From: an uncultured Lachnospiraceae bacterium
GTDB taxonomy: Bacteria; Bacillota; Clostridia; Lachnospirales; Lachnospiraceae
Length of the DNA: 64,000 nt
NCBI GenBank assembly: GCA_947173945.1
Contig: CAMWGV010000002.1
Coordinates: 62,001-126,000, forward strand
Direction: 5' to 3'
In this document: piece after piece, positions 1-64,000 of the stretch
How the letters are laid out: every line of letters starts with the position of its first letter
How positions within the stretch are numbered: the first letter of the stretch is position 1
Made by a program: the position numbers and the translations under genes
Notes under the pieces: generated by a model
The model's input: the letters and a program-made list of their open reading frames with translations, nothing else
The model's database searches: none
Told to the model about the DNA's origin: nothing

Positions 1-763
1 GGAAGCACAAGTCCCCTTCTTCTGATACTTCAATGAGCTTATCAAAAGTAAGTGCCACCCCTAAACCTTCTCTCACAAATACTGCAGCATTGCTTGACAA
101 ATTAAAAGTGGCCATAACATTAAGCTGATCCGTTTGCTCTCCACACCATCTTGGCAAATCAACTTTTGCTGACTGTTCTGAACAAAAGATAGGATAAGGA
201 AGAATATCTCTGACTTCAATGAAAGATTTTTCAGCCAAAGGGCAATCCTTTCTCATAAGAACTCCCCAAGTATCATATTCAGGAACTTCAAGATAATTGT
301 ATTTTGATAAGTCTGGCGGTTCCACAATGAATGCAAAGTCTAAAAGCCCACGGTCAAGACGCTCCGTAACCTGCTCAGTGTCACCACTGGTAATATGATA
401 GTGGATATTTGTATATTTCTCATTTAATCGACTGACTGTACGGGCAAGATACTTTATAAGATGTGATTCGGCGCATCCAATATAAATATCACCACCTGCT
501 ATTTCATCTAATGCCTTGAACTCACCCTCAATTTTATCCACCATGGCAAGAAGATCTTCTGCTCTCTTTCTGAGGAGCATCCCTTCATCTGTCAAGCGGA
601 CACTCGTACTGCCGCGCCGGAACAATTTTTTCCCAAGCTCCTGTTCCAACTCTTTCATTTGTTTGGAAAGAGTTGGCTGTGTAACATGAAGACGTTCCGC
701 AGCCCTCGTCATATTTCCTTCCCGTGCAATTTCCAAAAAATATTTTAAAACACGTATTTCCAT
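1..763 (-). CDS. LysR-family transcriptional regulator (C-terminus cut by window edge)
   Basis: The reading frame opens at ATG 763 and stays open for 254 codons to the window edge, so the end of the effector domain is missing. The first 60 residues form a typical LysR winged helix-turn-helix, with AAERLHVTQPTLSKQMKELE as the recognition region. The rest resembles a periplasmic-binding-like co-inducer domain (IYIGCAESHLIKYLARTVSRL, then FAFIVEPPDLSKYNY). LysR proteins usually act as tetramers and control a divergent neighbour. Here the divergent genes are an aldo/keto reductase and an alpha/beta hydrolase, so these are the likely targets. The effector cannot be told from the sequence. Confidence 0.93.
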   Translation of the reverse strand, partial: MEIRVLKYFLEIAREGNMTRAAERLHVTQPTLSKQMKELEQELGKKLFRRGSTSVRLTDEGMLLRKRAEDLLAMVDKIEGEFKALDEIAGGDIYIGCAESHLIKYLARTVSRLNEKYTNIHYHITSGDTEQVTERLDRGLLDFAFIVEPPDLSKYNYLEVPEYDTWGVLMRKDCPLAEKSFIEVRDILPYPIFCSEQSAKVDLPRWCGEQTDQLNVMATFNLSSNAAVFVREGLGVALTFDKLIEVSEEGDLCF

Positions 764-809
764 AAACGACCCCTTGTTTTTTTAGATAACACAATTATAT
801 AGAGTATCT

Positions 810-830
810 GATATTCCTGTCAAGAATATC
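810..830. promoter_or_regulatory. Likely LysR operator, perfect 7-7-7 inverted repeat
   Basis: GATATTC (810-816) and GAATATC (824-830) form a perfect inverted repeat around seven bases. The core matches the LysR T-N11-A pattern (TTC ctgtcaa GAA). It lies between the divergent lysR and aldo/keto reductase genes, about 20 bases upstream of the candidate -35 box of the latter, where a LysR activator usually binds. Assignment to this particular LysR is inferred from position. Confidence 0.6.
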
Positions 831-850
831 GCAATATAAATTATAACAAT

Positions 851-879
851 TAGACATGATACTGTAACATTATTATAAT
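851..879 (+). promoter_or_regulatory. Sigma-A promoter for the aldo/keto reductase gene
   Basis: TAGACA (851-856) and TATAAT (874-879) are separated by 17 bases. The predicted start near 886 falls only just upstream of the AGGAGG ribosome binding site, so the untranslated leader would be very short. Confidence 0.6.
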
Positions 880-900
880 GGTAACAGGAGGTGCAAAATT

Positions 901-1911
901 ATGAAACGATTACTATTTGTATTGCTTATTACAATTATGCTTTTTACACTCACATGTTGCGGAACAAATGCAGATAAAACATCGCAATCGACCAATACCA
1001 ATGACACATCAATGATAAGCCAAACGGAACAAAAAAGTGAAACGGAAGAAATGACCGAAACAAAAATACAAGAAGGTGAAGAAAATTTGGATAGCGGTAT
1101 ATTTAATTTTGAAACAAAAACAGTAATGCTGAACAGCGGATATAAAATGCCAATTATGGGACTTGGTACTTATAGTCTTGATTACGATACCTGCGTTTCT
1201 TCGGTAACAGCACTACTGGATAATGACGGACGACTGATTGATACCGCATATATGTATCACAATGAGGATGCAGTAGGATTTGCAGTTCGAACTTCAGACG
1301 TCCCAAGAGAAGAAATCTTTGTAACCACAAAACTATATCCAAATCAATATAGTGACGCAGCAAATGCAATTGATGAAGCACTGGAACGAATGGGGTTGGA
1401 TTATATTGACCTCATGCTCCTGCATCATCCGGGAACAGATGATGTAAAGGCATACCAGGCAATGGAACAGGCTGTGCGGGACGGTAAAATCCGCTCTATC
1501 GGATTATCCAACTGGTATATTGAGGAATTAGAAGAATTTCTACCACAAGTAACAATTATGCCTGCTGTTGTGCAAAATGAAATCCACCCTTATTATCAGG
1601 AAATTGATGTTGTGCCATATATTCAGGAACATGGAATCGTCGTAGAGGGCTGGTATCCCTTTGGCGGACGTGGCTATACAAAAGAACTACTTCAAAATGA
1701 AACAATCTCTGCCATCGCCGATTCACATGGTGTAACCTCTGCACAGGTAATTTTGCGTTGGAATCTGCAAAGGGGTGTGGTAGTTATTCCGGGCTCAGGT
1801 AACCTCGACCATATCGCAGAGAATTTGGACATATTCGAATTTGAGCTGACGGAGGATGAAATGGAACAAATAAAAGGTTTAAATCGTGATGAAAAACATG
1901 ACTGGTATTAA
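901..1911 (+). CDS. Aldo/keto reductase with lipoprotein-type signal peptide
   Basis: This protein of 336 residues has two parts. Residues 1-20 are a hydrophobic signal sequence ending in LTCCGT, and residues 22-75 are a Ser/Thr/Glu-rich linker, as in surface lipoproteins. Residues 80-336 form an aldo/keto reductase TIM barrel: GLGTYSL, then IDTAYMYHNEDAV with catalytic Asp and Tyr, TTKLYPNQ with the catalytic Lys, and LLHHPG with the catalytic His. GLSNWYIEEL and VVVIPGSGNLDHI are the usual later motifs. Family members reduce carbonyls with NAD(P)H, normally in the cytoplasm, so the signal peptide is unusual. An AGGAGG site supports ATG 901. The next gene follows after 54 bases and may be cotranscribed. 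Confidence 0.9.
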   Translation: MKRLLFVLLITIMLFTLTCCGTNADKTSQSTNTNDTSMISQTEQKSETEEMTETKIQEGEENLDSGIFNFETKTVMLNSGYKMPIMGLGTYSLDYDTCVSSVTALLDNDGRLIDTAYMYHNEDAVGFAVRTSDVPREEIFVTTKLYPNQYSDAANAIDEALERMGLDYIDLMLLHHPGTDDVKAYQAMEQAVRDGKIRSIGLSNWYIEELEEFLPQVTIMPAVVQNEIHPYYQEIDVVPYIQEHGIVVEGWYPFGGRGYTKELLQNETISAIADSHGVTSAQVILRWNLQRGVVVIPGSGNLDHIAENLDIFEFELTEDEMEQIKGLNRDEKHDWY

Positions 1912-1965
1912 ATATCTTAACCGTCAATGCTATTAATAAATAAAATTATTTAGGAGGATTAATTT

Positions 1966-2940
1966 ATGGAAGAAAAATTAACTTTGACAACAGAATGGGA
2001 TAAGACGTTCCCTAAAAGTGATAAGGTAGCTCACAGCAAGGTAACATTTCATAACAAATATGGAATCACCTTGGCAGCTGATATGTATGTTCCGAAAAAT
2101 GCGAATCAAAAACTTCCTGCAATAGCAGTATGCGGTCCCTTCGGTGCTGTAAAAGAGCAGGCTGCCGGATTGTATGCACAGACAATGGCAGAAAGAGGTT
2201 TTCTTACAATTGCTTTCGACCCATCTTATACAGGAGAAAGCGGCGGACAGCCTCGTTATATGGCATCTCCCGACATCAACACAGAAGATTTCATGGCGGC
2301 AATAGACTTCCTTTCTTTGCAGGATAATGTTAACCCTGAGAGCATCGGCATCATCGGGATCTGTGGTTGGGGTGGTATGGCAATCAATGCTGCGGCACTT
2401 GATACCCGCATCAAGGCTACCGTTTCCTCTACCATGTATGACATGACAAGAGTGAATGCAAAAGGCTATTTTGATTCAGAGGACAGTGAGGATGCCCGTT
2501 ATGAGAAACGCAAGGCCTTGAATGCACAGAGAATTACAGATTATAAAAATGGTTCCTATACACTTGGCGGTGGTGTAGTTGATCCGCTTCCGGAGGATGC
2601 ACCATTCTTTGTAAAAGATTATTATGATTACTATAAAACGGAACGTGGCTATCATCCCCGTTCTCTAAACTCCAACGGAGGCTGGAATGTAATCGGCTGC
2701 CAATCCTTTATGAATATGCCTATCCTTCAGTATGCCGGTGAAATCCGTAATGCTGTACTGATTATCCATGGTGAGAAGGCACATTCCTGCTATTTCAGCA
2801 AGGATGCGTATCAGCTTCTGAAAGGGGATAACAAAGAACTTATGATTATTCCTGATGCTGTTCATACGGATTTGTATGATCAGACAGACATTATTCCTTT
2901 TGACAAAATAACTGAGTTTTTTAATGATAATTTGAAGTAA
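1966..2940 (+). CDS. Alpha/beta hydrolase of the dienelactone-hydrolase-like type
   Basis: A protein of 324 residues with an alpha/beta-hydrolase fold. The nucleophile elbow around residue 130 reads GICGWGGMAINAAALDTR, so Cys takes the place of the usual Ser, as in dienelactone hydrolase-like members. The C-terminal DAVHTDLYDQ supplies the catalytic His, and an acidic residue before it (for example in the VLIIHGEKAHS strand region) would complete the triad. There is no signal peptide, so the enzyme should be cytoplasmic. The substrate is unknown. It follows the aldo/keto reductase on the same strand behind its own AGGAGG site, so both probably belong to the LysR-controlled unit. Confidence 0.88.
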   Translation: MEEKLTLTTEWDKTFPKSDKVAHSKVTFHNKYGITLAADMYVPKNANQKLPAIAVCGPFGAVKEQAAGLYAQTMAERGFLTIAFDPSYTGESGGQPRYMASPDINTEDFMAAIDFLSLQDNVNPESIGIIGICGWGGMAINAAALDTRIKATVSSTMYDMTRVNAKGYFDSEDSEDARYEKRKALNAQRITDYKNGSYTLGGGVVDPLPEDAPFFVKDYYDYYKTERGYHPRSLNSNGGWNVIGCQSFMNMPILQYAGEIRNAVLIIHGEKAHSCYFSKDAYQLLKGDNKELMIIPDAVHTDLYDQTDIIPFDKITEFFNDNLK

Positions 2941-2959
2941 ATTTCAGACTTTGCATTAT

Positions 2960-3004
2960 TTTCCTTCCATGTTATTATAGCAAGTATAATAACATGGAAG
3001 GAAA
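2960..3004. repeat. Perfect 20-bp stem-loop between two genes
   Basis: Bases 2960-2979 and 2985-3004 are exact reverse complements around the five-base loop GCAAG. Neither strand has a T-run after the stem, so it is not a classical intrinsic terminator. The right arm ends 15 bases before the next start codon and contains the AAGGAA that would be its weak ribosome binding site, so it could mask translation or act as a processing site. Confidence 0.7.
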
Positions 3005-3019
3005 TCAATCATAAAATAC

Positions 3020-3520
3020 ATGAATCAATTATCTAATACACAGAAGGCTCGGATAATAAGCTTGTTTATAATAGAAATATTATTATTTCTTAGTATTTTA
3101 GCGTATATGAACGAGGTACGAAATGCCAGCCCTCAAATAAACCATGTAGAAAATTTCAATGTAGATGGGTCAGACGTTTCGCCAATAGCCAATTTGTTTA
3201 TATCCGGAGCAAATGGCATGCTGCAGGCAGCCGTCGAATTGTCAGCATTCCTTGGTATGATTATAATTTCTTTTCTATTGCTTGTTCCGTGGAGACTAAT
3301 CGCACTACGGAAAAATGCAAAAATTGCAAACGACGAATTGGCTGTAAGTAAAAAATTACTATTGGCGTTTATTGCAATTACGCCAATAACAAATCTTATC
3401 ATAACACATTTTACTTATCTGTTTTTCATTGCTGTTCTAACTTTGATACCAACGGTACTTTTATCAACGTTAAGTATTCTTCCTATGAAAAAGCGCATAA
3501 ACAATAACAAGCAAAATTAG
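3020..3520 (+). CDS. Small integral membrane protein, function unknown
   Basis: A protein of 166 residues with about four hydrophobic segments: residues 11-29, 72-92, 113-132 and 133-152. An extracytoplasmic loop of about 40 residues lies between the first two (HVENFNVDGSDVSPIANLF), and the tail is basic (MKKRINNNKQN). I recognise no family. The start is weakly supported, because the only purine-rich ribosome binding site sits inside the upstream hairpin. It is convergent with mgtE, 36 bases from its stop. Confidence 0.6.
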   Translation: MNQLSNTQKARIISLFIIEILLFLSILAYMNEVRNASPQINHVENFNVDGSDVSPIANLFISGANGMLQAAVELSAFLGMIIISFLLLVPWRLIALRKNAKIANDELAVSKKLLLAFIAITPITNLIITHFTYLFFIAVLTLIPTVLLSTLSILPMKKRINNNKQN

Positions 3521-3556
3521 CGATATTCCTAAAGCAACTGATTACGTAAAAACCTA

Positions 3557-4972
3557 TCAATGCATAACATTAATTATCAGTATCCATGCCAAACCATAGT
3601 ATGTAACTACCGCAACAAGGTCATTGATTGTTGTAATCAACGGACCGGACGCTACGGCAGGATCTACCTTCAACTTCTTAAACATAAGCGGAATCAATGT
3701 TCCCGACAAACTTGAAAGTATCATTGCCAAAAGCAGTGCAATACCTATGCAGGCAGATATAGCAAACGCTGCAATTACCGCTTGATTTTTGAATGCAACT
3801 AAATACAAGCCAATAAATACAAAGGATAATATACCAAGTATCAATCCGTTGACCAATCCAATACGGGCTTCTTTTGTAACCAGGATAAGCTTTTGCTTTC
3901 CACTAATGTTTTCGTCCATGAGAATACGTATGGTAACAGCAAGCGACTGTGTTCCCACATTTCCCGCCATATCCAGAATAAGCGACTGGAAAGCTATAAT
4001 CAGTGGCAGCTGTGCAACAACTCCTTCAAATACACCTACAACGCTGGAAACCGCCATTCCTAATGCAAGCAGAACCATCAACCAAGGCAAGCGCTTTTTG
4101 ATGCTTTCCTTCAAAGGTTCTTTTAAATCTTCTTCTGCGGATAAACCAGCCAACTTTGCATAATCCTCGCCCATCTCATCGTCAACAAGCTCCATAACGT
4201 CCTGAGATGTCAGTACACCTATAAGCTTATTATCTGAGTCTAAAACAGGAATTGAATCCTCTGAATAATCCTTGATACGACTAAGACAATCATCAATTTG
4301 CTCATTGGCATAAACATAAGGATATGATGTCATAACAATCGCATCAAGTTGTGTGCCGTCACGTGCAATAATTAAATCTTTTAGGTCAATTGCGCCAAGA
4401 AAAGTTTCATTCTCATCGATGACATAAATGATGGAAATATTATCATTATCTGCTGCCTGTTCAATCAGAGAATGCATTGCCTGCCGCACACCGATTCCTG
4501 CATAAACTGCAACATAGTTTGTAGTCATTTTACGACCAATTTCATCTTCGCCAAAAGAATTAAGCAGTACAATTTCATGTTTTAGCTCATCGTCCATTAA
4601 TTCCATTGCCGTTGTACGGTCTACTTTATCCATCTGGTGAAGACATTCTGCCAGTTCCGTAATTTCAAATTGAGAAAGTACACTAATTCTTTTTTGAATA
4701 TTTATTTCGCCAATATACTCTATTTTGTTTTCAGCATACTCAAGTATGTCCGCAAGCGTATTTGCATTCAAAATATGATATAGCCTGCTGCGTTCTTCCT
4801 GACTAAGCAATTCTAATGCACCTGCAATATCCTTTTCATGATATGCAAGTATCCGTTCCTGCTTGATTTTAGGACTTAGATTACTACGAAGCACCTCAAC
4901 AATCTCTATTTTATAGTCAGGATGCTGTATCGTTTCGAGCTCTCCGTTCAGAACATTGTCTTTTACACTCAT
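3557..4972 (-). CDS. mgtE: Magnesium transporter MgtE
   Basis: A protein of 471 residues with the full MgtE layout. Residues 20-130 are the N-terminal Mg-sensing helical domain. Residues 140-260 are two CBS domains (MTSYPYVYANEQIDD and DNKLIGVLTSQDVMELV). The C-terminal 180 residues hold five membrane helices, including the pore motif GNVGTQSLAVTIRIL and the late GPLITTINDLVAVVTYYG. MgtE is a Mg2+-gated Mg2+ channel in the cell membrane that closes when cytosolic Mg2+ is high. AGGAGG supports ATG 4972. It is transcribed alone from a promoter about 350 bases upstream, through an unusual leader described separately. Confidence 0.97.
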   Translation of the reverse strand: MSVKDNVLNGELETIQHPDYKIEIVEVLRSNLSPKIKQERILAYHEKDIAGALELLSQEERSRLYHILNANTLADILEYAENKIEYIGEINIQKRISVLSQFEITELAECLHQMDKVDRTTAMELMDDELKHEIVLLNSFGEDEIGRKMTTNYVAVYAGIGVRQAMHSLIEQAADNDNISIIYVIDENETFLGAIDLKDLIIARDGTQLDAIVMTSYPYVYANEQIDDCLSRIKDYSEDSIPVLDSDNKLIGVLTSQDVMELVDDEMGEDYAKLAGLSAEEDLKEPLKESIKKRLPWLMVLLALGMAVSSVVGVFEGVVAQLPLIIAFQSLILDMAGNVGTQSLAVTIRILMDENISGKQKLILVTKEARIGLVNGLILGILSFVFIGLYLVAFKNQAVIAAFAISACIGIALLLAMILSSLSGTLIPLMFKKLKVDPAVASGPLITTINDLVAVVTYYGLAWILIINVMH

Positions 4973-5066
4973 TGCATTTTCCTCCTTTATTCATTGAACT
5001 TGCATATCGCAAGCCATAGATAAATAGGTGGCGCAACAAAGCAATCGGACAAAAAAGCATAAAAAT

Positions 5067-5142
5067 ACCATTGTCGCTCACAAACCTTAGGATTCTGCGC
5101 CCAACCTATCGATGCAGTATCGCTTTAGAACTAGACAATGGT
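5067..5142 (-). promoter_or_regulatory. mgtE: Long-range hairpin and U-tract in the mgtE leader (possible terminator or riboswitch domain)
   Basis: On the minus strand ACCATTGTC (5142-5134) and GACAATGGT (5075-5067) pair perfectly over nine bases and enclose 58 bases that can form smaller hairpins, such as CGAT/ATCG. The second arm is followed by runs of five and six T. It therefore looks like a terminator or a closed riboswitch-like domain between the leader ORF and mgtE. I looked for M-box landmarks and did not find a convincing match. Confidence 0.45.
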
Positions 5143-5165
5143 CTTTACATATATATACACAACGA

Positions 5166-5248
5166 ACTACTACAAATTATGGATACGACTGTAGTAGTAC
5201 CTGTTATGATTATATGCAAAAACCTTGTCCATACTTCGACTACTACTA
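5166..5248 (-). promoter_or_regulatory. mgtE: Three-segment mutually exclusive hairpin in the mgtE leader
   Basis: In transcript order the leader contains TAGTAGTAGT (5248-5239), ACTACTAC (5198-5191) and GTAGTAGT (5173-5166). The middle segment can pair with either the first or the third, but not both, which is the layout of an attenuator. Segment one lies in codons 3-6 of the leader ORF, segment two is its three consecutive Tyr codons, and segment three overlaps its stop codon. Ribosome position on the ORF would therefore decide which hairpin forms. The regulatory role is inferred. Confidence 0.45.
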
Positions 5249-5256
5249 TCTTCCAT
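5170..5256 (-). CDS. 28-codon leader ORF upstream of mgtE
   Basis: ATG 5256 follows a good ribosome binding site (GAGGTGAGATT). The frame encodes 28 residues beginning MEDSSSRSMDK and ending RYYYSRIHNL before TAG at 5170-5172. It starts about 55 bases downstream of the predicted transcription start and ends about 200 bases before mgtE. Its runs of Ser (AGT x3) and Tyr (TAC x3) codons are exactly the segments that form the alternative hairpins. Leader peptides control Mg transporters in other bacteria (for example mgtL in Salmonella). This one has no sequence resemblance that I recognise, so its role is inferred from position. Confidence 0.5.
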   Translation of the reverse strand: MEDSSSRSMDKVFAYNHNRYYYSRIHNL

Positions 5257-5319
5257 AATCTCACCTCGTTTATTAGAATATTTACAAGCATTCCATATAT
5301 GAAATTGAAATGCACTTTC

Positions 5320-5347
5320 ATTATAACAAATCTCTGGGATAAGTCAA
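5320..5347 (-). promoter_or_regulatory. mgtE: Sigma-A promoter of the mgtE leader transcript
   Basis: On the minus strand TTGACT (5347-5342) and a perfect TATAAT (5325-5320) are spaced by 16 bases. Transcription should start near 5313, giving a leader of about 340 nt before mgtE. Confidence 0.7.
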
Positions 5348-5358
5348 TGATAGCCGTT

Positions 5359-5424
5359 TTACCCATCCTCTGCGTCCGTTTCTTCCCACGGACGCATGAG
5401 CAATCTATCTGTCTCTAAAATCAT
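5359..5424 (-). pseudogene. N-terminal remnant of a GNAT acetyltransferase gene
   Basis: ATG 5424 has an AAGGTGA ribosome binding site and opens a 21-residue frame. Its translation contains LETDRLLMRPWEETDAED, the characteristic first strand and helix of RimJ/RimL-type GNAT acetyltransferases. A TAA at 5359 ends it, and no continuation is visible in any frame, because the next bases are the mgtE promoter. It sits eight bases after the stop of the DUF4132 gene. It looks like the stump of a gene lost when the mgtE region was joined here. Confidence 0.6.
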
Positions 5425-5431
5425 TTGCTTG

Positions 5432-8400
5432 TCACCTTTCCTTCCGCCAAGCTTCGTTTCTCTCCTCAGATGTGGCGGTTGCTTTCGTTAATTGATACAC
5501 AATCTCGCTGAAATATTTCGGAGAAAGCTGACCAAGTGTAAGCTTTTGTTCCTTTTCATTTGCGGAAGCCTTTTTATAAAACTCTGCATCGTACACGGTA
5601 ACCTGCTCATTTTCGGCCGCCATATAGCTGTCGCCGACATAGGCACCGGAGAAATTAATCCTTGCTCCAATACCTGAAATCACATCTTCCTTGTAAAAAG
5701 AATAATACATACCGGCATCCTCTGTATCACCTTTATACCAGTTCATCGTCTGCAGCTTGCCGGAAAGTGAAATCGCAGCAAGCACCATACCGCCGAACCG
5801 CTCAAGTGTGTTGGCATGCTTTTCCTCCTCCGTCATGGCAAACATAGGACGACCCAACTGCTCGACGGACTGTGTAATCTCATAATCCGAAAGCTGCTCC
5901 TCCCATTTTGCCTTTGACTCTTCACTAAGTTCAATCGGATGAATCAATCCTATCATTCCGCTCTCAGGTAATTGATATTCCTCCTCATCCTCCGTATTAA
6001 AGCTTCCGTCCTCCATATACCGGAAGGTAGCAAGAACTGTACCGTCCTCTCCATATACACCCCATATAAGACTGATCGCGAACTGATGCATAATCGGATT
6101 TGCCACGAATAAAGCACGCCACTTGTCTGTCTGCCATTTTCGCTCGGTGGAAAGTGCAGCTTCCAGCCTGAGCTTTTGGTTTGCAACAGTTGCCTTCATC
6201 TGCTTTTTCATCTGTTTAAATTCAGCATATGACTCCGCCGCAAGCACCTCATTATCCCGCTTTCCCGGTGCAGGCATATTTTTCAGCTTCTTGTCATTTT
6301 CATCATATATTTCTATCTCCAACGCAGGTGTTATGTAAACTTTAAATTTCCGTTCCCCATAGTCGAAAATACGCTCATGCTGCTCATTGAAGCCAAGATC
6401 GGGAACGATGCGGTCAGCAAGCTCCTCCGTGGAAAGCCCTAATTGCTCCGCTGCAAATTCAAGTGCCTTTGATGCTGCAGCACGAACCTGCCTATACTTG
6501 TATCTACGTGCTATGCCATCCACCATCAGAAGTGCCGTAGGAGAGCTGTTCAACGCCAGTGCCTTAACCGCCTCTGCCGCAATAGCGCCTCTCGAATTTT
6601 TCGCCCACTCATCTATCTGATGCTTCATAATCTCTACAATCTGTGTCCCACCATGTATACCTGCCACATAAAGCACCCATTTTTTCTTTGCCTCGGCACC
6701 AAGCTGAACCCATTTATCAAACAGTTCTGTCACATACTGAGCCAGCTCAGACTGATTTAAACCATCCGTCAGCTTCAAAACTTCCTTATTGACACCCGGT
6801 ACAGGCATGGCAGAATATGCGAGAAGAATTGCCTGCATGTATGTCTCATCCACTACCGTACTACTGTCAGGAGCATCCGCAGAGCTTTGCATGTGGACTT
6901 CGATAAACGGTGTCTCATATGCCCATGCAAGAGCCCTTTTCTTACCACCTTTATGTAACTCTTTGACGTACGAAGCTGCATCTTTTTCATCCGACGGGAT
7001 TACATCTCCGCCCTTTTCCAAAACAGAACGGATGACACCTGCAACCTTGCTACTCTTCTCCTTGTCAAGTGCTGCGTTAAGCTCTGCCGTATAATCCCCT
7101 TTGCTTTGTCCAATCACAGTTGCCGCAAGCTCTCTTTCCGTAGCTTTTTTCGACGCAAGCTTCTCCAATACCTCAGGCATCCATGACTCACGCTCAGACA
7201 AAAGTTTAATCATTGTCTCCTTAACAACCTTAGAACTATCGCTGAAATATGCAAAAATCTGCTCCTTATACAAATCGCCCTTTTGTGCCAATATATCTAT
7301 CGCCCATGCCCTGCTCACCGCAGAGCCAGTCGCAAAGGCGGCAATACATTCCTCCTCATTTGTCTGGAGATAATCGGAAAATACATCCTTGATAACATCC
7401 GCAAATGAATTCTTCAAATTAGTGGAATATATACTGTTCTCCATACCAGCGGCTACCTGCCACTGCCTTGCCACAGACATTCCTGCATCTGAAAGCCCTT
7501 TCAATAATTCCTTAAGGTGTTCCGCATTAAAATCACTCCAGCCATTTTTTGTAAAAAATCTCAGCATATCATCATAATATTTGCGCACACATTCCAACAC
7601 GATGCATCGCTTATAAAAATCATCATGTCCTATCATGGAACCGTAATTCGAAATCCACCATGAATAACCCACAGAATACCGGCTTTTCACGGCAAGCTCC
7701 TTCTCCATACCATACAGCTTTTCCAAGCTGTCTCCATCCATCAGATAATTTTCAACTGCCGCCTTTTTTGACGCATCAATAGAATCAAGAATCTTCTCAA
7801 CAAGCTGTTGCCTCATGCTATCCCGCTTGCCGCTATCCTCTTTATAATGCTTTTTATACAGCTGAGGTCTCTCTTTTTTAATCAGCTCGGACAACCTTCC
7901 GCTGACCTCAATGGATGCCGTATCTATTGCCTTCCTATACATATCAGGTTCATTGTCTGCAAACCGTAAAAGTACCTGGTCAAACCGATTTGACTTCCCA
8001 CCACACCAGCAAATCAGCTTCACCGGATCAAGCAGTAAGTCTTCCTTACATGCCCAAACCCATTCTGTCAATTCTGTCAATTCATTCACATCTGCATGAA
8101 CTAAACCCATTCTATCACGAATAGTCGTAACCACCTGATTATTACCTGCATGAAACGAATCACGAAACTCTAAGCTTACTCTCCAGATACATTCCATCGT
8201 TTCATTAAAATTTTTACCATATGCGCACAATCGGATAAAATTTCTGAACAGGCGGGATGCCTTAAAATTGGCAGCACAGCTTCCAAGCAAAATACGCGGA
8301 ATACGTGCATAAGACGGTCCGTCATAAATGCGATATTTGCCCGTAAGAGCCTTGATATGGGCAGGGATGTCATCTTTATCCGGATTCTTTTTTACAAAGG

Positions 8401-9193
8401 AAGAAACCTTTTTCCTGTCCTCCTCCGTAATTGCCCGAAATACAGCACCACTGTTATATGCGATGAGATTCTCATAACGTTGAAACATCTCCGCCTGTTT
8501 TTGCGTGTAACTATTATGTGTCTGTTTTTTTGCAGACTCCTGTTTTGTCTGTGCCGCAAATACCTTTGAGAGTCCACCAAGTATTCCCCAGTTTTTACTT
8601 TGGCTTTTTTGTACTGTCTCTCCCGATTCACCCACCGATTTCTGATTTTTTCGGTTCAGATAGTAAAAATATGTATTATAGATTGCAAGTGCACCATTCG
8701 CATTTCCCTCTTTACATAAGGGAAGGGCACGTTCAAGAACTTCAAAGCTCTCACCAGCGGTTTCCCATATATATTTCATCTGTCTATAGGAGGCTATCCC
8801 TGATTCATTATAAAACTTGGCAAGCATAACAACCATCTTTTCCCGTGGCATCTTAGCGGCAAATTCCTCATCCTTACTCACTTCATAAAATTGGGAAATC
8901 GGGAACATGGCTGCTACACTATCGAAAAGGGCAAAGAGCACATTATACAGTTTGAAAACATCATCATATTTCTTCGTTTTCATTAGTCTGCCAAATATCT
9001 TTTCCATGTTCTGTGAAGTTTTGTTGTCAATCCTGTCTGCATCTATCTTCTTCGACTGCGGAATCCCAAAATCAGGCAGTTCAGACTCCCCCGAAAGATA
9101 GTCCTCCGCCATCTCAAGCTGCTTGGAATTCACACCTGCCTGTTCCAACAGCTCCATCACTTTTTCAACCCACATCTGTTTTTCGTTCTTCAT
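5432..9193 (-). CDS. DUF4132 (MolR/YehI-like) large protein, last gene of the MoxR-vWA operon
   Basis: A protein of about 1253 residues with no signal peptide. The middle has helical repeat character (residues 620-760, AVSRAWAIDILAQKG, VVKETMIKLLSERES). The C-terminal 350 residues carry the DUF4132 region (WRALFVANPIMHQFAISLIW, LIHPIELSEESKAKWEEQL). E. coli MolR/YehI has the same family and a similar size. ATG 9193 fits AGGAG better than the GTG six bases upstream. It ends an operon with MoxR, DUF5682, vWA and SWIM genes, which suggests a large scaffold or substrate-recognition protein for an AAA+ machine. The biochemical role is unknown. Confidence 0.82.
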   Translation of the reverse strand: MKNEKQMWVEKVMELLEQAGVNSKQLEMAEDYLSGESELPDFGIPQSKKIDADRIDNKTSQNMEKIFGRLMKTKKYDDVFKLYNVLFALFDSVAAMFPISQFYEVSKDEEFAAKMPREKMVVMLAKFYNESGIASYRQMKYIWETAGESFEVLERALPLCKEGNANGALAIYNTYFYYLNRKNQKSVGESGETVQKSQSKNWGILGGLSKVFAAQTKQESAKKQTHNSYTQKQAEMFQRYENLIAYNSGAVFRAITEEDRKKVSSFVKKNPDKDDIPAHIKALTGKYRIYDGPSYARIPRILLGSCAANFKASRLFRNFIRLCAYGKNFNETMECIWRVSLEFRDSFHAGNNQVVTTIRDRMGLVHADVNELTELTEWVWACKEDLLLDPVKLICWCGGKSNRFDQVLLRFADNEPDMYRKAIDTASIEVSGRLSELIKKERPQLYKKHYKEDSGKRDSMRQQLVEKILDSIDASKKAAVENYLMDGDSLEKLYGMEKELAVKSRYSVGYSWWISNYGSMIGHDDFYKRCIVLECVRKYYDDMLRFFTKNGWSDFNAEHLKELLKGLSDAGMSVARQWQVAAGMENSIYSTNLKNSFADVIKDVFSDYLQTNEEECIAAFATGSAVSRAWAIDILAQKGDLYKEQIFAYFSDSSKVVKETMIKLLSERESWMPEVLEKLASKKATERELAATVIGQSKGDYTAELNAALDKEKSSKVAGVIRSVLEKGGDVIPSDEKDAASYVKELHKGGKKRALAWAYETPFIEVHMQSSADAPDSSTVVDETYMQAILLAYSAMPVPGVNKEVLKLTDGLNQSELAQYVTELFDKWVQLGAEAKKKWVLYVAGIHGGTQIVEIMKHQIDEWAKNSRGAIAAEAVKALALNSSPTALLMVDGIARRYKYRQVRAAASKALEFAAEQLGLSTEELADRIVPDLGFNEQHERIFDYGERKFKVYITPALEIEIYDENDKKLKNMPAPGKRDNEVLAAESYAEFKQMKKQMKATVANQKLRLEAALSTERKWQTDKWRALFVANPIMHQFAISLIWGVYGEDGTVLATFRYMEDGSFNTEDEEEYQLPESGMIGLIHPIELSEESKAKWEEQLSDYEITQSVEQLGRPMFAMTEEEKHANTLERFGGMVLAAISLSGKLQTMNWYKGDTEDAGMYYSFYKEDVISGIGARINFSGAYVGDSYMAAENEQVTVYDAEFYKKASANEKEQKLTLGQLSPKYFSEIVYQLTKATATSEERNEAWRKER

Positions 9194-9210
9194 ACACACC
9201 TTCTCCTTCT

Positions 9211-11361
9211 TTACTTTTCATAATGGCCAAACTTCCAAGCCACTTCATCATATTTCACCTTAGATAATGCTTCTATAATATATAGATTCAGTCTGACAAA
9301 TGTTGCGACAAGCTCCTCCGAGCCTTGTATTGTCATATCATGCTTTCGCTTCTCCAATTCCTCAGCCAGCCTTCCCAGCATCTCTCCACCATAATGCAAG
9401 CCATATTGGAGAACCGTCGTTTGAACCCGCCTGATATCCTCTATTGTCTGCGCCTGTACTGTAGTAAAACCACTCTGCAATATCTGCGTCATCAGATTCC
9501 TACAGTTTTCAAGGCAATCCTTTAATCCCTCAACCTCCGGATTGTCCATATTATTTGCTGATTTATCTTCCTCAGTATGTCCATTCTGTTCTTTCTTCTT
9601 GCCTACATTTTTTCTACTCAAAAATATATCTGCTTTTGTCGTCTGTTCCTCGTAATATTCAATTGGGTAAAGCTTCAACATTCCCTCACTAATATATACT
9701 TTTCCAAAGAAACATGCCGGTTTCTTTTTCTTTTTTTCAATTTGCTGATACAGCCGCTCCAGATATTTAATATTATAGCTTTCCTCGTTACTGTAATCAA
9801 TATGTGCCTGAATTCTGTTTCCCCAAGCATCCTCCAGCATCATTAAAAATCGTTGTCTAACGGAATCAAAAAATGCTTCCGAAATCTTGTAAGGATAAAT
9901 AAACACAAGCTGCTCATATCCATTTCGCTCCCATACAGAGGCGTTTGTTGGAAACTTTTCCGAAAACAGCTGTGAAAAATTGTTATAACTGTTTTTTTCT
10001 ACTCCATCGAATGTAAAGGCTCTCGCTCCCACTATTTCCGCCTTTGCCTCTGATGTGGAAGACAGCCTGTTATCCTGATTAACCCGACATCCCGACAGAT
10101 GGATACGGGACTGTGCAAGCTCCTGCATACTACAGTCAAGACCCCACGGAGCCGCCTCTTTACCTGTTATTCTGACAGCACGCTTCCCTTCATAATACAG
10201 TGGTCGTGCATTTGTATACGTGTACCATTTTCCTGTGTTCTCCTCCAAAAAGTATATGACCTCACCTTCATAGCCTGTCTGCGATTTGAAATGACGATAT
10301 CCCATTCCCACTAAATCAAGGGGCTTGGATGGTACATATTCCGTTCTCATGCGCTCAGTTAACTTGTAAATTTCCCTGTCATCTGTAATATGTACGATAT
10401 GATTTGCTTCACCGTACAGCTTGATTACATCAGAAAGAAGCTTCTCAATCCGAAACGATGCATGCCTTCCAAAATACAGCCGCAGTTGTTCCGACAATGT
10501 CCGAAAATCCTTCTCAAAATCCGCCAATCGCTCATTGTGGCACATAATTGCAAACCGCTCACATCCGGACACAAGCTCCGGCGACAGCCTTGCAAGCCCG
10601 GCAGATATCATCTCCTCCAGCATCTGTTTTATATTCTCTGCAAGGGTTATAATACCGTCCTTATTCAGCTTTTCCTCGCCCTCACTCATAATCAGTTCAG
10701 CTATATTTTCTATGCTGATTTTTTCCTTATATATCTGATAGCGGAGTATAGCCTCTGCTCTGTGAACACAAAACTCCTTTCGACCACATGAGCATGTAGA
10801 ATATTCAATGGGAGCTAACAGCTTTACCTTTACCCCCTGATTTTCAAGCTCCACCGTTACAATAGAAGTCTCCGTTATGACAGCATGATTCTCCATTATT
10901 AAATGCTCATATATAGTTCGGAAAGAATTCATTCCCACCTGTTTTTTGATTGTTGAGAGAGGATAATCGAGCAGCTCAGAAAAATCCTCCGTCTGTTTCT
11001 CTGCTGAGGTTGAAAGCTCCCCCGCCTCTCTCGTTCGTTCTGAACAGGACATATTTTCGTCCTGCTTTACCTCTTCCGGTTCTGACTCAAATTCTCTCTT
11101 TACATAGAGAAATGCTGTAATGATATGTCTGCACATACTTCTTGACGGACAACTGCACGTACTCTCACCAAGCGGCATCACAAGTTTACAGGTCACATCA
11201 TCCACCGTCACCGTAAGCCCGTCCTCCGTCTCATCACATATTTTAATATCCGCAGTTTCAATATCCTTATAAGCCCTTTTGACGATTCCTTTGTTGGTTA
11301 ACCCTGTCAGATAATCGTCATCTATCCCACTCTGTCCGAGCATACGATACAATTCACTCAT
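9211..11361 (-). CDS. SWIM zinc-finger protein (YehQ-like)
   Basis: A protein of about 716 residues. It has two CxCx(n)CxH SWIM-type zinc-binding motifs near the N-terminus: CSCPSRSMCRH around residue 65 and CSCGRKEFCVH around residue 195. The rest is mostly helical with no recognisable enzyme domain, and a Lys-rich stretch lies near residue 550. SWIM domains bind nucleic acid or protein partners. ATG 11361 is chosen because GGAGG lies six bases before it; the frame itself extends slightly upstream. The DUF4132 gene follows after 17 bases. It corresponds to yehQ of the E. coli yehLMPQ-molR set. Confidence 0.85.
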   Translation of the reverse strand: MSELYRMLGQSGIDDDYLTGLTNKGIVKRAYKDIETADIKICDETEDGLTVTVDDVTCKLVMPLGESTCSCPSRSMCRHIITAFLYVKREFESEPEEVKQDENMSCSERTREAGELSTSAEKQTEDFSELLDYPLSTIKKQVGMNSFRTIYEHLIMENHAVITETSIVTVELENQGVKVKLLAPIEYSTCSCGRKEFCVHRAEAILRYQIYKEKISIENIAELIMSEGEEKLNKDGIITLAENIKQMLEEMISAGLARLSPELVSGCERFAIMCHNERLADFEKDFRTLSEQLRLYFGRHASFRIEKLLSDVIKLYGEANHIVHITDDREIYKLTERMRTEYVPSKPLDLVGMGYRHFKSQTGYEGEVIYFLEENTGKWYTYTNARPLYYEGKRAVRITGKEAAPWGLDCSMQELAQSRIHLSGCRVNQDNRLSSTSEAKAEIVGARAFTFDGVEKNSYNNFSQLFSEKFPTNASVWERNGYEQLVFIYPYKISEAFFDSVRQRFLMMLEDAWGNRIQAHIDYSNEESYNIKYLERLYQQIEKKKKKPACFFGKVYISEGMLKLYPIEYYEEQTTKADIFLSRKNVGKKKEQNGHTEEDKSANNMDNPEVEGLKDCLENCRNLMTQILQSGFTTVQAQTIEDIRRVQTTVLQYGLHYGGEMLGRLAEELEKRKHDMTIQGSEELVATFVRLNLYIIEALSKVKYDEVAWKFGHYEK

Positions 11362-11455
11362 ATTATCCTCCATTTGAAGCACACCGGTAAATTCATACTA
11401 TTATCTCCACAACTCAGTAATGATTGAGCTTCAACCAATCTATACAGCTACAAAT

Positions 11456-12592
11456 TCACGCTACTATCTCTGCCACCCAGTCAGCAAGCTGCTTCGGCGT
11501 CATTGCGGCTACATGTGCACCAAGCTGTGTCAAGAGTGCTGCTGCGCCCCTGTTGTAGTTTGGATTTGCTTCCATATCAAGAGCAGTAAGCACGATCATT
11601 TTACTTCCCGCCTCTATAATTCCTTTGCTGACCGCATACATGGTATTGGTATCTCCACCCTCGTACAAATCAGTAATAAGCACAACGATTGTCCGCTCAG
11701 GATTGTCAATCATTCCTTCACAATATCCCAGTGCACCACCGATATTTGTCCCGCCTCCAAGCTGAACTGACATAAGTGTCTCCACAGGATCATCTGCATA
11801 CTCGCTCAAGTCCACCACATTTGTATCAAATATAACAAGTTTTGTGTCCAGCATTGGCAGCCCTGCAAATATACCTGCCATAACTGCACTGTGAATTACG
11901 GAATCAAGCATTGAGCCACTTTCATCTACTGCTATTATAACTCTCCATGTATTATATTTCTTTACTCTCGCATTGAAATATACCCGTTCCAGCACAAGCT
12001 TTTTGCGCTCACTGTCATAATGCTTAAGATTTTTTGTAATGGTTTTTTTAATATCGAGATTCCTGGATGATTTTACGGTGCTTGCCCTGTTTCGGTCAAT
12101 ACGTCCCACTATGGCTTGTTTTATATCCTGTCTCAGCTTTTCAGTCAGCTCCTCCACCACATGATGCACAATCTTTTTCGCTTCCGCAAGAACCTCCTGA
12201 TTCATGCTTCCCTTCATCTGCAATATAGTCTTCAAAAGCTCCTGATTCGGCTCAAGCCTCTCAAGCACCTTCTTATCAGTCAAAAGCTCGGTCATCCCAT
12301 ACCTGTCAAGTGCCTGCTTTTCCATAATTTCCACAGTCTCCTTCGGAAACAGATTTCTTATTTTGTTAATCCACTCCGACACGGTAAGACTGCTTTGTCC
12401 GTCTCCGCCCGACTGCTGGCGCACACCCTCCTCCTCGCCGTATTCCCTTGCATACAGAAAATCCAATACGTCCTCCATATCCATGTAACGTATGCCGGAG
12501 CCATCCTCACCGAACGGAAGCTGTGCACCTGCATATTTGCCCAGCATAAGCCTCCATTTATTCAGTTGTTCTATATCCTGTCTATCATCCAT
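11456..12592 (-). CDS. vWA-domain protein (YehP-like)
   Basis: A protein of 378 residues. Residues 1-200 are helical and charged. Residues 215-378 form a von Willebrand factor A domain with an intact metal site: DESGS at 223-227, GGGTN, and VVLITDLYEGG. Proteins of this kind pair with MoxR AAA+ ATPases, where the vWA domain binds a metal-dependent partner and passes it to the ATPase. The start overlaps the end of the DUF5682 gene by eight bases, so translation is probably coupled. It is cytoplasmic, with no signal peptide or membrane segment. Confidence 0.92.
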   Translation of the reverse strand: MDDRQDIEQLNKWRLMLGKYAGAQLPFGEDGSGIRYMDMEDVLDFLYAREYGEEEGVRQQSGGDGQSSLTVSEWINKIRNLFPKETVEIMEKQALDRYGMTELLTDKKVLERLEPNQELLKTILQMKGSMNQEVLAEAKKIVHHVVEELTEKLRQDIKQAIVGRIDRNRASTVKSSRNLDIKKTITKNLKHYDSERKKLVLERVYFNARVKKYNTWRVIIAVDESGSMLDSVIHSAVMAGIFAGLPMLDTKLVIFDTNVVDLSEYADDPVETLMSVQLGGGTNIGGALGYCEGMIDNPERTIVVLITDLYEGGDTNTMYAVSKGIIEAGSKMIVLTALDMEANPNYNRGAAALLTQLGAHVAAMTPKQLADWVAEIVA

Positions 12593-15020
12593 AATATTTT
12601 ATCAACCCCATAACATATTCATCCAACTGTGTTCCATAGCTGTACTGCTCCGGCGTTACATATGCAAGAGCATTAAACTCCTGCTTTTGAATTCCGTGCA
12701 TATCTGCTATGGCACTACCGATTTTTTCAATCTCCGTCGGTGTAAAATAACTAAATGCAATTCGAAACTGTGGAAGCATTTTCATAAACTGCTCATTATC
12801 CACTCTGCCAATAAATTCATCTATAATCCTGATATAGTCGTCGCCTACAAGCAGCAAATCTCTCGCTGCAAAGAATAATCCACGAAATACACCTGCTGCC
12901 TCAAGCTGCTTTTCCCCTGTACCTGCCAGAAATCCTGCGCATTTTCTTCCAATCAAATCCGCATCCATGCATCCAATGCCATATAAAATTCCCATGCCAC
13001 AGCCCAGCAGGCTTGGATTTATATGTTTTTTTTCAATTAGGGCATACAGCGCATCCACAAACATCTGCCTGTCTTCTCTGTATGCATCCTTTTCCATAAT
13101 TGTAAACAATGTTTTGAGTGCTTCCATCGTCTCCGGCACATCTTTGTCCTTCATTTGTGCCATATGTGGAAGCTCAATCACAAGTTTTCTGTAGACAGTA
13201 CGGATTAACCCCGTCACGTCAAGCTCACTGCGATAAAGTCCACTCAGCTCATCAACCATAATCAGATTTGAAAATGTCTTTACCAGTGAAAAGAAATCTC
13301 CATCCTCCAGAACAATTCTTTCCAATCTGGTAAATGCGTCTCCAAGCAGATTGCAAAGCCCCATCTCAAACATATGAATCAGACATTCGGATGCCTTAGC
13401 ACTGCTGATATTCTTTTTAAGCTCTGCCCTTAGTTTGCTGACTGCTGCCTCAGGCAAAGTACCTCCATATACAGATGCCGATATCAAAGCGGATATCACC
13501 TGTGTACTCCATTTATAGCTCCATATTTCACGAATCAGATTTCTGTCTTTTCTTAGAGCAAGCCTCGGTCCCCGTACCAAAACGGCAAAGCCTGTATCCA
13601 TATAATCCACCTGATGCAAAAACTCACTCAGCTGTCTATGCCTTTCCGATGCAAAAATATTCAACACAAGCTCTGTCTTAACAGTTTTCCCGACCTTGAG
13701 CCTGTACTTCCTGCAGTTCTCCTCAAAATCATACACAAGCGGCGGAACTTTCGCATTTTTACATAATTTCCCGATTGTATCACCTGTGAGCACTTTCCGA
13801 AGTGTCCGCATCGGCAAATCTGTCGCTTTTGTATACTCTCCCTTCACATAGGAGGACAACACACTATCCCACAGCTCATATGCCCCTATACACCGTTTTC
13901 CCCGCAGCTTTGCCAGATTTTCCGACATATTAAATGCACAAATTTCATCATATGTAGATGGTGAACCATTCTTCTTCCTCACCGACTTTCCTGTAGAAAC
14001 CAGAAATTTTAACACTGTATCCCTATATACCTGGCTGGCATTTTCACAGGAGTTTTGCAATCCTTCCCACACAGCCTGATAAAAAGCAGGAAATGGCATA
14101 CCACTCACATAACCGTTCAGTCCATCCGTTGCCTCCATGGAATAGGACATCAAATACACACCCTGATTTTCTTTTTTGATATTATGTAAACTGTGTTCTT
14201 TCTGCCCATACAAAAGTCCGTATGTGTGGAAACCGCCTGTCACAACAAGGATTTTTTGAAATTTCTCCTTCGCCTGTGCAATGTTCTGCCTCATGTATGC
14301 CTCTCGTGCAAGACATCCTTCCGCTAAAAGCTCACTTTCCCTTGAGGTCAGTCTTGAGAGGACACAATAATAAAGCATGTTGCCGATAAACTCCCGACTA
14401 TCCAAAAACATGCCATCTATTTCAAAATATTTTTCCCACAGCTCGTCATAGCTTCTGAATCCCGACTTTTCCACCAGCCTTTTCATAAAGACACTCGTTG
14501 ACAGATAATAATCATCGTTGTAATTATTTTTTTCTTCGTTTTTTCTTAATCCTCTGTTCTCCTCAGAGGCGGCAAGAATTTCCGCATATGGCAAATCAAT
14601 AAATGCCGTATGTATGTTATTTTTCACCCCCGCCCTTACCGCAACCAGTTCAGGTGAATAGTCCAGAAACGGATAATAGCATCTATACTCCTCCGCCTCC
14701 TTACTGATGATGCCCTCACTATCCTTATACGAATAATAGACTGCAAATGGCGCCTCTGTCTCCTCATCCGTCATTACGGATATGAGCTCATTTGCCCCAT
14801 CCGGTCCCTCAATCAAAATACAGTCCGGTTGATATTCCCAAATCACCTCCTGCAAATGATAAGCGCAGGCAGGACTGTGATGTCTAACCGGAAAATATAC
14901 CACCTGATTGTCCAGTGAAAAGGCATCCTTGCATATACGTTCCATATCAAAGTCAACGATAACGTCTGAGAGTGCCCCATCTACTTCAGCCAGCGTCTCG
15001 CCTCGTAATATCTTTTCCAT
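12585..15020 (-). CDS. DUF5682-family protein (YehM-like)
   Basis: A protein of 811 residues. The N-terminal 300 residues look like the TraB/ChaN/EreA-type fold: VVYFPVRHHSPACAYHLQEV, ILIEGPDGANELI and the later LVVTGGFHTYGLL carry the conserved His and Glu positions. The remaining 500 residues are helical (DUF5682) with no motif I recognise. ATG 15020 is backed by GAGGGTGG and overlaps the moxR-like gene by 40 bases. In the E. coli parallel this is yehM, between the MoxR and vWA genes. A hydrolase or ligand-binding role for the N-terminal domain is possible but not shown. Confidence 0.82.
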   Translation of the reverse strand: MEKILRGETLAEVDGALSDVIVDFDMERICKDAFSLDNQVVYFPVRHHSPACAYHLQEVIWEYQPDCILIEGPDGANELISVMTDEETEAPFAVYYSYKDSEGIISKEAEEYRCYYPFLDYSPELVAVRAGVKNNIHTAFIDLPYAEILAASEENRGLRKNEEKNNYNDDYYLSTSVFMKRLVEKSGFRSYDELWEKYFEIDGMFLDSREFIGNMLYYCVLSRLTSRESELLAEGCLAREAYMRQNIAQAKEKFQKILVVTGGFHTYGLLYGQKEHSLHNIKKENQGVYLMSYSMEATDGLNGYVSGMPFPAFYQAVWEGLQNSCENASQVYRDTVLKFLVSTGKSVRKKNGSPSTYDEICAFNMSENLAKLRGKRCIGAYELWDSVLSSYVKGEYTKATDLPMRTLRKVLTGDTIGKLCKNAKVPPLVYDFEENCRKYRLKVGKTVKTELVLNIFASERHRQLSEFLHQVDYMDTGFAVLVRGPRLALRKDRNLIREIWSYKWSTQVISALISASVYGGTLPEAAVSKLRAELKKNISSAKASECLIHMFEMGLCNLLGDAFTRLERIVLEDGDFFSLVKTFSNLIMVDELSGLYRSELDVTGLIRTVYRKLVIELPHMAQMKDKDVPETMEALKTLFTIMEKDAYREDRQMFVDALYALIEKKHINPSLLGCGMGILYGIGCMDADLIGRKCAGFLAGTGEKQLEAAGVFRGLFFAARDLLLVGDDYIRIIDEFIGRVDNEQFMKMLPQFRIAFSYFTPTEIEKIGSAIADMHGIQKQEFNALAYVTPEQYSYGTQLDEYVMGLIKYYG

Positions 15021-16102
15021 AATCCACCCTCTTTGCCACTCTTATCCTTGACAACCGTATTAAAATATCCTCTTATCTTCTCCAAATCATCTCTGTTCTC
15101 CTTGACAACAGCACCCACCAGATTTTGAACCAGACAATCCATACTAATTGTTCCGTCTCCGTAATAGTAAGCCGACATCATACTCTGGTAATATACGGAC
15201 ACAGCTTCCGCCGTACTCATAACGGAACCCGGCTTATCAATCTGATGCCCCATCGATGAAACCCCTTCTCTAAGCTCATGATAGGTGGATGCAAGAAGCT
15301 CTGCAACCTTCTCATCAGAGCTCATTTCAATTCCATTTTCCGCTGCAAGCTTTTCCACCTCATTTATAATAATCTGTTTCTCAAGTGCTGCCTCCCTGAC
15401 AGGAAACACCGTTTCAAAATTGAAGCGCCGCTTCAATGCACTACTCATCTCATTCACGCCCTTATCCCGCGTGTTTGCTGTTCCAATCACATTAAAGCCC
15501 TGTTTCGCAAATACAACTCCATCCTCATGAAGCTCCGGTATTGTCAGAACCTTATCACTGAGTATACTGATTAAGCTGTCCTGCATTTCCGCAGGCATTC
15601 TTGTTATCTCCTCAAATCGGGTAATAATTCCCTCACGCATACCAATATAAAGGGGTGCAGGAACCAGTGCTTCGGGTACCGGACCCTTTTCAAGCAACAG
15701 AGCATAGTTCCATGAATATTTCATCATATCCTCTGTCGTTCCCGCTGTTCCCTGAACCGTATTCGTGCTGCTTCCACTGATTGCCGCCGATAAAAGCTCT
15801 GACAGCATTGTCTTTGCAGTTCCCGGTTCTCCCACCAGCATAAGTCCTCTGTTACCTGCCAATGTCACGATGCATCTCTCGACCAGCGTATCGTTTCCCA
15901 AATATTTTTTCTTTATATCATACGTTTTTCCGTTATATACAACCGGCTTATCCGACCCAAGAATAAATGTCTTTACTGCCTGAGGCGACATTTTCCAATT
16001 CATTGGCTTCTTTGCCGTATCATTCATCCTAAGTGCCTCAAGCTCCTCCCCATACGCAACCTCTACAGGCGGTTTAATCATATCCGCTTCTCTTGTACCC
16101 AC
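14981..16102 (-). CDS. MoxR-type AAA+ ATPase (YehL-like)
   Basis: A protein of 373 residues and first gene of the five-gene operon. It has Walker A LVGEPGTAKTMLSELL at about 113, a Walker B region reading ITRFEEITRMP (Glu-Glu instead of the usual Asp-Glu), sensor 1 FNVIGTANTRDKG and an arginine-finger region SALKRRFNFETV. MoxR ATPases act as hexameric chaperones with vWA partners. The start is GTG 16102, because AGGAGG lies eight bases upstream and a nearer ATG is out of frame. The set MoxR/DUF5682/vWA/SWIM/DUF4132 is collinear with the E. coli yeh-molR genes apart from order details I cannot verify. Confidence 0.9.
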   Translation of the reverse strand: MGTREADMIKPPVEVAYGEELEALRMNDTAKKPMNWKMSPQAVKTFILGSDKPVVYNGKTYDIKKKYLGNDTLVERCIVTLAGNRGLMLVGEPGTAKTMLSELLSAAISGSSTNTVQGTAGTTEDMMKYSWNYALLLEKGPVPEALVPAPLYIGMREGIITRFEEITRMPAEMQDSLISILSDKVLTIPELHEDGVVFAKQGFNVIGTANTRDKGVNEMSSALKRRFNFETVFPVREAALEKQIIINEVEKLAAENGIEMSSDEKVAELLASTYHELREGVSSMGHQIDKPGSVMSTAEAVSVYYQSMMSAYYYGDGTISMDCLVQNLVGAVVKENRDDLEKIRGYFNTVVKDKSGKEGGLWKRYYEARRWLK

Positions 16103-16183
16103 AGCATATACCTCCTCTCAACCGCAAACTGCCAAATCGTTCGGGCAATTTTATGTTTGCATATTAGGTAAATTTTAACATAA

Positions 16184-16229
16184 AAAGAAAGCCGCATAAA
16201 GATATAATATTACTTTTGTGGCTTTCTTT
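16184..16229 (-). terminator. Intrinsic terminator for the DUF3644 operon
   Basis: AAAGAAAGCC with GCA (16184-16196) pairs with TGTGGCTTTCTTT (16217-16229) over 13 positions with one G-T pair. On the minus strand the stem is followed by TTTTTA. It lies downstream of the DUF3644 gene, beyond the convergent small RNA. Confidence 0.7.
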
Positions 16230-16273
16230 ACTTATATTGCTATGTGGTTAATTTTTAAATTTTTCCACACATA

Positions 16274-16301
16274 TTGACTTTTAAATTGCATATGCTATAC
16301 T
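16274..16301 (+). promoter_or_regulatory. Sigma-A promoter of the small RNA
   Basis: TTGACT (16274-16279) and TATACT (16296-16301) with a 16-base spacer lie directly before a structured element with no coding potential. The predicted start is about 16306. Confidence 0.7.
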
Positions 16302-16305
16302 ATGA

Positions 16306-16398
16306 ATAAGCTAACCTGTGAAGGATACGGCTGGGTTCCCGAATGGGAGTAGGTGAAAACCAAGAATTCCTTTGCCCCTGAGGTCAGCTTATTTTTTT
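16306..16398 (+). ncRNA. Free-standing structured small RNA, about 93 nt
   Basis: ATAAGCTAACCT (16306-16317) pairs with AGGTCAGCTTAT (16381-16392) over 12 positions with one mismatch, closing the whole molecule, and a run of seven T follows (16392-16398). Inside are AAGGA/TCCTT (16321-16325 with 16368-16372), a TCCC-GAAT-GGGA hairpin (16337-16348) and GGT-GAAA-ACC with a GNRA tetraloop (16352-16361). A strong promoter begins five bases upstream. There is no ribosome binding site with an ORF, so this is an RNA gene. It does not match the SRP, 6S, tmRNA, T-box or common riboswitch signatures I know. Its terminator overlaps the stop codon of the convergent DUF3644 gene. Confidence 0.75.
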
Positions 16399-17342
16399 GC
16401 CTTTTTTAGTCGGTCAACCATATTTTCAGGATCTTTTTGAATTTCCCCTACAATTAAATCTATTGCTCGCATGGAATATGTATATGACGGTTGCGCATAC
16501 TGTCTGTGCACATAACAATACTCCTCATTTTCTTTAATACCATATACTTTATTAAATAAATCAAATATGTACTGATTCATATTAAAATCTATTCCAGCCA
16601 ATTGCAATCTTCTTGTAATTTCCTTAATTGCTGTCTTCATTGTGTATTTATGTGTGTTATTTGGATCTTTAAGTTCCTTAATTATCTTCACACCAGTCTC
16701 TGCATTTTTATCCACATGTACAAATGATGTTGCCTGAGTTTTGTCCTTGGTAATAAAATGCAAATGTTCTATCTTAATTGCAAATGCCTGGTTATTCTCT
16801 GCAATCATAGGCTCTAACTGTTCATTTGTAAGAATTATCTTATTAGCAATTTCTTCTGGATATTTTGCGCGGATAATACCCTCATCCAATGCCTTCATGC
16901 TTACCGCCAAAGTCAAAAAATTCTGTGGAATAACTTCTGTCATATCAACGTTATGAAGCATCTGCATCTTTTCAACAAAATTTAAGATACAGGCTTGAAA
17001 TAATGGAATATAAATCATCTCATATTCCTCTGTTACATAATGCGTACTCGTATTTCTAAGCTCAATTATCTTAGCCAGATTTCTTCGCAATGGTGATTTT
17101 TCATTCGTAAAAATCTTTTGCAGACAATTTTCTAACGTTATCGTCCTATCTTTATTGTCTTTATAATAGATGCTGTTTTCTCCAAATTTATTAATCATGT
17201 GTGCTTTTAACATTAGTTCCCACGCATTACATATAAAGAAACTAAAGCCTTCTACACGATACTTAATTGTTGGTTTATTATAAATCTCAATAGACATTAC
17301 AAAAGCTTCTTTAGACTTTTCGATCAGTTTTTCCTGTATCAT
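16389..17342 (-). CDS. DUF3644-family protein
   Basis: A protein of 317 residues. The N-terminus carries the DUF3644 hallmark: KSKEAFVMSIEIYNKPTIKY followed by the NAWELMLKAHMI helix, and ELRNTSTHYVTEEYEMIY around residue 95. No membrane segment or enzyme motif is visible. DUF3644 proteins are found in accessory and phage-defence neighbourhoods, and the RNxxxH-like stretch RNTSTH recalls HEPN-type RNases, which is my inference. GGGGAG supports ATG 17342. Two further unknown genes precede it on the same strand. Confidence 0.8.
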   Translation of the reverse strand: MIQEKLIEKSKEAFVMSIEIYNKPTIKYRVEGFSFFICNAWELMLKAHMINKFGENSIYYKDNKDRTITLENCLQKIFTNEKSPLRRNLAKIIELRNTSTHYVTEEYEMIYIPLFQACILNFVEKMQMLHNVDMTEVIPQNFLTLAVSMKALDEGIIRAKYPEEIANKIILTNEQLEPMIAENNQAFAIKIEHLHFITKDKTQATSFVHVDKNAETGVKIIKELKDPNNTHKYTMKTAIKEITRRLQLAGIDFNMNQYIFDLFNKVYGIKENEEYCYVHRQYAQPSYTYSMRAIDLIVGEIQKDPENMVDRLKKAKK

Positions 17343-17415
17343 ACAATTCTCCCCTGTATATTGTTTTTAATTTCTATTTATATTTAAATGTATTATTTTG
17401 TTCCCCTACATACCA

Positions 17416-17973
17416 TTAAAGTAGCAATTGACTCTCAAAAAGATTTGATATCAAAATTTCATCACTTGTTTTTCCATTATCCTCCAAACTGTCATAAAGC
17501 TTACGGTTTAAAATATATAATGCAGCCATTGCATATAGTACATTCTTAAGATTTGCCTTTGTATAATTAGACCTGCCTGCTTCATTCTTTTCCATTCTTC
17601 TATGCTTTACATCATTATACGCCTGCCACCAATCTGATGTAGAATCTAAAAACTTTACCATCGGGGCAATATTCTTAATGTCGTATGGATATTTAGTATT
17701 TACTCTGTATTTCTTCAGATTAGGATACTGCTCTGTCAACGCATTAAGCTTATTCATTATTCCAAATGGAACCTTATCATCCTTCAGATGACAAAAAACC
17801 TCTGCGATAGAGTCCATTTCGCTACATATTACTAGCAGCAATTTCATATATTGATTTGAAAATGTGTTGTAATTATCTTTGTCTATAGACACATAATCAT
17901 CTGTCTGAATCAAATCACGTTCCATAAGTTGATACTGCTTCCAATACACCTTTAAAAATTCATCTCTATTCAA
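17416..17973 (-). CDS. Unknown helical protein, paralogue of the 28447-29016 protein
   Basis: A protein of about 185 residues that I cannot assign to a named family. It is roughly 85 percent identical to the product of 28447-29016 along its whole length. Shared landmarks are FLKVYWKQYQLMERDLIQTD, DWWQAYNDVKHRRMEKNEAG and NVLYAMAALYILNRKLYDSL. The WWxxYNxxKHRR core followed by a long helix suggests a HEPN-like helical bundle, which is inference. An ATG-initiated frame extends to 18096 but overlaps the upstream gene by 92 bases. I prefer TTG 17973 because AGGAG lies eight bases before it and the protein then begins where the paralogue does. Confidence 0.65.
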   Translation of the reverse strand: MNRDEFLKVYWKQYQLMERDLIQTDDYVSIDKDNYNTFSNQYMKLLLVICSEMDSIAEVFCHLKDDKVPFGIMNKLNALTEQYPNLKKYRVNTKYPYDIKNIAPMVKFLDSTSDWWQAYNDVKHRRMEKNEAGRSNYTKANLKNVLYAMAALYILNRKLYDSLEDNGKTSDEILISNLFESQLLL

Positions 17974-18004
17974 CCTCCGCACTCCTTTCGCCCGAATCAT
18001 TTTT

Positions 18005-18916
18005 TTAATTTTCCTTGCCAACATATTTAAATCCAAGATAGTCCAATATTGATACAAAATATCTGTATGTAAAAATACATTTTTCATAGCTGTCATTTGT
18101 TTTTTCCAAAGCCGGCAAATAACTATTCTTACTTAATCTTATTGTCTGTGCACTTTTAGGATCCCATGCCCCGTTGTCATCGTAACGTTTCAGTATCTGA
18201 TCCATTCCAATCAAAAATCCATACACGGCAAACCATGTACCATTTAATTCGGAAAAATAATCATCAATATAACAAAGTCTTCCTTTATCCTTATATTCAA
18301 CTGTTTCATATAAAAAGCTCTCGACAAATGGCCACAAATACTTTCCTTCCTCTAAGTCAAAGCTTGAACATGGTACCTTTTTTATTACATATTCGCTATA
18401 TTTATCTGAATATAACAGTCCTCTGTAATCATATAAAAGAGCCATAACAAATTCTTTGCAATCTGTATGTCCCTCATCATATAAACGCTTTGCTCTATCC
18501 AATTCTTCACTGGTCAACTCACGATACACTATCTTATTTTTTTTGCTTTCCAAAAAGCTTTCTGCCAAACCGTAGTCATCCGTTATCTGCATTTCACTAA
18601 AAGACGTTCTTACTGAATATATCATATTAAGTAATGTCTTAAATTCACTTTTCTTTTCATCATCAAACAATTCCCCCTCAAGTGGGAAATATACCTTGCA
18701 AAAGCCATCGCAAATGTTTTTGTCAAATTTTATAAAGAAATTTTCACTCTCTCCATCGCCAAAATCAACTGTCATTGTTTCATTTTCCTCATCTATATCG
18801 CATACCCAATTTTGGGTTACGCCCATATTTTTCACCTTCTTTTTCATCTTTTCAAAAACCTCCATAGGAGTTCTTGTTCGTTTTAATTTCAAAGTATAGA
18901 ATATGGTATTTGACAT
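18005..18916 (-). CDS. Unknown protein, 303 residues
   Basis: I do not recognise this protein. It is soluble and acidic, has no signal peptide, and contains an Asp/Glu-rich first third (DIDEENETMTVDFGDGESEN) and an aromatic-rich last third (YIDDYFSELNGTWFAVYGFL, IFTYRYFVSILDYLGFKYVG). A clear AGGAGAAG site supports ATG 18916. The paralogue-type gene follows directly, so both are probably cotranscribed. The low G+C of this block, compared with the MoxR operon on its left, suggests accessory DNA. Confidence 0.6.
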   Translation of the reverse strand: MSNTIFYTLKLKRTRTPMEVFEKMKKKVKNMGVTQNWVCDIDEENETMTVDFGDGESENFFIKFDKNICDGFCKVYFPLEGELFDDEKKSEFKTLLNMIYSVRTSFSEMQITDDYGLAESFLESKKNKIVYRELTSEELDRAKRLYDEGHTDCKEFVMALLYDYRGLLYSDKYSEYVIKKVPCSSFDLEEGKYLWPFVESFLYETVEYKDKGRLCYIDDYFSELNGTWFAVYGFLIGMDQILKRYDDNGAWDPKSAQTIRLSKNSYLPALEKTNDSYEKCIFTYRYFVSILDYLGFKYVGKEN

Positions 18917-19109
18917 TTTTACTTCTCCTCATTATTTGCACTTTTATTGATACGCTTACCTTTATCTTATAAATTACACATTTTCAATTCAACTTTCCTG
19001 TTTATTATAATATACACCACTCATCATAGTCAAAATATATTAAAATGGCAGATAAATTTTATTTCATTTACATAATTTTAATTAATTCCTCTCTTTTAAG
19101 CACAAAAAA

Positions 19110-19145
19110 CTCCCTGCTACCGACACAGCTTTTGGTAACAGGGAG
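19110..19145 (-). terminator. Intrinsic terminator of the ECF sigma/anti-sigma operon
   Basis: CTCCCTGCTACC (19110-19121) pairs with GGTAACAGGGAG (19133-19144) with one mismatch. On the minus strand the stem is followed by TTTTTTG. It sits about 70 bases after the anti-sigma gene stop. Confidence 0.85.
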
Positions 19146-19209
19146 CCTCCATTTTTCCTAGTTATAAAATCTAAACACTATTTACTGTTTTCTATTATTA
19201 AGTGAATTA

Positions 19210-19968
19210 TTACTTTCTCCACTTTTTAACCCTGCCAATCAGGAAAAACACGAATGCTGCAATAACAAGTCCCAGGGCATTAGCCATAAAATTATGCACA
19301 CGGAGTACGTCATTCCACACATAATCTCCCGTAATCAGCTTGGTAATATAATTGCCTACTGCTGTCAATACCATAAACACTGCTATACAATCCCATATAT
19401 TCCATTTGAAAAATGCTCTGAACAGCATTGGAATCCAAAGAATACCCAACCATAGCAGCATAATTGGAAAACCAAAACGAAAAATCCAAACGGTTCCTGC
19501 ATCCATAAGATAATATCTGACAAGCTGTATAACGGAAAGCAGACAGAATGTTCCAATGCTTACTACAGCCATTGCGATATATCCCTTATTTTTTTTGCAG
19601 ACTGAAAGTACATATACCAAAGCATCTGCAAATATAACGGCAGTCGTCACAATAAGAGACCATGTAATTCCTTTGTTTACTGCCAAATCCACTATCATAC
19701 AGACAAGTATGGCAATAAAACAAAGACAACTCAAGCCATAAAATAAATACATATGCTTTGTTTTTTTCAAAAACCTTTTTACATCCTGAACCTCTGACGG
19801 CTGTGTTTCCTTTTCTAAATTAAAGGCCATACTATGATATACCCCATTACAATCTGTGCAATCTTCTAAATGTTTTTCGATGCTTTTTTGGGAAACATCA
19901 CTTACCATTCCGTCCACATAAAGAGGAAGCAGGTCTTTTACAATCTCACAAGCTAATTCTCTGTCCAT
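19210..19968 (-). CDS. Membrane anti-sigma factor with zinc-finger domain
   Basis: A protein of 252 residues. Residues 1-45 form an anti-sigma zinc finger (zf-HC2 type) with CEIVKDLLPLYVDG, a His and the pair CTDC. The remaining 160 residues hold about six hydrophobic helices (for example YLFYGLSCLCFIAILVCMIV). Such proteins bind their ECF sigma factor at the membrane and release it on a signal. The gene overlaps the sigma factor gene by 16 bases, the usual coupled arrangement. The tail ends FFLIGRVKKWRK, placing the C-terminus on the cytoplasmic side. Confidence 0.88.
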   Translation of the reverse strand: MDRELACEIVKDLLPLYVDGMVSDVSQKSIEKHLEDCTDCNGVYHSMAFNLEKETQPSEVQDVKRFLKKTKHMYLFYGLSCLCFIAILVCMIVDLAVNKGITWSLIVTTAVIFADALVYVLSVCKKNKGYIAMAVVSIGTFCLLSVIQLVRYYLMDAGTVWIFRFGFPIMLLWLGILWIPMLFRAFFKWNIWDCIAVFMVLTAVGNYITKLITGDYVWNDVLRVHNFMANALGLVIAAFVFFLIGRVKKWRK

Positions 19969-20459
19969 TCTATCATTCCTTTCAACAATTTTTGTTTTCC
20001 TCTATAATAAGTTACTCTTGCCCAATTTTCTGTTTTACCCACGATATCTGCAATCTCAGAAAATTGTAAATCGCCCGCAAGCCGAAGATACATCACTTCT
20101 CTCGTCGCATCATCCAAATTGTGCATCAGACGGAAAATCTCCAACTTTTCTAAATTATTCAGACTTTTATTTTCAACATTCTCACCTGAAGGTATTGTGT
20201 AGTCCAGCTCCACAGTTTTGTGTTTGTTTCTTTTTTCAAGCTCCTTATACCACAAATTTTTTGCAATCTGACATAGCCAGACGGAAACCTTACAATCACC
20301 TCTGAATTTGTCAATTCCCTTTATTGCCTGAAAAAATGTTTCCTGTGTTAATTCCTCGGCAAGTCCGGTATCATGTGTCAGCCCACATAGATATTTGTAT
20401 TCCATTGTTGCATTTTGCCGGTATATTTCATCAATTTTTGCTTTCTCCATATTTTGCAC
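19953..20459 (-). CDS. ECF-type RNA polymerase sigma factor
   Basis: A protein of 168 residues. Region 2 (residues 20-85) reads GLAEELTQETFFQAIKGIDK and VSVWLCQIAKNLWYKELEKR. Region 4 (residues 105-160) reads EVMYLRLAGDLQFSEIADI followed by the GKTENWARVTYYRGKQKLLK helix-turn-helix. There are no regions 1 or 3, as expected for ECF sigma factors. The overlapping zinc-finger anti-sigma gene controls its activity. AGGTG seven bases before ATG 20459 supports the start. No clear self-type promoter could be assigned in the upstream 130 bases. Confidence 0.93.
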   Translation of the reverse strand: MQNMEKAKIDEIYRQNATMEYKYLCGLTHDTGLAEELTQETFFQAIKGIDKFRGDCKVSVWLCQIAKNLWYKELEKRNKHKTVELDYTIPSGENVENKSLNNLEKLEIFRLMHNLDDATREVMYLRLAGDLQFSEIADIVGKTENWARVTYYRGKQKLLKGMIEWTEN

Positions 20460-20587
20460 CTCATATTGTTAGTTATTTTTAAGTGCAATTTGTTACAAAT
20501 ATTTTTTAGTTTTTTCAAGTTTCAGCTTTTCACTAATATTTTCTCAGTCTTTTTAACGCTCCCATCTGTTTGGGTGACAGCATTGCA

Positions 20588-20887
20588 TTAAAACCATCCA
20601 AGCATCCACAGTAAAATAATGAGAACATATGGTAAAATAATAATTACACAATTAATCCGCAACAGCTCCTTGTAATTTTTTGCTTTTTCCAAACTTTTCT
20701 TTTTAATCAAAAAGTATGAGAAGAAATTAATAAATAAGCCAACAGATAATTGAAGCACTGCCAGTGCCAGAGTTAAATATTGATTATAATTAGATATCAT
20801 GGACGAGCCTATTTGAATAATACAAATACACCAGCCTAATATTGAGTATATTGCATTTATGAGAACGATTAATAATTTTATTTTCAT
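20588..20887 (-). CDS. Small membrane protein, function unknown
   Basis: A protein of 99 residues with three hydrophobic stretches (residues 4-24, 36-62 and 76-97), separated by a short basic loop (KKKSLEKAKNYKELL). It has a good AGGAG ribosome binding site before ATG 20887. I recognise no family. It stands alone between the sigma factor gene and a divergent XRE regulator gene. Confidence 0.65.
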   Translation of the reverse strand: MKIKLLIVLINAIYSILGWCICIIQIGSSMISNYNQYLTLALAVLQLSVGLFINFFSYFLIKKKSLEKAKNYKELLRINCVIIILPYVLIILLWMLGWF

Positions 20888-21155
20888 TTTATCTCCTATA
20901 TATTAAATATGCGTAAAACTGTCAGGATTATATGAGTGTATACTAGCTGTTTATTATACTATATCAAGCAAATAACAAAGTCAAAACATGGTGTAATATT
21001 TTTTTACATAAAAGTATGGTGTAATCACACTTTGCCCGACATAAAATCTGCATAAATTCATCATCCTACTTTATTCACAACACTATTTCTTCAACCATTC
21101 CAAAGCTCTTCATCGATGCTCACAAACAATGTCAAAAAATGTCGAAAAGTATTGT

Positions 21156-21194
21156 TTCACCATATTTACTTACAAAAAGTATGATGCTATCATA
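21156..21194 (+). promoter_or_regulatory. Promoter and overlapping palindromic operator of the XRE gene
   Basis: TTCACC (21156-21161) and TATGAT (21180-21185) are separated by 18 bases. The -10 box is also the left half of the perfect inverted repeat TATGAT-GCT-ATCATA (21180-21194). A repressor bound there would block transcription, so autoregulation by the downstream XRE protein is likely. Farther upstream ATGGTGTAAT occurs twice (20988-20997, 21016-21025). Confidence 0.5.
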
Positions 21195-21214
21195 TCAGCG
21201 AGGGGAGTGATACT

Positions 21215-21556
21215 ATGGATTTTCATCCAAAGCAATTTGGCATAGTACTAAAAAACGCACGATTAGACAATAAACTTACACAAGCAGAACTAGCCGAAAT
21301 ATTAGATATTTCTCTATCTTACTTAAAAGATCTGGAACGTTTTCGAAATAATCCAAGCTATGAGGTTTTTGAGAAAGTCATACGCTATTTCAATATTTCA
21401 GCGGACATGGTAATTTATCCAAACCAAAATTTATCCGATAACACATACCAGAAGATAGAGCGAATGCTGACTCGCTGCGATGAAAACCAGCTCAAGGTTA
21501 TCCTTGCCACTACAGAAGCCCTGCTGTCTATAGACAAAAAACCTTTGGCAACCTAA
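21215..21556 (+). CDS. XRE-family helix-turn-helix regulator
   Basis: A protein of 113 residues. Residues 8-65 form a Cro/CI-type helix-turn-helix (LKNARLDNKLTQAELAEIL, then ISLSYLKDLERFRNNPSYEV). The rest is a short helical tail. GAGGGGAG supports ATG 21215. It is a stand-alone DNA-binding protein of the phage-repressor type. The palindrome over its own -10 box suggests it represses itself. Its other targets are unknown; the Rpn nuclease gene lies 300 bases downstream on the same strand. Confidence 0.88.
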   Translation: MDFHPKQFGIVLKNARLDNKLTQAELAEILDISLSYLKDLERFRNNPSYEVFEKVIRYFNISADMVIYPNQNLSDNTYQKIERMLTRCDENQLKVILATTEALLSIDKKPLAT

Positions 21557-21855
21557 CTAATAGATCCGTACAGATTTTATTTTCCGGGTAAATCTTTAAT
21601 TATCAGTTGCAATATAAATACGCATATGGTAGTATCTTATCAAAGCATTATTACAGTATTTCTTTCATGGGTAACACCTATTTCAGACATTCAAAGAAAA
21701 GGGCGCATCTGGCGCTGTAATTCGAGTCTAGCAAAACAAGTTACTTCGATGCTTTCTATCACAACGCATATCGGCAGAGAAGACGCTGTTTTGGAAATTG
21801 TCTGAACATAAGCTTTCCATTCACTTCTTCCTGCCACAAAAGGGGGAAATTGAAA
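21557..21855. other. Non-coding gap between XRE and Rpn genes
   Basis: About 300 bases hold no credible gene on either strand. I see no terminator hairpin, tRNA or repeat, only the AGGGGG ribosome binding site (21841-21846) of the next gene. Confidence 0.5.
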
Positions 21856-22719
21856 ATGGAAAAAGAACAAATAAACGGTTCTGATATTTTGCGTCCAAAC
21901 AAAAAGTATAAGGACACAGTTTTCAGAATGTTATTTTCTGACAAGAAAGAACTGCTTACACTTTACAATGCAGTAAACGAAACAAACTACGATAATCCTG
22001 ATGAACTGGAAATTACGACTTTGGAAAATGCAATTTACATGACTGTTAAAAATGATTTATCCTGTGTCATTGATATGCGGTTAAACATTTTTGAGCACCA
22101 GTCATCCATAAATCCGAATATGCCCTTACGGGATTTGGATTATGTATCACGGAGTTTCCGACGATTTTATGACAGACATGATATCTACTCAGAACGGCTT
22201 ATTAAGCTTCCAAACCCAAAGTTTGTTGTATTTTACAATGGTGTACGAGAACAACCGGAACGCAGGGAATTTAAACTTTCAGATGCATATACACATCAGG
22301 AGGAAACTCCATGTCTTGAGCTTATTGTACTCCAGCTCAATATCAATCCGGGGTATAATGATGAATTAATGCAGAAGTGTCCTACCCTTAAGGAATATAT
22401 GCTGTTTGTTGAGCGGATACGTACATACCGACAGGATACGGATATAAATACAGCTGTTAACCGTGCAGTTGACGAATGTATAAAGGAAAATATACTTTCT
22501 GATTTTTTAAGAAAGAATAAGAGGGAGGTTATAGCCATGGGTATAGATGAATATGATGCTGAGCTTCACGAAAAAACCTTGCTTGAAATCGGACGTGAGC
22601 AAGGTGCCCAACAAACAGCAGTAAGAATGTTAAAAGCAGGCAAACTATCCATGGAGGAAATCTCTATATATTCAGGGCTTTCTCTTGAACAAGTGTTACA
22701 ATTAAAAGATGATCTCTAA
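21856..22719 (+). CDS. Rpn-family recombination-promoting nuclease (PD-(D/E)XK)
   Basis: A protein of about 287 residues. The N-terminus has the usual Rpn opening (LRPNKKYKDTVFRMLFSDKK), then the PD-(D/E)XK-type core around residue 70-90 (CVIDMRLNIFEHQSS) and PKFVVFYNG. The C-terminal 60 residues form a helical tail ending MEEISIYSGLSLEQVLQLKD, common in gut Firmicutes copies. Rpn proteins are DNA endonucleases that promote RecA-independent recombination, and they occur in many near-identical copies per genome. ATG 21856 is preferred over the upstream TTG because AGGGGG is nine bases away. Confidence 0.85.
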   Translation: MEKEQINGSDILRPNKKYKDTVFRMLFSDKKELLTLYNAVNETNYDNPDELEITTLENAIYMTVKNDLSCVIDMRLNIFEHQSSINPNMPLRDLDYVSRSFRRFYDRHDIYSERLIKLPNPKFVVFYNGVREQPERREFKLSDAYTHQEETPCLELIVLQLNINPGYNDELMQKCPTLKEYMLFVERIRTYRQDTDINTAVNRAVDECIKENILSDFLRKNKREVIAMGIDEYDAELHEKTLLEIGREQGAQQTAVRMLKAGKLSMEEISIYSGLSLEQVLQLKDDL

Positions 22720-22745
22720 TATTTAAAAATTAAGTTTTCAAAAAG

Positions 22746-22784
22746 CAGCAGACAGTCAGGTTGTTATTTCCTTACTGTCTGCTG
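22746..22784. terminator. Bidirectional intrinsic terminator
   Basis: CAGCAGACAGT (22746-22756) pairs exactly with ACTGTCTGCTG (22774-22784), flanked by A4 and T4 runs. It lies between the convergent Rpn and oxidoreductase genes and can serve both strands. Confidence 0.88.
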
Positions 22785-22821
22785 TTTTAAAATATATTGA
22801 CTTGTAAGCACAACTTGGCTT

Positions 22822-25038
22822 TTATAAATAAGGATTTTCTGACTTTGCCAAAAGGCATTGAAACCGCCTGTCAACCTCTTCCTGTAAGGATTCAACCACC
22901 GCATTATATTCGTTATTTTTTAAATGCTTTGTTCTTCCCATCATGGAGAGCCAATCCAGTACCGGAATCTTTTTTCCGCTTTTGTGCGGATCATAGCTCA
23001 GAGTCGTGATTCCCCGTTCTACCTCATAAAGTGGGAAATAACAGCAATCGACTGCTGCCTCAATTACCTTTCGTTCCTTGTCAGGTGCATCATTCCAGTT
23101 TAAGGGACATGCAGAAATTGCTTTTACATAAGCACAGCCCTCTTTTTTTGCATAATCTGCTGCCTTTGCCGCCTTTTTGATAAAATCCACAGGATTGGAT
23201 TCCGCCACTGTTGCCACATAAGGAATGTTGGCTGCCGCCATTAGCTGTGGCATATCCTTGTGGAAATACCGCTTTCCAAACTGACATCTTCCCACATGTG
23301 AAGTAGCACTTACAGCCCCTTTTGGTGTAGAGTAAGAAAACTGATATCCTGTATTCATATAACCACCATTATCATACTCAAACATAAGCAGTCTATGTCC
23401 CCGCATTGCCGTAGAGAGGGCAGAGCCCATACCGATATCCATACCACCATCCCCACTTACCATGATAAATACAATATCCCCACGCGGAAGCTCTCCTTTT
23501 TCCTGTTTTCTATAACAGATTTCGGCTAATCCGCTTAAGGTTGCAGCACCATTTTGAAAGAGATTATGCAGATAAGGTACCTTAAAGCTTGTCTTTGGAT
23601 AAGGTGTTGTTACAATCATGCCACAGCCCGTCTGAAACAATAAGACAACAGGGTCTTCAATAGCTCTTAGAAGCATATTGATATTAACAGGAATACCGCA
23701 GCCCGGGCAAGCACCATGTCCCGGTGCAAGCCGTTTTGGCATGGCTGTCGTCTGATTAATCTGTCCTCCCGTAACCTGGTTGCTCTGCTGTAAAATTCTT
23801 GTCTTTTCTGCAGAAAGAGGGGCAAAAAACTGTTGCTTTTCCAATTCCGCTTGTTGGGAATTCCCCTTTTCCACACCATAATAAAACAAGTTGTCTGGAC
23901 TTTCTTCTTCTGCCATATCAAACATAGTAATGGCATCCTCTACATAAAAATCTTTCCCACCAAGTCCATAAACAAGACTTTTTACTTTTCCCGCACAGCC
24001 ATACTTCTGCATTACCGCACGTATTTCCATAGAAAAATTACCACCGACTCCACCGTAGCTGTCCTGCCTGTCGGCAATAAGAATATGGCTGGCATACCGA
24101 AGTATTTCTGCAAGCTCTTCTTCCGGAAAAGGACGCAGAGCCCCTAATGTAAGCACACCCACTTTTCTTCCCTGCTTCCTCAATCTATCCACCGCTACTG
24201 TAGCTGTATCAAAGGATGAACCGAGGAGCACCAGAAGTGTTTCCGCATCTTCGTGGCAGTAGCCTTCGCACCATTTATAGCTTCTGCCACAAAGGGTGCC
24301 GTATTCGTCAAACATCTTCGGCAGAACATTTTTTGCCTCCTCCATGGCAAGATGAAGCTGATAACGATTATTAATCAGATCAGGTTCATTCATATAAGAC
24401 CCTATGGTAATAGGATGTTCCAAATCCAAAAATGGATATGGCTCATGCTTTTCCCCTATAAAATTCCTTACATCCTCATCATGTTCAAAACGCATACATC
24501 TTCGTTTCTGATGACTGGTAAAAAAGCCATCATAGGCTACCACTACAGGCAGCCTTACAGTCTCCGCCAGTTTGAGCGCCACAATATTGAAGTCATATAC
24601 CTGTTGTGCGGAATGGGCAAATAATATAGGCCATCCAACATTTAACATGTACATGATATCACTGTGATCACCTTTTATGGAAAGCGGTCCCGAAACAGTC
24701 CTGCAAGCCACATTCATGACCATCGGAAATCTGGTTCCTGACTGGACAGGGAACTGCTCAAGGGCGTAAAGCAGCCCGTTAGCACTGGTTGCATTAATCA
24801 CCCTTCCTCCCCCTACAGCTGCACCATAACAGATTCCCGCTGCACTATGTTCTCCTTCCGCGGCAATCATAATTAAATCCAGATTTCCTTCTGCTTTCAT
24901 TAAATCCAGATTTTCTGCTATCTGTGTAGATGGTGTGATGGGATAATATCCCATTAAATCATAGCCTATCTGTTTGATTGCCATAGATGCCATTTCGTTT
25001 CCACTTGCAAACTCTATAATCTGTTTACATTCCTGCAT
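22822..25038 (-). CDS. 2-oxoacid:ferredoxin oxidoreductase, fused alpha and beta subunits
   Basis: A protein of 738 residues. Residues 1-370 are the alpha subunit (GYYPITPSTQIAENL, AAEGEHSAAGICYGAAVGGG, SANGLLYALEQFP). Residues 430-660 are the thiamine-diphosphate beta subunit: GHGACPGCGIPVN, then the ThDP motif GDGGMDIGMGSAL with NGGYMNTGYQ. It is therefore an oxidative decarboxylase of a 2-oxoacid (pyruvate, branched-chain or aromatic) that passes electrons to a ferredoxin-type carrier. Alpha and beta are usually separate or part of one large PFOR, so this two-domain fusion is a distinct layout. The gamma/delta partner gene ends two bases upstream. The substrate cannot be assigned by reading. 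Confidence 0.9.
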   Translation of the reverse strand: MQECKQIIEFASGNEMASMAIKQIGYDLMGYYPITPSTQIAENLDLMKAEGNLDLIMIAAEGEHSAAGICYGAAVGGGRVINATSANGLLYALEQFPVQSGTRFPMVMNVACRTVSGPLSIKGDHSDIMYMLNVGWPILFAHSAQQVYDFNIVALKLAETVRLPVVVAYDGFFTSHQKRRCMRFEHDEDVRNFIGEKHEPYPFLDLEHPITIGSYMNEPDLINNRYQLHLAMEEAKNVLPKMFDEYGTLCGRSYKWCEGYCHEDAETLLVLLGSSFDTATVAVDRLRKQGRKVGVLTLGALRPFPEEELAEILRYASHILIADRQDSYGGVGGNFSMEIRAVMQKYGCAGKVKSLVYGLGGKDFYVEDAITMFDMAEEESPDNLFYYGVEKGNSQQAELEKQQFFAPLSAEKTRILQQSNQVTGGQINQTTAMPKRLAPGHGACPGCGIPVNINMLLRAIEDPVVLLFQTGCGMIVTTPYPKTSFKVPYLHNLFQNGAATLSGLAEICYRKQEKGELPRGDIVFIMVSGDGGMDIGMGSALSTAMRGHRLLMFEYDNGGYMNTGYQFSYSTPKGAVSATSHVGRCQFGKRYFHKDMPQLMAAANIPYVATVAESNPVDFIKKAAKAADYAKKEGCAYVKAISACPLNWNDAPDKERKVIEAAVDCCYFPLYEVERGITTLSYDPHKSGKKIPVLDWLSMMGRTKHLKNNEYNAVVESLQEEVDRRFQCLLAKSENPYL

Positions 25039-25039
25039 G

Positions 25040-26134
25040 TCATACCTCCCCTCCCTTTATACGCTGCTCCGTCAGAAAGGCTTCCGAAGTAATATAACCA
25101 TCATATCCCGCTTTTTCATAGTTGTCAGGATTTCGTAAAAGTTCCTGATTCGGCATAAAATATTTTTTGTGTGGATGCTCTGCCTCCACACCACGAACCA
25201 AAGCTTGTACCGGACATACAGTGACACATCTTAAGCAGCCTTTACAATGGTAATAATCCAATCCCTTATTGAGCATCATTTCTCTTCCCTTAAATTCCCC
25301 TTTTTGAAATTGGAATACCATATCGGGGCAGGTTGTATCACACAGCCCACAATTGATACATTTTTCCGGTATAAAAATTGGGAAATATCCCTGTCTGGAA
25401 GGTGACAAATCATTTACCACACTATTTCCGAAACAGGGATTGATTCCACCAATGGGGGCAGTTTCATAACCCCATATGGATTCTTCTTCATTTTTGTTTC
25501 CTTTCGGACTTTTGCTCCGGTCACTTTCAAAAGCAATATCCACTTCCTCATAGCCTCTCCTGATTCCTTCCATGTTTTGTGAAAGTGAAGCAGGATATTT
25601 TCTCCCAAGGGTGTCCTTACATATTGCATTCAGGTCTTCCAACTCCACAAAACCCATGACCTTGGCAATAGCACCCAGCATAACTACATTAATTCGGGAT
25701 TTGGTTTCTATGGCTATCTTCTGGGCATCTAGAAAATAAACGCAGTGATAATCTTCCAACTCCAAAAGTTCCTGTCTGTCTTTTCCGTTTACCGTATTAA
25801 CAATAATATCTGTATCGCTTCCACAGCCTTTCAAAACAGACGTGTCGGATAAAAGAGCATCATGGAATATCACTAGAAGATGAGGAGTTTTTATAGGCGA
25901 GTGCAGCTTAATATCTAAATCTGCAGAACTATAGCGGATAAAGCCTTTCACCGGTGTTCCCGTCTTTTCCGAACCATAGCTGGAAAAGCTGGCACTATTT
26001 AAGCCGAGATATTTAATACCAAGTTCCCCTAACATTTTTCCGCATAAATTGGCACCCAGTCCGCCAATGCTTTCCAGACGGATTTGATAATAGCCGTTTT
26101 CATCCGTAATCGGTAGTACAACCTTCTTTTCCAC
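25040..26134 (-). CDS. 2-oxoacid:ferredoxin oxidoreductase, fused gamma and ferredoxin (delta) subunits
   Basis: A protein of 364 residues. Residues 15-190 are the gamma subunit (RLESIGGLGANLCGKMLGEL, YGSEKTGTPVKGFIR). Residues 250-330 carry two 4Fe-4S clusters: CINCGLCDTTCP and CKGCLRCVTVCP. With the neighbouring alpha-beta fusion it completes a four-domain oxidoreductase in two polypeptides. The start is GTG 26134 behind AGGAGGAG. The rubredoxin gene ends 15 bases upstream, so the three genes form one operon. It is cytoplasmic. Confidence 0.9.
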   Translation of the reverse strand: MEKKVVLPITDENGYYQIRLESIGGLGANLCGKMLGELGIKYLGLNSASFSSYGSEKTGTPVKGFIRYSSADLDIKLHSPIKTPHLLVIFHDALLSDTSVLKGCGSDTDIIVNTVNGKDRQELLELEDYHCVYFLDAQKIAIETKSRINVVMLGAIAKVMGFVELEDLNAICKDTLGRKYPASLSQNMEGIRRGYEEVDIAFESDRSKSPKGNKNEEESIWGYETAPIGGINPCFGNSVVNDLSPSRQGYFPIFIPEKCINCGLCDTTCPDMVFQFQKGEFKGREMMLNKGLDYYHCKGCLRCVTVCPVQALVRGVEAEHPHKKYFMPNQELLRNPDNYEKAGYDGYITSEAFLTEQRIKGGEV

Positions 26135-26149
26135 CTGTCTCCTCCTTAT

Positions 26150-26311
26150 TTAATCCGCCTGCGCTTCAAAATACTCTTTTCCCATCATGCAAAGAGGACA
26201 CAAATAGCCTTCCGGAACATCTTCCCATTTTGTTCCCGGTGCAATACCATGTTCCGGGTCTCCTACCTCTTCGTCATAAACATATCCACATACCGTACAA
26301 ACATATTTCAT
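26150..26311 (-). CDS. Rubredoxin
   Basis: A 53-residue protein with both iron-binding Cys pairs: CTVCGYVYDEEVGDPEHGI at residues 5-23 and YLCPLCMMGKEYFEA near the end, with GTKWEDVPE between them. Length and motifs are standard for rubredoxin, a one-iron electron carrier. It is the first gene of the oxidoreductase operon and could serve as its electron acceptor or as an oxygen-stress carrier. AGAAGG lies seven bases before ATG 26311. Confidence 0.93.
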   Translation of the reverse strand: MKYVCTVCGYVYDEEVGDPEHGIAPGTKWEDVPEGYLCPLCMMGKEYFEAQAD

Positions 26312-26400
26312 ACTATCAACCTTCTTTTCTTCAACTTCTTTTTATTCAGTATGACAATTTTTGTAAAAAGTATGCATTACACTTAGCCAGTAAAAAAGGA

Positions 26401-26844
26401 GGCTGTCGCACGAAGCATACTTAATAACATAAACATGTTTTTATTGGTATTTGACAGCATGAGTTGCCCACACGATACAGCTATACTGTAAACTAAAAAC
26501 CGTTTGAAGACGTCGGTACTTGAGTTGGTGCTTGGGTATATTAGTACAGGTGGTTGAAAAACCCGCTCTCGCTCGTCTCAGACGTAACGGTACTAAAAAT
26601 TGCCGGCTTAAGATATCCTAATATAAAATCGGGATACTTTGAGCCGACAATTTAAGTACCGACGTCTTCAAACGGTTTTTCAGCCACCTGTACTAATATA
26701 CCCAAGCACCAACTCTTAGTACCGTTACGTCTGAAACGAACAAAAGTGGGTTTTTAGTTACAGTATACGCTGTATCGTGTGGGCAACCCATAAGCAACTG
26801 TTAAAAACATGTTTATGTTATTAAGTATGCTTCGTGCGACAGCC
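26401..26844 (+). repeat. 444-bp nested palindromic element, copy A
   Basis: The ends GGCTGTCGCAC (26401-26411) and GTGCGACAGCC (26834-26844) are exact reverse complements, and almost the whole interval folds on itself. An outer stem of about 100 bases per arm comes first. At 26502-26521 motif X (GTTTGAAGACGTCGGTACTT) faces the complement of motif Y (26716-26748). A middle stem follows (GAGTTGGTGCTTGGGTATAT at 26522 onward). Then Y (26564-26596) faces the complement of X (26654-26673). The inner hairpin begins with AAATTGCC. No ORF is credible. It lies between rubredoxin and a lipoprotein gene. A second copy is at 51012-51458. Whether it acts as DNA (a mobile element) or as RNA is open. Confidence 0.88.
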
Positions 26845-26884
26845 CCCAACCTTATAATTTAATAATTGTAATACAAGCTTGCTT

Positions 26885-27439
26885 CTATTCCCCAATATAT
26901 TTCATTTTAATATTAAGAAAAGCTTCCTCTGTCGATAGTTCGGAATTGATATAATACTCAATTTTATTTTCTTCTTCAAATTTTTTTATCTCAATATCTT
27001 CGATTGTTTCTGTCCCTTTATATTTGATTATTCTGTAATATTCTCTATTCGAATGAAGTGCATCTTTATAAATAATCCAATATTCATCTTCTATTTGACG
27101 ATATGTCATATCTCCCACCGGGTCAGCAATGTCTGGCCAAATGTATAATTGATTGTTTCTACAGTCTAAAAAGAAACCTCCTCCAAGTCCGTCTATCAGT
27201 TGTTCTTTTTCGCCATCATTATCTACATCGACTTGTTCGCCAATTCTAAAATAATTCAAATCATTGTCATCATATATCAAATCCTTATTCCATAATTCAG
27301 TTCCATCGCTTCTGTGTGCAGATATTTTGTTATTAAAAAAATCCTCAAAACAGCTTTCCGGTGAACCGTTAGTTTTTTCATTGGCACAACCGCAAAGAAA
27401 AAGAGAAAATAACACTAAAATACCAAATATTTTTTTCAT
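26885..27439 (-). CDS. Lipoprotein, function unknown
   Basis: A 184-residue protein starting MKKIFGILVLFSLFLCGCAN, a lipoprotein signal with the lipobox LCGC. The mature part has an EF-hand-like acidic loop DVDNDGEKEQLIDGLGGG at residue 72-89, as in VCBS/FG-GAP-like proteins that bind calcium, then YRQIEDEYWIIYKD. I recognise no named family. AGGAG supports ATG 27439. It should be anchored to the outer face of the membrane. Confidence 0.75.
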   Translation of the reverse strand: MKKIFGILVLFSLFLCGCANEKTNGSPESCFEDFFNNKISAHRSDGTELWNKDLIYDDNDLNYFRIGEQVDVDNDGEKEQLIDGLGGGFFLDCRNNQLYIWPDIADPVGDMTYRQIEDEYWIIYKDALHSNREYYRIIKYKGTETIEDIEIKKFEEENKIEYYINSELSTEEAFLNIKMKYIGE

Positions 27440-27499
27440 ATTACAAATCTCCTATTATTCCAAAATATCGACATGAAATACAATCCCAGCAACTATTTA

Positions 27500-28354
27500 T
27501 TATTTTTCTTTCACAGGAATCCATACTTCCGAGTAATACTCTGAATCCTGCATTCCATCCTTAAAGTCTGCCGGATTGCTGTAATACTCGATATTATATC
27601 CCTCAGCAATCTCGTAGTTGCTTGCCGGAAGCCATTCGGTAAAAATTCTATGATTGGTTTCCTGTAAAGGACACGGCATTGCTCCACGACATGGAAAAAC
27701 TGCCCACGTATGTGCCGGAATCTCATAAACCTCAAGGTTCTTTTTTTCTGCCTGTCCGGCAACAAAATCGTCTGCAATCATATAACGAAACTCATTGCCT
27801 GCCATTTCTTCATCAAAGCAGACTCCATACATTCCCATCACCGGTCTTTCCGCCGCTTGGATAAATACCTCATCCCAATATTTCGGAATGTTAGCATTCG
27901 CATTTTCATAAGAAAATTTCCGTGACACACCCATTACTTTAAAAGCTGATTTTTCTTCAATTCTGTATTCCATTATGCTACCTCCGTCTAATGATAGTTT
28001 AATATGTAATGGAGCAAATGATTTAAGTACTGCACCATTACGCCTTACATCAGTTGGCGTGCTGCCATGAAACCGCATAAATGCCTTTGTAAAACTGTCC
28101 GGTGAATCATAGCCATACTTCATTGCAAGATCAATTACTTTAATATCTGATGAGAGCAGCTCGTTTCCGGCAAGCGATAATCTTCTCATACGGATATATT
28201 CTCCAACGGTATACCCGCACAGCATGGAAAAGCCCTTTTGAAAGTAAAATGCGGATATATTCACTTCCATGGCTATCCTGCTGACCGTTAAATCTTCCGT
28301 AATGTTTTCCTCAATATACTCTATGGCATTTTCAATGATTTTAGCCCAGTCCAT
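27500..28354 (-). CDS. AraC-family regulator with GyrI-like effector domain
   Basis: A protein of 284 residues. Residues 8-105 form the AraC double helix-turn-helix (NITEDLTVSRIAMEVNISAF; MKYGYDSPDSFTKAFMRFHG; STPTDVRR). Residues 125-284 form a GyrI-like/SOUL small-molecule binding domain (YRIEEKSAFKVMGVSRKFSY and EVYEIPAHTWAVFPCRGAMP). This layout is typical of Rob/MarA-like multidrug or stress sensors that bind hydrophobic compounds. GGAGG precedes ATG 28354. Its target is not evident, since no transporter gene adjoins it. Confidence 0.92.
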   Translation of the reverse strand: MDWAKIIENAIEYIEENITEDLTVSRIAMEVNISAFYFQKGFSMLCGYTVGEYIRMRRLSLAGNELLSSDIKVIDLAMKYGYDSPDSFTKAFMRFHGSTPTDVRRNGAVLKSFAPLHIKLSLDGGSIMEYRIEEKSAFKVMGVSRKFSYENANANIPKYWDEVFIQAAERPVMGMYGVCFDEEMAGNEFRYMIADDFVAGQAEKKNLEVYEIPAHTWAVFPCRGAMPCPLQETNHRIFTEWLPASNYEIAEGYNIEYYSNPADFKDGMQDSEYYSEVWIPVKEK

Positions 28355-28446
28355 CCGGCAACCTCCAATCTGATTATGGCTTTAGTATACTGTTTTTACA
28401 CAGAGGCGTCCCGACAATTCATGCTTTGTTTTGTCATAGTAGATGA

Positions 28447-29016
28447 TTAGATTATTAACCCGTTTTCGAACAGACCCGATATCAGAATTTCATCACTCGT
28501 TTTTCCATTATCCTCCAGACTGTCATAAAGCGTACGGTTTAAAATATATAACGCTGCCATTGCATATAGTACACTCTTAAGATTTGCTTTTGTATAATTA
28601 GATCTACCAGCATCATTCGTTTCCATTCTTCTATGCTTTATATCATTATATGCCTGCCACCAATCGGATGCAGAATCACCCGAAAACTTCGCCATAGGAA
28701 CAATGTTCTTAATATCATATGGGTATTTAGTACTTACCCTATAATTCTTCAGATTAGGATACTCCTCTGTCAACGCATTAAGCTTATTTACTATTCCCCA
28801 TGGAACCTTATCTTCTCTCATTCGGCAAAGAACTTCTGCAATAGAGTCCATTTCACTACATATAACTAACAAAAGTTTCATATATTGATTTGAAAATGTA
28901 TCATAATTCTCTTTGACTATCGATACATAATCATCTGTCTGAATCAAATCTCGCTCCATAAGCTGATACTGTTTCCAATATACTTTTAAAAATTTATCTC
29001 TGTCCAATTTGTCCAA
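28447..29016 (-). CDS. Unknown helical protein, paralogue of the 17416-17973 protein
   Basis: A 189-residue protein nearly the same as the product of 17416-17973 (roughly 85 percent identity by eye): FLKVYWKQYQLMERDLIQTD, DWWQAYNDIKHRRMETNDAG and LYAMAALYILNRTLYDSLED recur in the same order. The start is TTG 29016 with GGGGGTG before it; a second TTG 12 bases later is possible. It stands alone here, without the 303-residue partner and DUF3644 gene that accompany its paralogue. Family and function are unknown. The duplication suggests movement within the accessory genome. Confidence 0.65.
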   Translation of the reverse strand: MDKLDRDKFLKVYWKQYQLMERDLIQTDDYVSIVKENYDTFSNQYMKLLLVICSEMDSIAEVLCRMREDKVPWGIVNKLNALTEEYPNLKNYRVSTKYPYDIKNIVPMAKFSGDSASDWWQAYNDIKHRRMETNDAGRSNYTKANLKSVLYAMAALYILNRTLYDSLEDNGKTSDEILISGLFENGLII

Positions 29017-29189
29017 TTATCACACCCCCACATATCAAATAATATACCAATCTCTCATCCCGTTTTCCCTCTCCGTTTCCTTATCTGACAGTATTTTTCT
29101 GTAGTGCATATTATAACATAAAAATAATATATGTAATAGAGCGTCTTTCTCTTTTACAGGGTAAAAAACAAAATGTAATTATTTAAGTG

Positions 29190-29894
29190 CTACTGGGAAA
29201 TTTTTGTTCCTTCATTATAGATTTCAATGCTGTCAATCTCGCAATTCAGCTTGATATTATCAGAGGACACGTTATTTGCAAGTTGGATAGCTTTATCTGT
29301 AAGCAACATTCTGATATTGCCACTCATAATTTCATCTTCGCTCAATCCATCAACATATTCCTGCATTTCTGTTTGAATTGTTCTTAATGCATTATCTCTT
29401 TCCTCTACAGTTAGCATTGACGGATTAGGGATTGTATATTTAATATAACAGGTACCCCAAAAGTTGAAATCATATATCGGCTCCTGTGCTAAAAAAATAA
29501 GTTCCTCACCAGGCAAAGGTTTTATAGGCTTTGTTTGTTTTTTTACACAAAAATTCATGCCAAATTCGTCACTTTTCTCTACGTTCTTAAAATATATTTC
29601 ACTAACAGATGCAGAAAGTGTCAGCATAACAAAATCATAGTTTTCATCATCAGGTAAAATATCCTTTACGACTGTTTCATATACTTCTCCAAATTCCGGA
29701 TAATCATTATCCAACACAGCATTAAAATCAGCTATACTCTGTTGTAAATAATTTTCTGTTTTATACGTCATTAACTTTGCATACGCAGTTTGGGATGTAT
29801 CGTTTTTTTGTGAATTATTTTGTCCTGAACATCCTGACAGAACATGTACCATTAAAAGGGTGGCAAGAATAATTGATACAATTTTTTTCTTCAT
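29190..29894 (-). CDS. Lipoprotein with one copy of a ~190-residue repeated module
   Basis: A 234-residue protein. The signal MKKKIVSIILATLLMVHVLS ends in the lipobox SGC and is nearly identical in DNA to that of the next gene upstream. The mature part begins YAKLMTYKTENYLQQSIADF and ends with a domain containing LTVEERDNALRTIQ and SSDNIKLNCEIDSIEIY. The same module occurs twice in the 452-residue lipoprotein. It is probably membrane-anchored outside the cell. I do not recognise the family. The neighbouring two-component system may control it. Confidence 0.75.
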   Translation of the reverse strand: MKKKIVSIILATLLMVHVLSGCSGQNNSQKNDTSQTAYAKLMTYKTENYLQQSIADFNAVLDNDYPEFGEVYETVVKDILPDDENYDFVMLTLSASVSEIYFKNVEKSDEFGMNFCVKKQTKPIKPLPGEELIFLAQEPIYDFNFWGTCYIKYTIPNPSMLTVEERDNALRTIQTEMQEYVDGLSEDEIMSGNIRMLLTDKAIQLANNVSSDNIKLNCEIDSIEIYNEGTKISQ

Positions 29895-29956
29895 AATAAA
29901 ATTTCCTTTCCATAAATAACCAGTGTGAATATTTCTCTTTCAACAAAAAGTCAGTA

Positions 29957-31315
29957 TCAGTTAGTTAGAATATTTCTTTCATCCATACGCTCAAAATGCA
30001 CTTGTTCTGCATTAATCGTAATTGTTATATTATCCGTGCTATATACCGATGCAATCCTTTGAAGTTCTGCCACAATATCACTTTCCTCCATTTTTAGTAT
30101 GCTCTCAATATCTGTATCATTCCAAAATGCATGTACAGCATTGATCATACCCACAATTTGCCGGTCACGCTCACCGACCGTAATCGTTTCCGAGTCTGAA
30201 ATACTGTAAAAAAATCGGTAATATAAACTACACCATGCCGTTCCATTTTTAGTTGTAATCTTTTGTGGAAGTTCTTCAGCATAGTAGGGATTACTCGGTT
30301 GTGTTCCAGTGTAAATACTTTGGACTGCTTTCCCATTTTCCATACCAGACAAAAATACAGTCAGTTTTACAAAAGAAAGCTCCTCGTCGCTTAAAGCGAC
30401 TTGAAAATCATTCCAACCAGTATCTTCAGCAATTCTTTCCATTCTTTCGTGATTCTCATTTGCCCACGCTAATAAAGTATTGTTAAAATCCGCAAGCGAC
30501 ATATTCTGATAATTTTGTGTTTTCAAAGAAAGCAGGGAACGATAATCTTCTTCTGTACCGTTTGAATATCTACGCTGTTCCCTGGTATCCTCAAAATACC
30601 CATTTTCATCATTGTCATCTGGAGCAGATAAAGGGAAATATGCATAATCAATAGAAACATCGATTTTTTCTGTTTTTAATTGCTTGATAAGGTAATCTGT
30701 ATCTGTTTGAATAGTGGCCAACATGGAATTTATGTTCTGTAATTCTTCTTTTGTTTTATCACTTACTATATCCTGCATGCCACTTATCACACTTAACCGT
30801 GTGGTATTGTACTCCCGTATAGTTAGCGTATCGGCATTCAAAATCGTCAGTGTAAAGACGTATTCCAATATAGCGTTATCTTCAAGATAGGGAAATCCGG
30901 ATGTTGCATAGCCGCTGTAATCTCTCGATTTCCATTTCTCTCCGGTAAGTGGTTCCAACACATAAAACAGGAAAGCGGCTGTTTCATCAATGTCTTTCAA
31001 CTCATATAAAGTTTCACTCTTTGAAACGCGTTCCAACAAATCTCTGTATTCTGCTGTGTCTGTCAGTTTTGCAACACGGTTCTGATAATCTGAAACTGTC
31101 ATGTCCTCATAACCGTCAAATTGCAGAGCCAATAATTTTTGATAGTCCTCTTGACTAAAGGAACTGTCTGGAATATCCCCCTGTACCAACATACTAATAG
31201 GGGTGCCTGCACTTGATTTGCTGCTTTTTTGTAAATTATTCTGTCCTGAACACCCTGACAGCACATGTACCGTTAAAAGGGTGGCAAGAATAATTGATAC
31301 GATTTTTTTCTTCAT
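29957..31315 (-). CDS. Lipoprotein with two copies of a ~190-residue repeated module
   Basis: A protein of about 452 residues. The lipoprotein signal has the same sequence as that of the 234-residue neighbour (VHVLSGCSGQNN). Copy one spans about residues 55-240 (YQKLLALQFDGYEDMTVSDY to IDVSIDYAYFPLS). Copy two spans 260-450 (YRSLLSLKTQNYQNMSLADF to NITITINAEQVHFERM). ATG 31315 follows AGGAGATTTGATT; a TTG six bases earlier is less likely. It ends 62 bases before the 234-residue gene and lies downstream of the two-component operon, past a terminator. Function is unknown. Confidence 0.75.
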   Translation of the reverse strand: MKKKIVSIILATLLTVHVLSGCSGQNNLQKSSKSSAGTPISMLVQGDIPDSSFSQEDYQKLLALQFDGYEDMTVSDYQNRVAKLTDTAEYRDLLERVSKSETLYELKDIDETAAFLFYVLEPLTGEKWKSRDYSGYATSGFPYLEDNAILEYVFTLTILNADTLTIREYNTTRLSVISGMQDIVSDKTKEELQNINSMLATIQTDTDYLIKQLKTEKIDVSIDYAYFPLSAPDDNDENGYFEDTREQRRYSNGTEEDYRSLLSLKTQNYQNMSLADFNNTLLAWANENHERMERIAEDTGWNDFQVALSDEELSFVKLTVFLSGMENGKAVQSIYTGTQPSNPYYAEELPQKITTKNGTAWCSLYYRFFYSISDSETITVGERDRQIVGMINAVHAFWNDTDIESILKMEESDIVAELQRIASVYSTDNITITINAEQVHFERMDERNILTN

Positions 31316-31435
31316 AATCAAATCTCCTCTCCATAAATAATTGATTTGTACGTTTATTTTTTCTGGGTACTACTTATAAGAATACAGACATTACATGAAT
31401 TGATATTGTATTGAATATGTTTTTTATGTGGAGAT

Positions 31436-31461
31436 GAAAAAGGCGGCAAAGCCCGCCGCCT
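31436..31461 (-). terminator. Intrinsic terminator of the two-component operon
   Basis: AGGCGGC (31441-31447) pairs with GCCGCCT (31455-31461). On the minus strand it is followed by TTTTTC, 13 bases after the histidine kinase stop codon. Confidence 0.85.
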
Positions 31462-31473
31462 ATGAAGTATCTT

Positions 31474-32916
31474 CTAAAATTGTATAGAAATAATAACACC
31501 TTGAATTGTATTGGCAATTTTAATTTCCGCGTCATGCAAGTCAAGAATGGTTTTTACAATATATAAGCCCAAACCTGTACCGCCGGTTTGCCGATTTCGC
31601 GACTGGTCTACCCTATAAAATGCTTCAAATAATTTAGGAATATCCTCTTCCGGAATATGTACTCCCGTATTCTCTATTGTAAGGTTTATTTTTTCAGTAT
31701 CTTTCCACAACTTCACGAATACATGGTTTCCTGCACCCGAATATGTTGCTGCATTTCCTAAAAGATTATCCAACACTTTTTGAAGCAGTTGTATATCACC
31801 TAAAATGTAAGTTTCAGGGGATATAGTTTTCTCAACTGTTAATTCTTTTTGCATAAATAAATCTTCATATGCTACAAGTCGGTCGCTTATGAGCTTACTA
31901 AGATTAAAATTACATTTGTTGCAATTATAGTCTGGCGTATCTAATCGTGATATTATCAATAACTCCTGAACCATTTTTTCTAAAGTGTCAGTCACATCCA
32001 AAGATTGTGCAAGATATGTTTCCCTGTCTTTATAGCGTCCCACTTGATGTAGCATACCTTGAAGCTGTCCTTTTATAATAGTAATGGGTGTTTTCAGTTC
32101 ATGGGAAGCTGCTGAAAAAAACTTTGTCCGCTGTTTTTCAAGTCGTCTTTCTAAATCAATATCCGCTTGCAACTTTTGGTTGGCATCCTGCAATTCTGAA
32201 AGAGCAGACACAAGCTTCTCCGATAAATCATTTAAACTGTGAGAAAGAACACCTATTTCATCTGTACGGTTGGTAAGACAAAGCCCACTGAAATCCATAT
32301 CAGCCATTTGCTTTGACAACTTACTAATTCTTTTTATTGGTTTCGTCATGTACCAAGTATAGAAAAAGGCGGCAATTACCGATACAACAAAAATAATTAT
32401 GCTTAATATAGGAAGGGATTTTTGCAGTGCTTCAATAACCTGACTTTCCTTATTTGTATTTTTTGTCAAAAATAAAATATATTCATCTGTACTATCTGCA
32501 AAATATAGCTTATGTTCGCTTGTCCTTTCCATATTTTTATAATCTTCAATCTGTGCACCAGTCAAAGTATCTAAATCAGACAAAGTAATTTCCTCGCCAG
32601 TCAAAGTATCTAAATCAGGCAAAGCGATTTCCTCGCCAGAGCTTTTAAACAGGTGAAGAACAAACTCGTCATCATATTCTGATACAAATATATCATTATA
32701 AGCCAAAATAAGATATTTCGCTTCATCAAACGGTGTATAGTATGATTCAACGGTCAAACCATTTGCTATTTCTTCTGCTTCAGATAATTCATGTGAATAG
32801 ATATATGGCGCAAAACGGACTATACACGAGTATGTTACGGTACAACAACTCACCATTAGTAGTAAAGTGATTAAAAATACTTTAACCGATAATTTACTTC
32901 TAATTCTCTTTATCAA
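31474..32916 (-). CDS. Two-component sensor histidine kinase
   Basis: A protein of 480 residues. A first membrane helix (residues 13-33) precedes an extracytoplasmic sensor loop of about 135 residues. A second helix (residues 170-190) is followed by HAMP (TKPIKRISKLSKQMADMDFS). The HisKA box reads FFSAASHELKTPITIIKGQL with the phosphorylated His. HATPase motifs are NLLGNAATYSGAGNHV and TGGTGLGLYIVKTILDL. The sensor loop contains a 13-residue tandem repeat (GEEIALPDLDTLT, GEEITLSDLDTLT) encoded by a 39-base duplication. The gene overlaps its response regulator gene by 17 bases. Confidence 0.95.
   Translation of the reverse strand: MIKRIRSKLSVKVFLITLLLMVSCCTVTYSCIVRFAPYIYSHELSEAEEIANGLTVESYYTPFDEAKYLILAYNDIFVSEYDDEFVLHLFKSSGEEIALPDLDTLTGEEITLSDLDTLTGAQIEDYKNMERTSEHKLYFADSTDEYILFLTKNTNKESQVIEALQKSLPILSIIIFVVSVIAAFFYTWYMTKPIKRISKLSKQMADMDFSGLCLTNRTDEIGVLSHSLNDLSEKLVSALSELQDANQKLQADIDLERRLEKQRTKFFSAASHELKTPITIIKGQLQGMLHQVGRYKDRETYLAQSLDVTDTLEKMVQELLIISRLDTPDYNCNKCNFNLSKLISDRLVAYEDLFMQKELTVEKTISPETYILGDIQLLQKVLDNLLGNAATYSGAGNHVFVKLWKDTEKINLTIENTGVHIPEEDIPKLFEAFYRVDQSRNRQTGGTGLGLYIVKTILDLHDAEIKIANTIQGVIISIQF
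32561..32638. repeat. Two tandem 39-bp repeats inside the histidine kinase sensor loop
   Basis: Bases 32561-32599 and 32600-32638 are direct repeats differing at three positions. Each encodes 13 residues, so the frame is kept. Copy-number change here would lengthen or shorten the sensor loop in steps. Confidence 0.9.
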
Positions 32917-33571
32917 TTCTATATCCCACCCCTCTAATCGTTTCTATATAGTCAGCATCACCAAGTTTTTTTCGCAGGTTCTTAATATGCGTATCAATTA
33001 TCCGTTCTTCACCGAAAAACTCATACTTCCAAAGTGTCTGCAAAAGATTTTGTCGTGTTAAAATCCTTCCTTTATGGGTCAGCAATTCCCACAGTATTTC
33101 AAACTCACGAGGAGTAAGATCAATATTTTCATCTCCCACAAAAGCTTTGTATCCATCTAAATCCAGTGTCAAATCTTTGTAACTCATAGTCCGATGTGCA
33201 TCATTCTGCTTTGATGACCTGCGCAAAACAGCCGCAATTTTCCTTACTAAAACGGGCATAGAAAAAGGCTTTGTGATATAATCATCTGCTTGCAAATCCA
33301 GTCCCTTTATTTGACTTTCTTCCCCATCCAATGCAGTAAGCATAATAACAGGCACATCAGATTTTTTGCGAATAACCTCACAAACACCGTAACCATCAAT
33401 TTTTGGAAGCATAATATCAAGCAGTACTAAATCAAAATCCTTTTCAGAATACTTTGCAAGAGCCTCTACACCATCGGCAGCTACTGTTATATCATAACCC
33501 GCATCTTTTAAAAAATCGTGTAGCAGTGCCTGTATATATAAATCGTCCTCTACAATTAAAATTTTTTGCAT
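32900..33571 (-). CDS. OmpR-family response regulator
   Basis: A protein of 223 residues. The receiver domain covers residues 1-118, with acidic pocket EDD at 8-10, phospho-Asp in LVLLDIMLPKIDG, Thr in VIMLTALDG and Lys in DDYITKPF. The winged-helix output domain covers residues 130-223 (LTPREFEILWELLTHKGRIL, RIIDTHIKNLRKKLGD, VGYRID). It is the first gene of the operon with the kinase. Likely targets are the two lipoprotein genes downstream, by analogy with sensor systems that control adjacent surface genes. That is inference. Confidence 0.96.
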   Translation of the reverse strand: MQKILIVEDDLYIQALLHDFLKDAGYDITVAADGVEALAKYSEKDFDLVLLDIMLPKIDGYGVCEVIRKKSDVPVIMLTALDGEESQIKGLDLQADDYITKPFSMPVLVRKIAAVLRRSSKQNDAHRTMSYKDLTLDLDGYKAFVGDENIDLTPREFEILWELLTHKGRILTRQNLLQTLWKYEFFGEERIIDTHIKNLRKKLGDADYIETIRGVGYRIDKEN

Positions 33572-33821
33572 AGAGTCACCTCCTGATATGGAATGATAAC
33601 ATACTTTTTTGAATCTATTATGAAGATTTGAATTTTTATATAATTTTTCAATGAATTCTTTGTTTTATTCGCTTAATCGTATATGATGATATCCATAATA
33701 GTTGGGAGGGTTAATAAATTAACTTTTTCATGAGAATATAGAACTCTTCTATTCAACATTTGCAACTGTGGTTGAACCACCATTTCTAGCGGACCATTCA
33801 AGTGATGTTTGAAATTTATTT

Positions 33822-34286
33822 TTATTCATCAATCCTGCCAATTCTCTTGAAAATCACTACAAGGAATATGGTGGTGCCCACCAATCCTAAAGTACCAAAA
33901 ATTGTGCCCAGAATAAAAGTAATATTGCTGGACGGTTCATAGTAATATTCAGGATTTGAAGGATCGATTTTCAACTCTGTATAATCGCCGATATTATACC
34001 TCGGAGGGTCAGAGCCTTCCTCGCTAATTACCGTATATTCGCGACCGTTATAATCATATCTGAACACAGGTTTATGGTAGTCGGATACAGTATGATATCC
34101 ATCTGCGTCTTTTCTTTCACTGTGTGTTATTACTTCGTCAACAACAACTGCCGTTACCGTCTCTGTACATTTGCGCATTTTAACAATGGAATTCACAAAC
34201 AGATTTATTCCAAGGAGCATCATTATGAAGCATGTAAGCAGAAAAAATATACTGATAAACGACGGTTTTCTTGATGAAAAATTCAT
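33822..34286 (-). CDS. DUF3592 membrane protein
   Basis: A protein of about 154 residues with a membrane helix at each end (residues 12-36 and 122-146). Between them is a beta-rich extracytoplasmic domain with the DUF3592 pattern ATVVVDEVITHSERKDADG, PVFRYDYNGREYTV and YNIGDYTELKIDPSNPEYYY in similar order. The family is widespread and of unknown function. ATG 34286 is preferred over the upstream GTG, given AAGGAA about ten bases away. Confidence 0.8.
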   Translation of the reverse strand: MNFSSRKPSFISIFFLLTCFIMMLLGINLFVNSIVKMRKCTETVTAVVVDEVITHSERKDADGYHTVSDYHKPVFRYDYNGREYTVISEEGSDPPRYNIGDYTELKIDPSNPEYYYEPSSNITFILGTIFGTLGLVGTTIFLVVIFKRIGRIDE

Positions 34287-34499
34287 GAATAACACATTCC
34301 TTTCTGTATTTCTTTCTTCATTATAACATGATACGTCAGGCTGTCAAACCTTGTTGAAAGATTTGGAGAAGGACATATGCAGAAGCTGTATGAAGAAGGG
34401 TTCTTTCATGAATTTTTTGCAGTAGATTTCTAAAAGTGACATACAGCTGTCATGTTTTCTATGTTATGCTATAAATATAAAACATTGGAGGTGTACATT

Positions 34500-34760
34500 A
34501 TGGTTGAGTCAAGATGTGGGTTACTGTGCAGCGAATGCAGCTTTCGGGAATCAATGAATTGTAAGGGTTGCGCAAACATAGAGAAACCATTCTGGGCGGA
34601 TCAATGTCCTGTTAAGTCCTGTTGTGAGGAAAAGGAACAAAAGCATTGCGGAGAATGTGATAATTTTGTCTGTTCACAGTTACATACCTTTGCTTACGAC
34701 ATGGAGCAAAGCGATAATGGTGCGAGAATTGCCCAGTGTAAGAAATGGGGTGAGAAATAA
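34500..34760 (+). CDS. DUF3795 Cys-rich protein
   Basis: An 86-residue protein with about eleven Cys residues in pairs (CGLLCSECSFRESMNCKGC, CPVKSCCEEKEQKHCGECDN), matching the DUF3795 zinc- or metal-binding pattern. GGAGG lies eight bases before ATG 34500. An open frame extends upstream to 34452, but that part has no ribosome binding site. It is likely a small cytoplasmic metal-binding protein; its role is unknown. Confidence 0.85.
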   Translation: MVESRCGLLCSECSFRESMNCKGCANIEKPFWADQCPVKSCCEEKEQKHCGECDNFVCSQLHTFAYDMEQSDNGARIAQCKKWGEK

Positions 34761-34767
34761 TTAACCT

Positions 34768-35112
34768 CTATCTCACAGGCTCATAATTTATCTGGGCTTC
34801 CTCGTTTGTCGCCTCCAGCTTAAATATAACTGGTCTAAGTCCGTCATTGCAGCTACAGATTGCTACTCCCGGCTTCCTAATCCAATCACCGTAATAGAAT
34901 ACGTCATTTCCAGCACCATGTGCCAATGCAAAAACATACTGATAAATTGCTTTCCATGCTTCATCACAAAGACCATCCGGTTTTGCATAATCAGCATAGA
35001 ATACCTGACCTACCTTCATCATTGGACAGGCTGTCAAACCTTCCGCTCCGTACTCCTTAGCAAGTTCTTCATCCAGAGTGGTTTTTAAAACAGTTATTTT
35101 AACTTTTTTCAT
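34768..35112 (-). CDS. TIGR04076-family protein
   Basis: A 114-residue protein. CPMMKVGQVFYADYAKPDG and CDEAWKAIYQYVFALAHGAG, followed by a WIRKPGVAICSCNDGLRPVI tail, are the hallmarks of the TIGR04076 family, small Cys-containing proteins of unknown function common in Clostridia. It is convergent with the DUF3795 gene, with seven bases between the stops. AGGAGG supports ATG 35112. Confidence 0.85.
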   Translation of the reverse strand: MKKVKITVLKTTLDEELAKEYGAEGLTACPMMKVGQVFYADYAKPDGLCDEAWKAIYQYVFALAHGAGNDVFYYGDWIRKPGVAICSCNDGLRPVIFKLEATNEEAQINYEPVR

Positions 35113-35261
35113 GTTACTATTCCTCCTATATTATCGGTTCATCACCAAAAGATAATACCATATCCAACTGTTTCACATAATCATCCATATACATACGCCT
35201 ATGCTCAATTAATGTGTAATACTGATTGCAGTCATTTTTTCCGGTTTCGACATTTGCTTAA

Positions 35262-36563
35262 TCAGATAAGTAAACTATTTGCATCAAGCAGGAATTCCTT
35301 AACGCCCATCATCAAATAACCATTTTCATCATAACGAGGTTTCATACTCTTTTCGACAATGATTATTTTTTTGAAAGAATCCATTGTCCGCTCAAAGGAC
35401 ATCGTTTCCTGTTCATACTTCTCCTGACTGGGAATAGCATATGCAGATTGGATATAATATTTTTTACTTCCCAGTGAAGCTATAAAATCAATTTCCCTCT
35501 GCACACGTATTTCTTTACCGTCCGCATCCTTCTCCCTTGATTCAACAGTTCCTACATCTACCTGATATCCTCTGTACCTGAGTTCATTATAGATGATGTT
35601 CTCCATGATATGAGTTCCCTCAATCTGTCTAAAGGACAAACGAGCATTGCGAAGTCCCACATCTTCAAAATAAATTTTATAAGGAGTACCGATATATTTT
35701 CTTCCTTTAACATTATATCTTTTCACACGGGTAAGCATAAATGCCTCTTCCGCATATCCAATATATCTATCCACCGTTGCATCACAGGTAGTCGTTCCAT
35801 GGACAGAATTCATTGTATATGCAATTTTTCTTGGATTAGTAAGTGTTGAGATACCAGAAGCAATTACATCCATTACCTCTCCAAGTGCAACCTCATCCTG
35901 TACAGAGTATCTGTTAATAATATCTCTCAAATATAAATTCTGCATTTGTGAACTCAGATAATTTGTCTTTTGCTCTTCCGTAGCCATAAGAGCCACTGCC
36001 GGAAGTCCACCATAAACCGAATAATCATCATACGCTTCACTTTTGTCACCCTTCTTAAAAACGTAATATTCAGAGAAAGACAATGGCAGTACATGAACTT
36101 CATCACCTCTCCCCTCAAACTCGGTCAATATGTCTTTCGATAAAAATTTGGAATTACTACCCGTCACATAAACATCGATATTATTCTTTCGAAGAAATCC
36201 ATTCAGTACGGATTCAAAAGCACCAAGTTTCTGAACTTCATCAAGCAGCAGATAATGCATTCCTTCCCCACTTATCTGTGGCATTAACCAATTGATAAAC
36301 TTGGAAGGGTCCACTTTACGGTTTTCTTTTTCATTATCAAGAACAATTGGATTCTCACCAATCCTTATTAAATCTTCAGCCGAATCAAACGCAAATTTAA
36401 TAATATGATCCGATGCAATATTTTCATCAATCAAATGATTATAAAACAGAGTGTTCAATAAATAAGATTTCCCGCTTCTTCGAATTCCGGTAATTACCTT
36501 AATAAATCCGTTGTGTTTTCTAACAATAAGTCGGTCAAGATATACATCTCTTTTTATTTCCAT
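35262..36563 (-). CDS. AAA_14/DUF4143 ATP-binding protein
   Basis: A protein of about 433 residues. The N-terminal AAA-type ATPase has Walker A TGIRRSGKSYLLNTLF at about 25-40 and Walker B YLLLDEVQKLG. VTGSNSKFLSKDILTEFEGR is sensor 1 with the conserved Ser and Arg. The C-terminal DUF4143 domain contains YFEDVGLRNARLSF and the nuclease-like IDFIASLGSKKYYIQSAYAI. Such proteins are abundant in gut Firmicutes; many are linked to toxin-antitoxin or defence roles, but function is unproven. ATG 36563 is chosen because GGAGG lies six bases before it. Confidence 0.88.
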   Translation of the reverse strand: MEIKRDVYLDRLIVRKHNGFIKVITGIRRSGKSYLLNTLFYNHLIDENIASDHIIKFAFDSAEDLIRIGENPIVLDNEKENRKVDPSKFINWLMPQISGEGMHYLLLDEVQKLGAFESVLNGFLRKNNIDVYVTGSNSKFLSKDILTEFEGRGDEVHVLPLSFSEYYVFKKGDKSEAYDDYSVYGGLPAVALMATEEQKTNYLSSQMQNLYLRDIINRYSVQDEVALGEVMDVIASGISTLTNPRKIAYTMNSVHGTTTCDATVDRYIGYAEEAFMLTRVKRYNVKGRKYIGTPYKIYFEDVGLRNARLSFRQIEGTHIMENIIYNELRYRGYQVDVGTVESREKDADGKEIRVQREIDFIASLGSKKYYIQSAYAIPSQEKYEQETMSFERTMDSFKKIIIVEKSMKPRYDENGYLMMGVKEFLLDANSLLI

Positions 36564-36572
36564 AGCGACCTC

Positions 36573-36665
36573 CATCTAATATTTTTGCCGTTGTTGTCAC
36601 TTTTCTAATATATTATACCCACCATAGAAAAATTACGCAACCATTTCATCTAATATTTTTGCCGT
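36573..36665. repeat. 19-bp exact direct repeat flanking an intergenic segment
   Basis: CATCTAATATTTTTGCCGT occurs at 36573-36591 and 36647-36665. The second copy encodes the last residues and stop of the HNH protein; the first sits just before the ATPase start. The 74-base offset suggests a small duplication or the scar of an insertion or excision. Confidence 0.75.
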
Positions 36666-37249
36666 AATTGGCATTTTTTCTGCTCTTCTATTGCATTCTT
36701 TGACAATCTGTACCATTTCTTTATGTATGAATCCTCAAGCATAGTTTCGTTTGCTTCACAAAGTTTTACAAATAAATCCGTTAATCCATCCCAATCTTGA
36801 AAGCTGCCAGCATCATATAATTCCCATTGCAGTTGTTCTAAAGTCCAATTGTTTTTAATAGAATTATGGAGCATTGATGTTGAGACCCAATTTTCCTCTG
36901 AGTCAGCGCCACCAAGAGCAACAGGATAAATATGGTCTACAGTAGGTACAAATTCCCAGTATGCATTATGACATTCTTCCATTTTCCAATGTGCATGATA
37001 AGGAAACACATCAGGCATATAATATGATAAAACTTTTAGCAGTCCTGGATTGATAAGTTTTTGACCACTATATCTGTCTATAAAACCATCTCTAACAAAC
37101 TGCGTCATCTTCTGTTTATCTGTATAATTTCTCCCTGTTGACGACAATTTATTAAATGGGTATTCCGTTTTAATTATGCTTTTTGCTCTTTCGATTTGAC
37201 CGTTGAGGATTTCCTTAGCAACCATTTCAAGCGCATGTACTTTTTCCAT
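36650..37249 (-). CDS. HNH endonuclease domain protein
   Basis: A protein of about 199 residues. After a helical N-terminus comes DRYSGQKLINPGLLKVLSYY, then the HNH core PTVDHIYPVALGGADSEENW and VSTSMLHNSIKNNWTLEQLQ with the expected His, Asn and His. The zinc Cys pairs seen in some HNH proteins are absent. HNH proteins cut or nick DNA; here the partner is unknown. ATG 37249 follows GGTGGTGA. A KilA-N pseudogene lies directly upstream and the ATPase gene downstream, so this is a patch of accessory genes. Confidence 0.75.
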   Translation of the reverse strand: MEKVHALEMVAKEILNGQIERAKSIIKTEYPFNKLSSTGRNYTDKQKMTQFVRDGFIDRYSGQKLINPGLLKVLSYYMPDVFPYHAHWKMEECHNAYWEFVPTVDHIYPVALGGADSEENWVSTSMLHNSIKNNWTLEQLQWELYDAGSFQDWDGLTDLFVKLCEANETMLEDSYIKKWYRLSKNAIEEQKKCQLRQKY

Positions 37250-37268
37250 TTCATCACCACCCACTACC

Positions 37269-37601
37269 TTACTTTTTCTTCTCCATATGTGCAATGCCCG
37301 TTGCATTCATCTGTGTAATCCACTTGGTTGGTGTCATTACAAAACGGTTTAACCCCGCTTCATTTTTAACCGCCTCGAATTGCACACGGTTAAAATCAGG
37401 ATTATGCAGTTCTTCCTAAACCCCTAAAAATTCTATTGTATTTCGATTACGCATCCAATTTTGAATTACAAATCTTAGGTCATCCTCATTTCGATATTTT
37501 GCAATATCCGTCAATGAAATAAATTCACTTTCAAAATTTGCTGTATAAATGCCTATATCAATGCCTTTCGCATGAATCGTTTCCTTAATTATTTTCCCCA
37601 T
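37269..37601 (-). pseudogene. KilA-N domain gene broken by a nonsense codon and truncated
   Basis: ATG 37601 has a perfect AGGAGG. The protein starts MGKIIKETIHAKGIDIGIY and runs to NTIEFLGV, where a TAG (37416-37418) replaces the Trp codon expected in the KilA-N motif. In the same frame the domain continues EELHNPDFNRVQFEAV and FVMTPTKWITQMNATGI up to TAA at 37269. It then lacks the usual C-terminal part and ends MEKKK. KilA-N proteins are phage-derived DNA-binding proteins. The gene is therefore inactive through both a point mutation and loss of its 3' end. Confidence 0.85.
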
Positions 37602-37719
37602 CGTTCCTCCTGTAATCATATTACAATTCATCAAACATATGTTCTTTATTAATTTTATCACAAATTTATTGTATTGCCAATTATTATTTTATTGAAGTTC
37701 ATGCCTACAAATGCACGAA

Positions 37720-37748
37720 ACCCTCTCGACCATGATGGTCGGGAGGGT
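37720..37748 (-). terminator. Hairpin terminator at the end of the RiPP operon
   Basis: ACCCTCTCGACCAT (37720-37733) pairs with ATGGTCGGGAGGGT (37735-37748) over 14 positions with one T-G pair. On the minus strand TTTCG follows, so the T-tract is weak. It lies 30 bases after the last gene of the cluster. Confidence 0.65.
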
Positions 37749-37778
37749 CTTTTGTCGTTTTCTATAAAAGGATATATC

Positions 37779-38267
37779 TCAAGCTTTCAGATTTCCAAGG
37801 ACATGAATAAAATGAATTATAATAAATGCACTACCCGTAATTAACAGTAACCAGTTTTTTCTCCACAGACCAATGCATATATAGTATAACGGTGGCATCA
37901 GAACTATAAAAAACATCATTACAAAAATTGATTGATGTCCGGTGAAATATAATCCCCATCCAAAAAAGTTTAGAAGTAGTACTGCAATGGCACAAATGAA
38001 TCCAAGCTTATTTACACCTACTCCAATGCTAAAAACTGATACATCCCTTTGAACAACAAAAGTCATTAGAAATATGCAACATGAACCTAATACTTTCTCA
38101 CAAATCTCCAAAACCATTGATGTTTCTTGCATATTCATAATCGGATTGCTTTCCATCTTAAATAAAGGCATTATTATGTATGGAATTTCCTGTACTACAA
38201 ATAACATTAATCCCAATATCCAAAAGCCTAAATACTGGTCACCAAACAATTTTATCCATCTGAACAT
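37779..38267 (-). CDS. Multi-pass membrane protein of the RiPP cluster
   Basis: A 162-residue protein with about five hydrophobic helices (YLGFWILGLMLFVVQEIPYI, VLGSCCIFLMTFVV, LGFICAIAVLLLNFFGWGLY, IFVMMFFIVLMPPLYYICIG, WLLLITGSAFIIIHFIHVLG). I recognise no transporter or protease motif. It is the last gene of the operon, 18 bases after the B12-type radical SAM gene, with GGAG before the start. As no ABC exporter is present nearby, it may take part in export or immunity of the modified peptide. That is inference from context. Confidence 0.7.
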   Translation of the reverse strand: MFRWIKLFGDQYLGFWILGLMLFVVQEIPYIIMPLFKMESNPIMNMQETSMVLEICEKVLGSCCIFLMTFVVQRDVSVFSIGVGVNKLGFICAIAVLLLNFFGWGLYFTGHQSIFVMMFFIVLMPPLYYICIGLWRKNWLLLITGSAFIIIHFIHVLGNLKA

Positions 38268-38285
38268 TTTGAGTTTCTCCTTTAC

Positions 38286-39524
38286 TTAGAATGGTGTTCC
38301 GTGAATCTGTATTTTTTTTTCAATAGTTGAACGGTGCGATTTGTAATACTCCAACAAAAAAGTTTCTTTTATCCTTTTTATATCATTCAACTTGAAATCA
38401 TTTAACCCATTTTCAAAACAAGCAAATATATGGTCTTCCGTTTTTAGTTTATCATCAAGTAATTCATACAAAGACGATCCTATCATGTAATCGAGATTTT
38501 TTATATTAACTTGGTCGAGCTCACATCTTTTTATCAGTTCAAATGTTTCATTGATGGTTACTTCAGTCTCCATCGGAGCACCAATGATAAAATTACCAAC
38601 CGTAAAAATACCTATTGAATTAGCATACCGAATAATGTGGGGGACTCTATCTATATTTATGTTCTTTCTGTAAAAACGCAAGATTTCTGCGTCTCCACTT
38701 TCGATGCCAAAACTGATAATTCTAACATTACATTGGTTTGCTAAGTCCAAAAATTCTTCATCAACGTTTGCCCAACTGCTGATAAAAAATCGAAGATTAT
38801 CATGTAAGTTTGCCTGTATAATTTTCTTCACTAATCTTTTAGCTCTGGAAAGATTGAATGTAAAGTTTTCATCAGTAATCCATACATTTTGAAAACCACT
38901 CGACTTGATGTTGCTTATTTCACCCAATACATAATCGTCAGAATGTGTAACATAGCAACACTGCCAACCTTTTCTTTGACAAAAGATGCAGGTGTTCTCG
39001 CAACCTTTTGATGTCTGCAAAAGTGTATTTTTTGCATTCTCCCGGTAATAAGGGATTTTCAAAAGCATATCTCGATTAACATACGGAAGTTCATCGTATG
39101 CTTTTATATGTGGGATTTGATTATTCTGCTCAAACTGATTGATACAATCAATAACATTGTTAATTTCATTTTCGGTAATTGTATGCTTGGCATTATCGAA
39201 ATTACTTTTGGTTATATAACAATAATTCCCATAAGCTATCGTTGTGATGTATTGATTCAAAATATCAATGATTCTGGCTGCGTGTAAAATGTTCTGAGAA
39301 CGCTTTAGGGCATAAGAATCACACTCTACGAGAGCAACATCAATATTCTCTCTGTGCACATATTCTATAAATTCACCCTCATCAAAAGATTCGCAGGAAA
39401 AATCTTTTATATGCACACGATGGTATTTAGATAAAACCGTAGCTATTGTCAGCATTTCATAAGAAAATCCAAATCGTGATTTTTTACGTTTATCCGGTTT
39501 TGGATAAATCATGAGAATGTTCAT
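38286..39524 (-). CDS. B12-binding-type radical SAM enzyme
   Basis: A protein of 412 residues. The first 150 residues look like a B12-binding (Rossmann) domain (MNILMIYPKPDK, IDVALVECDSYALKRSQNIL). The radical SAM core starts near residue 165 with the cluster motif CENTCIFC in TSKGCENTCIFCQRKG (Cx3Cx2C). It continues with VWITDENFTFNLSRAKRLV, IISFGIESGDAEILRFYRKN and VGNFIIGAPMETE. Related enzymes perform methylations, rearrangements and oxidative cleavages. Within this operon it is a candidate second tailoring enzyme for the peptide. The gene ends four bases before that of the alpha/alpha-toroid protein begins. The canonical DxHxxG cobalamin motif is not evident. Confidence 0.85.
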   Translation of the reverse strand: MNILMIYPKPDKRKKSRFGFSYEMLTIATVLSKYHRVHIKDFSCESFDEGEFIEYVHRENIDVALVECDSYALKRSQNILHAARIIDILNQYITTIAYGNYCYITKSNFDNAKHTITENEINNVIDCINQFEQNNQIPHIKAYDELPYVNRDMLLKIPYYRENAKNTLLQTSKGCENTCIFCQRKGWQCCYVTHSDDYVLGEISNIKSSGFQNVWITDENFTFNLSRAKRLVKKIIQANLHDNLRFFISSWANVDEEFLDLANQCNVRIISFGIESGDAEILRFYRKNINIDRVPHIIRYANSIGIFTVGNFIIGAPMETEVTINETFELIKRCELDQVNIKNLDYMIGSSLYELLDDKLKTEDHIFACFENGLNDFKLNDIKRIKETFLLEYYKSHRSTIEKKIQIHGTPF

Positions 39525-39527
39525 AAC

Positions 39528-40325
39528 CTATACCTCCAAATATTTTTCCGCCTGAGATAATGCATATAACCCCCATGAGGCACCGTCTTCAATTTCATGA
39601 TATGCCCATATTCCACTCTTTAACTGGGTTCTGCATAAATAATTATAAGCTCTCTCGATTGTTTCTTTATAGCCATCATCTTGCATACTAATTAGTGCAA
39701 GCAATGCAACCGCCGTACAATATACATTTTCCCCCGCAGGATGACTGAGCCATGGAGCGAATCCTCCGCTTGGTTCCTGTTGTGTGCTCAACCAAGCAGC
39801 TGTTTCATAAATAAGTCTTCTGTTTGTCTTTGGGGTACATTGGTTTTTATTAAAAGCTAAAATAGTATATGCTGCTTTATATGTCAAAGAATTTAACTCT
39901 AAACTCCATGTTTTCTCTAACCATTCCAGATTTTGCTCAGTTGCAATCTCTGGAATTAAATAAAGAGCAAGCCCAGTTACTGGGATTCGATGCATATCTC
40001 TCTTGCTTCTTCCGAAGCCTTCCTCATCGCCATTATTCGATACGAGCCATTCCATTGCTCGATTGCGCTTTTCTTTGTGTTGAGGGTAGAATTCCAAAAA
40101 TTTGATATTCCACAGGGTGTCCGTATTACCGATAAATCCGCCATCATCTTTCTGAGAAGAAAGACATTTCTCAATAATTTTCTTTGGAATATCGTGCGGG
40201 GAAAGTCCTGACATAAGAAGCAACGCACAAGTTTTGGTTATACGTCGAATTTCGATATTCTTTCTAAACATCTCATTACACATATTCAGCAGCGACATTA
40301 TCGCTCTATTCTCGTATTTAGACAT
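39528..40325 (-). CDS. Alpha/alpha-toroid (prenyltransferase/squalene-cyclase-repeat-like) protein
   Basis: A 265-residue protein composed of helix-pair repeats with the QW/GGF signature: CLSSQKDDGGFIGNTDTLWN, WLSTQQEPSGGFAPWLSHPA and RTQLKSGIWAYHEIEDGASW. The same fold is used by prenyltransferase beta subunits, terpene cyclases and complement-type proteins. It is far too short for a full triterpene cyclase (600+ residues), and no DXDD motif is visible. It overlaps the synthetase-like gene by eight bases, so the two are translationally coupled. In the cluster it might bind the peptide or a small ligand. Confidence 0.75.
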   Translation of the reverse strand: MSKYENRAIMSLLNMCNEMFRKNIEIRRITKTCALLLMSGLSPHDIPKKIIEKCLSSQKDDGGFIGNTDTLWNIKFLEFYPQHKEKRNRAMEWLVSNNGDEEGFGRSKRDMHRIPVTGLALYLIPEIATEQNLEWLEKTWSLELNSLTYKAAYTILAFNKNQCTPKTNRRLIYETAAWLSTQQEPSGGFAPWLSHPAGENVYCTAVALLALISMQDDGYKETIERAYNYLCRTQLKSGIWAYHEIEDGASWGLYALSQAEKYLEV

Positions 40326-41250
40326 TTTTATCCTCCAATTTTATTCTTGGGAAGAATCGTGTATCACTAATTCTATCTGCCCCAACAATCCATCGTACAA
40401 GTCTTTCAATTCCTAAGCCGAAGCCGCATCTGTCTGTTTTGATTTTTTTTACAGAATCAACGTACCATTGAATTGTTTCCGCTTTTGCAAGGTGAATTTT
40501 GTTTTGAAGCAAATCAACATCATTTGTTCGCTCACAGCCTTCACACAATTCTCCATATGACTCTGGGAGCAAGATATTCATTGCAATGCTTTTTCCATTT
40601 CCTTTTTTCTTGGAAGTCCATGTAGCAAACTTGGTAGGATAATCGACAATAATAACTATCTCTTTTAACTGCTTAGATAGTAAATAATCTATGTCGCTAA
40701 TATCCCTGCATTTATCGTAATCGCCCTCGGATAGGTTCGATACAAAATCATCATATGTCATGATTCGAGGGGAGAGTTCATCCCTGAGCCGCATTATCCT
40801 TGCCATCAGATTCGACGATGCCTTTATAGAGGAGGATTCCAACAGTCGATTCAAAATAAACTCCAGATAAGATTGAATTAGCTCTATCATATCATCCAAG
40901 GAGCAGTTCAACATCTCTGCCTCTAAAATGTTAAACTCCACCAAATGATTTAGAGTATCTCTTTCGTCACGGAAGCATCTCGATATAGTAAATACCTTGT
41001 TGAACTCAGAAGCATACATACCCATAAATAATGCATTACTGGATGACAATGAATACTTCCCATTATACAAAGGAACATAAATCTCTGATTTTTTGTTTGC
41101 GATCGCCTCATGGAGAACAGGTGGTTCAACAAAAATAAAATCCCTGTCAAAAAAGAACTGATTTGTAAATCGCTCTACTTCGCTCCTTACAAGAACTGCT
41201 TGTCTTTTTTTATCTGTTATCGTCCAGTAATATGCATTATCTGTGTTCAC
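40318..41250 (-). CDS. Class II aminoacyl-tRNA-synthetase-like enzyme without anticodon domain
   Basis: A protein of 310 residues that matches only the catalytic core of AsnRS/AspRS. Motif 2 is ISRCFRDERDTLNHLVEFNI. VDYPTKFATWTSKKKGN corresponds to the amino-acid pocket loop, and motif 3 is GFGLGIERLVRWIVG. There is no N-terminal OB-fold anticodon-binding domain. The usual QSxQ adenylation segment is replaced by SSSNALF, and the IIGGSQRE stretch by LCEGCERT. Such stand-alone cores activate an amino acid and pass it to something other than cognate tRNA (asparagine synthetase-like, or EpmA-like modifiers). GTG 41250 follows GGAGAATAAAC. Confidence 0.85.
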   Translation of the reverse strand: MNTDNAYYWTITDKKRQAVLVRSEVERFTNQFFFDRDFIFVEPPVLHEAIANKKSEIYVPLYNGKYSLSSSNALFMGMYASEFNKVFTISRCFRDERDTLNHLVEFNILEAEMLNCSLDDMIELIQSYLEFILNRLLESSSIKASSNLMARIMRLRDELSPRIMTYDDFVSNLSEGDYDKCRDISDIDYLLSKQLKEIVIIVDYPTKFATWTSKKKGNGKSIAMNILLPESYGELCEGCERTNDVDLLQNKIHLAKAETIQWYVDSVKKIKTDRCGFGLGIERLVRWIVGADRISDTRFFPRIKLEDKNV

Positions 41251-41252
41251 GT

Positions 41253-42443
41253 TTATTCTCCGTTTCTTACCCAGTTAATAATTCTGGGTGCTTCAGGGTT
41301 TTCAGCTACATAGCCATTTTTACTTAACATATTTATCATTTTATAATTAGATGCATTTGTTTTCGCCATGTTTTTATGAAAAGCTCGATGGTAATAATCA
41401 AGCAGTTTAGTAGCGACACCTTTACCTCTACACTCCGGAAGAACCAGTATTTCTTCCAACAAAGAAAACCCTTCCGGTCGTCCACTTTCTCGCAAGAATC
41501 CTACGACTGTGTTCTTATGTACTGCAACATAACAATGTCTTTCACTTCTGACAATTTGTCTTATCAACGATGCTTTATTGTTGTATGCTAAGAATTTTTG
41601 GTCTTCACTACTTATTGAATTAAACATCTCCATTATGGAATCGACATCCGTCTTTTTTGCTCTGCGAACAAAAACATCATTTTTAAGATTCAACAATCTT
41701 TCTATGTTTCTATAAAAAATTAGTTCGCTATGTTCATGGTCTAAGTGTCGTTTAAGAACATTAAGCTCATCGGTGTAACTATATCTTTCGCCCATGCAAT
41801 TTTTTCCAAACGGATAATCCGAAGCATAAATCACTCTGTCATATCCAAGAATTTCGCATACATTTATTATTGATTGTAAATCGCCAACGGTAGATAAATC
41901 CATATATAAATTCGGATATTTCCTTAAAGCCAATGCATTATCAACCGTCTGCTCACCGGTATACAGATGTCCTCTGCCCATATGCGCTAAGATAATATTG
42001 ATATTCGGCGCATATCTAAATATTTGTTCGATTTGCTTAACTTTATTTGCAAATTTTGCATGGATGATAAGTGGGAGGTTAGCATCCTCAATTTGTTGCA
42101 GTTCCTTTTTTATACTTTTAATGTCAATGTCCTCATAAAGAAGATGTAATTTAACACCTTGAAAGCCTTTTTTTAAGTTTTCTTCTAAGTGCTCATCAAT
42201 CCTACAAAAGGGTATTAGTCTATCTGGATAACTTTGGTATGCTTCAAAAACATAACTGTTTGTTTTTTCTGTATTAAAATCCTTGTGAGGAATCGGAAGA
42301 ATAATAGCCTTATCGACCCCATTCATATCCATCAGTTCGATTATCTCATCATATGTGCAACACAAATCATACTTAAACTCACTATTTTCCTTATCGCAAA
42401 AAGATTGCATCCCTATATGCATATGTGCATCAATAAATTTCAT
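41253..42443 (-). CDS. Amidohydrolase-type metal hydrolase fused to a GNAT acetyltransferase
   Basis: A protein of about 396 residues. Residues 1-255 form an amidohydrolase-2 TIM barrel (FIDAHMHIG, PLIIHAKFANK, IILAHMGRGHL, VIYASDYPFGK), with the metal His residues and terminal Asp. Residues 265-396 are a GNAT domain (VFVRRAKKTDVDSIMEMFNS, EILVLPECRGKGVATKLLDY, ASNYKMINMLSKNGY). Hydrolysis and N-acylation on one chain is uncommon. ATG 42443 fits GGAGGAGG seven bases earlier. The gene follows the precursor peptide gene and ends two bases before the synthetase-like start. Confidence 0.88.
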   Translation of the reverse strand: MKFIDAHMHIGMQSFCDKENSEFKYDLCCTYDEIIELMDMNGVDKAIILPIPHKDFNTEKTNSYVFEAYQSYPDRLIPFCRIDEHLEENLKKGFQGVKLHLLYEDIDIKSIKKELQQIEDANLPLIIHAKFANKVKQIEQIFRYAPNINIILAHMGRGHLYTGEQTVDNALALRKYPNLYMDLSTVGDLQSIINVCEILGYDRVIYASDYPFGKNCMGERYSYTDELNVLKRHLDHEHSELIFYRNIERLLNLKNDVFVRRAKKTDVDSIMEMFNSISSEDQKFLAYNNKASLIRQIVRSERHCYVAVHKNTVVGFLRESGRPEGFSLLEEILVLPECRGKGVATKLLDYYHRAFHKNMAKTNASNYKMINMLSKNGYVAENPEAPRIINWVRNGE

Positions 42444-42466
42444 TTCCTTGCCTCCTCCATGCACAG

Positions 42467-42500
42467 GAAAGGGGACTCTTTATGCAAGAGTACCCCTTTC
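42467..42500 (-). other. Stem-loop between the precursor peptide gene and downstream enzymes
   Basis: GAAAGGGGACTCTT (42467-42480) pairs with AAGAGTaCCCCTTTC (42486-42500) with one bulged base, giving a 14-bp stem. No T-run follows on the minus strand. In RiPP operons such a hairpin after the precursor stabilises its mRNA and limits readthrough, so that the precursor is made in excess. Confidence 0.7.
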
Positions 42501-42510
42501 TCATTACGAT

Positions 42511-42633
42511 TTAGTTGCAATTACAATTTGTGCAACCGAAGCACCAATTACCTTCACTAAAATTTTCCCAAACATCTTTAGTGAAAAGCACTTCGTCTTC
42601 TTCTTGAATGATAGGTGCAGAATACTCTTTCAT
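42511..42633 (-). CDS. Candidate RiPP precursor peptide, 40 residues, four Cys
   Basis: ATG 42633 follows a perfect AAGGAGG. The 40-residue product starts MKEYSAPIIQEEDEVLFT, an acidic leader-like half, then KDVWENFSEGN. It ends WCFGCTNCNCN, where four Cys are spaced 2, 2 and 1. The gene lies directly downstream of the PqqD-like and SPASM radical SAM genes and is followed by a stem-loop. Cys-rich C-termini of this type are the core of sactipeptides/ranthipeptides made by SPASM enzymes. Whether thioether links form, and where a leader would be cut, is not visible. No protease gene is nearby. Confidence 0.82.
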   Translation of the reverse strand: MKEYSAPIIQEEDEVLFTKDVWENFSEGNWCFGCTNCNCN

Positions 42634-42635
42634 AG

Positions 42636-42911
42636 TTAAACCTCCTTCAAAATGTTTTTATCGACAGCAGTCTGTATCATTAAAGAACAGTCTGCAATCA
42701 ATCGTTCTCTATCGACTGCATACTCTTTCTCAACAATTGAAACCATCGCTCCAACTGTCGATACTTCTCTAAACGAATCCAAAATCAAGTATGAAACCTC
42801 GTTTAGGCGATACTGATTGCCATTTTCAATATTTAATGCCCAGCATTTGCTGTCGATTTTTCTTAATACGATTTTGTCATTAATCTGAAATCTTTGTGTT
42901 AAATCCAACAT
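42636..42911 (-). CDS. PqqD-like RiPP recognition element protein
   Basis: A 91-residue stand-alone PqqD-family protein: ALNIENGNQYRLNEVSYLIL and VEKEYAVDRERLIADCSLMI are the beta-strand and helix regions that bind a leader peptide. It overlaps the radical SAM gene by 13 bases, and its stop is two bases before the precursor start. It should bring the precursor to the SPASM enzyme. Confidence 0.9.
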   Translation of the reverse strand: MLDLTQRFQINDKIVLRKIDSKCWALNIENGNQYRLNEVSYLILDSFREVSTVGAMVSIVEKEYAVDRERLIADCSLMIQTAVDKNILKEV

Positions 42912-43924
42912 TGAACGTCCTCCCCCATATAATCACCAGAAGTTGCATAAGCAATCGCTCTACAACCACCACAGCGTTCTACATTAACGCAGCCATGACA
43001 TTTCCCTTTCAAATTATTCTTGTCTCTGATTTTCCATAGAACATCGCTATCATACCAAATTTTGAATATTCCATCTTCAAGAATATTGCCGATTGGTATT
43101 TCAAGGCGTCTACACGGTAATACTGTGCCATCCCATAAAATAGCCAAAGATGTCAATCCCACCGGACAAAAACCGCCTATTTTCTCATTGTTTGTGCAAT
43201 CCAAGTGTGCCGTATTAATCCATAGCGGACGCAAACGTCTGACAGTAAGTTTTGAATTTACGTCATTCGCACGCACTGTAATTTCTTCATAAATAGCTTT
43301 GATTTCTTCTTTGCTGAGAACATCATCTAAGCTACTATGCCCACACGGGGTAACTCTTTCGACGGTTACTGCATTTATATTGCATTTCTCTGCAAAATCA
43401 ATAATCTGTGAAGCATATTCCTTGTTCTGACGCATCAAAGTAAACATAAAGGATACTTCAATGTTATTAGCTTGAAGCTTTTTGATTACTTCCAAGACCT
43501 TACGAAATGTTCCTTTCCCCCTAACGCCATCATGGATTTCTTCAATCGGACCATCAAGAGAAATTTGAATTTGATGTAGCTTTTTCGATTGTATCAATGC
43601 AGCAATATGTTCTTCCGTAATGCAGGTTCCGTTTGTTAAAATATCAAACTGCTTAATTTCGTCCGATTTTTCCAGAAAGTCTACTAACGTAAGAATATGT
43701 GGACTTAAGAAAGGTTCTCCGCCGGTTAAAGATATTCTACCCAACATATTCCATTTTCTTAAAGCCATCGTGATTTGATTTCCAATTTGCAACAATTTAT
43801 CTAATGGTAAATCTTCATAGTGGTAACCCTCTTGATAACAATGAGCACATCTCAAGTTACAGCTATTCATAAAATGCCATTGAAAATAGAATTCTTCTTT
43901 TTTCATATTTTCTACTAACTCCAT
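42899..43924 (-). CDS. SPASM-domain radical SAM peptide-modifying enzyme
   Basis: A protein of 341 residues. The radical SAM cluster is CNLRCAHC in MNSCNLRCAHCYQEGYH, followed by SLTGGEPFLSPHILTL and the ISLDGPIEEIHDGVRG strand. The SPASM domain at residues 245-341 provides Cys for auxiliary clusters: GGFCPVGLTSLAI, GTVLPCRRLEIPIGNI and GKCHGCVNVERCGGCRA, ending CW. Such enzymes form thioether, C-C or related bonds on Cys-rich peptides. The direct neighbours are a PqqD-like protein and a four-Cys precursor. It starts ten bases inside the end of the regulator gene. Confidence 0.93.
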   Translation of the reverse strand: MELVENMKKEEFYFQWHFMNSCNLRCAHCYQEGYHYEDLPLDKLLQIGNQITMALRKWNMLGRISLTGGEPFLSPHILTLVDFLEKSDEIKQFDILTNGTCITEEHIAALIQSKKLHQIQISLDGPIEEIHDGVRGKGTFRKVLEVIKKLQANNIEVSFMFTLMRQNKEYASQIIDFAEKCNINAVTVERVTPCGHSSLDDVLSKEEIKAIYEEITVRANDVNSKLTVRRLRPLWINTAHLDCTNNEKIGGFCPVGLTSLAILWDGTVLPCRRLEIPIGNILEDGIFKIWYDSDVLWKIRDKNNLKGKCHGCVNVERCGGCRAIAYATSGDYMGEDVQCWI

Positions 43925-44223
43925 TCGTGTATTTTGAATAAGACACTTTCGGAAAAACCAATATTTTTAACGAAAGCATTATTATACAATCCGCGTTCAT
44001 AAAGTATCTTCGCCGTCTCATTCCTTAGAGAGAAGAAAGAAACCATTGCAATTAAAATAGATCTTGTTAGTTTTTTCTCCTTATGTTCCATATTAATAAC
44101 AGATTGTCGAGATACACCTATTACTTTAGCAAAATCCTCTTGTCTCTGATTCAACGCATTTCTTAATTTAGGGAGGGTATCACACATCAAATCAATACAC
44201 TCCATAATTCCACTATTATCCAT
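43915..44223 (-). CDS. XRE-family regulator of the RiPP cluster
   Basis: A protein of 102 residues, first gene of the operon. The helix-turn-helix is LRNALNQRQEDFAKVIGVSR with QSVINMEHKEKKLTRSILIA. GAGGTG precedes ATG 44223. It overlaps the radical SAM gene by ten bases. A palindrome 35-57 bases upstream is the likely operator, so it probably regulates the whole cluster. Confidence 0.88.
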   Translation of the reverse strand: MDNSGIMECIDLMCDTLPKLRNALNQRQEDFAKVIGVSRQSVINMEHKEKKLTRSILIAMVSFFSLRNETAKILYERGLYNNAFVKNIGFSESVLFKIHEWS

Positions 44224-44257
44224 ATTCCACCTCTGTTTTTTTATAAAATATCATGCG

Positions 44258-44280
44258 AAATGTAAAAAGTAAATACATTT
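44258..44280. promoter_or_regulatory. Candidate operator of the RiPP operon
   Basis: AAATGTA (44258-44264) and TACATTT (44274-44280) form an inverted repeat with a nine-base spacer, 35 bases upstream of the XRE regulator start. A TTGACA (minus strand) lies near 44305-44310 but its -10 box is poor. Confidence 0.45.
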
Positions 44281-44557
44281 GAGCTGACTTTTCAAAAAAT
44301 AATTTGTCAATGCTCTGTGAACACTTATTTTAATATTATGGCATAATTCTTTTCTAAGTATCTGTAAATATAATGTTTGTTCTGACCACAAATTAACCTT
44401 CCCTTATAGTAGTTTACGACTCATTCTGCCTACTGGGCGATGTTCCTCGCTAATGGAAGGAAGCCGACAGATGCAAAGCAGGAATTTGTCAATGACATAT
44501 CTTGTCACTGGATAATTAGATAGTGACAAAATCATATTCTATTTTTCTTATAGTAAA
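44281..44557. other. Non-coding gap upstream of the RiPP operon
   Basis: This gap is part of the 415 bases between two minus-strand operons. TTGTCACT (44502-44509) and AGTGACAA (44522-44529) form an inverted repeat. A plus-strand frame reading YWAMFLANGRKPTDAKQE (about 44429-44482) has no ribosome binding site and may be a gene remnant. Nothing else is evident. Confidence 0.4.
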
Positions 44558-44598
44558 AGCAGCGACCATCGACTATCAAACAATCGGTGATCGCTGCT
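44558..44598 (-). terminator. Intrinsic terminator of the RlmD operon
   Basis: AGCAGCGA (44558-44565) pairs with TCGCTGCT (44591-44598), with CATCGA/TCGGTG pairing inside. On the minus strand TTTTACT follows. It lies 40 bases after the last gene of the operon. Confidence 0.8.
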
Positions 44599-44638
44599 AC
44601 ATATTCTGTTAATCAATTAGTCGATACTCTGGGATTCC

Positions 44639-44929
44639 TTAAATCATGCCAAGGTGTAGAAGCTCCTCCATAATTCCCACCTCTTTTTCCGGCGGACACT
44701 TAGGCTGTTTCGCATCCTCGTACTTCGGTTTATTATAGTTTTCTCGCTCAATGATACCATTCTTCTGTTTCACTTGAGCGATATACAAGCTGCTGACCTT
44801 GAACCCAGTATGCTCCAGCACATATGCCTTGATTTCCTCATAGGTAGCCCTACTCTCCGCAGCCGTCAAGCCAAGCTCATCCATCTGAAGCTTCACCTCA
44901 ATATGATACTCGACATTCAGTTTGGACAA
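44639..44929 (-). CDS. Small conserved companion of RlmD
   Basis: A 96-residue protein. YEEIKAYVLEHTGFKVSSLY, IAQVKQKNGIIERENYNKPK and QPKCPPEKEVGIMEELLHLG are, as I recall, a module seen next to or fused to RumA-type methyltransferases in Clostridia; function is unknown. It overlaps the end of rlmD by 32 bases in another frame, so it is translationally coupled or derived from a fused ancestor by a frameshift. Its exact start is uncertain. Confidence 0.65.
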   Translation of the reverse strand: MSKLNVEYHIEVKLQMDELGLTAAESRATYEEIKAYVLEHTGFKVSSLYIAQVKQKNGIIERENYNKPKYEDAKQPKCPPEKEVGIMEELLHLGMI

Positions 44930-46349
44930 TAGACACTACACATTCTATATGCCCCGTCCCCGGGAACTCATCTATCGCACACGCCCTCGTAACCTCATAA
45001 CCCCTATTCGTTATTACTTCAAGGTCTCTTGCAAGTGAGGTTGGCTTGCAGCTTATATACACCATTTCATTTACGTTAAATGCCAAAATTTTTTCCAGTG
45101 CCTTAGGGTTTATTCCGTCTCTTGGTGGGTCTAATATGATAACGTCAGGCTTATCCTCCACCAAATCAATTGCCTTAAGAACATCCCCTGCAATAAATTC
45201 ACAGTTATCAAGACCGTTGAGCTTCGCATTTTCCTTTGCTGCCTCCACAGCCTCCTCGACTATCTCTATTCCAATGACCTTTTTTGCAACAGGTGCCATC
45301 ATTTGGGCAATCGTTCCCGTACCACTGTACAAGTCAAAAATGATTTTATCTTTCGCACCATTCATAATAGCCTTTTCATTTAATCTGTTACCCATGACGC
45401 TTCCCGACATGATGTACTCCCTCGCCTTGGAGTAAAGCACTTCACATCCCTTTGTATTTGTTTGGAAAAACGAAAACGGAGAAATCCTGAATTTCAGCCC
45501 CATAACTTCCTCGATAATATAATCTTTTCCAGTGAGAACATGCATTTTATCACATGCCACCACATCACCCAAAGAATCATTTTCCGTATATAAAACGCCT
45601 GCCACATTGCCGTCAAAGCCTGCATTATCTGCCAACATAACAAGCCCATCCGCAAACTCATGCAAAACGGTTTCCTTATCAAATCCATAATTCCCCCACT
45701 GGGTTGACGCAACAAGATTTACAAGAAATTCTCCTGTTGCAAAGGATTGCCGCACAACAAGATTACGGAGAATTCCCTCATGCCTCATCTTATGATAATA
45801 AGGCACTTCCCTGCTCTTAAAAAAATCCAAGGTAAAATCAAGTATTTTACCCCATTCCTTTTTTATAATACGGCAGTTACTTACCTGCAATATATCATGA
45901 AAGCTTCCTTTCTTATGAAGCCCTAAGCACAAAGGACCGTCCTTAAACTCGTCCCCAAAGGTAAACTCCATTTTGTTCCTGTATTCGTACCTCATTGGAG
46001 ATGCAACTATACCCTCCCAAATATCCCCAACATATTTTCCGATAAGCTTTTTTACCATCTTTTCTTTTAATAAAAGCTGATTTTCATATGACATAGTCTG
46101 ATAGGAGCATCCTCCACACATCCCAAAATAAGGACACTCCGGCGACTCATTTTCCATTGGAGATTTTTCCAGAACTTCAAGAAGCTTTCCCTCTGCCATT
46201 CCACTCTTTTTTTTCGTAATCATAAAACGCACTCTTTGACCCTCAAGTGCACCCTTTATAATCACCTTTCTATCCTCGTATGTAAGACTTCCCTTGTTAG
46301 GAAAATCGTAGCATGTTATTATCCCCTCGCATATATCGCCCTTTTTCAA
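44898..46349 (-). CDS. rlmD: 23S rRNA (uracil-C5)-methyltransferase RlmD/RumA type
   Basis: A protein of 483 residues. The N-terminal TRAM domain covers residues 1-60. An iron-sulfur Cys cluster follows (CPYFGMCGGCSYQ). The methyltransferase core has FSFFQTNTKGCEVLY, SAM motif FDLYSGTGTIAQMM, DPPRDGINPKALEK and the catalytic Cys in VYISCKPTSLARDLEV. It methylates a uridine of 23S rRNA through a covalent Cys-RNA intermediate. Clostridia often have several paralogues, so the exact uridine is not certain. It follows the phosphodiesterase gene by 20 bases. Confidence 0.92.
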   Translation of the reverse strand: MKKGDICEGIITCYDFPNKGSLTYEDRKVIIKGALEGQRVRFMITKKKSGMAEGKLLEVLEKSPMENESPECPYFGMCGGCSYQTMSYENQLLLKEKMVKKLIGKYVGDIWEGIVASPMRYEYRNKMEFTFGDEFKDGPLCLGLHKKGSFHDILQVSNCRIIKKEWGKILDFTLDFFKSREVPYYHKMRHEGILRNLVVRQSFATGEFLVNLVASTQWGNYGFDKETVLHEFADGLVMLADNAGFDGNVAGVLYTENDSLGDVVACDKMHVLTGKDYIIEEVMGLKFRISPFSFFQTNTKGCEVLYSKAREYIMSGSVMGNRLNEKAIMNGAKDKIIFDLYSGTGTIAQMMAPVAKKVIGIEIVEEAVEAAKENAKLNGLDNCEFIAGDVLKAIDLVEDKPDVIILDPPRDGINPKALEKILAFNVNEMVYISCKPTSLARDLEVITNRGYEVTRACAIDEFPGTGHIECVVSIVQTECRVSY

Positions 46350-46369
46350 TTTGGCAGTTCCTCCGTCTT

Positions 46370-46852
46370 CTATATATGGTCAAATGTATAGGTTACATTA
46401 TCGTCGTCATCCACTTCCATAATAATAAATGTTTTCTCATGACCTGACTGTCTCGGATACGTCAGGCTTCCCGGATTGAGCACAGTCACATCCCCTTCCT
46501 CATCCAAAAATGGCATATGGGTATGCCCGTACATAGCAATATCGCAATCATTTTCAAGTGCATAATATCTTATGGTATCAGGTCCAAAATAAACCCCATG
46601 CCGATGTCCATGAACGGCAAAAATCTTATGCCCGCCAATCTGAATAATAATTCTGTCATTAATCGGCAGTCCATAATCATTATTTCCTGCAACCATATAG
46701 GTAGGAACATGAGCCATACGTTCAAGCTCAAGATAATCATATCCGATATCTCCAAGATGAATCATACTATCAATCTTCCCCGCTTTTTTAATTGCCTTTT
46801 GAACATTCTCATTCTTTCCATGTGAATCACTGACAATCAGAACTCTTCTCAT
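46370..46852 (-). CDS. YfcE/MJ0936-type metallophosphoesterase
   Basis: A 160-residue protein with the full calcineurin-like motif series: VSDSHGKNENVQ, HLGDIGYD, VAGNNDYGL, AVHGHRHG and YGHTHMPFL, plus NPGSLTYPR. It is a cytoplasmic two-metal phosphodiesterase; the natural substrate is not established in the family. In many Firmicutes it lies next to rdgB, as here (22 bases away). Confidence 0.93.
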   Translation of the reverse strand: MRRVLIVSDSHGKNENVQKAIKKAGKIDSMIHLGDIGYDYLELERMAHVPTYMVAGNNDYGLPINDRIIIQIGGHKIFAVHGHRHGVYFGPDTIRYYALENDCDIAMYGHTHMPFLDEEGDVTVLNPGSLTYPRQSGHEKTFIIMEVDDDDNVTYTFDHI

Positions 46853-46874
46853 AACCCCTCCAATAAATCTGAGT

Positions 46875-47456
46875 CTATAACACTTCCTTTATCATCTGCA
46901 ATGCCTTACCCCTATGGCTTATTTTATTTTTCTCTTCTGGGTCAAGCTGTGCTGTCGTCCTTCCATACTCCGGAACATAAAAGATAGGGTCATATCCAAA
47001 TCCATTTTCGCCTGCCGGCTCATGTGCAATTGTTCCCTCAATGGTTCCACGCCTTGTTTCAACTCTGCCGTCAGGCCATGCAGCAGCTATTGCACACACA
47101 AATCTTGCTGTCCGCTCCTCCTCAGGAAGTCCCTCAAGCCTGTCCATGATTATTTTATTTTTTATGGAGTATGGTGTGTCAACGCCCTCAAATCTCGCTG
47201 AATAAATTCCCGGTGCTCCGTCCATTGCGTCCACCTCAAGTCCACTGTCGTCGGCAAGCACAAGACATCCTGCCACCTTGCTAATAGCGGTCGCCTTGAT
47301 AATCGCATTTTCCTCAAATGTACTGCCATCCTCAACGATATCCACATCAATTCCAGCCTCCTTCATTGACATGATTTCGTACCCTGAATCAGCCAGAATC
47401 ATTCTGATTTCCTTCATCTTATCCGCATTTCCTGTCGCAAAAATTAATCGTTCCAT
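46875..47456 (-). CDS. rdgB: XTP/dITP diphosphatase (RdgB/HAM1)
   Basis: A 193-residue protein: FATGNADKMKEIRMIL, VLADDSGLEVDAMDGAPGIYSARF, ENGFGYDPIFYVPEYGRTTA and KNKISHRGKAL are all HAM1 motifs, with the substrate-binding Asp and the Ser-His-Arg motif intact. It hydrolyses inosine and xanthosine triphosphates to the monophosphates so that they are not built into DNA or RNA. The length is normal. Confidence 0.97.
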   Translation of the reverse strand: MERLIFATGNADKMKEIRMILADSGYEIMSMKEAGIDVDIVEDGSTFEENAIIKATAISKVAGCLVLADDSGLEVDAMDGAPGIYSARFEGVDTPYSIKNKIIMDRLEGLPEEERTARFVCAIAAAWPDGRVETRRGTIEGTIAHEPAGENGFGYDPIFYVPEYGRTTAQLDPEEKNKISHRGKALQMIKEVL

Positions 47457-47486
47457 AGCTCTATACCTTTCCTAATAATTTTTCCA

Positions 47487-49190
47487 TTACCTAGTATTTG
47501 TAAATGCCTTCAGGCAAAGATTGCACTTCTCCGTTTCCTCTGCACTATGCCACATTTCACCATAAAGACTTATATAGCCCTCACCATCATTTATATCAAA
47601 GTTTTCCGTTCTCTCATCATCCTCAATATTATATTCAATGGCAATAGGATGGATTGCCTTTGGTGTCTTAATTCTGACAACTACCGCAAATTTTGTATCA
47701 TCATTGAGACTGATTGCCTCCGGAAGCTCCACGGTATAATATCCTGCATATTTCATACTTCCTGAAACAACAAACTCCTTGTCGGCAAATGAATCCGTAT
47801 CCTGAAAATCCTTCACAACATAAATCTCGAACTCTGTATCCTTGTCAGTTGCATAAAATGACACAGCGGCCAGCTCCTCATTTTTTCCGGCAGTGTACAC
47901 ATTGGAAAAATATGCCTCCTGCTTACCAAATCCCATCTGACCAATCCAACCCAGCAAATCCGCCTGATAAATCTTATCGTAATTATCTGCATCGCCAACC
48001 CTTGTGTAAACAACTGACTTACGGCAAATATTTACATCCTCATAGGATACATAGAAAAATCCGTCATCACCAAAGCTGTCTCCCCAACTGTTTTTACATA
48101 TAAATGCGCCATCATTTTCAGGCTCGATTGTAAAATTTTCTTTCGGGTAATTATCATCCCAACCAACTATAACCACATCGTGGTTTGGCTCCTCATCACC
48201 ATCATAATAATATGTGCTGTGCTCCTCAGAATAGTAAGCGGAAACACTGTCAACATACTCCATCTGCGAATACAGAGATGTCTCTATTCCGCCATATCTG
48301 AAAATGGCACTCTTGATTGTTTCCATTTCCCTGTCATTTATAACGAGAGCCTCCTCAAGATGCTTCACCGCCTCAAGTGACGGGTCTGTTACACCATCTC
48401 CGTATGGGTCGTCCCTCTCATATACAGGCCCCTGCCATGCCGCAAGGTAAGCAATACTCATTGTATGCTCTCCACCCTTGTTAAGGTCAAGATTGTAGCT
48501 GTTACAAAGCGTCATGTGATCCGTTGAAAACATATCGCTTTCTTCCGGAAGAAGTGTTGTCTCAAGTGCCCCCAAGGATGCAAATGCCCAGCAGGTACCG
48601 TATCTTCCCTGATCTCTCACCTCTGTAACTCTTTCATAATCTCTCATGTCGTAAGCTGCAGGCAGCTTTTTTTCCTCACTTACAAGAACCATATCCACCC
48701 ACTGGTCTTCCACATGATACTCAATTCCATAGCTTAAATATTCCGCAATATCATCAAAGGGAATAAAAAGCGTGTTATCCTTGAACATAACCTTTGTTCC
48801 AAGCTTTATCGTATCATAATCATTTACGACCGCTTCATCGGAACCAATCTTCATGGTTATGGAGCAGTCACCCTTCATGACAAGCACCGTCCCATCACTG
48901 TACCTCAGTACAGAACATGATATCGGTCCCCGAAGGAAGTTTCCCTCCACCATAAGGTTCAGCTCATCACTGATATAAAAATCATAGCCCAGCTCCTTTA
49001 CACTGACGCCCAAAACCGTAAATATCGTTTCATCACCATTTAACTTTTTCACAAGATCAATCTGAAACTCATCTGCACAGCTTTCAAATCGTTTGGATTT
49101 GTCAACCGTCACCACAGGATTTCTATTTACCAAATATGCAATTACAACTAGTGACAAAACTGTTGCCACTATAGTACATAGCTTCCTCAT
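47487..49190 (-). CDS. Exported papain-like (C1A) cysteine protease with C-terminal lectin-like domain
   Basis: A protein of 567 residues. A membrane anchor or signal covers residues 3-21, then a beta-rich stalk of about 160 residues (copper-amine-oxidase-N-like, VMFKDNTLFIPFDDIAEYLS). The C1 peptidase domain covers residues 175-400: the Gln/Cys motif DQGRYGTCWAFASLGALETT, the His motif HDVVIVGWDDNYPKE, and CKNSWGDSFGDDGFFYVSYE for the Asn. The last 150 residues form a beta domain (lectin-like). The catalytic triad is complete, so it is probably an active surface protease. It is embedded among cytoplasmic housekeeping genes. Confidence 0.9.
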   Translation of the reverse strand: MRKLCTIVATVLSLVVIAYLVNRNPVVTVDKSKRFESCADEFQIDLVKKLNGDETIFTVLGVSVKELGYDFYISDELNLMVEGNFLRGPISCSVLRYSDGTVLVMKGDCSITMKIGSDEAVVNDYDTIKLGTKVMFKDNTLFIPFDDIAEYLSYGIEYHVEDQWVDMVLVSEEKKLPAAYDMRDYERVTEVRDQGRYGTCWAFASLGALETTLLPEESDMFSTDHMTLCNSYNLDLNKGGEHTMSIAYLAAWQGPVYERDDPYGDGVTDPSLEAVKHLEEALVINDREMETIKSAIFRYGGIETSLYSQMEYVDSVSAYYSEEHSTYYYDGDEEPNHDVVIVGWDDNYPKENFTIEPENDGAFICKNSWGDSFGDDGFFYVSYEDVNICRKSVVYTRVGDADNYDKIYQADLLGWIGQMGFGKQEAYFSNVYTAGKNEELAAVSFYATDKDTEFEIYVVKDFQDTDSFADKEFVVSGSMKYAGYYTVELPEAISLNDDTKFAVVVRIKTPKAIHPIAIEYNIEDDERTENFDINDGEGYISLYGEMWHSAEETEKCNLCLKAFTNTR

Positions 49191-49193
49191 TTA

Positions 49194-50345
49194 TTACACT
49201 CGCTTCCTCGGTGGTTTTGGACCCATAAATTGGTAAAAATATGCTTTAATCATACCATTGTATATCTTTCTGTTTTTGTCTGCCCGTCTGCCTATATATT
49301 TCTCTGCATCCTCATAGGATGTAATAAGATACATTGACCAGTCCTTAAGCTCTGCGAAACTTTTTCCGATTGTTTTGTAAAGCTCCGGCAATGCCTCTTT
49401 TTCCTCAAGCCGCTCTCCATACGGAGGGTTTGTTATTATAAATCCATAATGTTTCGGGTGCTTCAGCTCCCGCACATCTCTTGCCTGAAAATGTATATGC
49501 TTGTCTACCTCTGCTGCCTTTGCATTTGCCATGGCACACTTTACTGTTTCCGGGTCCAGGTCATACCCCTGTATGTTCATTTCAACATCATGCCTGATTA
49601 TATCATGTGCCTCATCGTACGCATCATACCAACGTTTTTTTGAAACTACTTTCGTCCACGAATCAGCGGTAAACTCTCTGTTCATTCCCGGTGCAATATT
49701 GGCTCCTATCAGTGCCGCTTCAATTGGAAATGTTCCGCTTCCGCAGAACGGATCAACCAGTACCCGATCCTTGTTCCAAGGTGTCAGCATTATAAGTGCT
49801 GCAGCAAGCGTCTCAGATATAGGTGCTTTGGCAACAAGCTGCCTGTAGCCTCTCTTGTGCAGTGAGGTTCCGGTTGTATCAAGTCCGATTGTCACCATAT
49901 CCTTGAAAATAAATACCCGGATTGGATATTCGTCCCCATCTTCCGCAAAACGGCTCACCTTATATGTCAGGCTCATTTTTTCCACAATTGCTTTTTTAAC
50001 AATGGATTGAATTGCACTTCCTGAAAACAGAGTGCTCTTGTTTGTTGTTGCCTTTGTAACCCAGAATTTAGCATCCCTCGGAAGAATTTCTTCCCATGAA
50101 ATTGCCTTCGTCCCCTCAAAAAGCTCATCAAAGGTGGTCGCTTTAAAGCTGCCCATCTTAAGCAAAATTCTCTCCGCTGTCCGGATAAATATGTTTGCCC
50201 TCGGAATAGCAGTCTCATCTCCTCTGAATGTAACTCGTCCATCCTCAACAGATACAACTTCATAGCCAAGGTCAATTATTTCCTTTTTCAAAACTGCCTC
50301 AAGACCAAAATGACAAGGGGCAATCAAATCATACATGTTGTCCAT
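49194..50345 (-). CDS. THUMP-domain RNA methyltransferase (RlmL N-terminal-half/YpsC-like)
   Basis: A protein of 383 residues. A THUMP RNA-binding domain covers residues 45-155. The methyltransferase has SAM motif DPFCGSGTFPIEAALIGANI and catalytic FIITNPPYGERLEEKEALPE, the NPPY motif of N2-guanine methylases. It corresponds to the YpsC/RlmL family that makes m2G in 23S rRNA. The next gene follows after three bases. Confidence 0.92.
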   Translation of the reverse strand: MDNMYDLIAPCHFGLEAVLKKEIIDLGYEVVSVEDGRVTFRGDETAIPRANIFIRTAERILLKMGSFKATTFDELFEGTKAISWEEILPRDAKFWVTKATTNKSTLFSGSAIQSIVKKAIVEKMSLTYKVSRFAEDGDEYPIRVFIFKDMVTIGLDTTGTSLHKRGYRQLVAKAPISETLAAALIMLTPWNKDRVLVDPFCGSGTFPIEAALIGANIAPGMNREFTADSWTKVVSKKRWYDAYDEAHDIIRHDVEMNIQGYDLDPETVKCAMANAKAAEVDKHIHFQARDVRELKHPKHYGFIITNPPYGERLEEKEALPELYKTIGKSFAELKDWSMYLITSYEDAEKYIGRRADKNRKIYNGMIKAYFYQFMGPKPPRKRV

Positions 50346-50472
50346 GTTTACCTCACATTGCTCGTTTAAAAATACAACTATACCTTTAACATTTTATAGA
50401 CAGTATTAAAAGACGTCAAGTGATAATAATAACCTATTTTATATGGTAACTATTTCCTTCTTTTATGCATAT

Positions 50473-50592
50473 TTAAGCATGTGCCCTTGTCACAACAGCT
50501 TCAGGCTCTACAAAAAACAAAGGTCCCAAGGACCATGCAACACAGGAGTCTGTTTCAGAATCACACCATGAAGCAGGTTCTAAGGACCACAT
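50473..50592 (-). CDS. Possible 39-residue small protein or structured 3' region
   Basis: ATG 50592 opens a 39-codon frame: WSLEPASWCDSETDSC, then VAWSLGPLFFVEPEAVVT, then RAHA. An AGGAGG lies 14 bases upstream, too far for an ideal site, just after the rhodanese stop. The two WSLxP repeats come from a repeated DNA motif (TGGTCCTTRGRACCT). The second copy is a short hairpin, GGTCC-TTG-GGACC (50534-50522), followed by TTTGTTTTTT, which would be a terminator for the rhodanese gene. Coding and RNA roles cannot be separated by eye. Confidence 0.35.
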   Translation of the reverse strand: MWSLEPASWCDSETDSCVAWSLGPLFFVEPEAVVTRAHA

Positions 50593-50616
50593 TATTTAGG
50601 CACCGGCCTCCTAATG

Positions 50617-50940
50617 TTATCTTGACACACCCTTTGACGGCTTGGTCAGCGGTCCTCTGTATTCCCTCAGACCACCAATCGTGTTTATGACATTGAAGCC
50701 TCTTTCTGCCAGAAGCTTCGCCCCCATAGAGCTTTTACCTGAATTTTCACAGTACAACAAAAGTACCTTTGTCTTAGGCAGCGAATAATTGCCATTTTGT
50801 ATATCTTCCAGAGGCAGATTAATAGCCATGGGAATATGTCCCCTGGCAAACTCTTCACTACTTCTTACGTCTACTATTATTCCTCCATAGTTCAGGGCTT
50901 CGTTTAATATGTTTCTGATATTAATATTGTGAAATCTCAC
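50617..50940 (-). CDS. Rhodanese-like sulfurtransferase domain protein
   Basis: A single-domain protein of 107 residues: IIVDVRSSEEFARGHIPMAI, then the active-site loop LLYCENSGKSSMGAKLLAER with the catalytic Cys, and VINTIGGLREYRGPL. Such proteins carry a persulfide and pass sulfur to acceptors. The length is typical. There is no neighbouring sulfur pathway gene. AGGAGGCGGAAAAC lies before ATG 50940. Confidence 0.92.
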   Translation of the reverse strand: MRFHNINIRNILNEALNYGGIIVDVRSSEEFARGHIPMAINLPLEDIQNGNYSLPKTKVLLLYCENSGKSSMGAKLLAERGFNVINTIGGLREYRGPLTKPSKGVSR

Positions 50941-51011
50941 CGTTTTCCGCCTCCTTTTTCTTACTTTAGTCTATTCAGAAAAAGGATATATGTGACATGG
51001 CAGAAAAACAG

Positions 51012-51458
51012 AGCTGTCGCACTAAGAAAATTTATATGCTGATAGAGAAGCACGTTTGAAACTTCCACTACTCATCCCGTACAAATATAGCCCTTGCACT
51101 AACATAAAAACCCGCTTTCGCTCGATTCAGACGTAGCGGTACTAAGAGTTGGCTACCGGAAATGCCTGCATAGGTGACACGAAAACCGTTTGAAGACGTC
51201 GGTACTTAAATTGCCGACACAATATATTTTTATATTGCATTATCTTAAGTCGGCAATTTTTAGTACCGCTACGTCTGAATCGAGCGAAAGCGGGTTTTCG
51301 TGTCACCTATGCAGGCATTCCCGGTAGCCAGCTCAAGTACCGACGTCTTCAAACGGTTTTTTGTTAGTGCAAGGGCTATATCCGTACGGGAAATTCATAG
51401 CATCGGGATGTTTAAAATGAATATATATCAGCATATAAATTTTCTTAGTGCGACAGCT
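51012..51458 (-). repeat. 447-bp nested palindromic element, copy B
   Basis: The ends AGCTGTCGCAC (51012-51022) and GTGCGACAGCT (51448-51458) are exact reverse complements. From the left: an outer arm, Y (51113-51145), the middle stem GAGTTGGCTACCGGAAATGC, X (51188-51207), the inner hairpin ATTGCCGACACAATAT, the complement of Y (51260-51292), the mirrored middle stem, then the complement of X (51335-51354) and the outer arm. Relative to copy A the X/Y order is reversed, so B lies in the opposite orientation. Only the ends, X, Y, GAGYTGG, AAAACC and AAATTGCC are shared; the other arm bases differ, yet they pair within each copy. Confidence 0.88.
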
Positions 51459-51469
51459 GATTAATAGAA

Positions 51470-51497
51470 AAAGCCACCGACATATGCCGATGGCTTT
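51470..51497 (-). terminator. Terminator of the Asn/Gln-rich small gene
   Basis: AAAGCCACCG (51470-51479) pairs with CGATGGCTTT (51488-51497) with one mismatch. On the minus strand TTTTTC follows, 12 bases after the small gene stop. Confidence 0.8.
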
Positions 51498-51508
51498 GGG
51501 ATCAGTAA

Positions 51509-51670
51509 TTACCTAGAACAGTTATAGTCATTGCTCTCGCTGTTGTTCTTCTGGCTGTTGCTCTGAGTGTTCTTCTGACTATTGTTCTTCTGGTTGTTCT
51601 GATTGCTCTGGTTATTCTGACCATTGCTTGTAGTATTCTTTGTGTTGTTTGACTGATTATTCTGTGCCAT
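51509..51670 (-). CDS. Asn/Gln/Ser-rich 53-residue protein
   Basis: ATG 51670 has a perfect AGGAGG seven bases upstream, and a terminator follows the stop. The product is nearly all Asn, Gln, Ser, Lys and Thr (MAQNNQSNNTKNTTSNGQ, then NNQSNQNNQKNNSQKNTQ, NSQKNNSESN) and ends DYNCSR with a single Cys. No hydrophobic core is present, so it should be disordered. The composition recalls gamma-type small acid-soluble spore proteins, but the repeat pattern is not theirs. It lies between pgi and the palindromic element. Function is unknown. Confidence 0.75.
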   Translation of the reverse strand: MAQNNQSNNTKNTTSNGQNNQSNQNNQKNNSQKNTQSNSQKNNSESNDYNCSR

Positions 51671-51786
51671 AACGTCCTCCTAATTAGGGGTTTCCCCAAC
51701 ATATTTGTTCTATCTGATATTCAGATGTGACATACTAAATTATGTCCATAAATAAATCGTTTTATTCAGACGTTGACACATTTTAA

Positions 51787-53142
51787 TTATTTTTGAAGTC
51801 TTGCAAGAAGTTCCTTACGCTTCTCCTCATTTCCCGGCTTTCCTAAAAGTGCAAACATGTTCTTCTTGTAGCTTTCAACACCAGGCTGGTTAAATGGATT
51901 TACGCCAAGTACATATCCGCTCATTCCACATGCAAATTCAAACACATAGAAAAGCTCTCCGAGGGAAGCCTCGTCAATTTTTTCCATATTTACAAGAATA
52001 TTTGGAACACCACCATCAACATGAGCGAGAATGGTTCCATTCATGGCACATTTATTAATGAAATCAACAGACTTGCCTGTTAAGTAATTCAGACCATCAA
52101 GGTCAACAGGCTCCTCCTCCATAATAACCTCAAGCTTTGGATTTAACACATTTATAACTGTCTCAAAGTGGTTCTTCGTACCCTCCTGAATAAACTGTCC
52201 AAGTGAATGAAGGTCTGTTGTAAAATCAACAGCGGTAGGGAATATACCCTTTCCGTCCTTTCCTTCGCTCTCGCCGTAAAGCTGCTTCCACCACTCAGAA
52301 ACATAATGAAGACAAGGCTCATAATTTGCAAGAATCTCCATTCCAAGTCCCTTGTTATGGAGCACATTTCTGACTGCTGCATACTTCATTGCATCGTTTC
52401 CATCAAAATCATTTGCAAGGCAGTATTCTCTTGCATTTGCAGCACCTGCCATAAGTGCATCTATATCTGCTCCGCTTGCTGCTATAGGAAGAAGTCCTAC
52501 AGGAGTAAGAACAGAGAAACGTCCTCCAACATCATCCGGTACTACAAATGTCTCATATCCTTCCTCAGTTGCAAGTGTCTTAAGAGCACCCTTTGCCGCA
52601 TCTGTAGTAGCATATATTCTCTTTGCAGCCTCAGCCTTGCCATACTTAGCTTCAAGCTTTTTCTTGAAAATTCGGAATGCAATTGCAGGCTCTGTTGTTG
52701 TACCTGACTTTGAAATAACATTTACGGAAAAATCCTTATCTCCTATAACATCCATAAGCTGTGAAAGATACGTACTGCTTATATTATTTCCACAATAATA
52801 AATTTCAGGAGTTTTTCTGATCTCCTTGCTCACACAATTATAAAATCCGTGTCTTAATGCCTCGATTGCAGCTCTTGCTCCAAGATAGGAACCGCCGATT
52901 CCTATTACAATAAGAACATCGGAATCACTCTGAATCTTTGCTGCTGCCTTTTTAATTCTTGCGAACTCATCCTTATCATAATTTACAGGCAGATCAATCC
53001 ATCCAAGGAAATCATTTCCCTCACCTGTCTTTTCAAGAAGAGTCTTCTTAGCAGCTACAACCTTCTCGGACATTGCCTCAACTTCAGCCTTAGAAGCCAT
53101 AAACTCTGTGTTACTAAAATCAAATTTAATTGTCTGTGCCAT
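51787..53142 (-). CDS. pgi: Glucose-6-phosphate isomerase
   Basis: A protein of 451 residues, the usual length of the short bacterial Pgi type. [40 protein letters not shown] and [20 protein letters not shown] are the sugar-phosphate isomerase motifs, and [14 protein letters not shown] holds the catalytic Glu region. It interconverts glucose 6-phosphate and fructose 6-phosphate in glycolysis. The start [11 protein letters not shown] is typical of the family. It is followed after about 115 bases by the small Asn/Gln-rich gene. Confidence 0.98.
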
Positions 53143-53338
53143 CTTTCTTCTCCTTATTATTATCCTCTTTTTCCGTTATGCCACTCCCATAAATCTGCTT
53201 AAATTTATATGCATTTTTTGGTTTGCGGCTCATGTAAGCTATTATACCTTTGTTGCCAATTTTTTACAAGGCGAAATTAGGACATTAGCATACTTGTTTT
53301 CACTTCTATTTTGACACATTTTATTTTTCGTAAAATCT

Positions 53339-55729
53339 TTATTCTGCTTCCATAAAATAAATCCTGGAACCAAAATCAGGGAAATGTCTCACCTCATTAC
53401 TATATCCTGTTGCAGCAAATGCCTGCTTTAGCTTTACTCCTCCATACATCAACGTATCTCCGTATGCATAGCAATCCTCTATCTCCCCATCCATCTTCAC
53501 AAACTTTGCAACCATATCATGTATCAGTGAATCCTGCTTTATATGAATTGGTGAAACCGTATTTACAAGATCACCGAATTCCTTAACATTGTATTTAAGT
53601 TCACGATTATAAAAATGGTATTTTAATTCAGGAGACAGTCCCTTTGCCTTGTAATACTCAAACTGTGTATTCGGAACAACCAGCTTCTGCATGACAAAGC
53701 CCACCGCCTTTTTTTGATTTGGCGACACGCAGGTCCACTCAGTTATGTTACCCTTTGATTGCCGAATACAGCTTTCTGCTGTGTTTGTATTACCTGCAAA
53801 TGTTCTTCCGCGGTAAAACGAGCCTGTCTGCAGCACCTCTCTCCACTTTTTGTACAATTCAATTTGTTTCCTTACTGCTTCCAACTCTTCTTTCTTCATG
53901 TCACAGAAATTACATTCATATCCGCAAATGCCGAAAGCTGCCACATTAAATCGTGTCTCCAATGGTGTATTCCGAAGGGTTTGATGATTCGGACAGGAAG
54001 AAACATGCGCACTGATTGTTGACATCGGATAGCCGTAACTATATCCTGTCTGAATTTCAGTCCTGCAAAGTGCATCTGTATCGTCACTCGCCCAAATTTG
54101 CGGAAAATAGCACAAAATGCCAAGGTCAAAACGGTTTCCGCCCGCCGCACAGCCCTCAAACAAAATGTGCGGAAAACGCTCCGTCAGCTCCTTCATACAG
54201 CGGTAAAGTCCCATAACATAGCGGTGTGCCACCTCACCCTGACGTTCCGGAGGCAATGCTGCTGAAAAATAATCGGTAAATGTACGGTTCATATCCCATT
54301 TCACATACGAAATATCAGCAGAGGAAAATACCTTGCTCATCTGTTCTATAATGTAATCCTGAACCTCTTTTCTGGTAAGATCCAGAATTCTCTGATTTCT
54401 TCCCTCCGAATGTGGCTTCTGGGGAATTGCAAGCGCCCAATCGGGATGCTGCTCATACAGCCTGCTGTTGACATTTACCATTTCCGGCTCTACCCATATG
54501 CCAAACAGAAGTCCCATTTCTTTTATTTTTGTGGCAAGCCCCTTTAATCCGTTCGGAAGCTTTTTACGGTTGGCTTCCCAATCACCAAGTGCCTGTGTAT
54601 CATCATCTCTCGTTCCGAACCAACCATCGTCCATAACAAAAAGCTCGATACCCACCTGTTTCCCTGCCTTTGCCAGAGAAAGCAGCTTTCTCTCATTAAT
54701 ATCAAAATACGATGCCTCCCAGCTATTAAGCAGAACCGGCCTGATTTTATGCTTCCATGTGCCCCGCACAATGTGCTCCCTCACAAATTCATGCATGTGC
54801 TGGCTCATTTCATTAAATCCCTTATGGGAATAGCTCATAACCGCTTCCGGGGTCTCAAAGCTTTCACCTTCCCCTATCAGATAGCAAAATGACTGCGGAT
54901 TTATTCCGATTGCAATTCTTGTCTTCCCATATCCGCTTACCTCAACCGCCTCATAATGATTGCCGCTGTAAATTAAATTAAAACCATAGCAATCGCCGAA
55001 ATCCTCAGAAGTTTCATCCTTGCTCAACATGACAAAAGGATTGGAACGACTGGAGGAGGTTCCCGTATAAGATGCATTTACATGTTTTCCTGAAAGCATT
55101 TTAATGTCCGTGCGTTTCATCTCTCTTGCCCATGCTCCCGTAAAAGTGGTAAATACATATTCCGATGTATCAAAATCCATCTGGGCACTCATAAGTCTTG
55201 CCAGTTTTATCTCCTCATGACTTTCATTAATCAGCTTCGCACTTCTTGTAATCACGTCGCAGTCCTCATAAACATAATAGTGAAGCTCAAGTGTGAGACT
55301 GTACTGTTTATCCTTTAACGTAACACAGAGGTGGTCTACCTTTCCCGTGTCATCATAAGACCCCGGCAACGTCTGATATTCCTCTTTTCCTTTGGTGATT
55401 TCTGCATTCTCAAACAAGAAATCCGAAGTATAGCTGCCATCGGCGTGAATCACTTCCACAAATGGCTCCCTGATATCGCCCTTGCCGTAGGAGGACATCT
55501 CAAGCCGGATATCCTCCAAAGAAAAAACTGTATTTTCCTGCGTATATGCGTTGGTATTTCCCGGCATAAACGCATGCTTTTCCGTCAATGCGGAAGCAAA
55601 TTCCTTTTCCGGCACGGTAATCTTTCTCCCATAATAAAGATGCTCCAGATGACCGGTCTGCATTACCTGAAAGCAGTATGATGTATTTTTTGTTTCAAGA
55701 ATAAAACATTGCTGATATCTCTGAATCAC
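53339..55729 (-). CDS. Alpha-galactosidase, glycoside hydrolase family 36
   Basis: A protein of 796 residues. It has an N-terminal beta-sandwich, then the TIM barrel: LNSWEASYFDINERKLLSLA, FVMDDGWFGTRDDDTQALGD, WVEPEMVNVNSRLYEQHPDW, the nucleophile Asp in YVKWDMNRTF, EGCAAGGNRFDLGIL, and the acid/base Asp in WASDDTDALCR. It releases terminal alpha-galactose from raffinose-type and related sugars. There is no signal peptide, so it works on imported oligosaccharide. It is the last gene of the TetR-controlled operon and follows the sugar symporter. Confidence 0.96.
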   Translation of the reverse strand: MIQRYQQCFILETKNTSYCFQVMQTGHLEHLYYGRKITVPEKEFASALTEKHAFMPGNTNAYTQENTVFSLEDIRLEMSSYGKGDIREPFVEVIHADGSYTSDFLFENAEITKGKEEYQTLPGSYDDTGKVDHLCVTLKDKQYSLTLELHYYVYEDCDVITRSAKLINESHEEIKLARLMSAQMDFDTSEYVFTTFTGAWAREMKRTDIKMLSGKHVNASYTGTSSSRSNPFVMLSKDETSEDFGDCYGFNLIYSGNHYEAVEVSGYGKTRIAIGINPQSFCYLIGEGESFETPEAVMSYSHKGFNEMSQHMHEFVREHIVRGTWKHKIRPVLLNSWEASYFDINERKLLSLAKAGKQVGIELFVMDDGWFGTRDDDTQALGDWEANRKKLPNGLKGLATKIKEMGLLFGIWVEPEMVNVNSRLYEQHPDWALAIPQKPHSEGRNQRILDLTRKEVQDYIIEQMSKVFSSADISYVKWDMNRTFTDYFSAALPPERQGEVAHRYVMGLYRCMKELTERFPHILFEGCAAGGNRFDLGILCYFPQIWASDDTDALCRTEIQTGYSYGYPMSTISAHVSSCPNHQTLRNTPLETRFNVAAFGICGYECNFCDMKKEELEAVRKQIELYKKWREVLQTGSFYRGRTFAGNTNTAESCIRQSKGNITEWTCVSPNQKKAVGFVMQKLVVPNTQFEYYKAKGLSPELKYHFYNRELKYNVKEFGDLVNTVSPIHIKQDSLIHDMVAKFVKMDGEIEDCYAYGDTLMYGGVKLKQAFAATGYSNEVRHFPDFGSRIYFMEAE

Positions 55730-55741
55730 TCAAATCACCCC

Positions 55742-57121
55742 TTACGCGGTTTCTTTTGCACGATTTGCCTTTACCTGTGCTGCAATTTCCTCAACCTTTT
55801 CTTCCGTAAGAATAAATTTTTTGCGGAACAAAAATACTGCAATCAACAGTCCGATAATCGGAATTACCGTCATGGTCATTCGCAAACCAATTACGGAAGC
55901 ACCTGTTGCGGTTGCAACTGCATCCGTGTCATCACTGAGATTACATACGCTCAGACAGATGGATGCAATCAGTGCCGCTATACCGGAGGCAAGCTTAACA
56001 ACAAATGTCTGCATAGAGAAAATAACGCTTTCATCTCTCCGGTTATTTTTCAACTCGCCATAGTCAACTGTATTTGCCAGAAATACGGTTACAAGAACCG
56101 TAAGCATTCCGTTTGCGGCAAAGATAAAAAATCCCGGAATAAACAGTAACGTTACATTTGACATATTTACAAAAGCAAGGGTAAGCAATGCCAGATATCC
56201 TACAATTGCCATTGCAAAGCTGATATAAAATACCTTAATTGCACTAAATACTTTACGTAACAATGGGAATAAAAGCATCATGGAAATAATCTGCACCGCA
56301 CCGCCAAAGGTATTAAATAGTGTATATGCATTTTCCCAATCTTTCCCTCCAAAATCATATTTGAAAAAGTAAATAACCAAGTTTGAGGTAGTATAAACAG
56401 CGCAATTAATCAGCACAATTGTAATTACCACTGCCATCGCCTGATCATTTTCAATCAATGCCTTAAACATTTGACCGACAGATGGAGACTCAACATCTAC
56501 GGTAGATTTTTCTTTAATATTAATGCAGGTGCATAAAATACATACGACAAAAATAGCGGCTACAATAATCGCAAACAACCGGAATCCGAGACGCTCATTC
56601 CCCTGTCCCAGCACAGAGACACATTTTACGGTAATAATCGTAATGATAGCGGAACCGACACCTGCACAGGAACGTGCCAGTGTTGAAAGTCCCTCACGCT
56701 CTTTTCCGCCTTCCGTAAATGCAGGTATCATGGACCAATAAGGAATATCCATCATTGTATAGGTAACACCCCACACAATATAGATGACTGCAGCATAAGC
56801 GATAAGCCCGCTTCCGTTCAGCGAAGGCGGAGCAGAAAACATCAGAACCAGAACCGCTGCATTCAATATTGTTCCAATTAAAAGCCATGGGCGGAATTTT
56901 CCCCATTTTGTCTTTGTCTTTGCAACCAACACTCCCATAATAGGGTCATTAAAGGCATCGAAAACACGTGCCGCCATCAAAATGATTCCCATTGCAATTG
57001 CACTCATTCCTAAAATATCCTGATAATAATATAGGATATAGCTTGCAGAAAACATATAAACCATATCTTTTCCGATGGCTCCCAAGCCATATGATATCTT
57101 TTCTTTGACTGTTAATTTCAT
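55742..57121 (-). CDS. GPH-family sugar:cation symporter (MelB-like)
   Basis: A 459-residue protein with about twelve membrane helices. The N-terminal motif EKISYGLGAIGKDMVYMFSA and MAARVFDAFNDPIMGVLVAK (with Asp of the cation site) are typical of the melibiose/GPH symporters, as are WGKFRPWLLIG and the late VDYGELKNNRRDESVIFSMQ. It probably imports galactosides together with Na+ or H+ for the neighbouring glycosidases. There is a short gap of 12 bases to the alpha-galactosidase gene. Confidence 0.93.
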   Translation of the reverse strand: MKLTVKEKISYGLGAIGKDMVYMFSASYILYYYQDILGMSAIAMGIILMAARVFDAFNDPIMGVLVAKTKTKWGKFRPWLLIGTILNAAVLVLMFSAPPSLNGSGLIAYAAVIYIVWGVTYTMMDIPYWSMIPAFTEGGKEREGLSTLARSCAGVGSAIITIITVKCVSVLGQGNERLGFRLFAIIVAAIFVVCILCTCINIKEKSTVDVESPSVGQMFKALIENDQAMAVVITIVLINCAVYTTSNLVIYFFKYDFGGKDWENAYTLFNTFGGAVQIISMMLLFPLLRKVFSAIKVFYISFAMAIVGYLALLTLAFVNMSNVTLLFIPGFFIFAANGMLTVLVTVFLANTVDYGELKNNRRDESVIFSMQTFVVKLASGIAALIASICLSVCNLSDDTDAVATATGASVIGLRMTMTVIPIIGLLIAVFLFRKKFILTEEKVEEIAAQVKANRAKETA

Positions 57122-57138
57122 AATGCAATCCTTCTCCC

Positions 57139-58617
57139 TTACTTATTTTTTTTCGCCATTGCCAGCTCTACCACCTTGTAAGCTCCATTGTAAATCCCTG
57201 CTTCTTTATTTTTAATAATATTTGTGCACATATTTTCCAGCAAACCATTTTCTTCCATAAATAATTTAATCATCTGCAGGGTATGTGGTATATCGCTGCA
57301 TTCCAGTGTTCCATCCCCAATTTCTGCCGAATGGATTGCACCCCACTGTTCATGACCGCCGACACGCTTGATAAACAGCTTAGGCACCGGATAGAAGGCA
57401 AGCTCACTCGGCTTTGTGACAAGCACGTCACAGCTTCTCATCAAAAGGTTGGTACAGTAAACTGCCTCAAATATATTTTCATGCCAGAATGCATGTACTC
57501 CGTACGTTTCACCTGTCAATGCCTTCTCCGCAAACTTCTGTGTTTTATCCCACTCATTAAAGTGCTCTCTGGATACCCGTCCAAGCTTCGGAATTTCCTT
57601 AAGCAAATCCTCCCATACATTTCGGTAATCTCCCACATTCACATAGAGAACGGCCTTTTTAGCATATATTTCCGGCAAGAGTGACCGAATAATGGCTGAA
57701 AATATCTCTTTCTGTGCTCCCGCACCGCCAATTGTAAGCAAAAACCGCATCGGCTTTTTTTCTTCCCTTCGCTTTATACGTCTCTCACAGTCCGCCTCAA
57801 TATTACTTACCAGCTCATGGTCGATATAATGCCCTACATACATCAAATCATCATCCGGCATCGGCTTCAGAACGTCATTTCCCTGCATTCCATTTAATAT
57901 ACGATACCCCTGATATGCATAATTTGTCTGAACCGTATGCAGACTTCCCTCTGCAAAATGAAGCGCCATCGGCCAATTATCAGGAATTGCATTGACAACA
58001 TACTTCATTCCCGCATGAATCGCTGCCTGTGCCGGCCATACATGCGTTGCAACAACAGGAATTTCTTTCGGTACATTACCATAAACAGGAGCCATCAGTT
58101 CTGCATTTTTCTGGTCAGAAGCATTATAGCTCAGTTTACGGAATCCTTCATAATTCATCGGCTCCCACACCAGCTTGTTGAACAGTCTGCTTTTACCTGA
58201 AATTCTGGAGCCCAGCGAATATAAATCATTCTGTGCACTGATTACCTTGGTACAGGTTGTCTGGCGGTAAGAATTCAAATCCATCCAGTAAGGAATATAA
58301 CCCATGGATTTTGCCGCTGATGCAATTGCCATGGAAATTCGGTAGTGACCAAATCCCATACGGATATTTCCCACGATAATTCCCTTTTCTGTATCAAATG
58401 ATGCGTTTTCAGCCTCCGGACCTCCGGCTTCCCCAAGCAGAACATTCATCACCCCCAAGGAATCTCCGATATATGCGTTCTTCTCAATTGATATCGGATA
58501 ATTAGCGTTGGTATCATCTCCAAATTTTTTGATATTCCTTTCCTTTGTTCTGACAGCTTTTCGGTAAACCTTCTCATTTATTGGGTTTCCGAAAATACTC
58601 TTTGATTTTTCACTCAT
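57139..58617 (-). CDS. GT-B-fold-like protein of the glycoside operon, function unassigned
   Basis: A protein of 492 residues without signal peptide. IIVGNIRMGFGHYRISMAIA resembles the N-terminal glycine motif of MurG/MGDG-synthase-type GT-B enzymes. RFLLTIGGAGAQKEIFSAII and DVLVTKPSELAFYPVPKLF match the second Rossmann domain with its donor-site Glu. It may transfer or phosphorolyse a sugar inside the cell. I do not recognise a named family with certainty. It lies between the GH2 and symporter genes with gaps under 20 bases, so it belongs to the same sugar pathway. Confidence 0.65.
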   Translation of the reverse strand: MSEKSKSIFGNPINEKVYRKAVRTKERNIKKFGDDTNANYPISIEKNAYIGDSLGVMNVLLGEAGGPEAENASFDTEKGIIVGNIRMGFGHYRISMAIASAAKSMGYIPYWMDLNSYRQTTCTKVISAQNDLYSLGSRISGKSRLFNKLVWEPMNYEGFRKLSYNASDQKNAELMAPVYGNVPKEIPVVATHVWPAQAAIHAGMKYVVNAIPDNWPMALHFAEGSLHTVQTNYAYQGYRILNGMQGNDVLKPMPDDDLMYVGHYIDHELVSNIEADCERRIKRREEKKPMRFLLTIGGAGAQKEIFSAIIRSLLPEIYAKKAVLYVNVGDYRNVWEDLLKEIPKLGRVSREHFNEWDKTQKFAEKALTGETYGVHAFWHENIFEAVYCTNLLMRSCDVLVTKPSELAFYPVPKLFIKRVGGHEQWGAIHSAEIGDGTLECSDIPHTLQMIKLFMEENGLLENMCTNIIKNKEAGIYNGAYKVVELAMAKKNK

Positions 58618-58630
58618 GTTCCTTCTCCTC

Positions 58631-61063
58631 CTACCATTTATTATATTTTTCGTTTTCCGTTTTCACGGTAAATTCAAGTTCAACCGGTTCTGTCTGCAAT
58701 GTCCGTATTTTTAACCTTGCAGTCCCTGTTTCTCCTGTCGTCCTGATATAGGTGCCACCCATACCACCATAAAGACCGACGACTGCAGGTCCGACAATTG
58801 TTATTGGTCCTTCCGCTTCGAGCATCATTGGTTCTTGATAAAAATTAACCTGATTGCCATTCTCATCCAATATTCTGACCCTTATTGCCGCTACATCGTA
58901 GCTCTCTTCCTCCACAAGCTCACAGTGGTCCACTTTTGCCTCCATTTTCAGGGAAGTCATCGGCTGCTTTTTAATGCTTTTTACAACCTCACCATTCTTT
59001 ACCGCATCAAAACGATACGATGTAGAAGTACCTCCCCAGTCTCCAATGTATCGGTTATAAAGCACCACTGCCTGTTCAGGCTTCATATGATAGAAAACCA
59101 TCATCTTAATTGCAGTTATATATACTGACTTTGGCAAATTAGAAAATCCGTATCTCGCTGTCGCATTCAATGCATCCTTAATTCCCTTTGCCTGGGCTGG
59201 CTTGAAGTTTTCATTTTTTTCAATTGCATCTCCGATAAAATCATCCAATAAAATCGGGCCATGCTTTAAATACTTATACGGAGAATCATTGTTTGTATAC
59301 TCTTTAATAAATACGTCATTCTTATACATGCGGACACTGTCGGCATTCGTTAAAATATAAGTGTCTCCACGGACACATCCCGGATGTTCTCCGATATCCA
59401 TGGAAGAGCTTAAGGAAAGTACCGGCACCTCCTCCTGCTGACATGCATAGACATCTGCCGCAAGCTTAGGATTCCGGAACATATCCAAGACCCCGTGATA
59501 GCATATTCTGTCCCCGCTTCCAAAATCCTTATGTGTATTATAGTCAAACATGCACCAGCCAAAGCTTCCTGCAATATCCTCCTCCTTTGCAACTGCATCA
59601 AGCACATTTGCATGTCGTATTGCATGTTCTGCCCTGTGGTCCTCCCAGTCAAAGGATTTGGTCGGATACATATGTCCGTTATATTCACTGATTAAATACG
59701 GCTTATTCACGTCTGACGTGACATCTGCTTTTCTATCACAGCCCTTTGTCTTTCCGTTATGAAGAAAATCATTGTATGTGTAGACATCCTCCAAAAGGCT
59801 GCTCTTCTTATTCGCTCTTACACCGCCTGTAGGTCTTGATGAATCCAGCTCATGGGCTGCTTCATTTGTCCGTTTATAGAATTCGTCATCATCCTGCGAT
59901 TCATTAATTCGGACTCCCCAAAGAATAATTGAGGTGTGGTTACGATACTGCCGTACCATGTCACGTACATTTTCTACTGCCTGCTTTTTCCACTCCTCAT
60001 CACCAATATGCTGCCACCCCGGTATTTCCGTAAAAACCAAAAGTCCAAGCTCATCGCATCGGTTCAAAAAATAGTGTGACTGCGGATAGTGCGAGGTTCG
60101 TACCGCATTTACTCCCAGTTCCTTTTTTAATATATCTGCATCCAGTATCTGCATGGACTTTGGCATCGCATACCCTACATATGGGTAGCTCTGGTGGCGG
60201 TTCAATCCACGGATTTTCAACTTTTTATCATTCAGATAAAAACCGTCTGTACGAAACTCCGCCTTACGAAAACCAAATATTACTGTCTTTTGATCCAGAA
60301 CATCTCCGCCCTGCTTCAGTTCTGTTTTTATCTCATAAAGATTAGGATGATTCGTGTCCCACAATTCCGTCTGTTCTATTCTGAACCGAACTGTGTTGGT
60401 TAAATCGCCTATTGCTTCCTCACCCAAAATCTGATACTCTTCGTCACCCTTTTTCTTTATATATTGGCATACGGTAAGTCCCTCTGCCTTCTCATTCAGG
60501 GTGATTTCAGAAATCACATCTGCACTTCCCGTATCCATGCTTCTAATTTCCGACCTGACAAACACATCCTGCAAATAAATCCGATTGTTAATATCCAGAT
60601 ATACATCCCTATAAATTCCGCCATAAGTCATGTAATCTATAACAAATCCAAACGGCGGTATGTTGAGAGTCTCACGGCTGTCTACCTTTATAACCAGCAC
60701 ATTATCTTCTCCATAGCGAAGCTTTTCCGTCAAATCAACGGAAAATGCCGTATAGCCGCATGAATGTCCGCCAAGCTTCTCCCCGTTCAAAAACACCTCA
60801 CTCTCATGAGCTGCTCCGTCAATCGTGAGAATAATGTTCTGCCCTCTCCATGCTTCAGGCGCTGTAATTACTCTTCTGTATCCGCTCACGGTCTGATAAA
60901 GATGTTCATCAAAATAATGCAGCGGCAATTCCTTACAGGTATGCGGAAGGCGAACTGCCGTCATCTCTTTTAATGCAAAGTCCGCATCAAAAATTTCTTC
61001 ACTGAAATGTTCCGTAAAAAGCCAGTCATTGTTTAAATAAATTCTTTCCCGAATACTACACAC
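58631..61063 (-). CDS. Glycoside hydrolase family 2 enzyme (beta-galactosidase/glucuronidase type)
   Basis: A protein of 810 residues with the GH2 layout: jelly-roll (ITAPEAWRGQNIILTIDGAA), immunoglobulin-like domain, then the barrel (RGLNRHQSYPYVGYAMPKSM, VNAVRTSHYPQSHYFLNRCD). The acid/base Glu lies in ILWGVRINESQDD and the nucleophile Glu in PYLISEYNGHMYPT. The C-terminal 200 residues form extra beta domains. It has no signal peptide and is cytoplasmic. The aglycone specificity cannot be read from the sequence. It is first after the TetR gene (eight-base gap). Confidence 0.93.
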   Translation of the reverse strand: MCSIRERIYLNNDWLFTEHFSEEIFDADFALKEMTAVRLPHTCKELPLHYFDEHLYQTVSGYRRVITAPEAWRGQNIILTIDGAAHESEVFLNGEKLGGHSCGYTAFSVDLTEKLRYGEDNVLVIKVDSRETLNIPPFGFVIDYMTYGGIYRDVYLDINNRIYLQDVFVRSEIRSMDTGSADVISEITLNEKAEGLTVCQYIKKKGDEEYQILGEEAIGDLTNTVRFRIEQTELWDTNHPNLYEIKTELKQGGDVLDQKTVIFGFRKAEFRTDGFYLNDKKLKIRGLNRHQSYPYVGYAMPKSMQILDADILKKELGVNAVRTSHYPQSHYFLNRCDELGLLVFTEIPGWQHIGDEEWKKQAVENVRDMVRQYRNHTSIILWGVRINESQDDDEFYKRTNEAAHELDSSRPTGGVRANKKSSLLEDVYTYNDFLHNGKTKGCDRKADVTSDVNKPYLISEYNGHMYPTKSFDWEDHRAEHAIRHANVLDAVAKEEDIAGSFGWCMFDYNTHKDFGSGDRICYHGVLDMFRNPKLAADVYACQQEEVPVLSLSSSMDIGEHPGCVRGDTYILTNADSVRMYKNDVFIKEYTNNDSPYKYLKHGPILLDDFIGDAIEKNENFKPAQAKGIKDALNATARYGFSNLPKSVYITAIKMMVFYHMKPEQAVVLYNRYIGDWGGTSTSYRFDAVKNGEVVKSIKKQPMTSLKMEAKVDHCELVEEESYDVAAIRVRILDENGNQVNFYQEPMMLEAEGPITIVGPAVVGLYGGMGGTYIRTTGETGTARLKIRTLQTEPVELEFTVKTENEKYNKW

Positions 61064-61071
61064 CTCTCTTC

Positions 61072-61629
61072 TTATTTAATAATTCCGTTCATTAAGATAT
61101 CAACCACTTCATCCAAGGCATCTGCATAAGAAATATTGCTCTGTATCAAAATATCCCTTTGGAAAAATTGCTCCAGGGTTGATTCAAGCATCATTTTTAA
61201 AATTGGAATCTTAATCGGGCGTATGCTGCCTTCCGCAATCCCTTTCTCAATCAGCGCAATGGTATTCTCCCATCCTGTCTCGAGACGATGTTCAATCTGC
61301 TTGTAAATCTGGGGATATTTCTCCTTCATAAGATAAAGCTGGCGAAAATCAACTTCCTTATATACGTCCGGAAGCACCCCTAAAATCATTCGCACCTTTT
61401 CGACGGTATCCAGCTCCTCATTCTCAACAATCTCCATCTCACTTTTCTTTATCACATCGAACAGGTAATCTACCATTGCAAGAAACATGGCATTCTTATC
61501 GTGGAATACCGTATATATTGTCTTCTTGCTTATTTTTAACGAAGCAGCAATATCGTCCATGGTAAACTTCAGACCCTTCTCGTTAAACACCTGAAGCGTT
61601 CCTTCTAAAATTGCTTCTTTCAATTGCAT
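61072..61629 (-). CDS. TetR-family repressor of the glycoside operon
   Basis: A 185-residue protein. The helix-turn-helix is FTMDDIAASLKISKKTIYTV followed by FHDKNAMFLAMVDYLFDVIK. The C-terminal helical domain binds an unknown ligand. It is the first gene of the operon GH2, GT-B-like, symporter, alpha-galactosidase. Two matched GAAACT/AGTTTC inverted repeats surround its promoter, so it most likely represses itself and the operon until a sugar-derived inducer is present. Confidence 0.93.
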   Translation of the reverse strand: MQLKEAILEGTLQVFNEKGLKFTMDDIAASLKISKKTIYTVFHDKNAMFLAMVDYLFDVIKKSEMEIVENEELDTVEKVRMILGVLPDVYKEVDFRQLYLMKEKYPQIYKQIEHRLETGWENTIALIEKGIAEGSIRPIKIPILKMMLESTLEQFFQRDILIQSNISYADALDEVVDILMNGIIK

Positions 61630-61663
61630 TTTTCTTCTCCTGCCTTACGTTTTCAAACATCTC

Positions 61664-61749
61664 GGAAACTGATTTTTAAATTCTAGTTTCCTCTATTATA
61701 TATCCCTGTACGAAAAGCCACAAGAAACTAATTAAACAAAAATAGTTTC
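61664..61749 (-). promoter_or_regulatory. TetR-operon promoter flanked by two inverted-repeat operators
   Basis: The minus-strand promoter TTGTGG (61723-61718), 17 bases, TATAAT (61700-61695) lies between two operators. One is GGAAACT (61664-61670) with AGTTTCC (61685-61691). The other is GAAACTA (61724-61730) with TAGTTTC (61743-61749). Half-sites are the same sequence, and the two centres are about 59 bases apart. Confidence 0.6.
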
Positions 61750-61774
61750 CATTTTTTGTCTACTTTATACAAAA

Positions 61775-61807
61775 AAGTCATGAAAAACTAAGTTCTTTTC
61801 ATGACTT
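61775..61807 (-). terminator. Intrinsic terminator of the GGDEF gene
   Basis: AAGTCATGAAAA (61775-61786) pairs with TTTTCATGACTT (61796-61807). On the minus strand TTTTTTG follows. The stem overlaps the last codons and stop of the GGDEF gene. Confidence 0.85.
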
Positions 61808-63463
61808 CTTCAACTGCTTTTTCCTCTGATACATTCGTGCGTCTGCACGTTTCATTGTATCTCTCAAATTTTTATCCTGTCCCTGGTTAAACACGGCATA
61901 TCCGGAGGAAACTTCCATACGCAAATCATATCCCACGACATGAAGTGCCTTCATCCGGCTTTCCATTTTTTCCCGTGCGTTTATAAATTCCTCCTCTGTC
62001 AGGCCTTTCACAATACCGCAAAATTCATCTCCTCCAACACGGTATACATTCCCCCATTGGCCAAAAATATCCTGAATCACTTCACTGCCGATAATGATAT
62101 AATAGTCTCCCATATCATGTCCGTACACATCATTAAACATTTTCAAATCATTCAGGTCACACATTACGATTCCCATGTTCCTGCTGTTTTTAGAAGACAC
62201 TTTAACAATGTCCTTTTCAAATTCGGCACGGTTACGCAGCTTTGTCATAGGGTCAATGGATGCCTCCTGCTTAATCAATGCGGCCTGCTTGCCCATTACA
62301 ATCAAGCTGATAAAATCCATAAGTGATGCGATTGTAACCGCCAAAACATACCCAAAATATCCAATACGGCTATACAAGGCGATATCAGGGTTATTGCTGA
62401 AATAAAATCTGTACATATCAATCATGGATGTCACTGCAACAACCACAATGAAAATACTGTGTACAACATATGTAACCTTGCGGTCTTCGATATTATCCCA
62501 ATTTTTCCTTCTGAAAAACAGCTTCGGAATCGCTGTTACCATGATATAGATACCTGATATAAACAATATACCATGTGTCAAAAACACGGTGTCTGCATAA
62601 TCCATAATTCCTGTAAGCTGTAAGAAGCCGGAAACCCAAAACTCCACAAAGGAAAATGCAATCAACCCACGCAACAGCTTTGAATTCCCATTGTGGAATG
62701 TATAATTCACAAACATAAGGAACGGCACAACCGCCATTTTCAGACATATGTAAGAAATCCAACTGAACATCAGTAATCTGTTAAAGAAAAACGAATATAC
62801 ATTTGTCTCAATTGCAGACCATGTTCCAATAAAAACAGCAAATAATGCCAGCCATGAAAGTCCTCTATTCAATTGGAGGCGTTTACCTGCGATATTGCAT
62901 ATCAGCAACAGGAATAGCCCTACTATAACTCCTATCAGGCTGATTAACAGCAAAAAAGATTCGCTGCGCAAATAATGCAGCGTAATTGACATTTTCGTTC
63001 CATGATAGAGCACGGGAATGTTTACCTTATTTTTCTTATAGCACTGGACAATGCGAATGGAAAGCTCCTTACCTGCATCCTCAGATGTAAGTTCAATAAA
63101 CTGCCAGCCATTTCCCGGAGTTTTACTGTTCACATTTTCATTGGGTGCAAACCGAAGGATTTCTTCCCCATCCAAATATACATAAATCTGTTGCTGAAAG
63201 GAAAAAAATCCGATTGTATCCACACCCTGCACTGTCCGATTCAGCCTAATGTCATTTTGCCCATTGGTCGAAATAATTTGCGGGAGTTTGTCATAGCTTC
63301 GAACCTCATCTCCCACATGGATCTGCCATCCCTCCCGAAATGCTTCGCATCCGTCAGCATACTGAAAATTGCCGGTAAACATGCCAGATAACAGCGTATT
63401 TGTTATCAGGAGCAAAACAAGTATACAAATAACTTGGGCACCATACACTCTCGTTGTTTTCAT
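61799..63463 (-). CDS. Membrane diguanylate cyclase with 7-TM sensor module
   Basis: A protein of 554 residues. A membrane helix at 8-30 precedes an extracytoplasmic beta-domain (FFSFQQQIYVYLDGEEILRF and WQFIELTSEDAGKELSIRIV) that may bind a ligand. Seven membrane helices span about residues 170-385. The GGDEF domain covers residues 390-554: MTKLRNRAEFEKDI, MCDLNDLKMFNDVYGHDMGD and intact VYRVGGDEFCGIV. The RxxD inhibitory site upstream of GGDEF is absent. It should make c-di-GMP in response to an outside signal, without product feedback at that site. Confidence 0.92.
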   Translation of the reverse strand: MKTTRVYGAQVICILVLLLITNTLLSGMFTGNFQYADGCEAFREGWQIHVGDEVRSYDKLPQIISTNGQNDIRLNRTVQGVDTIGFFSFQQQIYVYLDGEEILRFAPNENVNSKTPGNGWQFIELTSEDAGKELSIRIVQCYKKNKVNIPVLYHGTKMSITLHYLRSESFLLLISLIGVIVGLFLLLICNIAGKRLQLNRGLSWLALFAVFIGTWSAIETNVYSFFFNRLLMFSWISYICLKMAVVPFLMFVNYTFHNGNSKLLRGLIAFSFVEFWVSGFLQLTGIMDYADTVFLTHGILFISGIYIMVTAIPKLFFRRKNWDNIEDRKVTYVVHSIFIVVVAVTSMIDMYRFYFSNNPDIALYSRIGYFGYVLAVTIASLMDFISLIVMGKQAALIKQEASIDPMTKLRNRAEFEKDIVKVSSKNSRNMGIVMCDLNDLKMFNDVYGHDMGDYYIIIGSEVIQDIFGQWGNVYRVGGDEFCGIVKGLTEEEFINAREKMESRMKALHVVGYDLRMEVSSGYAVFNQGQDKNLRDTMKRADARMYQRKKQLKKS

Positions 63464-63474
63464 ATAGCACTTCC

Positions 63475-63621
63475 TTATTTTTGTGTTTCTTTTCGTTCAT
63501 CTGCACAATAGTTTTCAACCATGCAAATAAATTCCTCTGCTACAACTAACTGCCGCTCTGTTTCTTCGCAGCTTGCAATATAAAAATCATCATAATCACT
63601 GGCATCTTCATGCTGCTTCAT
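63475..63621 (-). pseudogene. C-terminal remnant of a HEPN-domain toxin gene
   Basis: A 48-codon frame starting ATG 63621, inside the end of the MNT gene, encodes MKQHEDASDYDDFYIASCEE and continues TERQLVVAEEFICMVENYC. This is the C-terminal helix of HEPN proteins, usually the last third (after the RX4-6H motif). The RNase motif and the N-terminal helices are missing. The frame overlaps the MNT stop by 14 bases, so a deletion probably fused the junction. A functional toxin is unlikely. Confidence 0.7.
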
Positions 63622-63949
63622 ATAGAATGACTCCTTCTCTTTGGATATTTGCATAGAATGGATAATTTACGACCCATTTCTTAAAGTGCATTTCGCTTTT
63701 GGCAATGGGTTTTATATCAAGATCATAATCCAAATTAAAATCATATGTCATATAAGACAACCTTTGTCCATATGCCTTTAAATCCAAATCTGACATATCC
63801 AATAAAATCATAATATCAATATCTGAATCTGATTTGAAATCACCTCTGGCATATGAGCCATATAAAATAATCTGCCGCAAATGCGAACCATATATTTTTT
63901 TCAATTCGACTATATACTGTTCCATATAGCTTTGCATAGGTTGTGACAT
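63608..63949 (-). CDS. MNT-type minimal nucleotidyltransferase (HEPN antitoxin)
   Basis: A 113-residue protein with the nucleotidyltransferase motif ILYGSYARGDFKSDSDIDIM (the GSx10DxD signature) and a short tail. In the MNT/HEPN toxin-antitoxin family the MNT protein neutralises the HEPN RNase by adding AMP to it. Here the HEPN gene is only a remnant, so the antitoxin is orphaned. GGGAGGA lies before ATG 63949. The short region to the window end (63950-64000) holds nothing else visible. Confidence 0.9.
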   Translation of the reverse strand: MSQPMQSYMEQYIVELKKIYGSHLRQIILYGSYARGDFKSDSDIDIMILLDMSDLDLKAYGQRLSYMTYDFNLDYDLDIKPIAKSEMHFKKWVVNYPFYANIQREGVILYEAA

Positions 63950-64000
63950 ATATGTTCCTCCCTAAATAAATTCAAATAGTATATGTATCCTTATTATATT

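Follow-up and report, generated by a model that had tools for sequence, protein, structure and literature searches.

SPASM radical SAM enzymes encoded together with Cys-rich precursors are often makers of antimicrobials, and some sactipeptide and ranthipeptide pathways include a PqqD-type partner. The core of the mycofactocin and PQQ precursors comprises two residues, and the microcin C pathway has an exporter and is not known to involve radical SAM enzymes. In the latter pathway, MccB activates the C-terminal Asn of the peptide via an acyl-adenylate and a succinimide, and is a ThiF-like protein that does not have the class II synthetase fold, according to sections of PMC12250964. For the class II enzymes themselves, parts of PMC7387524 describe that two Arg bind ATP, that the amine is bound in 92% of structures and that AsnRS reads the amide via one Glu and one Arg. 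The locus described here combines a RiPP-type core (precursor, PqqD-like protein and SPASM enzyme) with tailoring enzymes including a relative of AsnRS, a combination that, as the first-pass annotation had held, was not found described in the literature searched, where no described class matching this cluster was found either.

In the window, by which we mean the whole 64,000-nt stretch of DNA that was analysed, nine minus-strand ORFs span positions 37779-44223 with small gaps or overlaps, and all nine previously listed genes are present and tightly spaced. They include one tight operon in the order XRE regulator, SPASM radical SAM enzyme, PqqD, precursor, amidohydrolase-GNAT, AsnRS-like enzyme, toroid and B12-type radical SAM protein, and Pfam bore out the domains assigned to these proteins other than the precursor (HTH_3, Radical_SAM with SPASM, PqqD, Amidohydro_2 with GNAT, tRNA-synt_2, Prenyltrans and Radical_SAM, respectively). 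The remaining gene, 3' of the operon (37779..38267, minus strand), encodes a 162-aa membrane protein with about five hydrophobic segments, for which neither Pfam nor NCBIfam gave a hit at E up to 1. Nor did tblastn find a counterpart (E < 0.05) when the 19-20 kb surrounding the cluster were searched in four relatives (L044-L047). Because of this absence around the cluster, the membrane protein probably lies outside the conserved pathway unit. The proposed nine-gene unit thus holds for eight genes, which are conserved in the same order elsewhere, but not for the membrane gene.

The eight genes were found in the same order as in the window in three gut genomes (L044, L045 and L046), whereas a Phascolarctobacterium (L047) has seven; the regulator, matched by tblastn in the former three, had no match there at E < 0.05. 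In the window and these four relatives, which represent several genera, the frames are intact and protein identity is 71-95%. A divergent version (L056), in which the B12-type gene is broken, was found on an IMG/VR contig of 133 kb that also carries phage tail and lysis genes. The cluster is sparse, with its own copy and one other among 299 sampled genomes of the phylum, and is carried on mobilizable elements as well as on this one phage-like contig. In this genus it sits in a chromosomal slot where at least 6 of the 22 sibling species examined carry Gabija, restriction-modification, Abi-like or similar genes instead. When the AsnRS-like and toroid proteins were sought alone, a check intended to refute the association, every relative except true AsnRS adjoined the RiPP core. 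Scans of viral contigs with single proteins and with the toroid alignment, as well as the toroid search of plasmids, yielded nothing useful. Plasmids gave three records for the SPASM enzyme (27-29% identity, not useful), and in the family of G473 one of three matched, G473 itself. Of the other candidate loci, L048/L049 were unrelated (24% identity), L042 had a different gene context and L043 was compared by tblastn only.

The precursor gene (42511..42633, minus strand) encodes a peptide of 40 aa and is the second gene after the SPASM gene in all eight loci (the window, L044-L047, L052, L056 and L067). The last 11 residues, WCFGCTNCNCN, are identical in a seven-row alignment covering four lineages, and codon differences in the stretch encoding them are synonymous only; alignments A8-A17 and the AsnRS-like residue table do not include L045, which is near-identical to L044. 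The four invariant Cys are compatible with thioether links from Cys. The peptide matched nothing in Pfam, and its NCBIfam matches were all weak and unrelated (0.05 or worse); it has a leader and a conserved core and is encoded beside modifying enzymes, as in RiPP pathways. Since the amidohydrolases drop to 25-35% identity between lineages while the precursor core stays identical, the alignments suggest that the cluster makes one defined product and is not a diversifying bacteriocin. Between the precursor and amidohydrolase genes lies an RNA hairpin (42465..42502, minus strand), likely a partial terminator or processing site. Its consensus fold from five rows, two of them identical, has 16 pairs at -22.96 kcal/mol; two pairs have changes on both sides, five are broken in one row, and the covariation term is only -0.16. 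A hairpin is also found in L052 (z = -2.73).

Upstream, the XRE-type regulator (102 aa; 43915..44223, minus strand; HTH_3 5e-6), whose gene overlaps the start of the SPASM gene, matched a PADLOC 'control protein' (2.3e-6). The SPASM radical SAM enzyme (341 aa; 42899..43924, minus strand) has Radical_SAM and SPASM domains (Pfam, 5.2e-10), the motif CNLRCAHC (C22, C26 and C29) and seven more invariant Cys (C253, C271, C309, C312, C318, C321 and C339), and the enzymes of the four lineages are 45-94% identical to it in the seven-row alignment. Among its best 25 of 81 NCBIfam families, it stays below the curated maturase cut-offs of SbtM (149 of 350 bits), ACGX (147.5 of 400) and PapB (79 of 340), which argues against the plain sactipeptide/ranthipeptide label given earlier. 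A PADLOC match to viperin (1.5e-19) was dismissed as general radical SAM similarity. The RiPP leader-binding element (PqqD/RRE) is represented by a 91-aa PqqD-like protein (42636..42911, minus strand; PF05402 5.4e-10), which is 76-84% identical among close relatives and matches its counterparts in L052 (3e-15) and L067 (1.3e-8); that of L056 was assigned by position and by its match to the L067 PqqD (1e-18).

The amidohydrolase fused to a GNAT domain (403 aa; 41253..42464, minus strand; Amidohydro_2 1.8e-18, GNAT 5.2e-10) has the invariant residues D12, H14, H16, H135, H161 and D216. Its best solved match is a predicted dihydroorotase-family amidohydrolase (1.9e-10), with decarboxylases among the others, and none of its 19 plasmid records spans 80% of the protein. 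The alpha/alpha-toroid protein (265 aa; 39528..40325, minus strand) was rightly called terpene-cyclase-like with regard to its fold (Prenyltrans, 1.7e-8), but the catalytic DxDD motif is absent from all seven toroid proteins aligned, and the terpene cyclase reading was rejected on this ground; H195, C203 and H243 are invariant in these seven rows, and the score is below the TIGR01787 cut-off (25.5 of 322.7 bits). The B12-type radical SAM protein (412 aa; 38286..39524, minus strand; Radical_SAM 8.5e-17) has an invariant CxxxCxxC cluster motif (C175, C179 and C182, six of six rows). Its best matches among solved structures are the apramycin-pathway oxidoreductase 6fd2 (1.3e-9), the radical SAM protein 9ccb, tryptophan 2-C-methyltransferase 6wte and TokK. 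Most of its family matches cover about residues 110-380 only, and a B12-binding Pfam match is absent.

The AsnRS-like catalytic domain (310 aa; 40318..41250, minus strand; tRNA-synt_2 class II, 5.4e-39) has AsnRS as its best solved-structure match (1.4e-27) and lies below the asnS family cut-off (143.3 of 342.6 bits). The class II ATP residues R94 (motif 2), E234 and R283 (motif 3) are kept in all five rows, as are, in five distinct rows, Glu110 and Arg241, which we match to the pair reading the Asn side-chain amide in AsnRS. The Glu and Gln that we take to hold the alpha-amine, a role transferred from AspRS, are kept in 38 of 38 true AsnRS (the subset of 96 other matches to which loci were assigned), whereas these positions are Asn/Lys and Ala in all five AsnRS-like rows. 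This loss of the residues for a free amino acid's alpha-amine speaks against the addition of an amino acid, suggested earlier, as the likeliest role of the enzyme. Neither EpmA nor AsnA of E. coli, both of which act on free amino acids, has the Gln or the loop Glu; the loss is therefore no proof of a peptidyl substrate. The AsnRS rows L029 and L038 were excluded from this comparison. In 38/38 AsnRS the pocket contains a third Glu, following the AspRS Lys198 position, which is replaced by Gly or Thr in 5/5 AsnRS-like proteins, and the GGS motif has turned into EGC. These changes may mean that a different side chain is recognised.

The gut versions of the AsnRS-like protein are too short for an anticodon domain, and Pfam detected no OB-fold in the 310-aa window protein. 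The L056 protein has one (PF01336, 1.5e-6) and may for this reason still bind tRNA. With the OB-fold and pocket residues missing, the window enzyme is unlikely to be a tRNA synthetase of the host itself or a resistant one. Among 36 same-genus genomes, many of them incomplete, seven matched the AsnRS-like protein at 1e-15 and 29 did not, and the seven frames are 468-481 aa long, as in true AsnRS. The 22 plasmid records and nine unannotated phage records matching it are all below 60% identity, and the annotated ones among the 20 plasmid records listed are AsnRS, AsnA or AspRS.

In two more distant versions (L052 and L067) the AsnRS-like gene is absent, and it is exactly in these operons that a methyltransferase is present, an exchange based on two lineages versus two. 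The similarity between the two methyltransferases is only weak (21% over 84 residues, E 0.007). As two of four lineages lack the AsnRS-like gene, the shared core does not depend on this step. A GNAT-like tail on an extra radical SAM protein of L067 was unsupported (E 0.17). L052 alone has a creatininase-family gene, which by its match to TIGR03964 (MftE; 9.9e-18, 64.5 of 172 bits, below the cut-off) could encode a peptidase. Upstream on the opposite strand of L052, genes resembling an ABC exporter set were seen by eye. The earlier statement that exporter and leader protease genes are missing therefore applies to the conserved unit, but not with certainty to L052.

We tentatively propose, at somewhat less than even probability, that the cluster makes one defined compound from the last eleven residues of the precursor and that the AsnRS-derived enzyme activates the C-terminal Asn in the manner of MccB, with the chemistry inferred from sequence. 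PqqD would present the leader, and the SPASM enzyme, judging from its family, would put radical-made cross-links into the Cys-rich core. Having abandoned tRNA charging, the AsnRS-derived enzyme would recognise the side chain of the invariant C-terminal Asn and adenylate its alpha-carboxylate, after which the activated end could cyclise to an imide or couple to a nucleophile, a role resembling that of the unrelated MccB in microcin C. Where this enzyme is missing, the class I methyltransferase may fill a comparable role via esterification; further steps would fall to the amidohydrolase-GNAT, the toroid and the B12-type radical SAM protein. As no exporter is conserved, the product probably acts inside the cell. 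That a mobile RiPP pathway with an AsnRS rebuilt as peptidyl-asparagine activator makes an intracellular product serving conflicts between bacteria, phages and mobile elements is a speculative and rather improbable extension, which fits the location on mobilizable elements, on a phage-like contig and in a slot that holds Gabija-type or similar genes in some sibling species.

An unlikely alternative has a free amino acid, perhaps an unusual one, as the substrate that the AsnRS-like enzyme activates; this would then be added to the peptide with the help of the GNAT domain, by EpmA/EF-P-like or tRNA-dependent transfer. The intact ATP residues, the GNAT domain in the neighbouring protein, the example of EpmA and AsnA, the further pocket changes and the anticodon-binding-type domain kept in L056 are all consistent with this. 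Free Asn, however, should need the alpha-amine positions, both lost in 5/5 rows next to an AsnRS-like Glu110/Arg241 pair, and L052 has the GNAT domain (1.3e-4) in a genome where no AsnRS-like gene was found at 1e-8. About as unlikely would be a redox or metal cofactor derived from the peptide, akin to PQQ or mycofactocin and used within the producing cell, for which the invariant core, the lack of a conserved exporter, the pairing of PqqD with a SPASM enzyme and the L052 creatininase-family gene, from the family that includes the mycofactocin peptidase MftE, could be cited. Against it, the ORF lists contain no oxidoreductase partner gene conserved beside the cluster, the SPASM enzyme does not reach the mycofactocin cut-off (91.6 of 265 bits), and a cofactor would not usually show so sparse and mobile a distribution.

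A bacteriocin or Trojan-horse antibiotic directed against other bacteria would agree with a SPASM enzyme encoded with a Cys-rich precursor, the mobile distribution, a C-terminal Asn reminiscent of microcin C and the possible exporter set of L052, but bacteriocin cores usually vary between lineages, whereas this one is unvarying and the unit has no conserved exporter or immunity gene; we therefore regard it as less probable again. The sparse occurrence and the broken B12-type gene of L056 might even indicate a set of unrelated genes that is decayed or assembled by chance, an idea refuted, to a negligible residue of doubt, by the same gene order and intact frames in several genera at 71-95% identity and by the synonymous-only change in an invariant core.

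The cluster points to one defined, undescribed product, and the letter-perfect conservation of a RiPP core, at 25-35% identity in one of its enzymes, suggests that the compound has an exact role, which is unusual among such peptides. If the AsnRS-derived enzyme does activate the peptide's C-terminal Asn, this would constitute a new route to peptide ends and a clear example of a synthetase converted into a peptide-modifying enzyme. Carriage on phage-like and mobile elements makes a role in conflicts between elements testable.

Among the systems compared, the L057 cluster (G1390) shares a SPASM enzyme of 43% identity, a PqqD-like protein and a Cys-rich precursor, which ends in TCRGCSSCHACRG; its tailoring genes, judged by eye, resemble those for a second radical SAM protein, an AsnB-like protein and a glycosyltransferase, and tblastn at 0.001 detected none of the amidohydrolase, toroid, AsnRS-like and B12-type proteins there. 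Mycofactocin and PQQ likewise have a short precursor, a PqqD-like protein and a SPASM enzyme, and one version of the present cluster adds a creatininase-family gene, but the core here has eleven residues, the dehydrogenase and glycosyltransferase are absent and the family cut-offs are not reached. With sactipeptides and ranthipeptides (ACGX-type maturase, TIGR04340) the cluster shares a SPASM enzyme and a Cys-rich C-terminal core, and differs in its invariant core, in the four extra enzymes (amidohydrolase-GNAT, AsnRS-like, toroid and B12-type) and in a maturase score of 147.5 bits against the TIGR04340 cut-off of 400. As in microcin C, the peptide ends in Asn, although ATP-driven activation of this residue is only proposed here and none of the nine window proteins has a ThiF match (Pfam, E up to 1). 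With AsnRS, AsnA, EpmA and archaeal AsnRS-like proteins, finally, the window enzyme shares the class II core and intact ATP residues; in contrast to AsnRS and its paralogues, it has lost both alpha-amine residues while keeping the AsnRS-type Glu/Arg pair, the gut versions have no OB-fold, and its gene lies inside a RiPP operon.

The cluster that the first-pass annotation placed at 37779-44223 is right. All nine minus-strand open reading frames were found, separated by overlaps or short gaps, and domain searches bore out the regulator, the SPASM radical SAM enzyme, PqqD, the amidohydrolase-GNAT fusion, the class II synthetase core, the alpha/alpha-toroid and the second radical SAM protein, while the precursor, MKEYSAPIIQEEDEVLFTKDVWENFSEGNWCFGCTNCNCN, gave no meaningful match to family profiles. 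The membrane protein is probably not a cluster member, having a match in none of the four close-relative loci. It appears nearly certain that the cluster represents a pathway, namely a conserved, mobile one of RiPP type with an invariant core. A hairpin is predicted 3' of the precursor gene across the close relatives (consensus -22.96 kcal/mol); its covariation support is weak, since only 2 of the 16 pairs show changes in both partners and one row breaks 5 of them. A hairpin is likewise present after the precursor gene of the distant version L052 (genome G1236; z -2.73).

The close relatives come from a scan of the species genome collection in which an 81-residue segment of the AsnRS-like protein served as query; the patterns were exact eight-residue stretches, which limits such a scan to close relatives. 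Four of the 34 pattern matches encode a relative, all in metagenome-assembled genomes: Candidatus Blautia stercorigallinarum (L044), a Ruminococcus sp. from goat cecum (L045), a Roseburia sp. from buffalo colon (L046) and a Phascolarctobacterium sp. from water deer colon (L047). Gene order is that of the window for all eight genes in three of them and for seven in L047, where the regulator has no match at E below 0.05, and the cluster proteins are 71-95% identical to those of the window. MobA/MobL relaxases lie near the cluster in L044, L045 and L046, and both L044 and L046 have confirmed large serine recombinases. In L046 the element is also flanked by the two parts of a TraG-type transfer gene, one on each side, which match profile positions 44-238 and 246-442 of the same family. 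Phascolarctobacterium belongs to another class than the organism of the window, and its SPASM enzyme is 90% identical, which points to transfer of the cluster between classes, unless the Phascolarctobacterium metagenome contig was misbinned. Three of the relatives also carry a small two-CxxC protein 3' of the B12-type gene (12768-13043 in L044 and L045, 12826-13053 in L046), of which none was seen in the ORF lists of the window or L047.

Broader searches indicated that the cluster is rare. At 1e-15, the AsnRS-like protein matched 27 of 61 related genomes, its own and 26 with frames of at least 376 aa that resemble true AsnRS; at 1e-28, it matched 71 of 398 genomes of the phylum, its own and 70 with frames of at least 385 aa that likewise look like true AsnRS. 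The toroid protein had its own genome as sole match among 392 genomes of the order. The SPASM enzyme (1e-45, 291 genomes of the class) matched its own genome and two further loci, of which L042 has another gene context and L043 showed no other cluster gene within its 4 kb by tblastn comparison. A second, distant SPASM-type match (5.7e-31) lies elsewhere in the window's genome (G000 C31:27727-28743).

Alignment queries extended the family. Of 250 genomes in the Phascolarctobacterium class, two matched (Phascolarctobacterium itself and G1236), as did two of 151 in the family of G1236 (G1236 and G1390) and two of 299 in the window's phylum (its own and G473). A search of viral contigs with the core DNA pattern gave a single stretch, L056, on a contig that the SPASM alignment also recovered. 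The match in G1390 proved to be a different RiPP cluster (L057, 7126-11097) with a SPASM enzyme, a PqqD-like protein and, by eye, a second radical SAM and an AsnB-like protein; its 43-aa precursor ends TCRGCSSCHACRG.

L052 contains a creatininase-family gene, a methyltransferase, SPASM (61% identity), PqqD, the precursor, amidohydrolase-GNAT (35%), toroid (52%) and B12-type protein (46%), and no AsnRS-like gene was found in this cluster or the rest of the G1236 genome at 1e-8. L067 (genome G473) has SPASM (50%), PqqD, precursor, a beta-propeller protein, a 448-aa protein, an extra radical SAM protein, an amidohydrolase without GNAT, a methyltransferase, toroid and B12-type protein; the stretch has no AsnRS-like match at 0.01, and the 398-genome phylum search at 1e-28 gave no match in G473. 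The beta-propeller protein, of LVIVD type, and the 448-aa protein, without Pfam match, occupy 7060-9814 within this operon. L056 comprises SPASM (45%), a PqqD-like protein, the precursor, amidohydrolase-GNAT (25%), an AsnRS-like protein (27%) that carries an OB-fold at its N-terminus (PF01336, 1.5e-6), toroid (44%) and a B12-type gene split over different reading frames. Upstream of it are a baseplate-like gene (9.3e-7) and an amidase/endolysin (1.1e-18), and downstream come an amidoligase (2e-89) and further phage families, so the contig is judged phage-like, with a prophage or a mixed contig as alternatives. On this 133-kb contig (UViG_3300001567_000262; L056, L058, L059), the cluster sits between lysis/tail genes and a group of amidoligase, glutamine amidotransferase and gamma-glutamyl cyclotransferase.

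Across all four lineages (seven aligned sequences), the eleven C-terminal precursor residues, WCFGCTNCNCN, are identical, and the leader follows a looser pattern, Y..P.........F....WE.F..G. L056 was found through the core pattern itself, so its core match was predetermined; the other three lineages were found through proteins. Six sequences compared pairwise differ by 2-7 nucleotides in the core coding stretch, all synonymous, and the core is unchanged where amidohydrolase identity to the window's protein drops to 25-35%. The core therefore looks to be under strong purifying selection, and the pathway very probably makes one defined product.

In the window, the operon is flanked on one side by an ATPase gene (AAA_14/DUF4143, 35262-36575) with small unassigned genes and on the other by rlmD (44898-46349, called by eye). 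Sibling G028 aligns to the window on both of these flanks and has Gabija in between (GajA 1.7e-260, GajB 1.5e-223). The rlmD side was taken from 22 siblings, five of which have less than 1.6 kb of sequence there, and selected proteins from six siblings chosen by eye were scanned with PADLOC. Each of the six had matches: Gabija (G028), an AriA-like ATPase with a 276-aa partner without match (G036), type III restriction and AbiL-like genes (G018), a type II methyltransferase with Vsr (G014), a type I methyltransferase (G001) and HEC-06/Orf5-like proteins (G035). In these six of 22 sibling species (L068, L070, L073, L081, L083, L084), a by-eye choice, the slot (37400-44950 in the window) is thus taken up by Gabija, restriction-modification, Abi-like or AriA-like genes; several others have ordinary genes there, by eye. 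The slot is often occupied by defence genes, which is no proof of a defence role for the cluster.

Searches of the open literature for the features of the cluster in combination yielded no paper, looser queries gave no such system in titles and abstract starts, and the core strings matched only unrelated plant work. Term searches in reviews of radical SAM RiPP enzymes gave no hit for tRNA synthetase, amidohydrolase, acetyltransferase, squalene or toroid. Since most subscription papers and preprints lie outside this coverage, the pathway is likely, short of proven, to be new to print.

Among the tailoring enzymes, the SPASM protein has ten cysteines that are conserved throughout the seven aligned rows, and none of its best 25 of 81 families reached its cut-off. 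The presumed metal residues of the amidohydrolase are kept in seven rows; as it best matches, among solved structures, a predicted dihydroorotase-family protein (1.9e-10), our guess is that it may open a cyclic imide or amide. The toroid protein lacks the DxDD motif in all seven and has invariant H195, C203 and H243; a metal- or peptide-binding role is likewise a guess. Within its radical SAM domain, the second radical SAM protein resembles B12-type enzymes.

The closest solved relative of the AsnRS-like enzyme is AsnRS (1.4e-27), and identity to true AsnRS is 26-32%. Five distinct cluster proteins were compared with E. coli AsnRS, AspRS, AsnA and EpmA and with 38 true AsnRS, those with given loci among the 96 other matches of the related-genome and phylum searches. 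All five retain motif 2 Arg94, ATP-site Glu234 and motif 3 Arg283, as well as Glu110 and Arg241. According to PMC7387524, Glu-233 and Arg-377 (that paper's numbering) hydrogen-bond the asparagine amide; because this pair lies 144 apart and its E. coli AsnRS counterpart, Glu251 and Arg396, 145 apart, we match Glu110 and Arg241 to them as putative counterparts. Two residues present in all 38 AsnRS are lost from all five cluster proteins: the flipping-loop Glu, replaced by Asn (by Lys in L056), and the SGQL-motif Gln, replaced by Ala. Their equivalents in AspRS, Glu171 and Gln195, hold the alpha-amine. In the cluster proteins, a third Glu of all 38 AsnRS is replaced by Gly or Thr and the GGS motif by EGC, changes that may point to a different side chain. 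The flipping-loop Glu and the SGQL Gln are also absent from two E. coli enzymes with free amino acids as substrates, EpmA and AsnA, so that their loss is no proof of a peptidyl substrate. A pocket that reads the Asn side chain and no longer holds a free alpha-amine would fit an Asn whose amine is peptide-bonded.

Because such a pocket fits a peptidyl Asn and the last precursor residue is an invariant Asn, we propose that the AsnRS-like enzyme would adenylate the precursor C-terminus; we hold C-terminal Asn activation tentatively, at somewhat below an even chance. A methyltransferase occurs in the operon in both lineages without the AsnRS-like gene and in neither lineage with it, and a possible exchange of the two is a lead from four lineages, in which the two methyltransferases are weakly alike. 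Microcin C, whose MccB is unrelated to the AsnRS-like enzyme, offers a chemical precedent for C-terminal Asn activation: according to PMC12250964, MccB forms the acyl-adenylate of a C-terminal Asn and then a succinimide.
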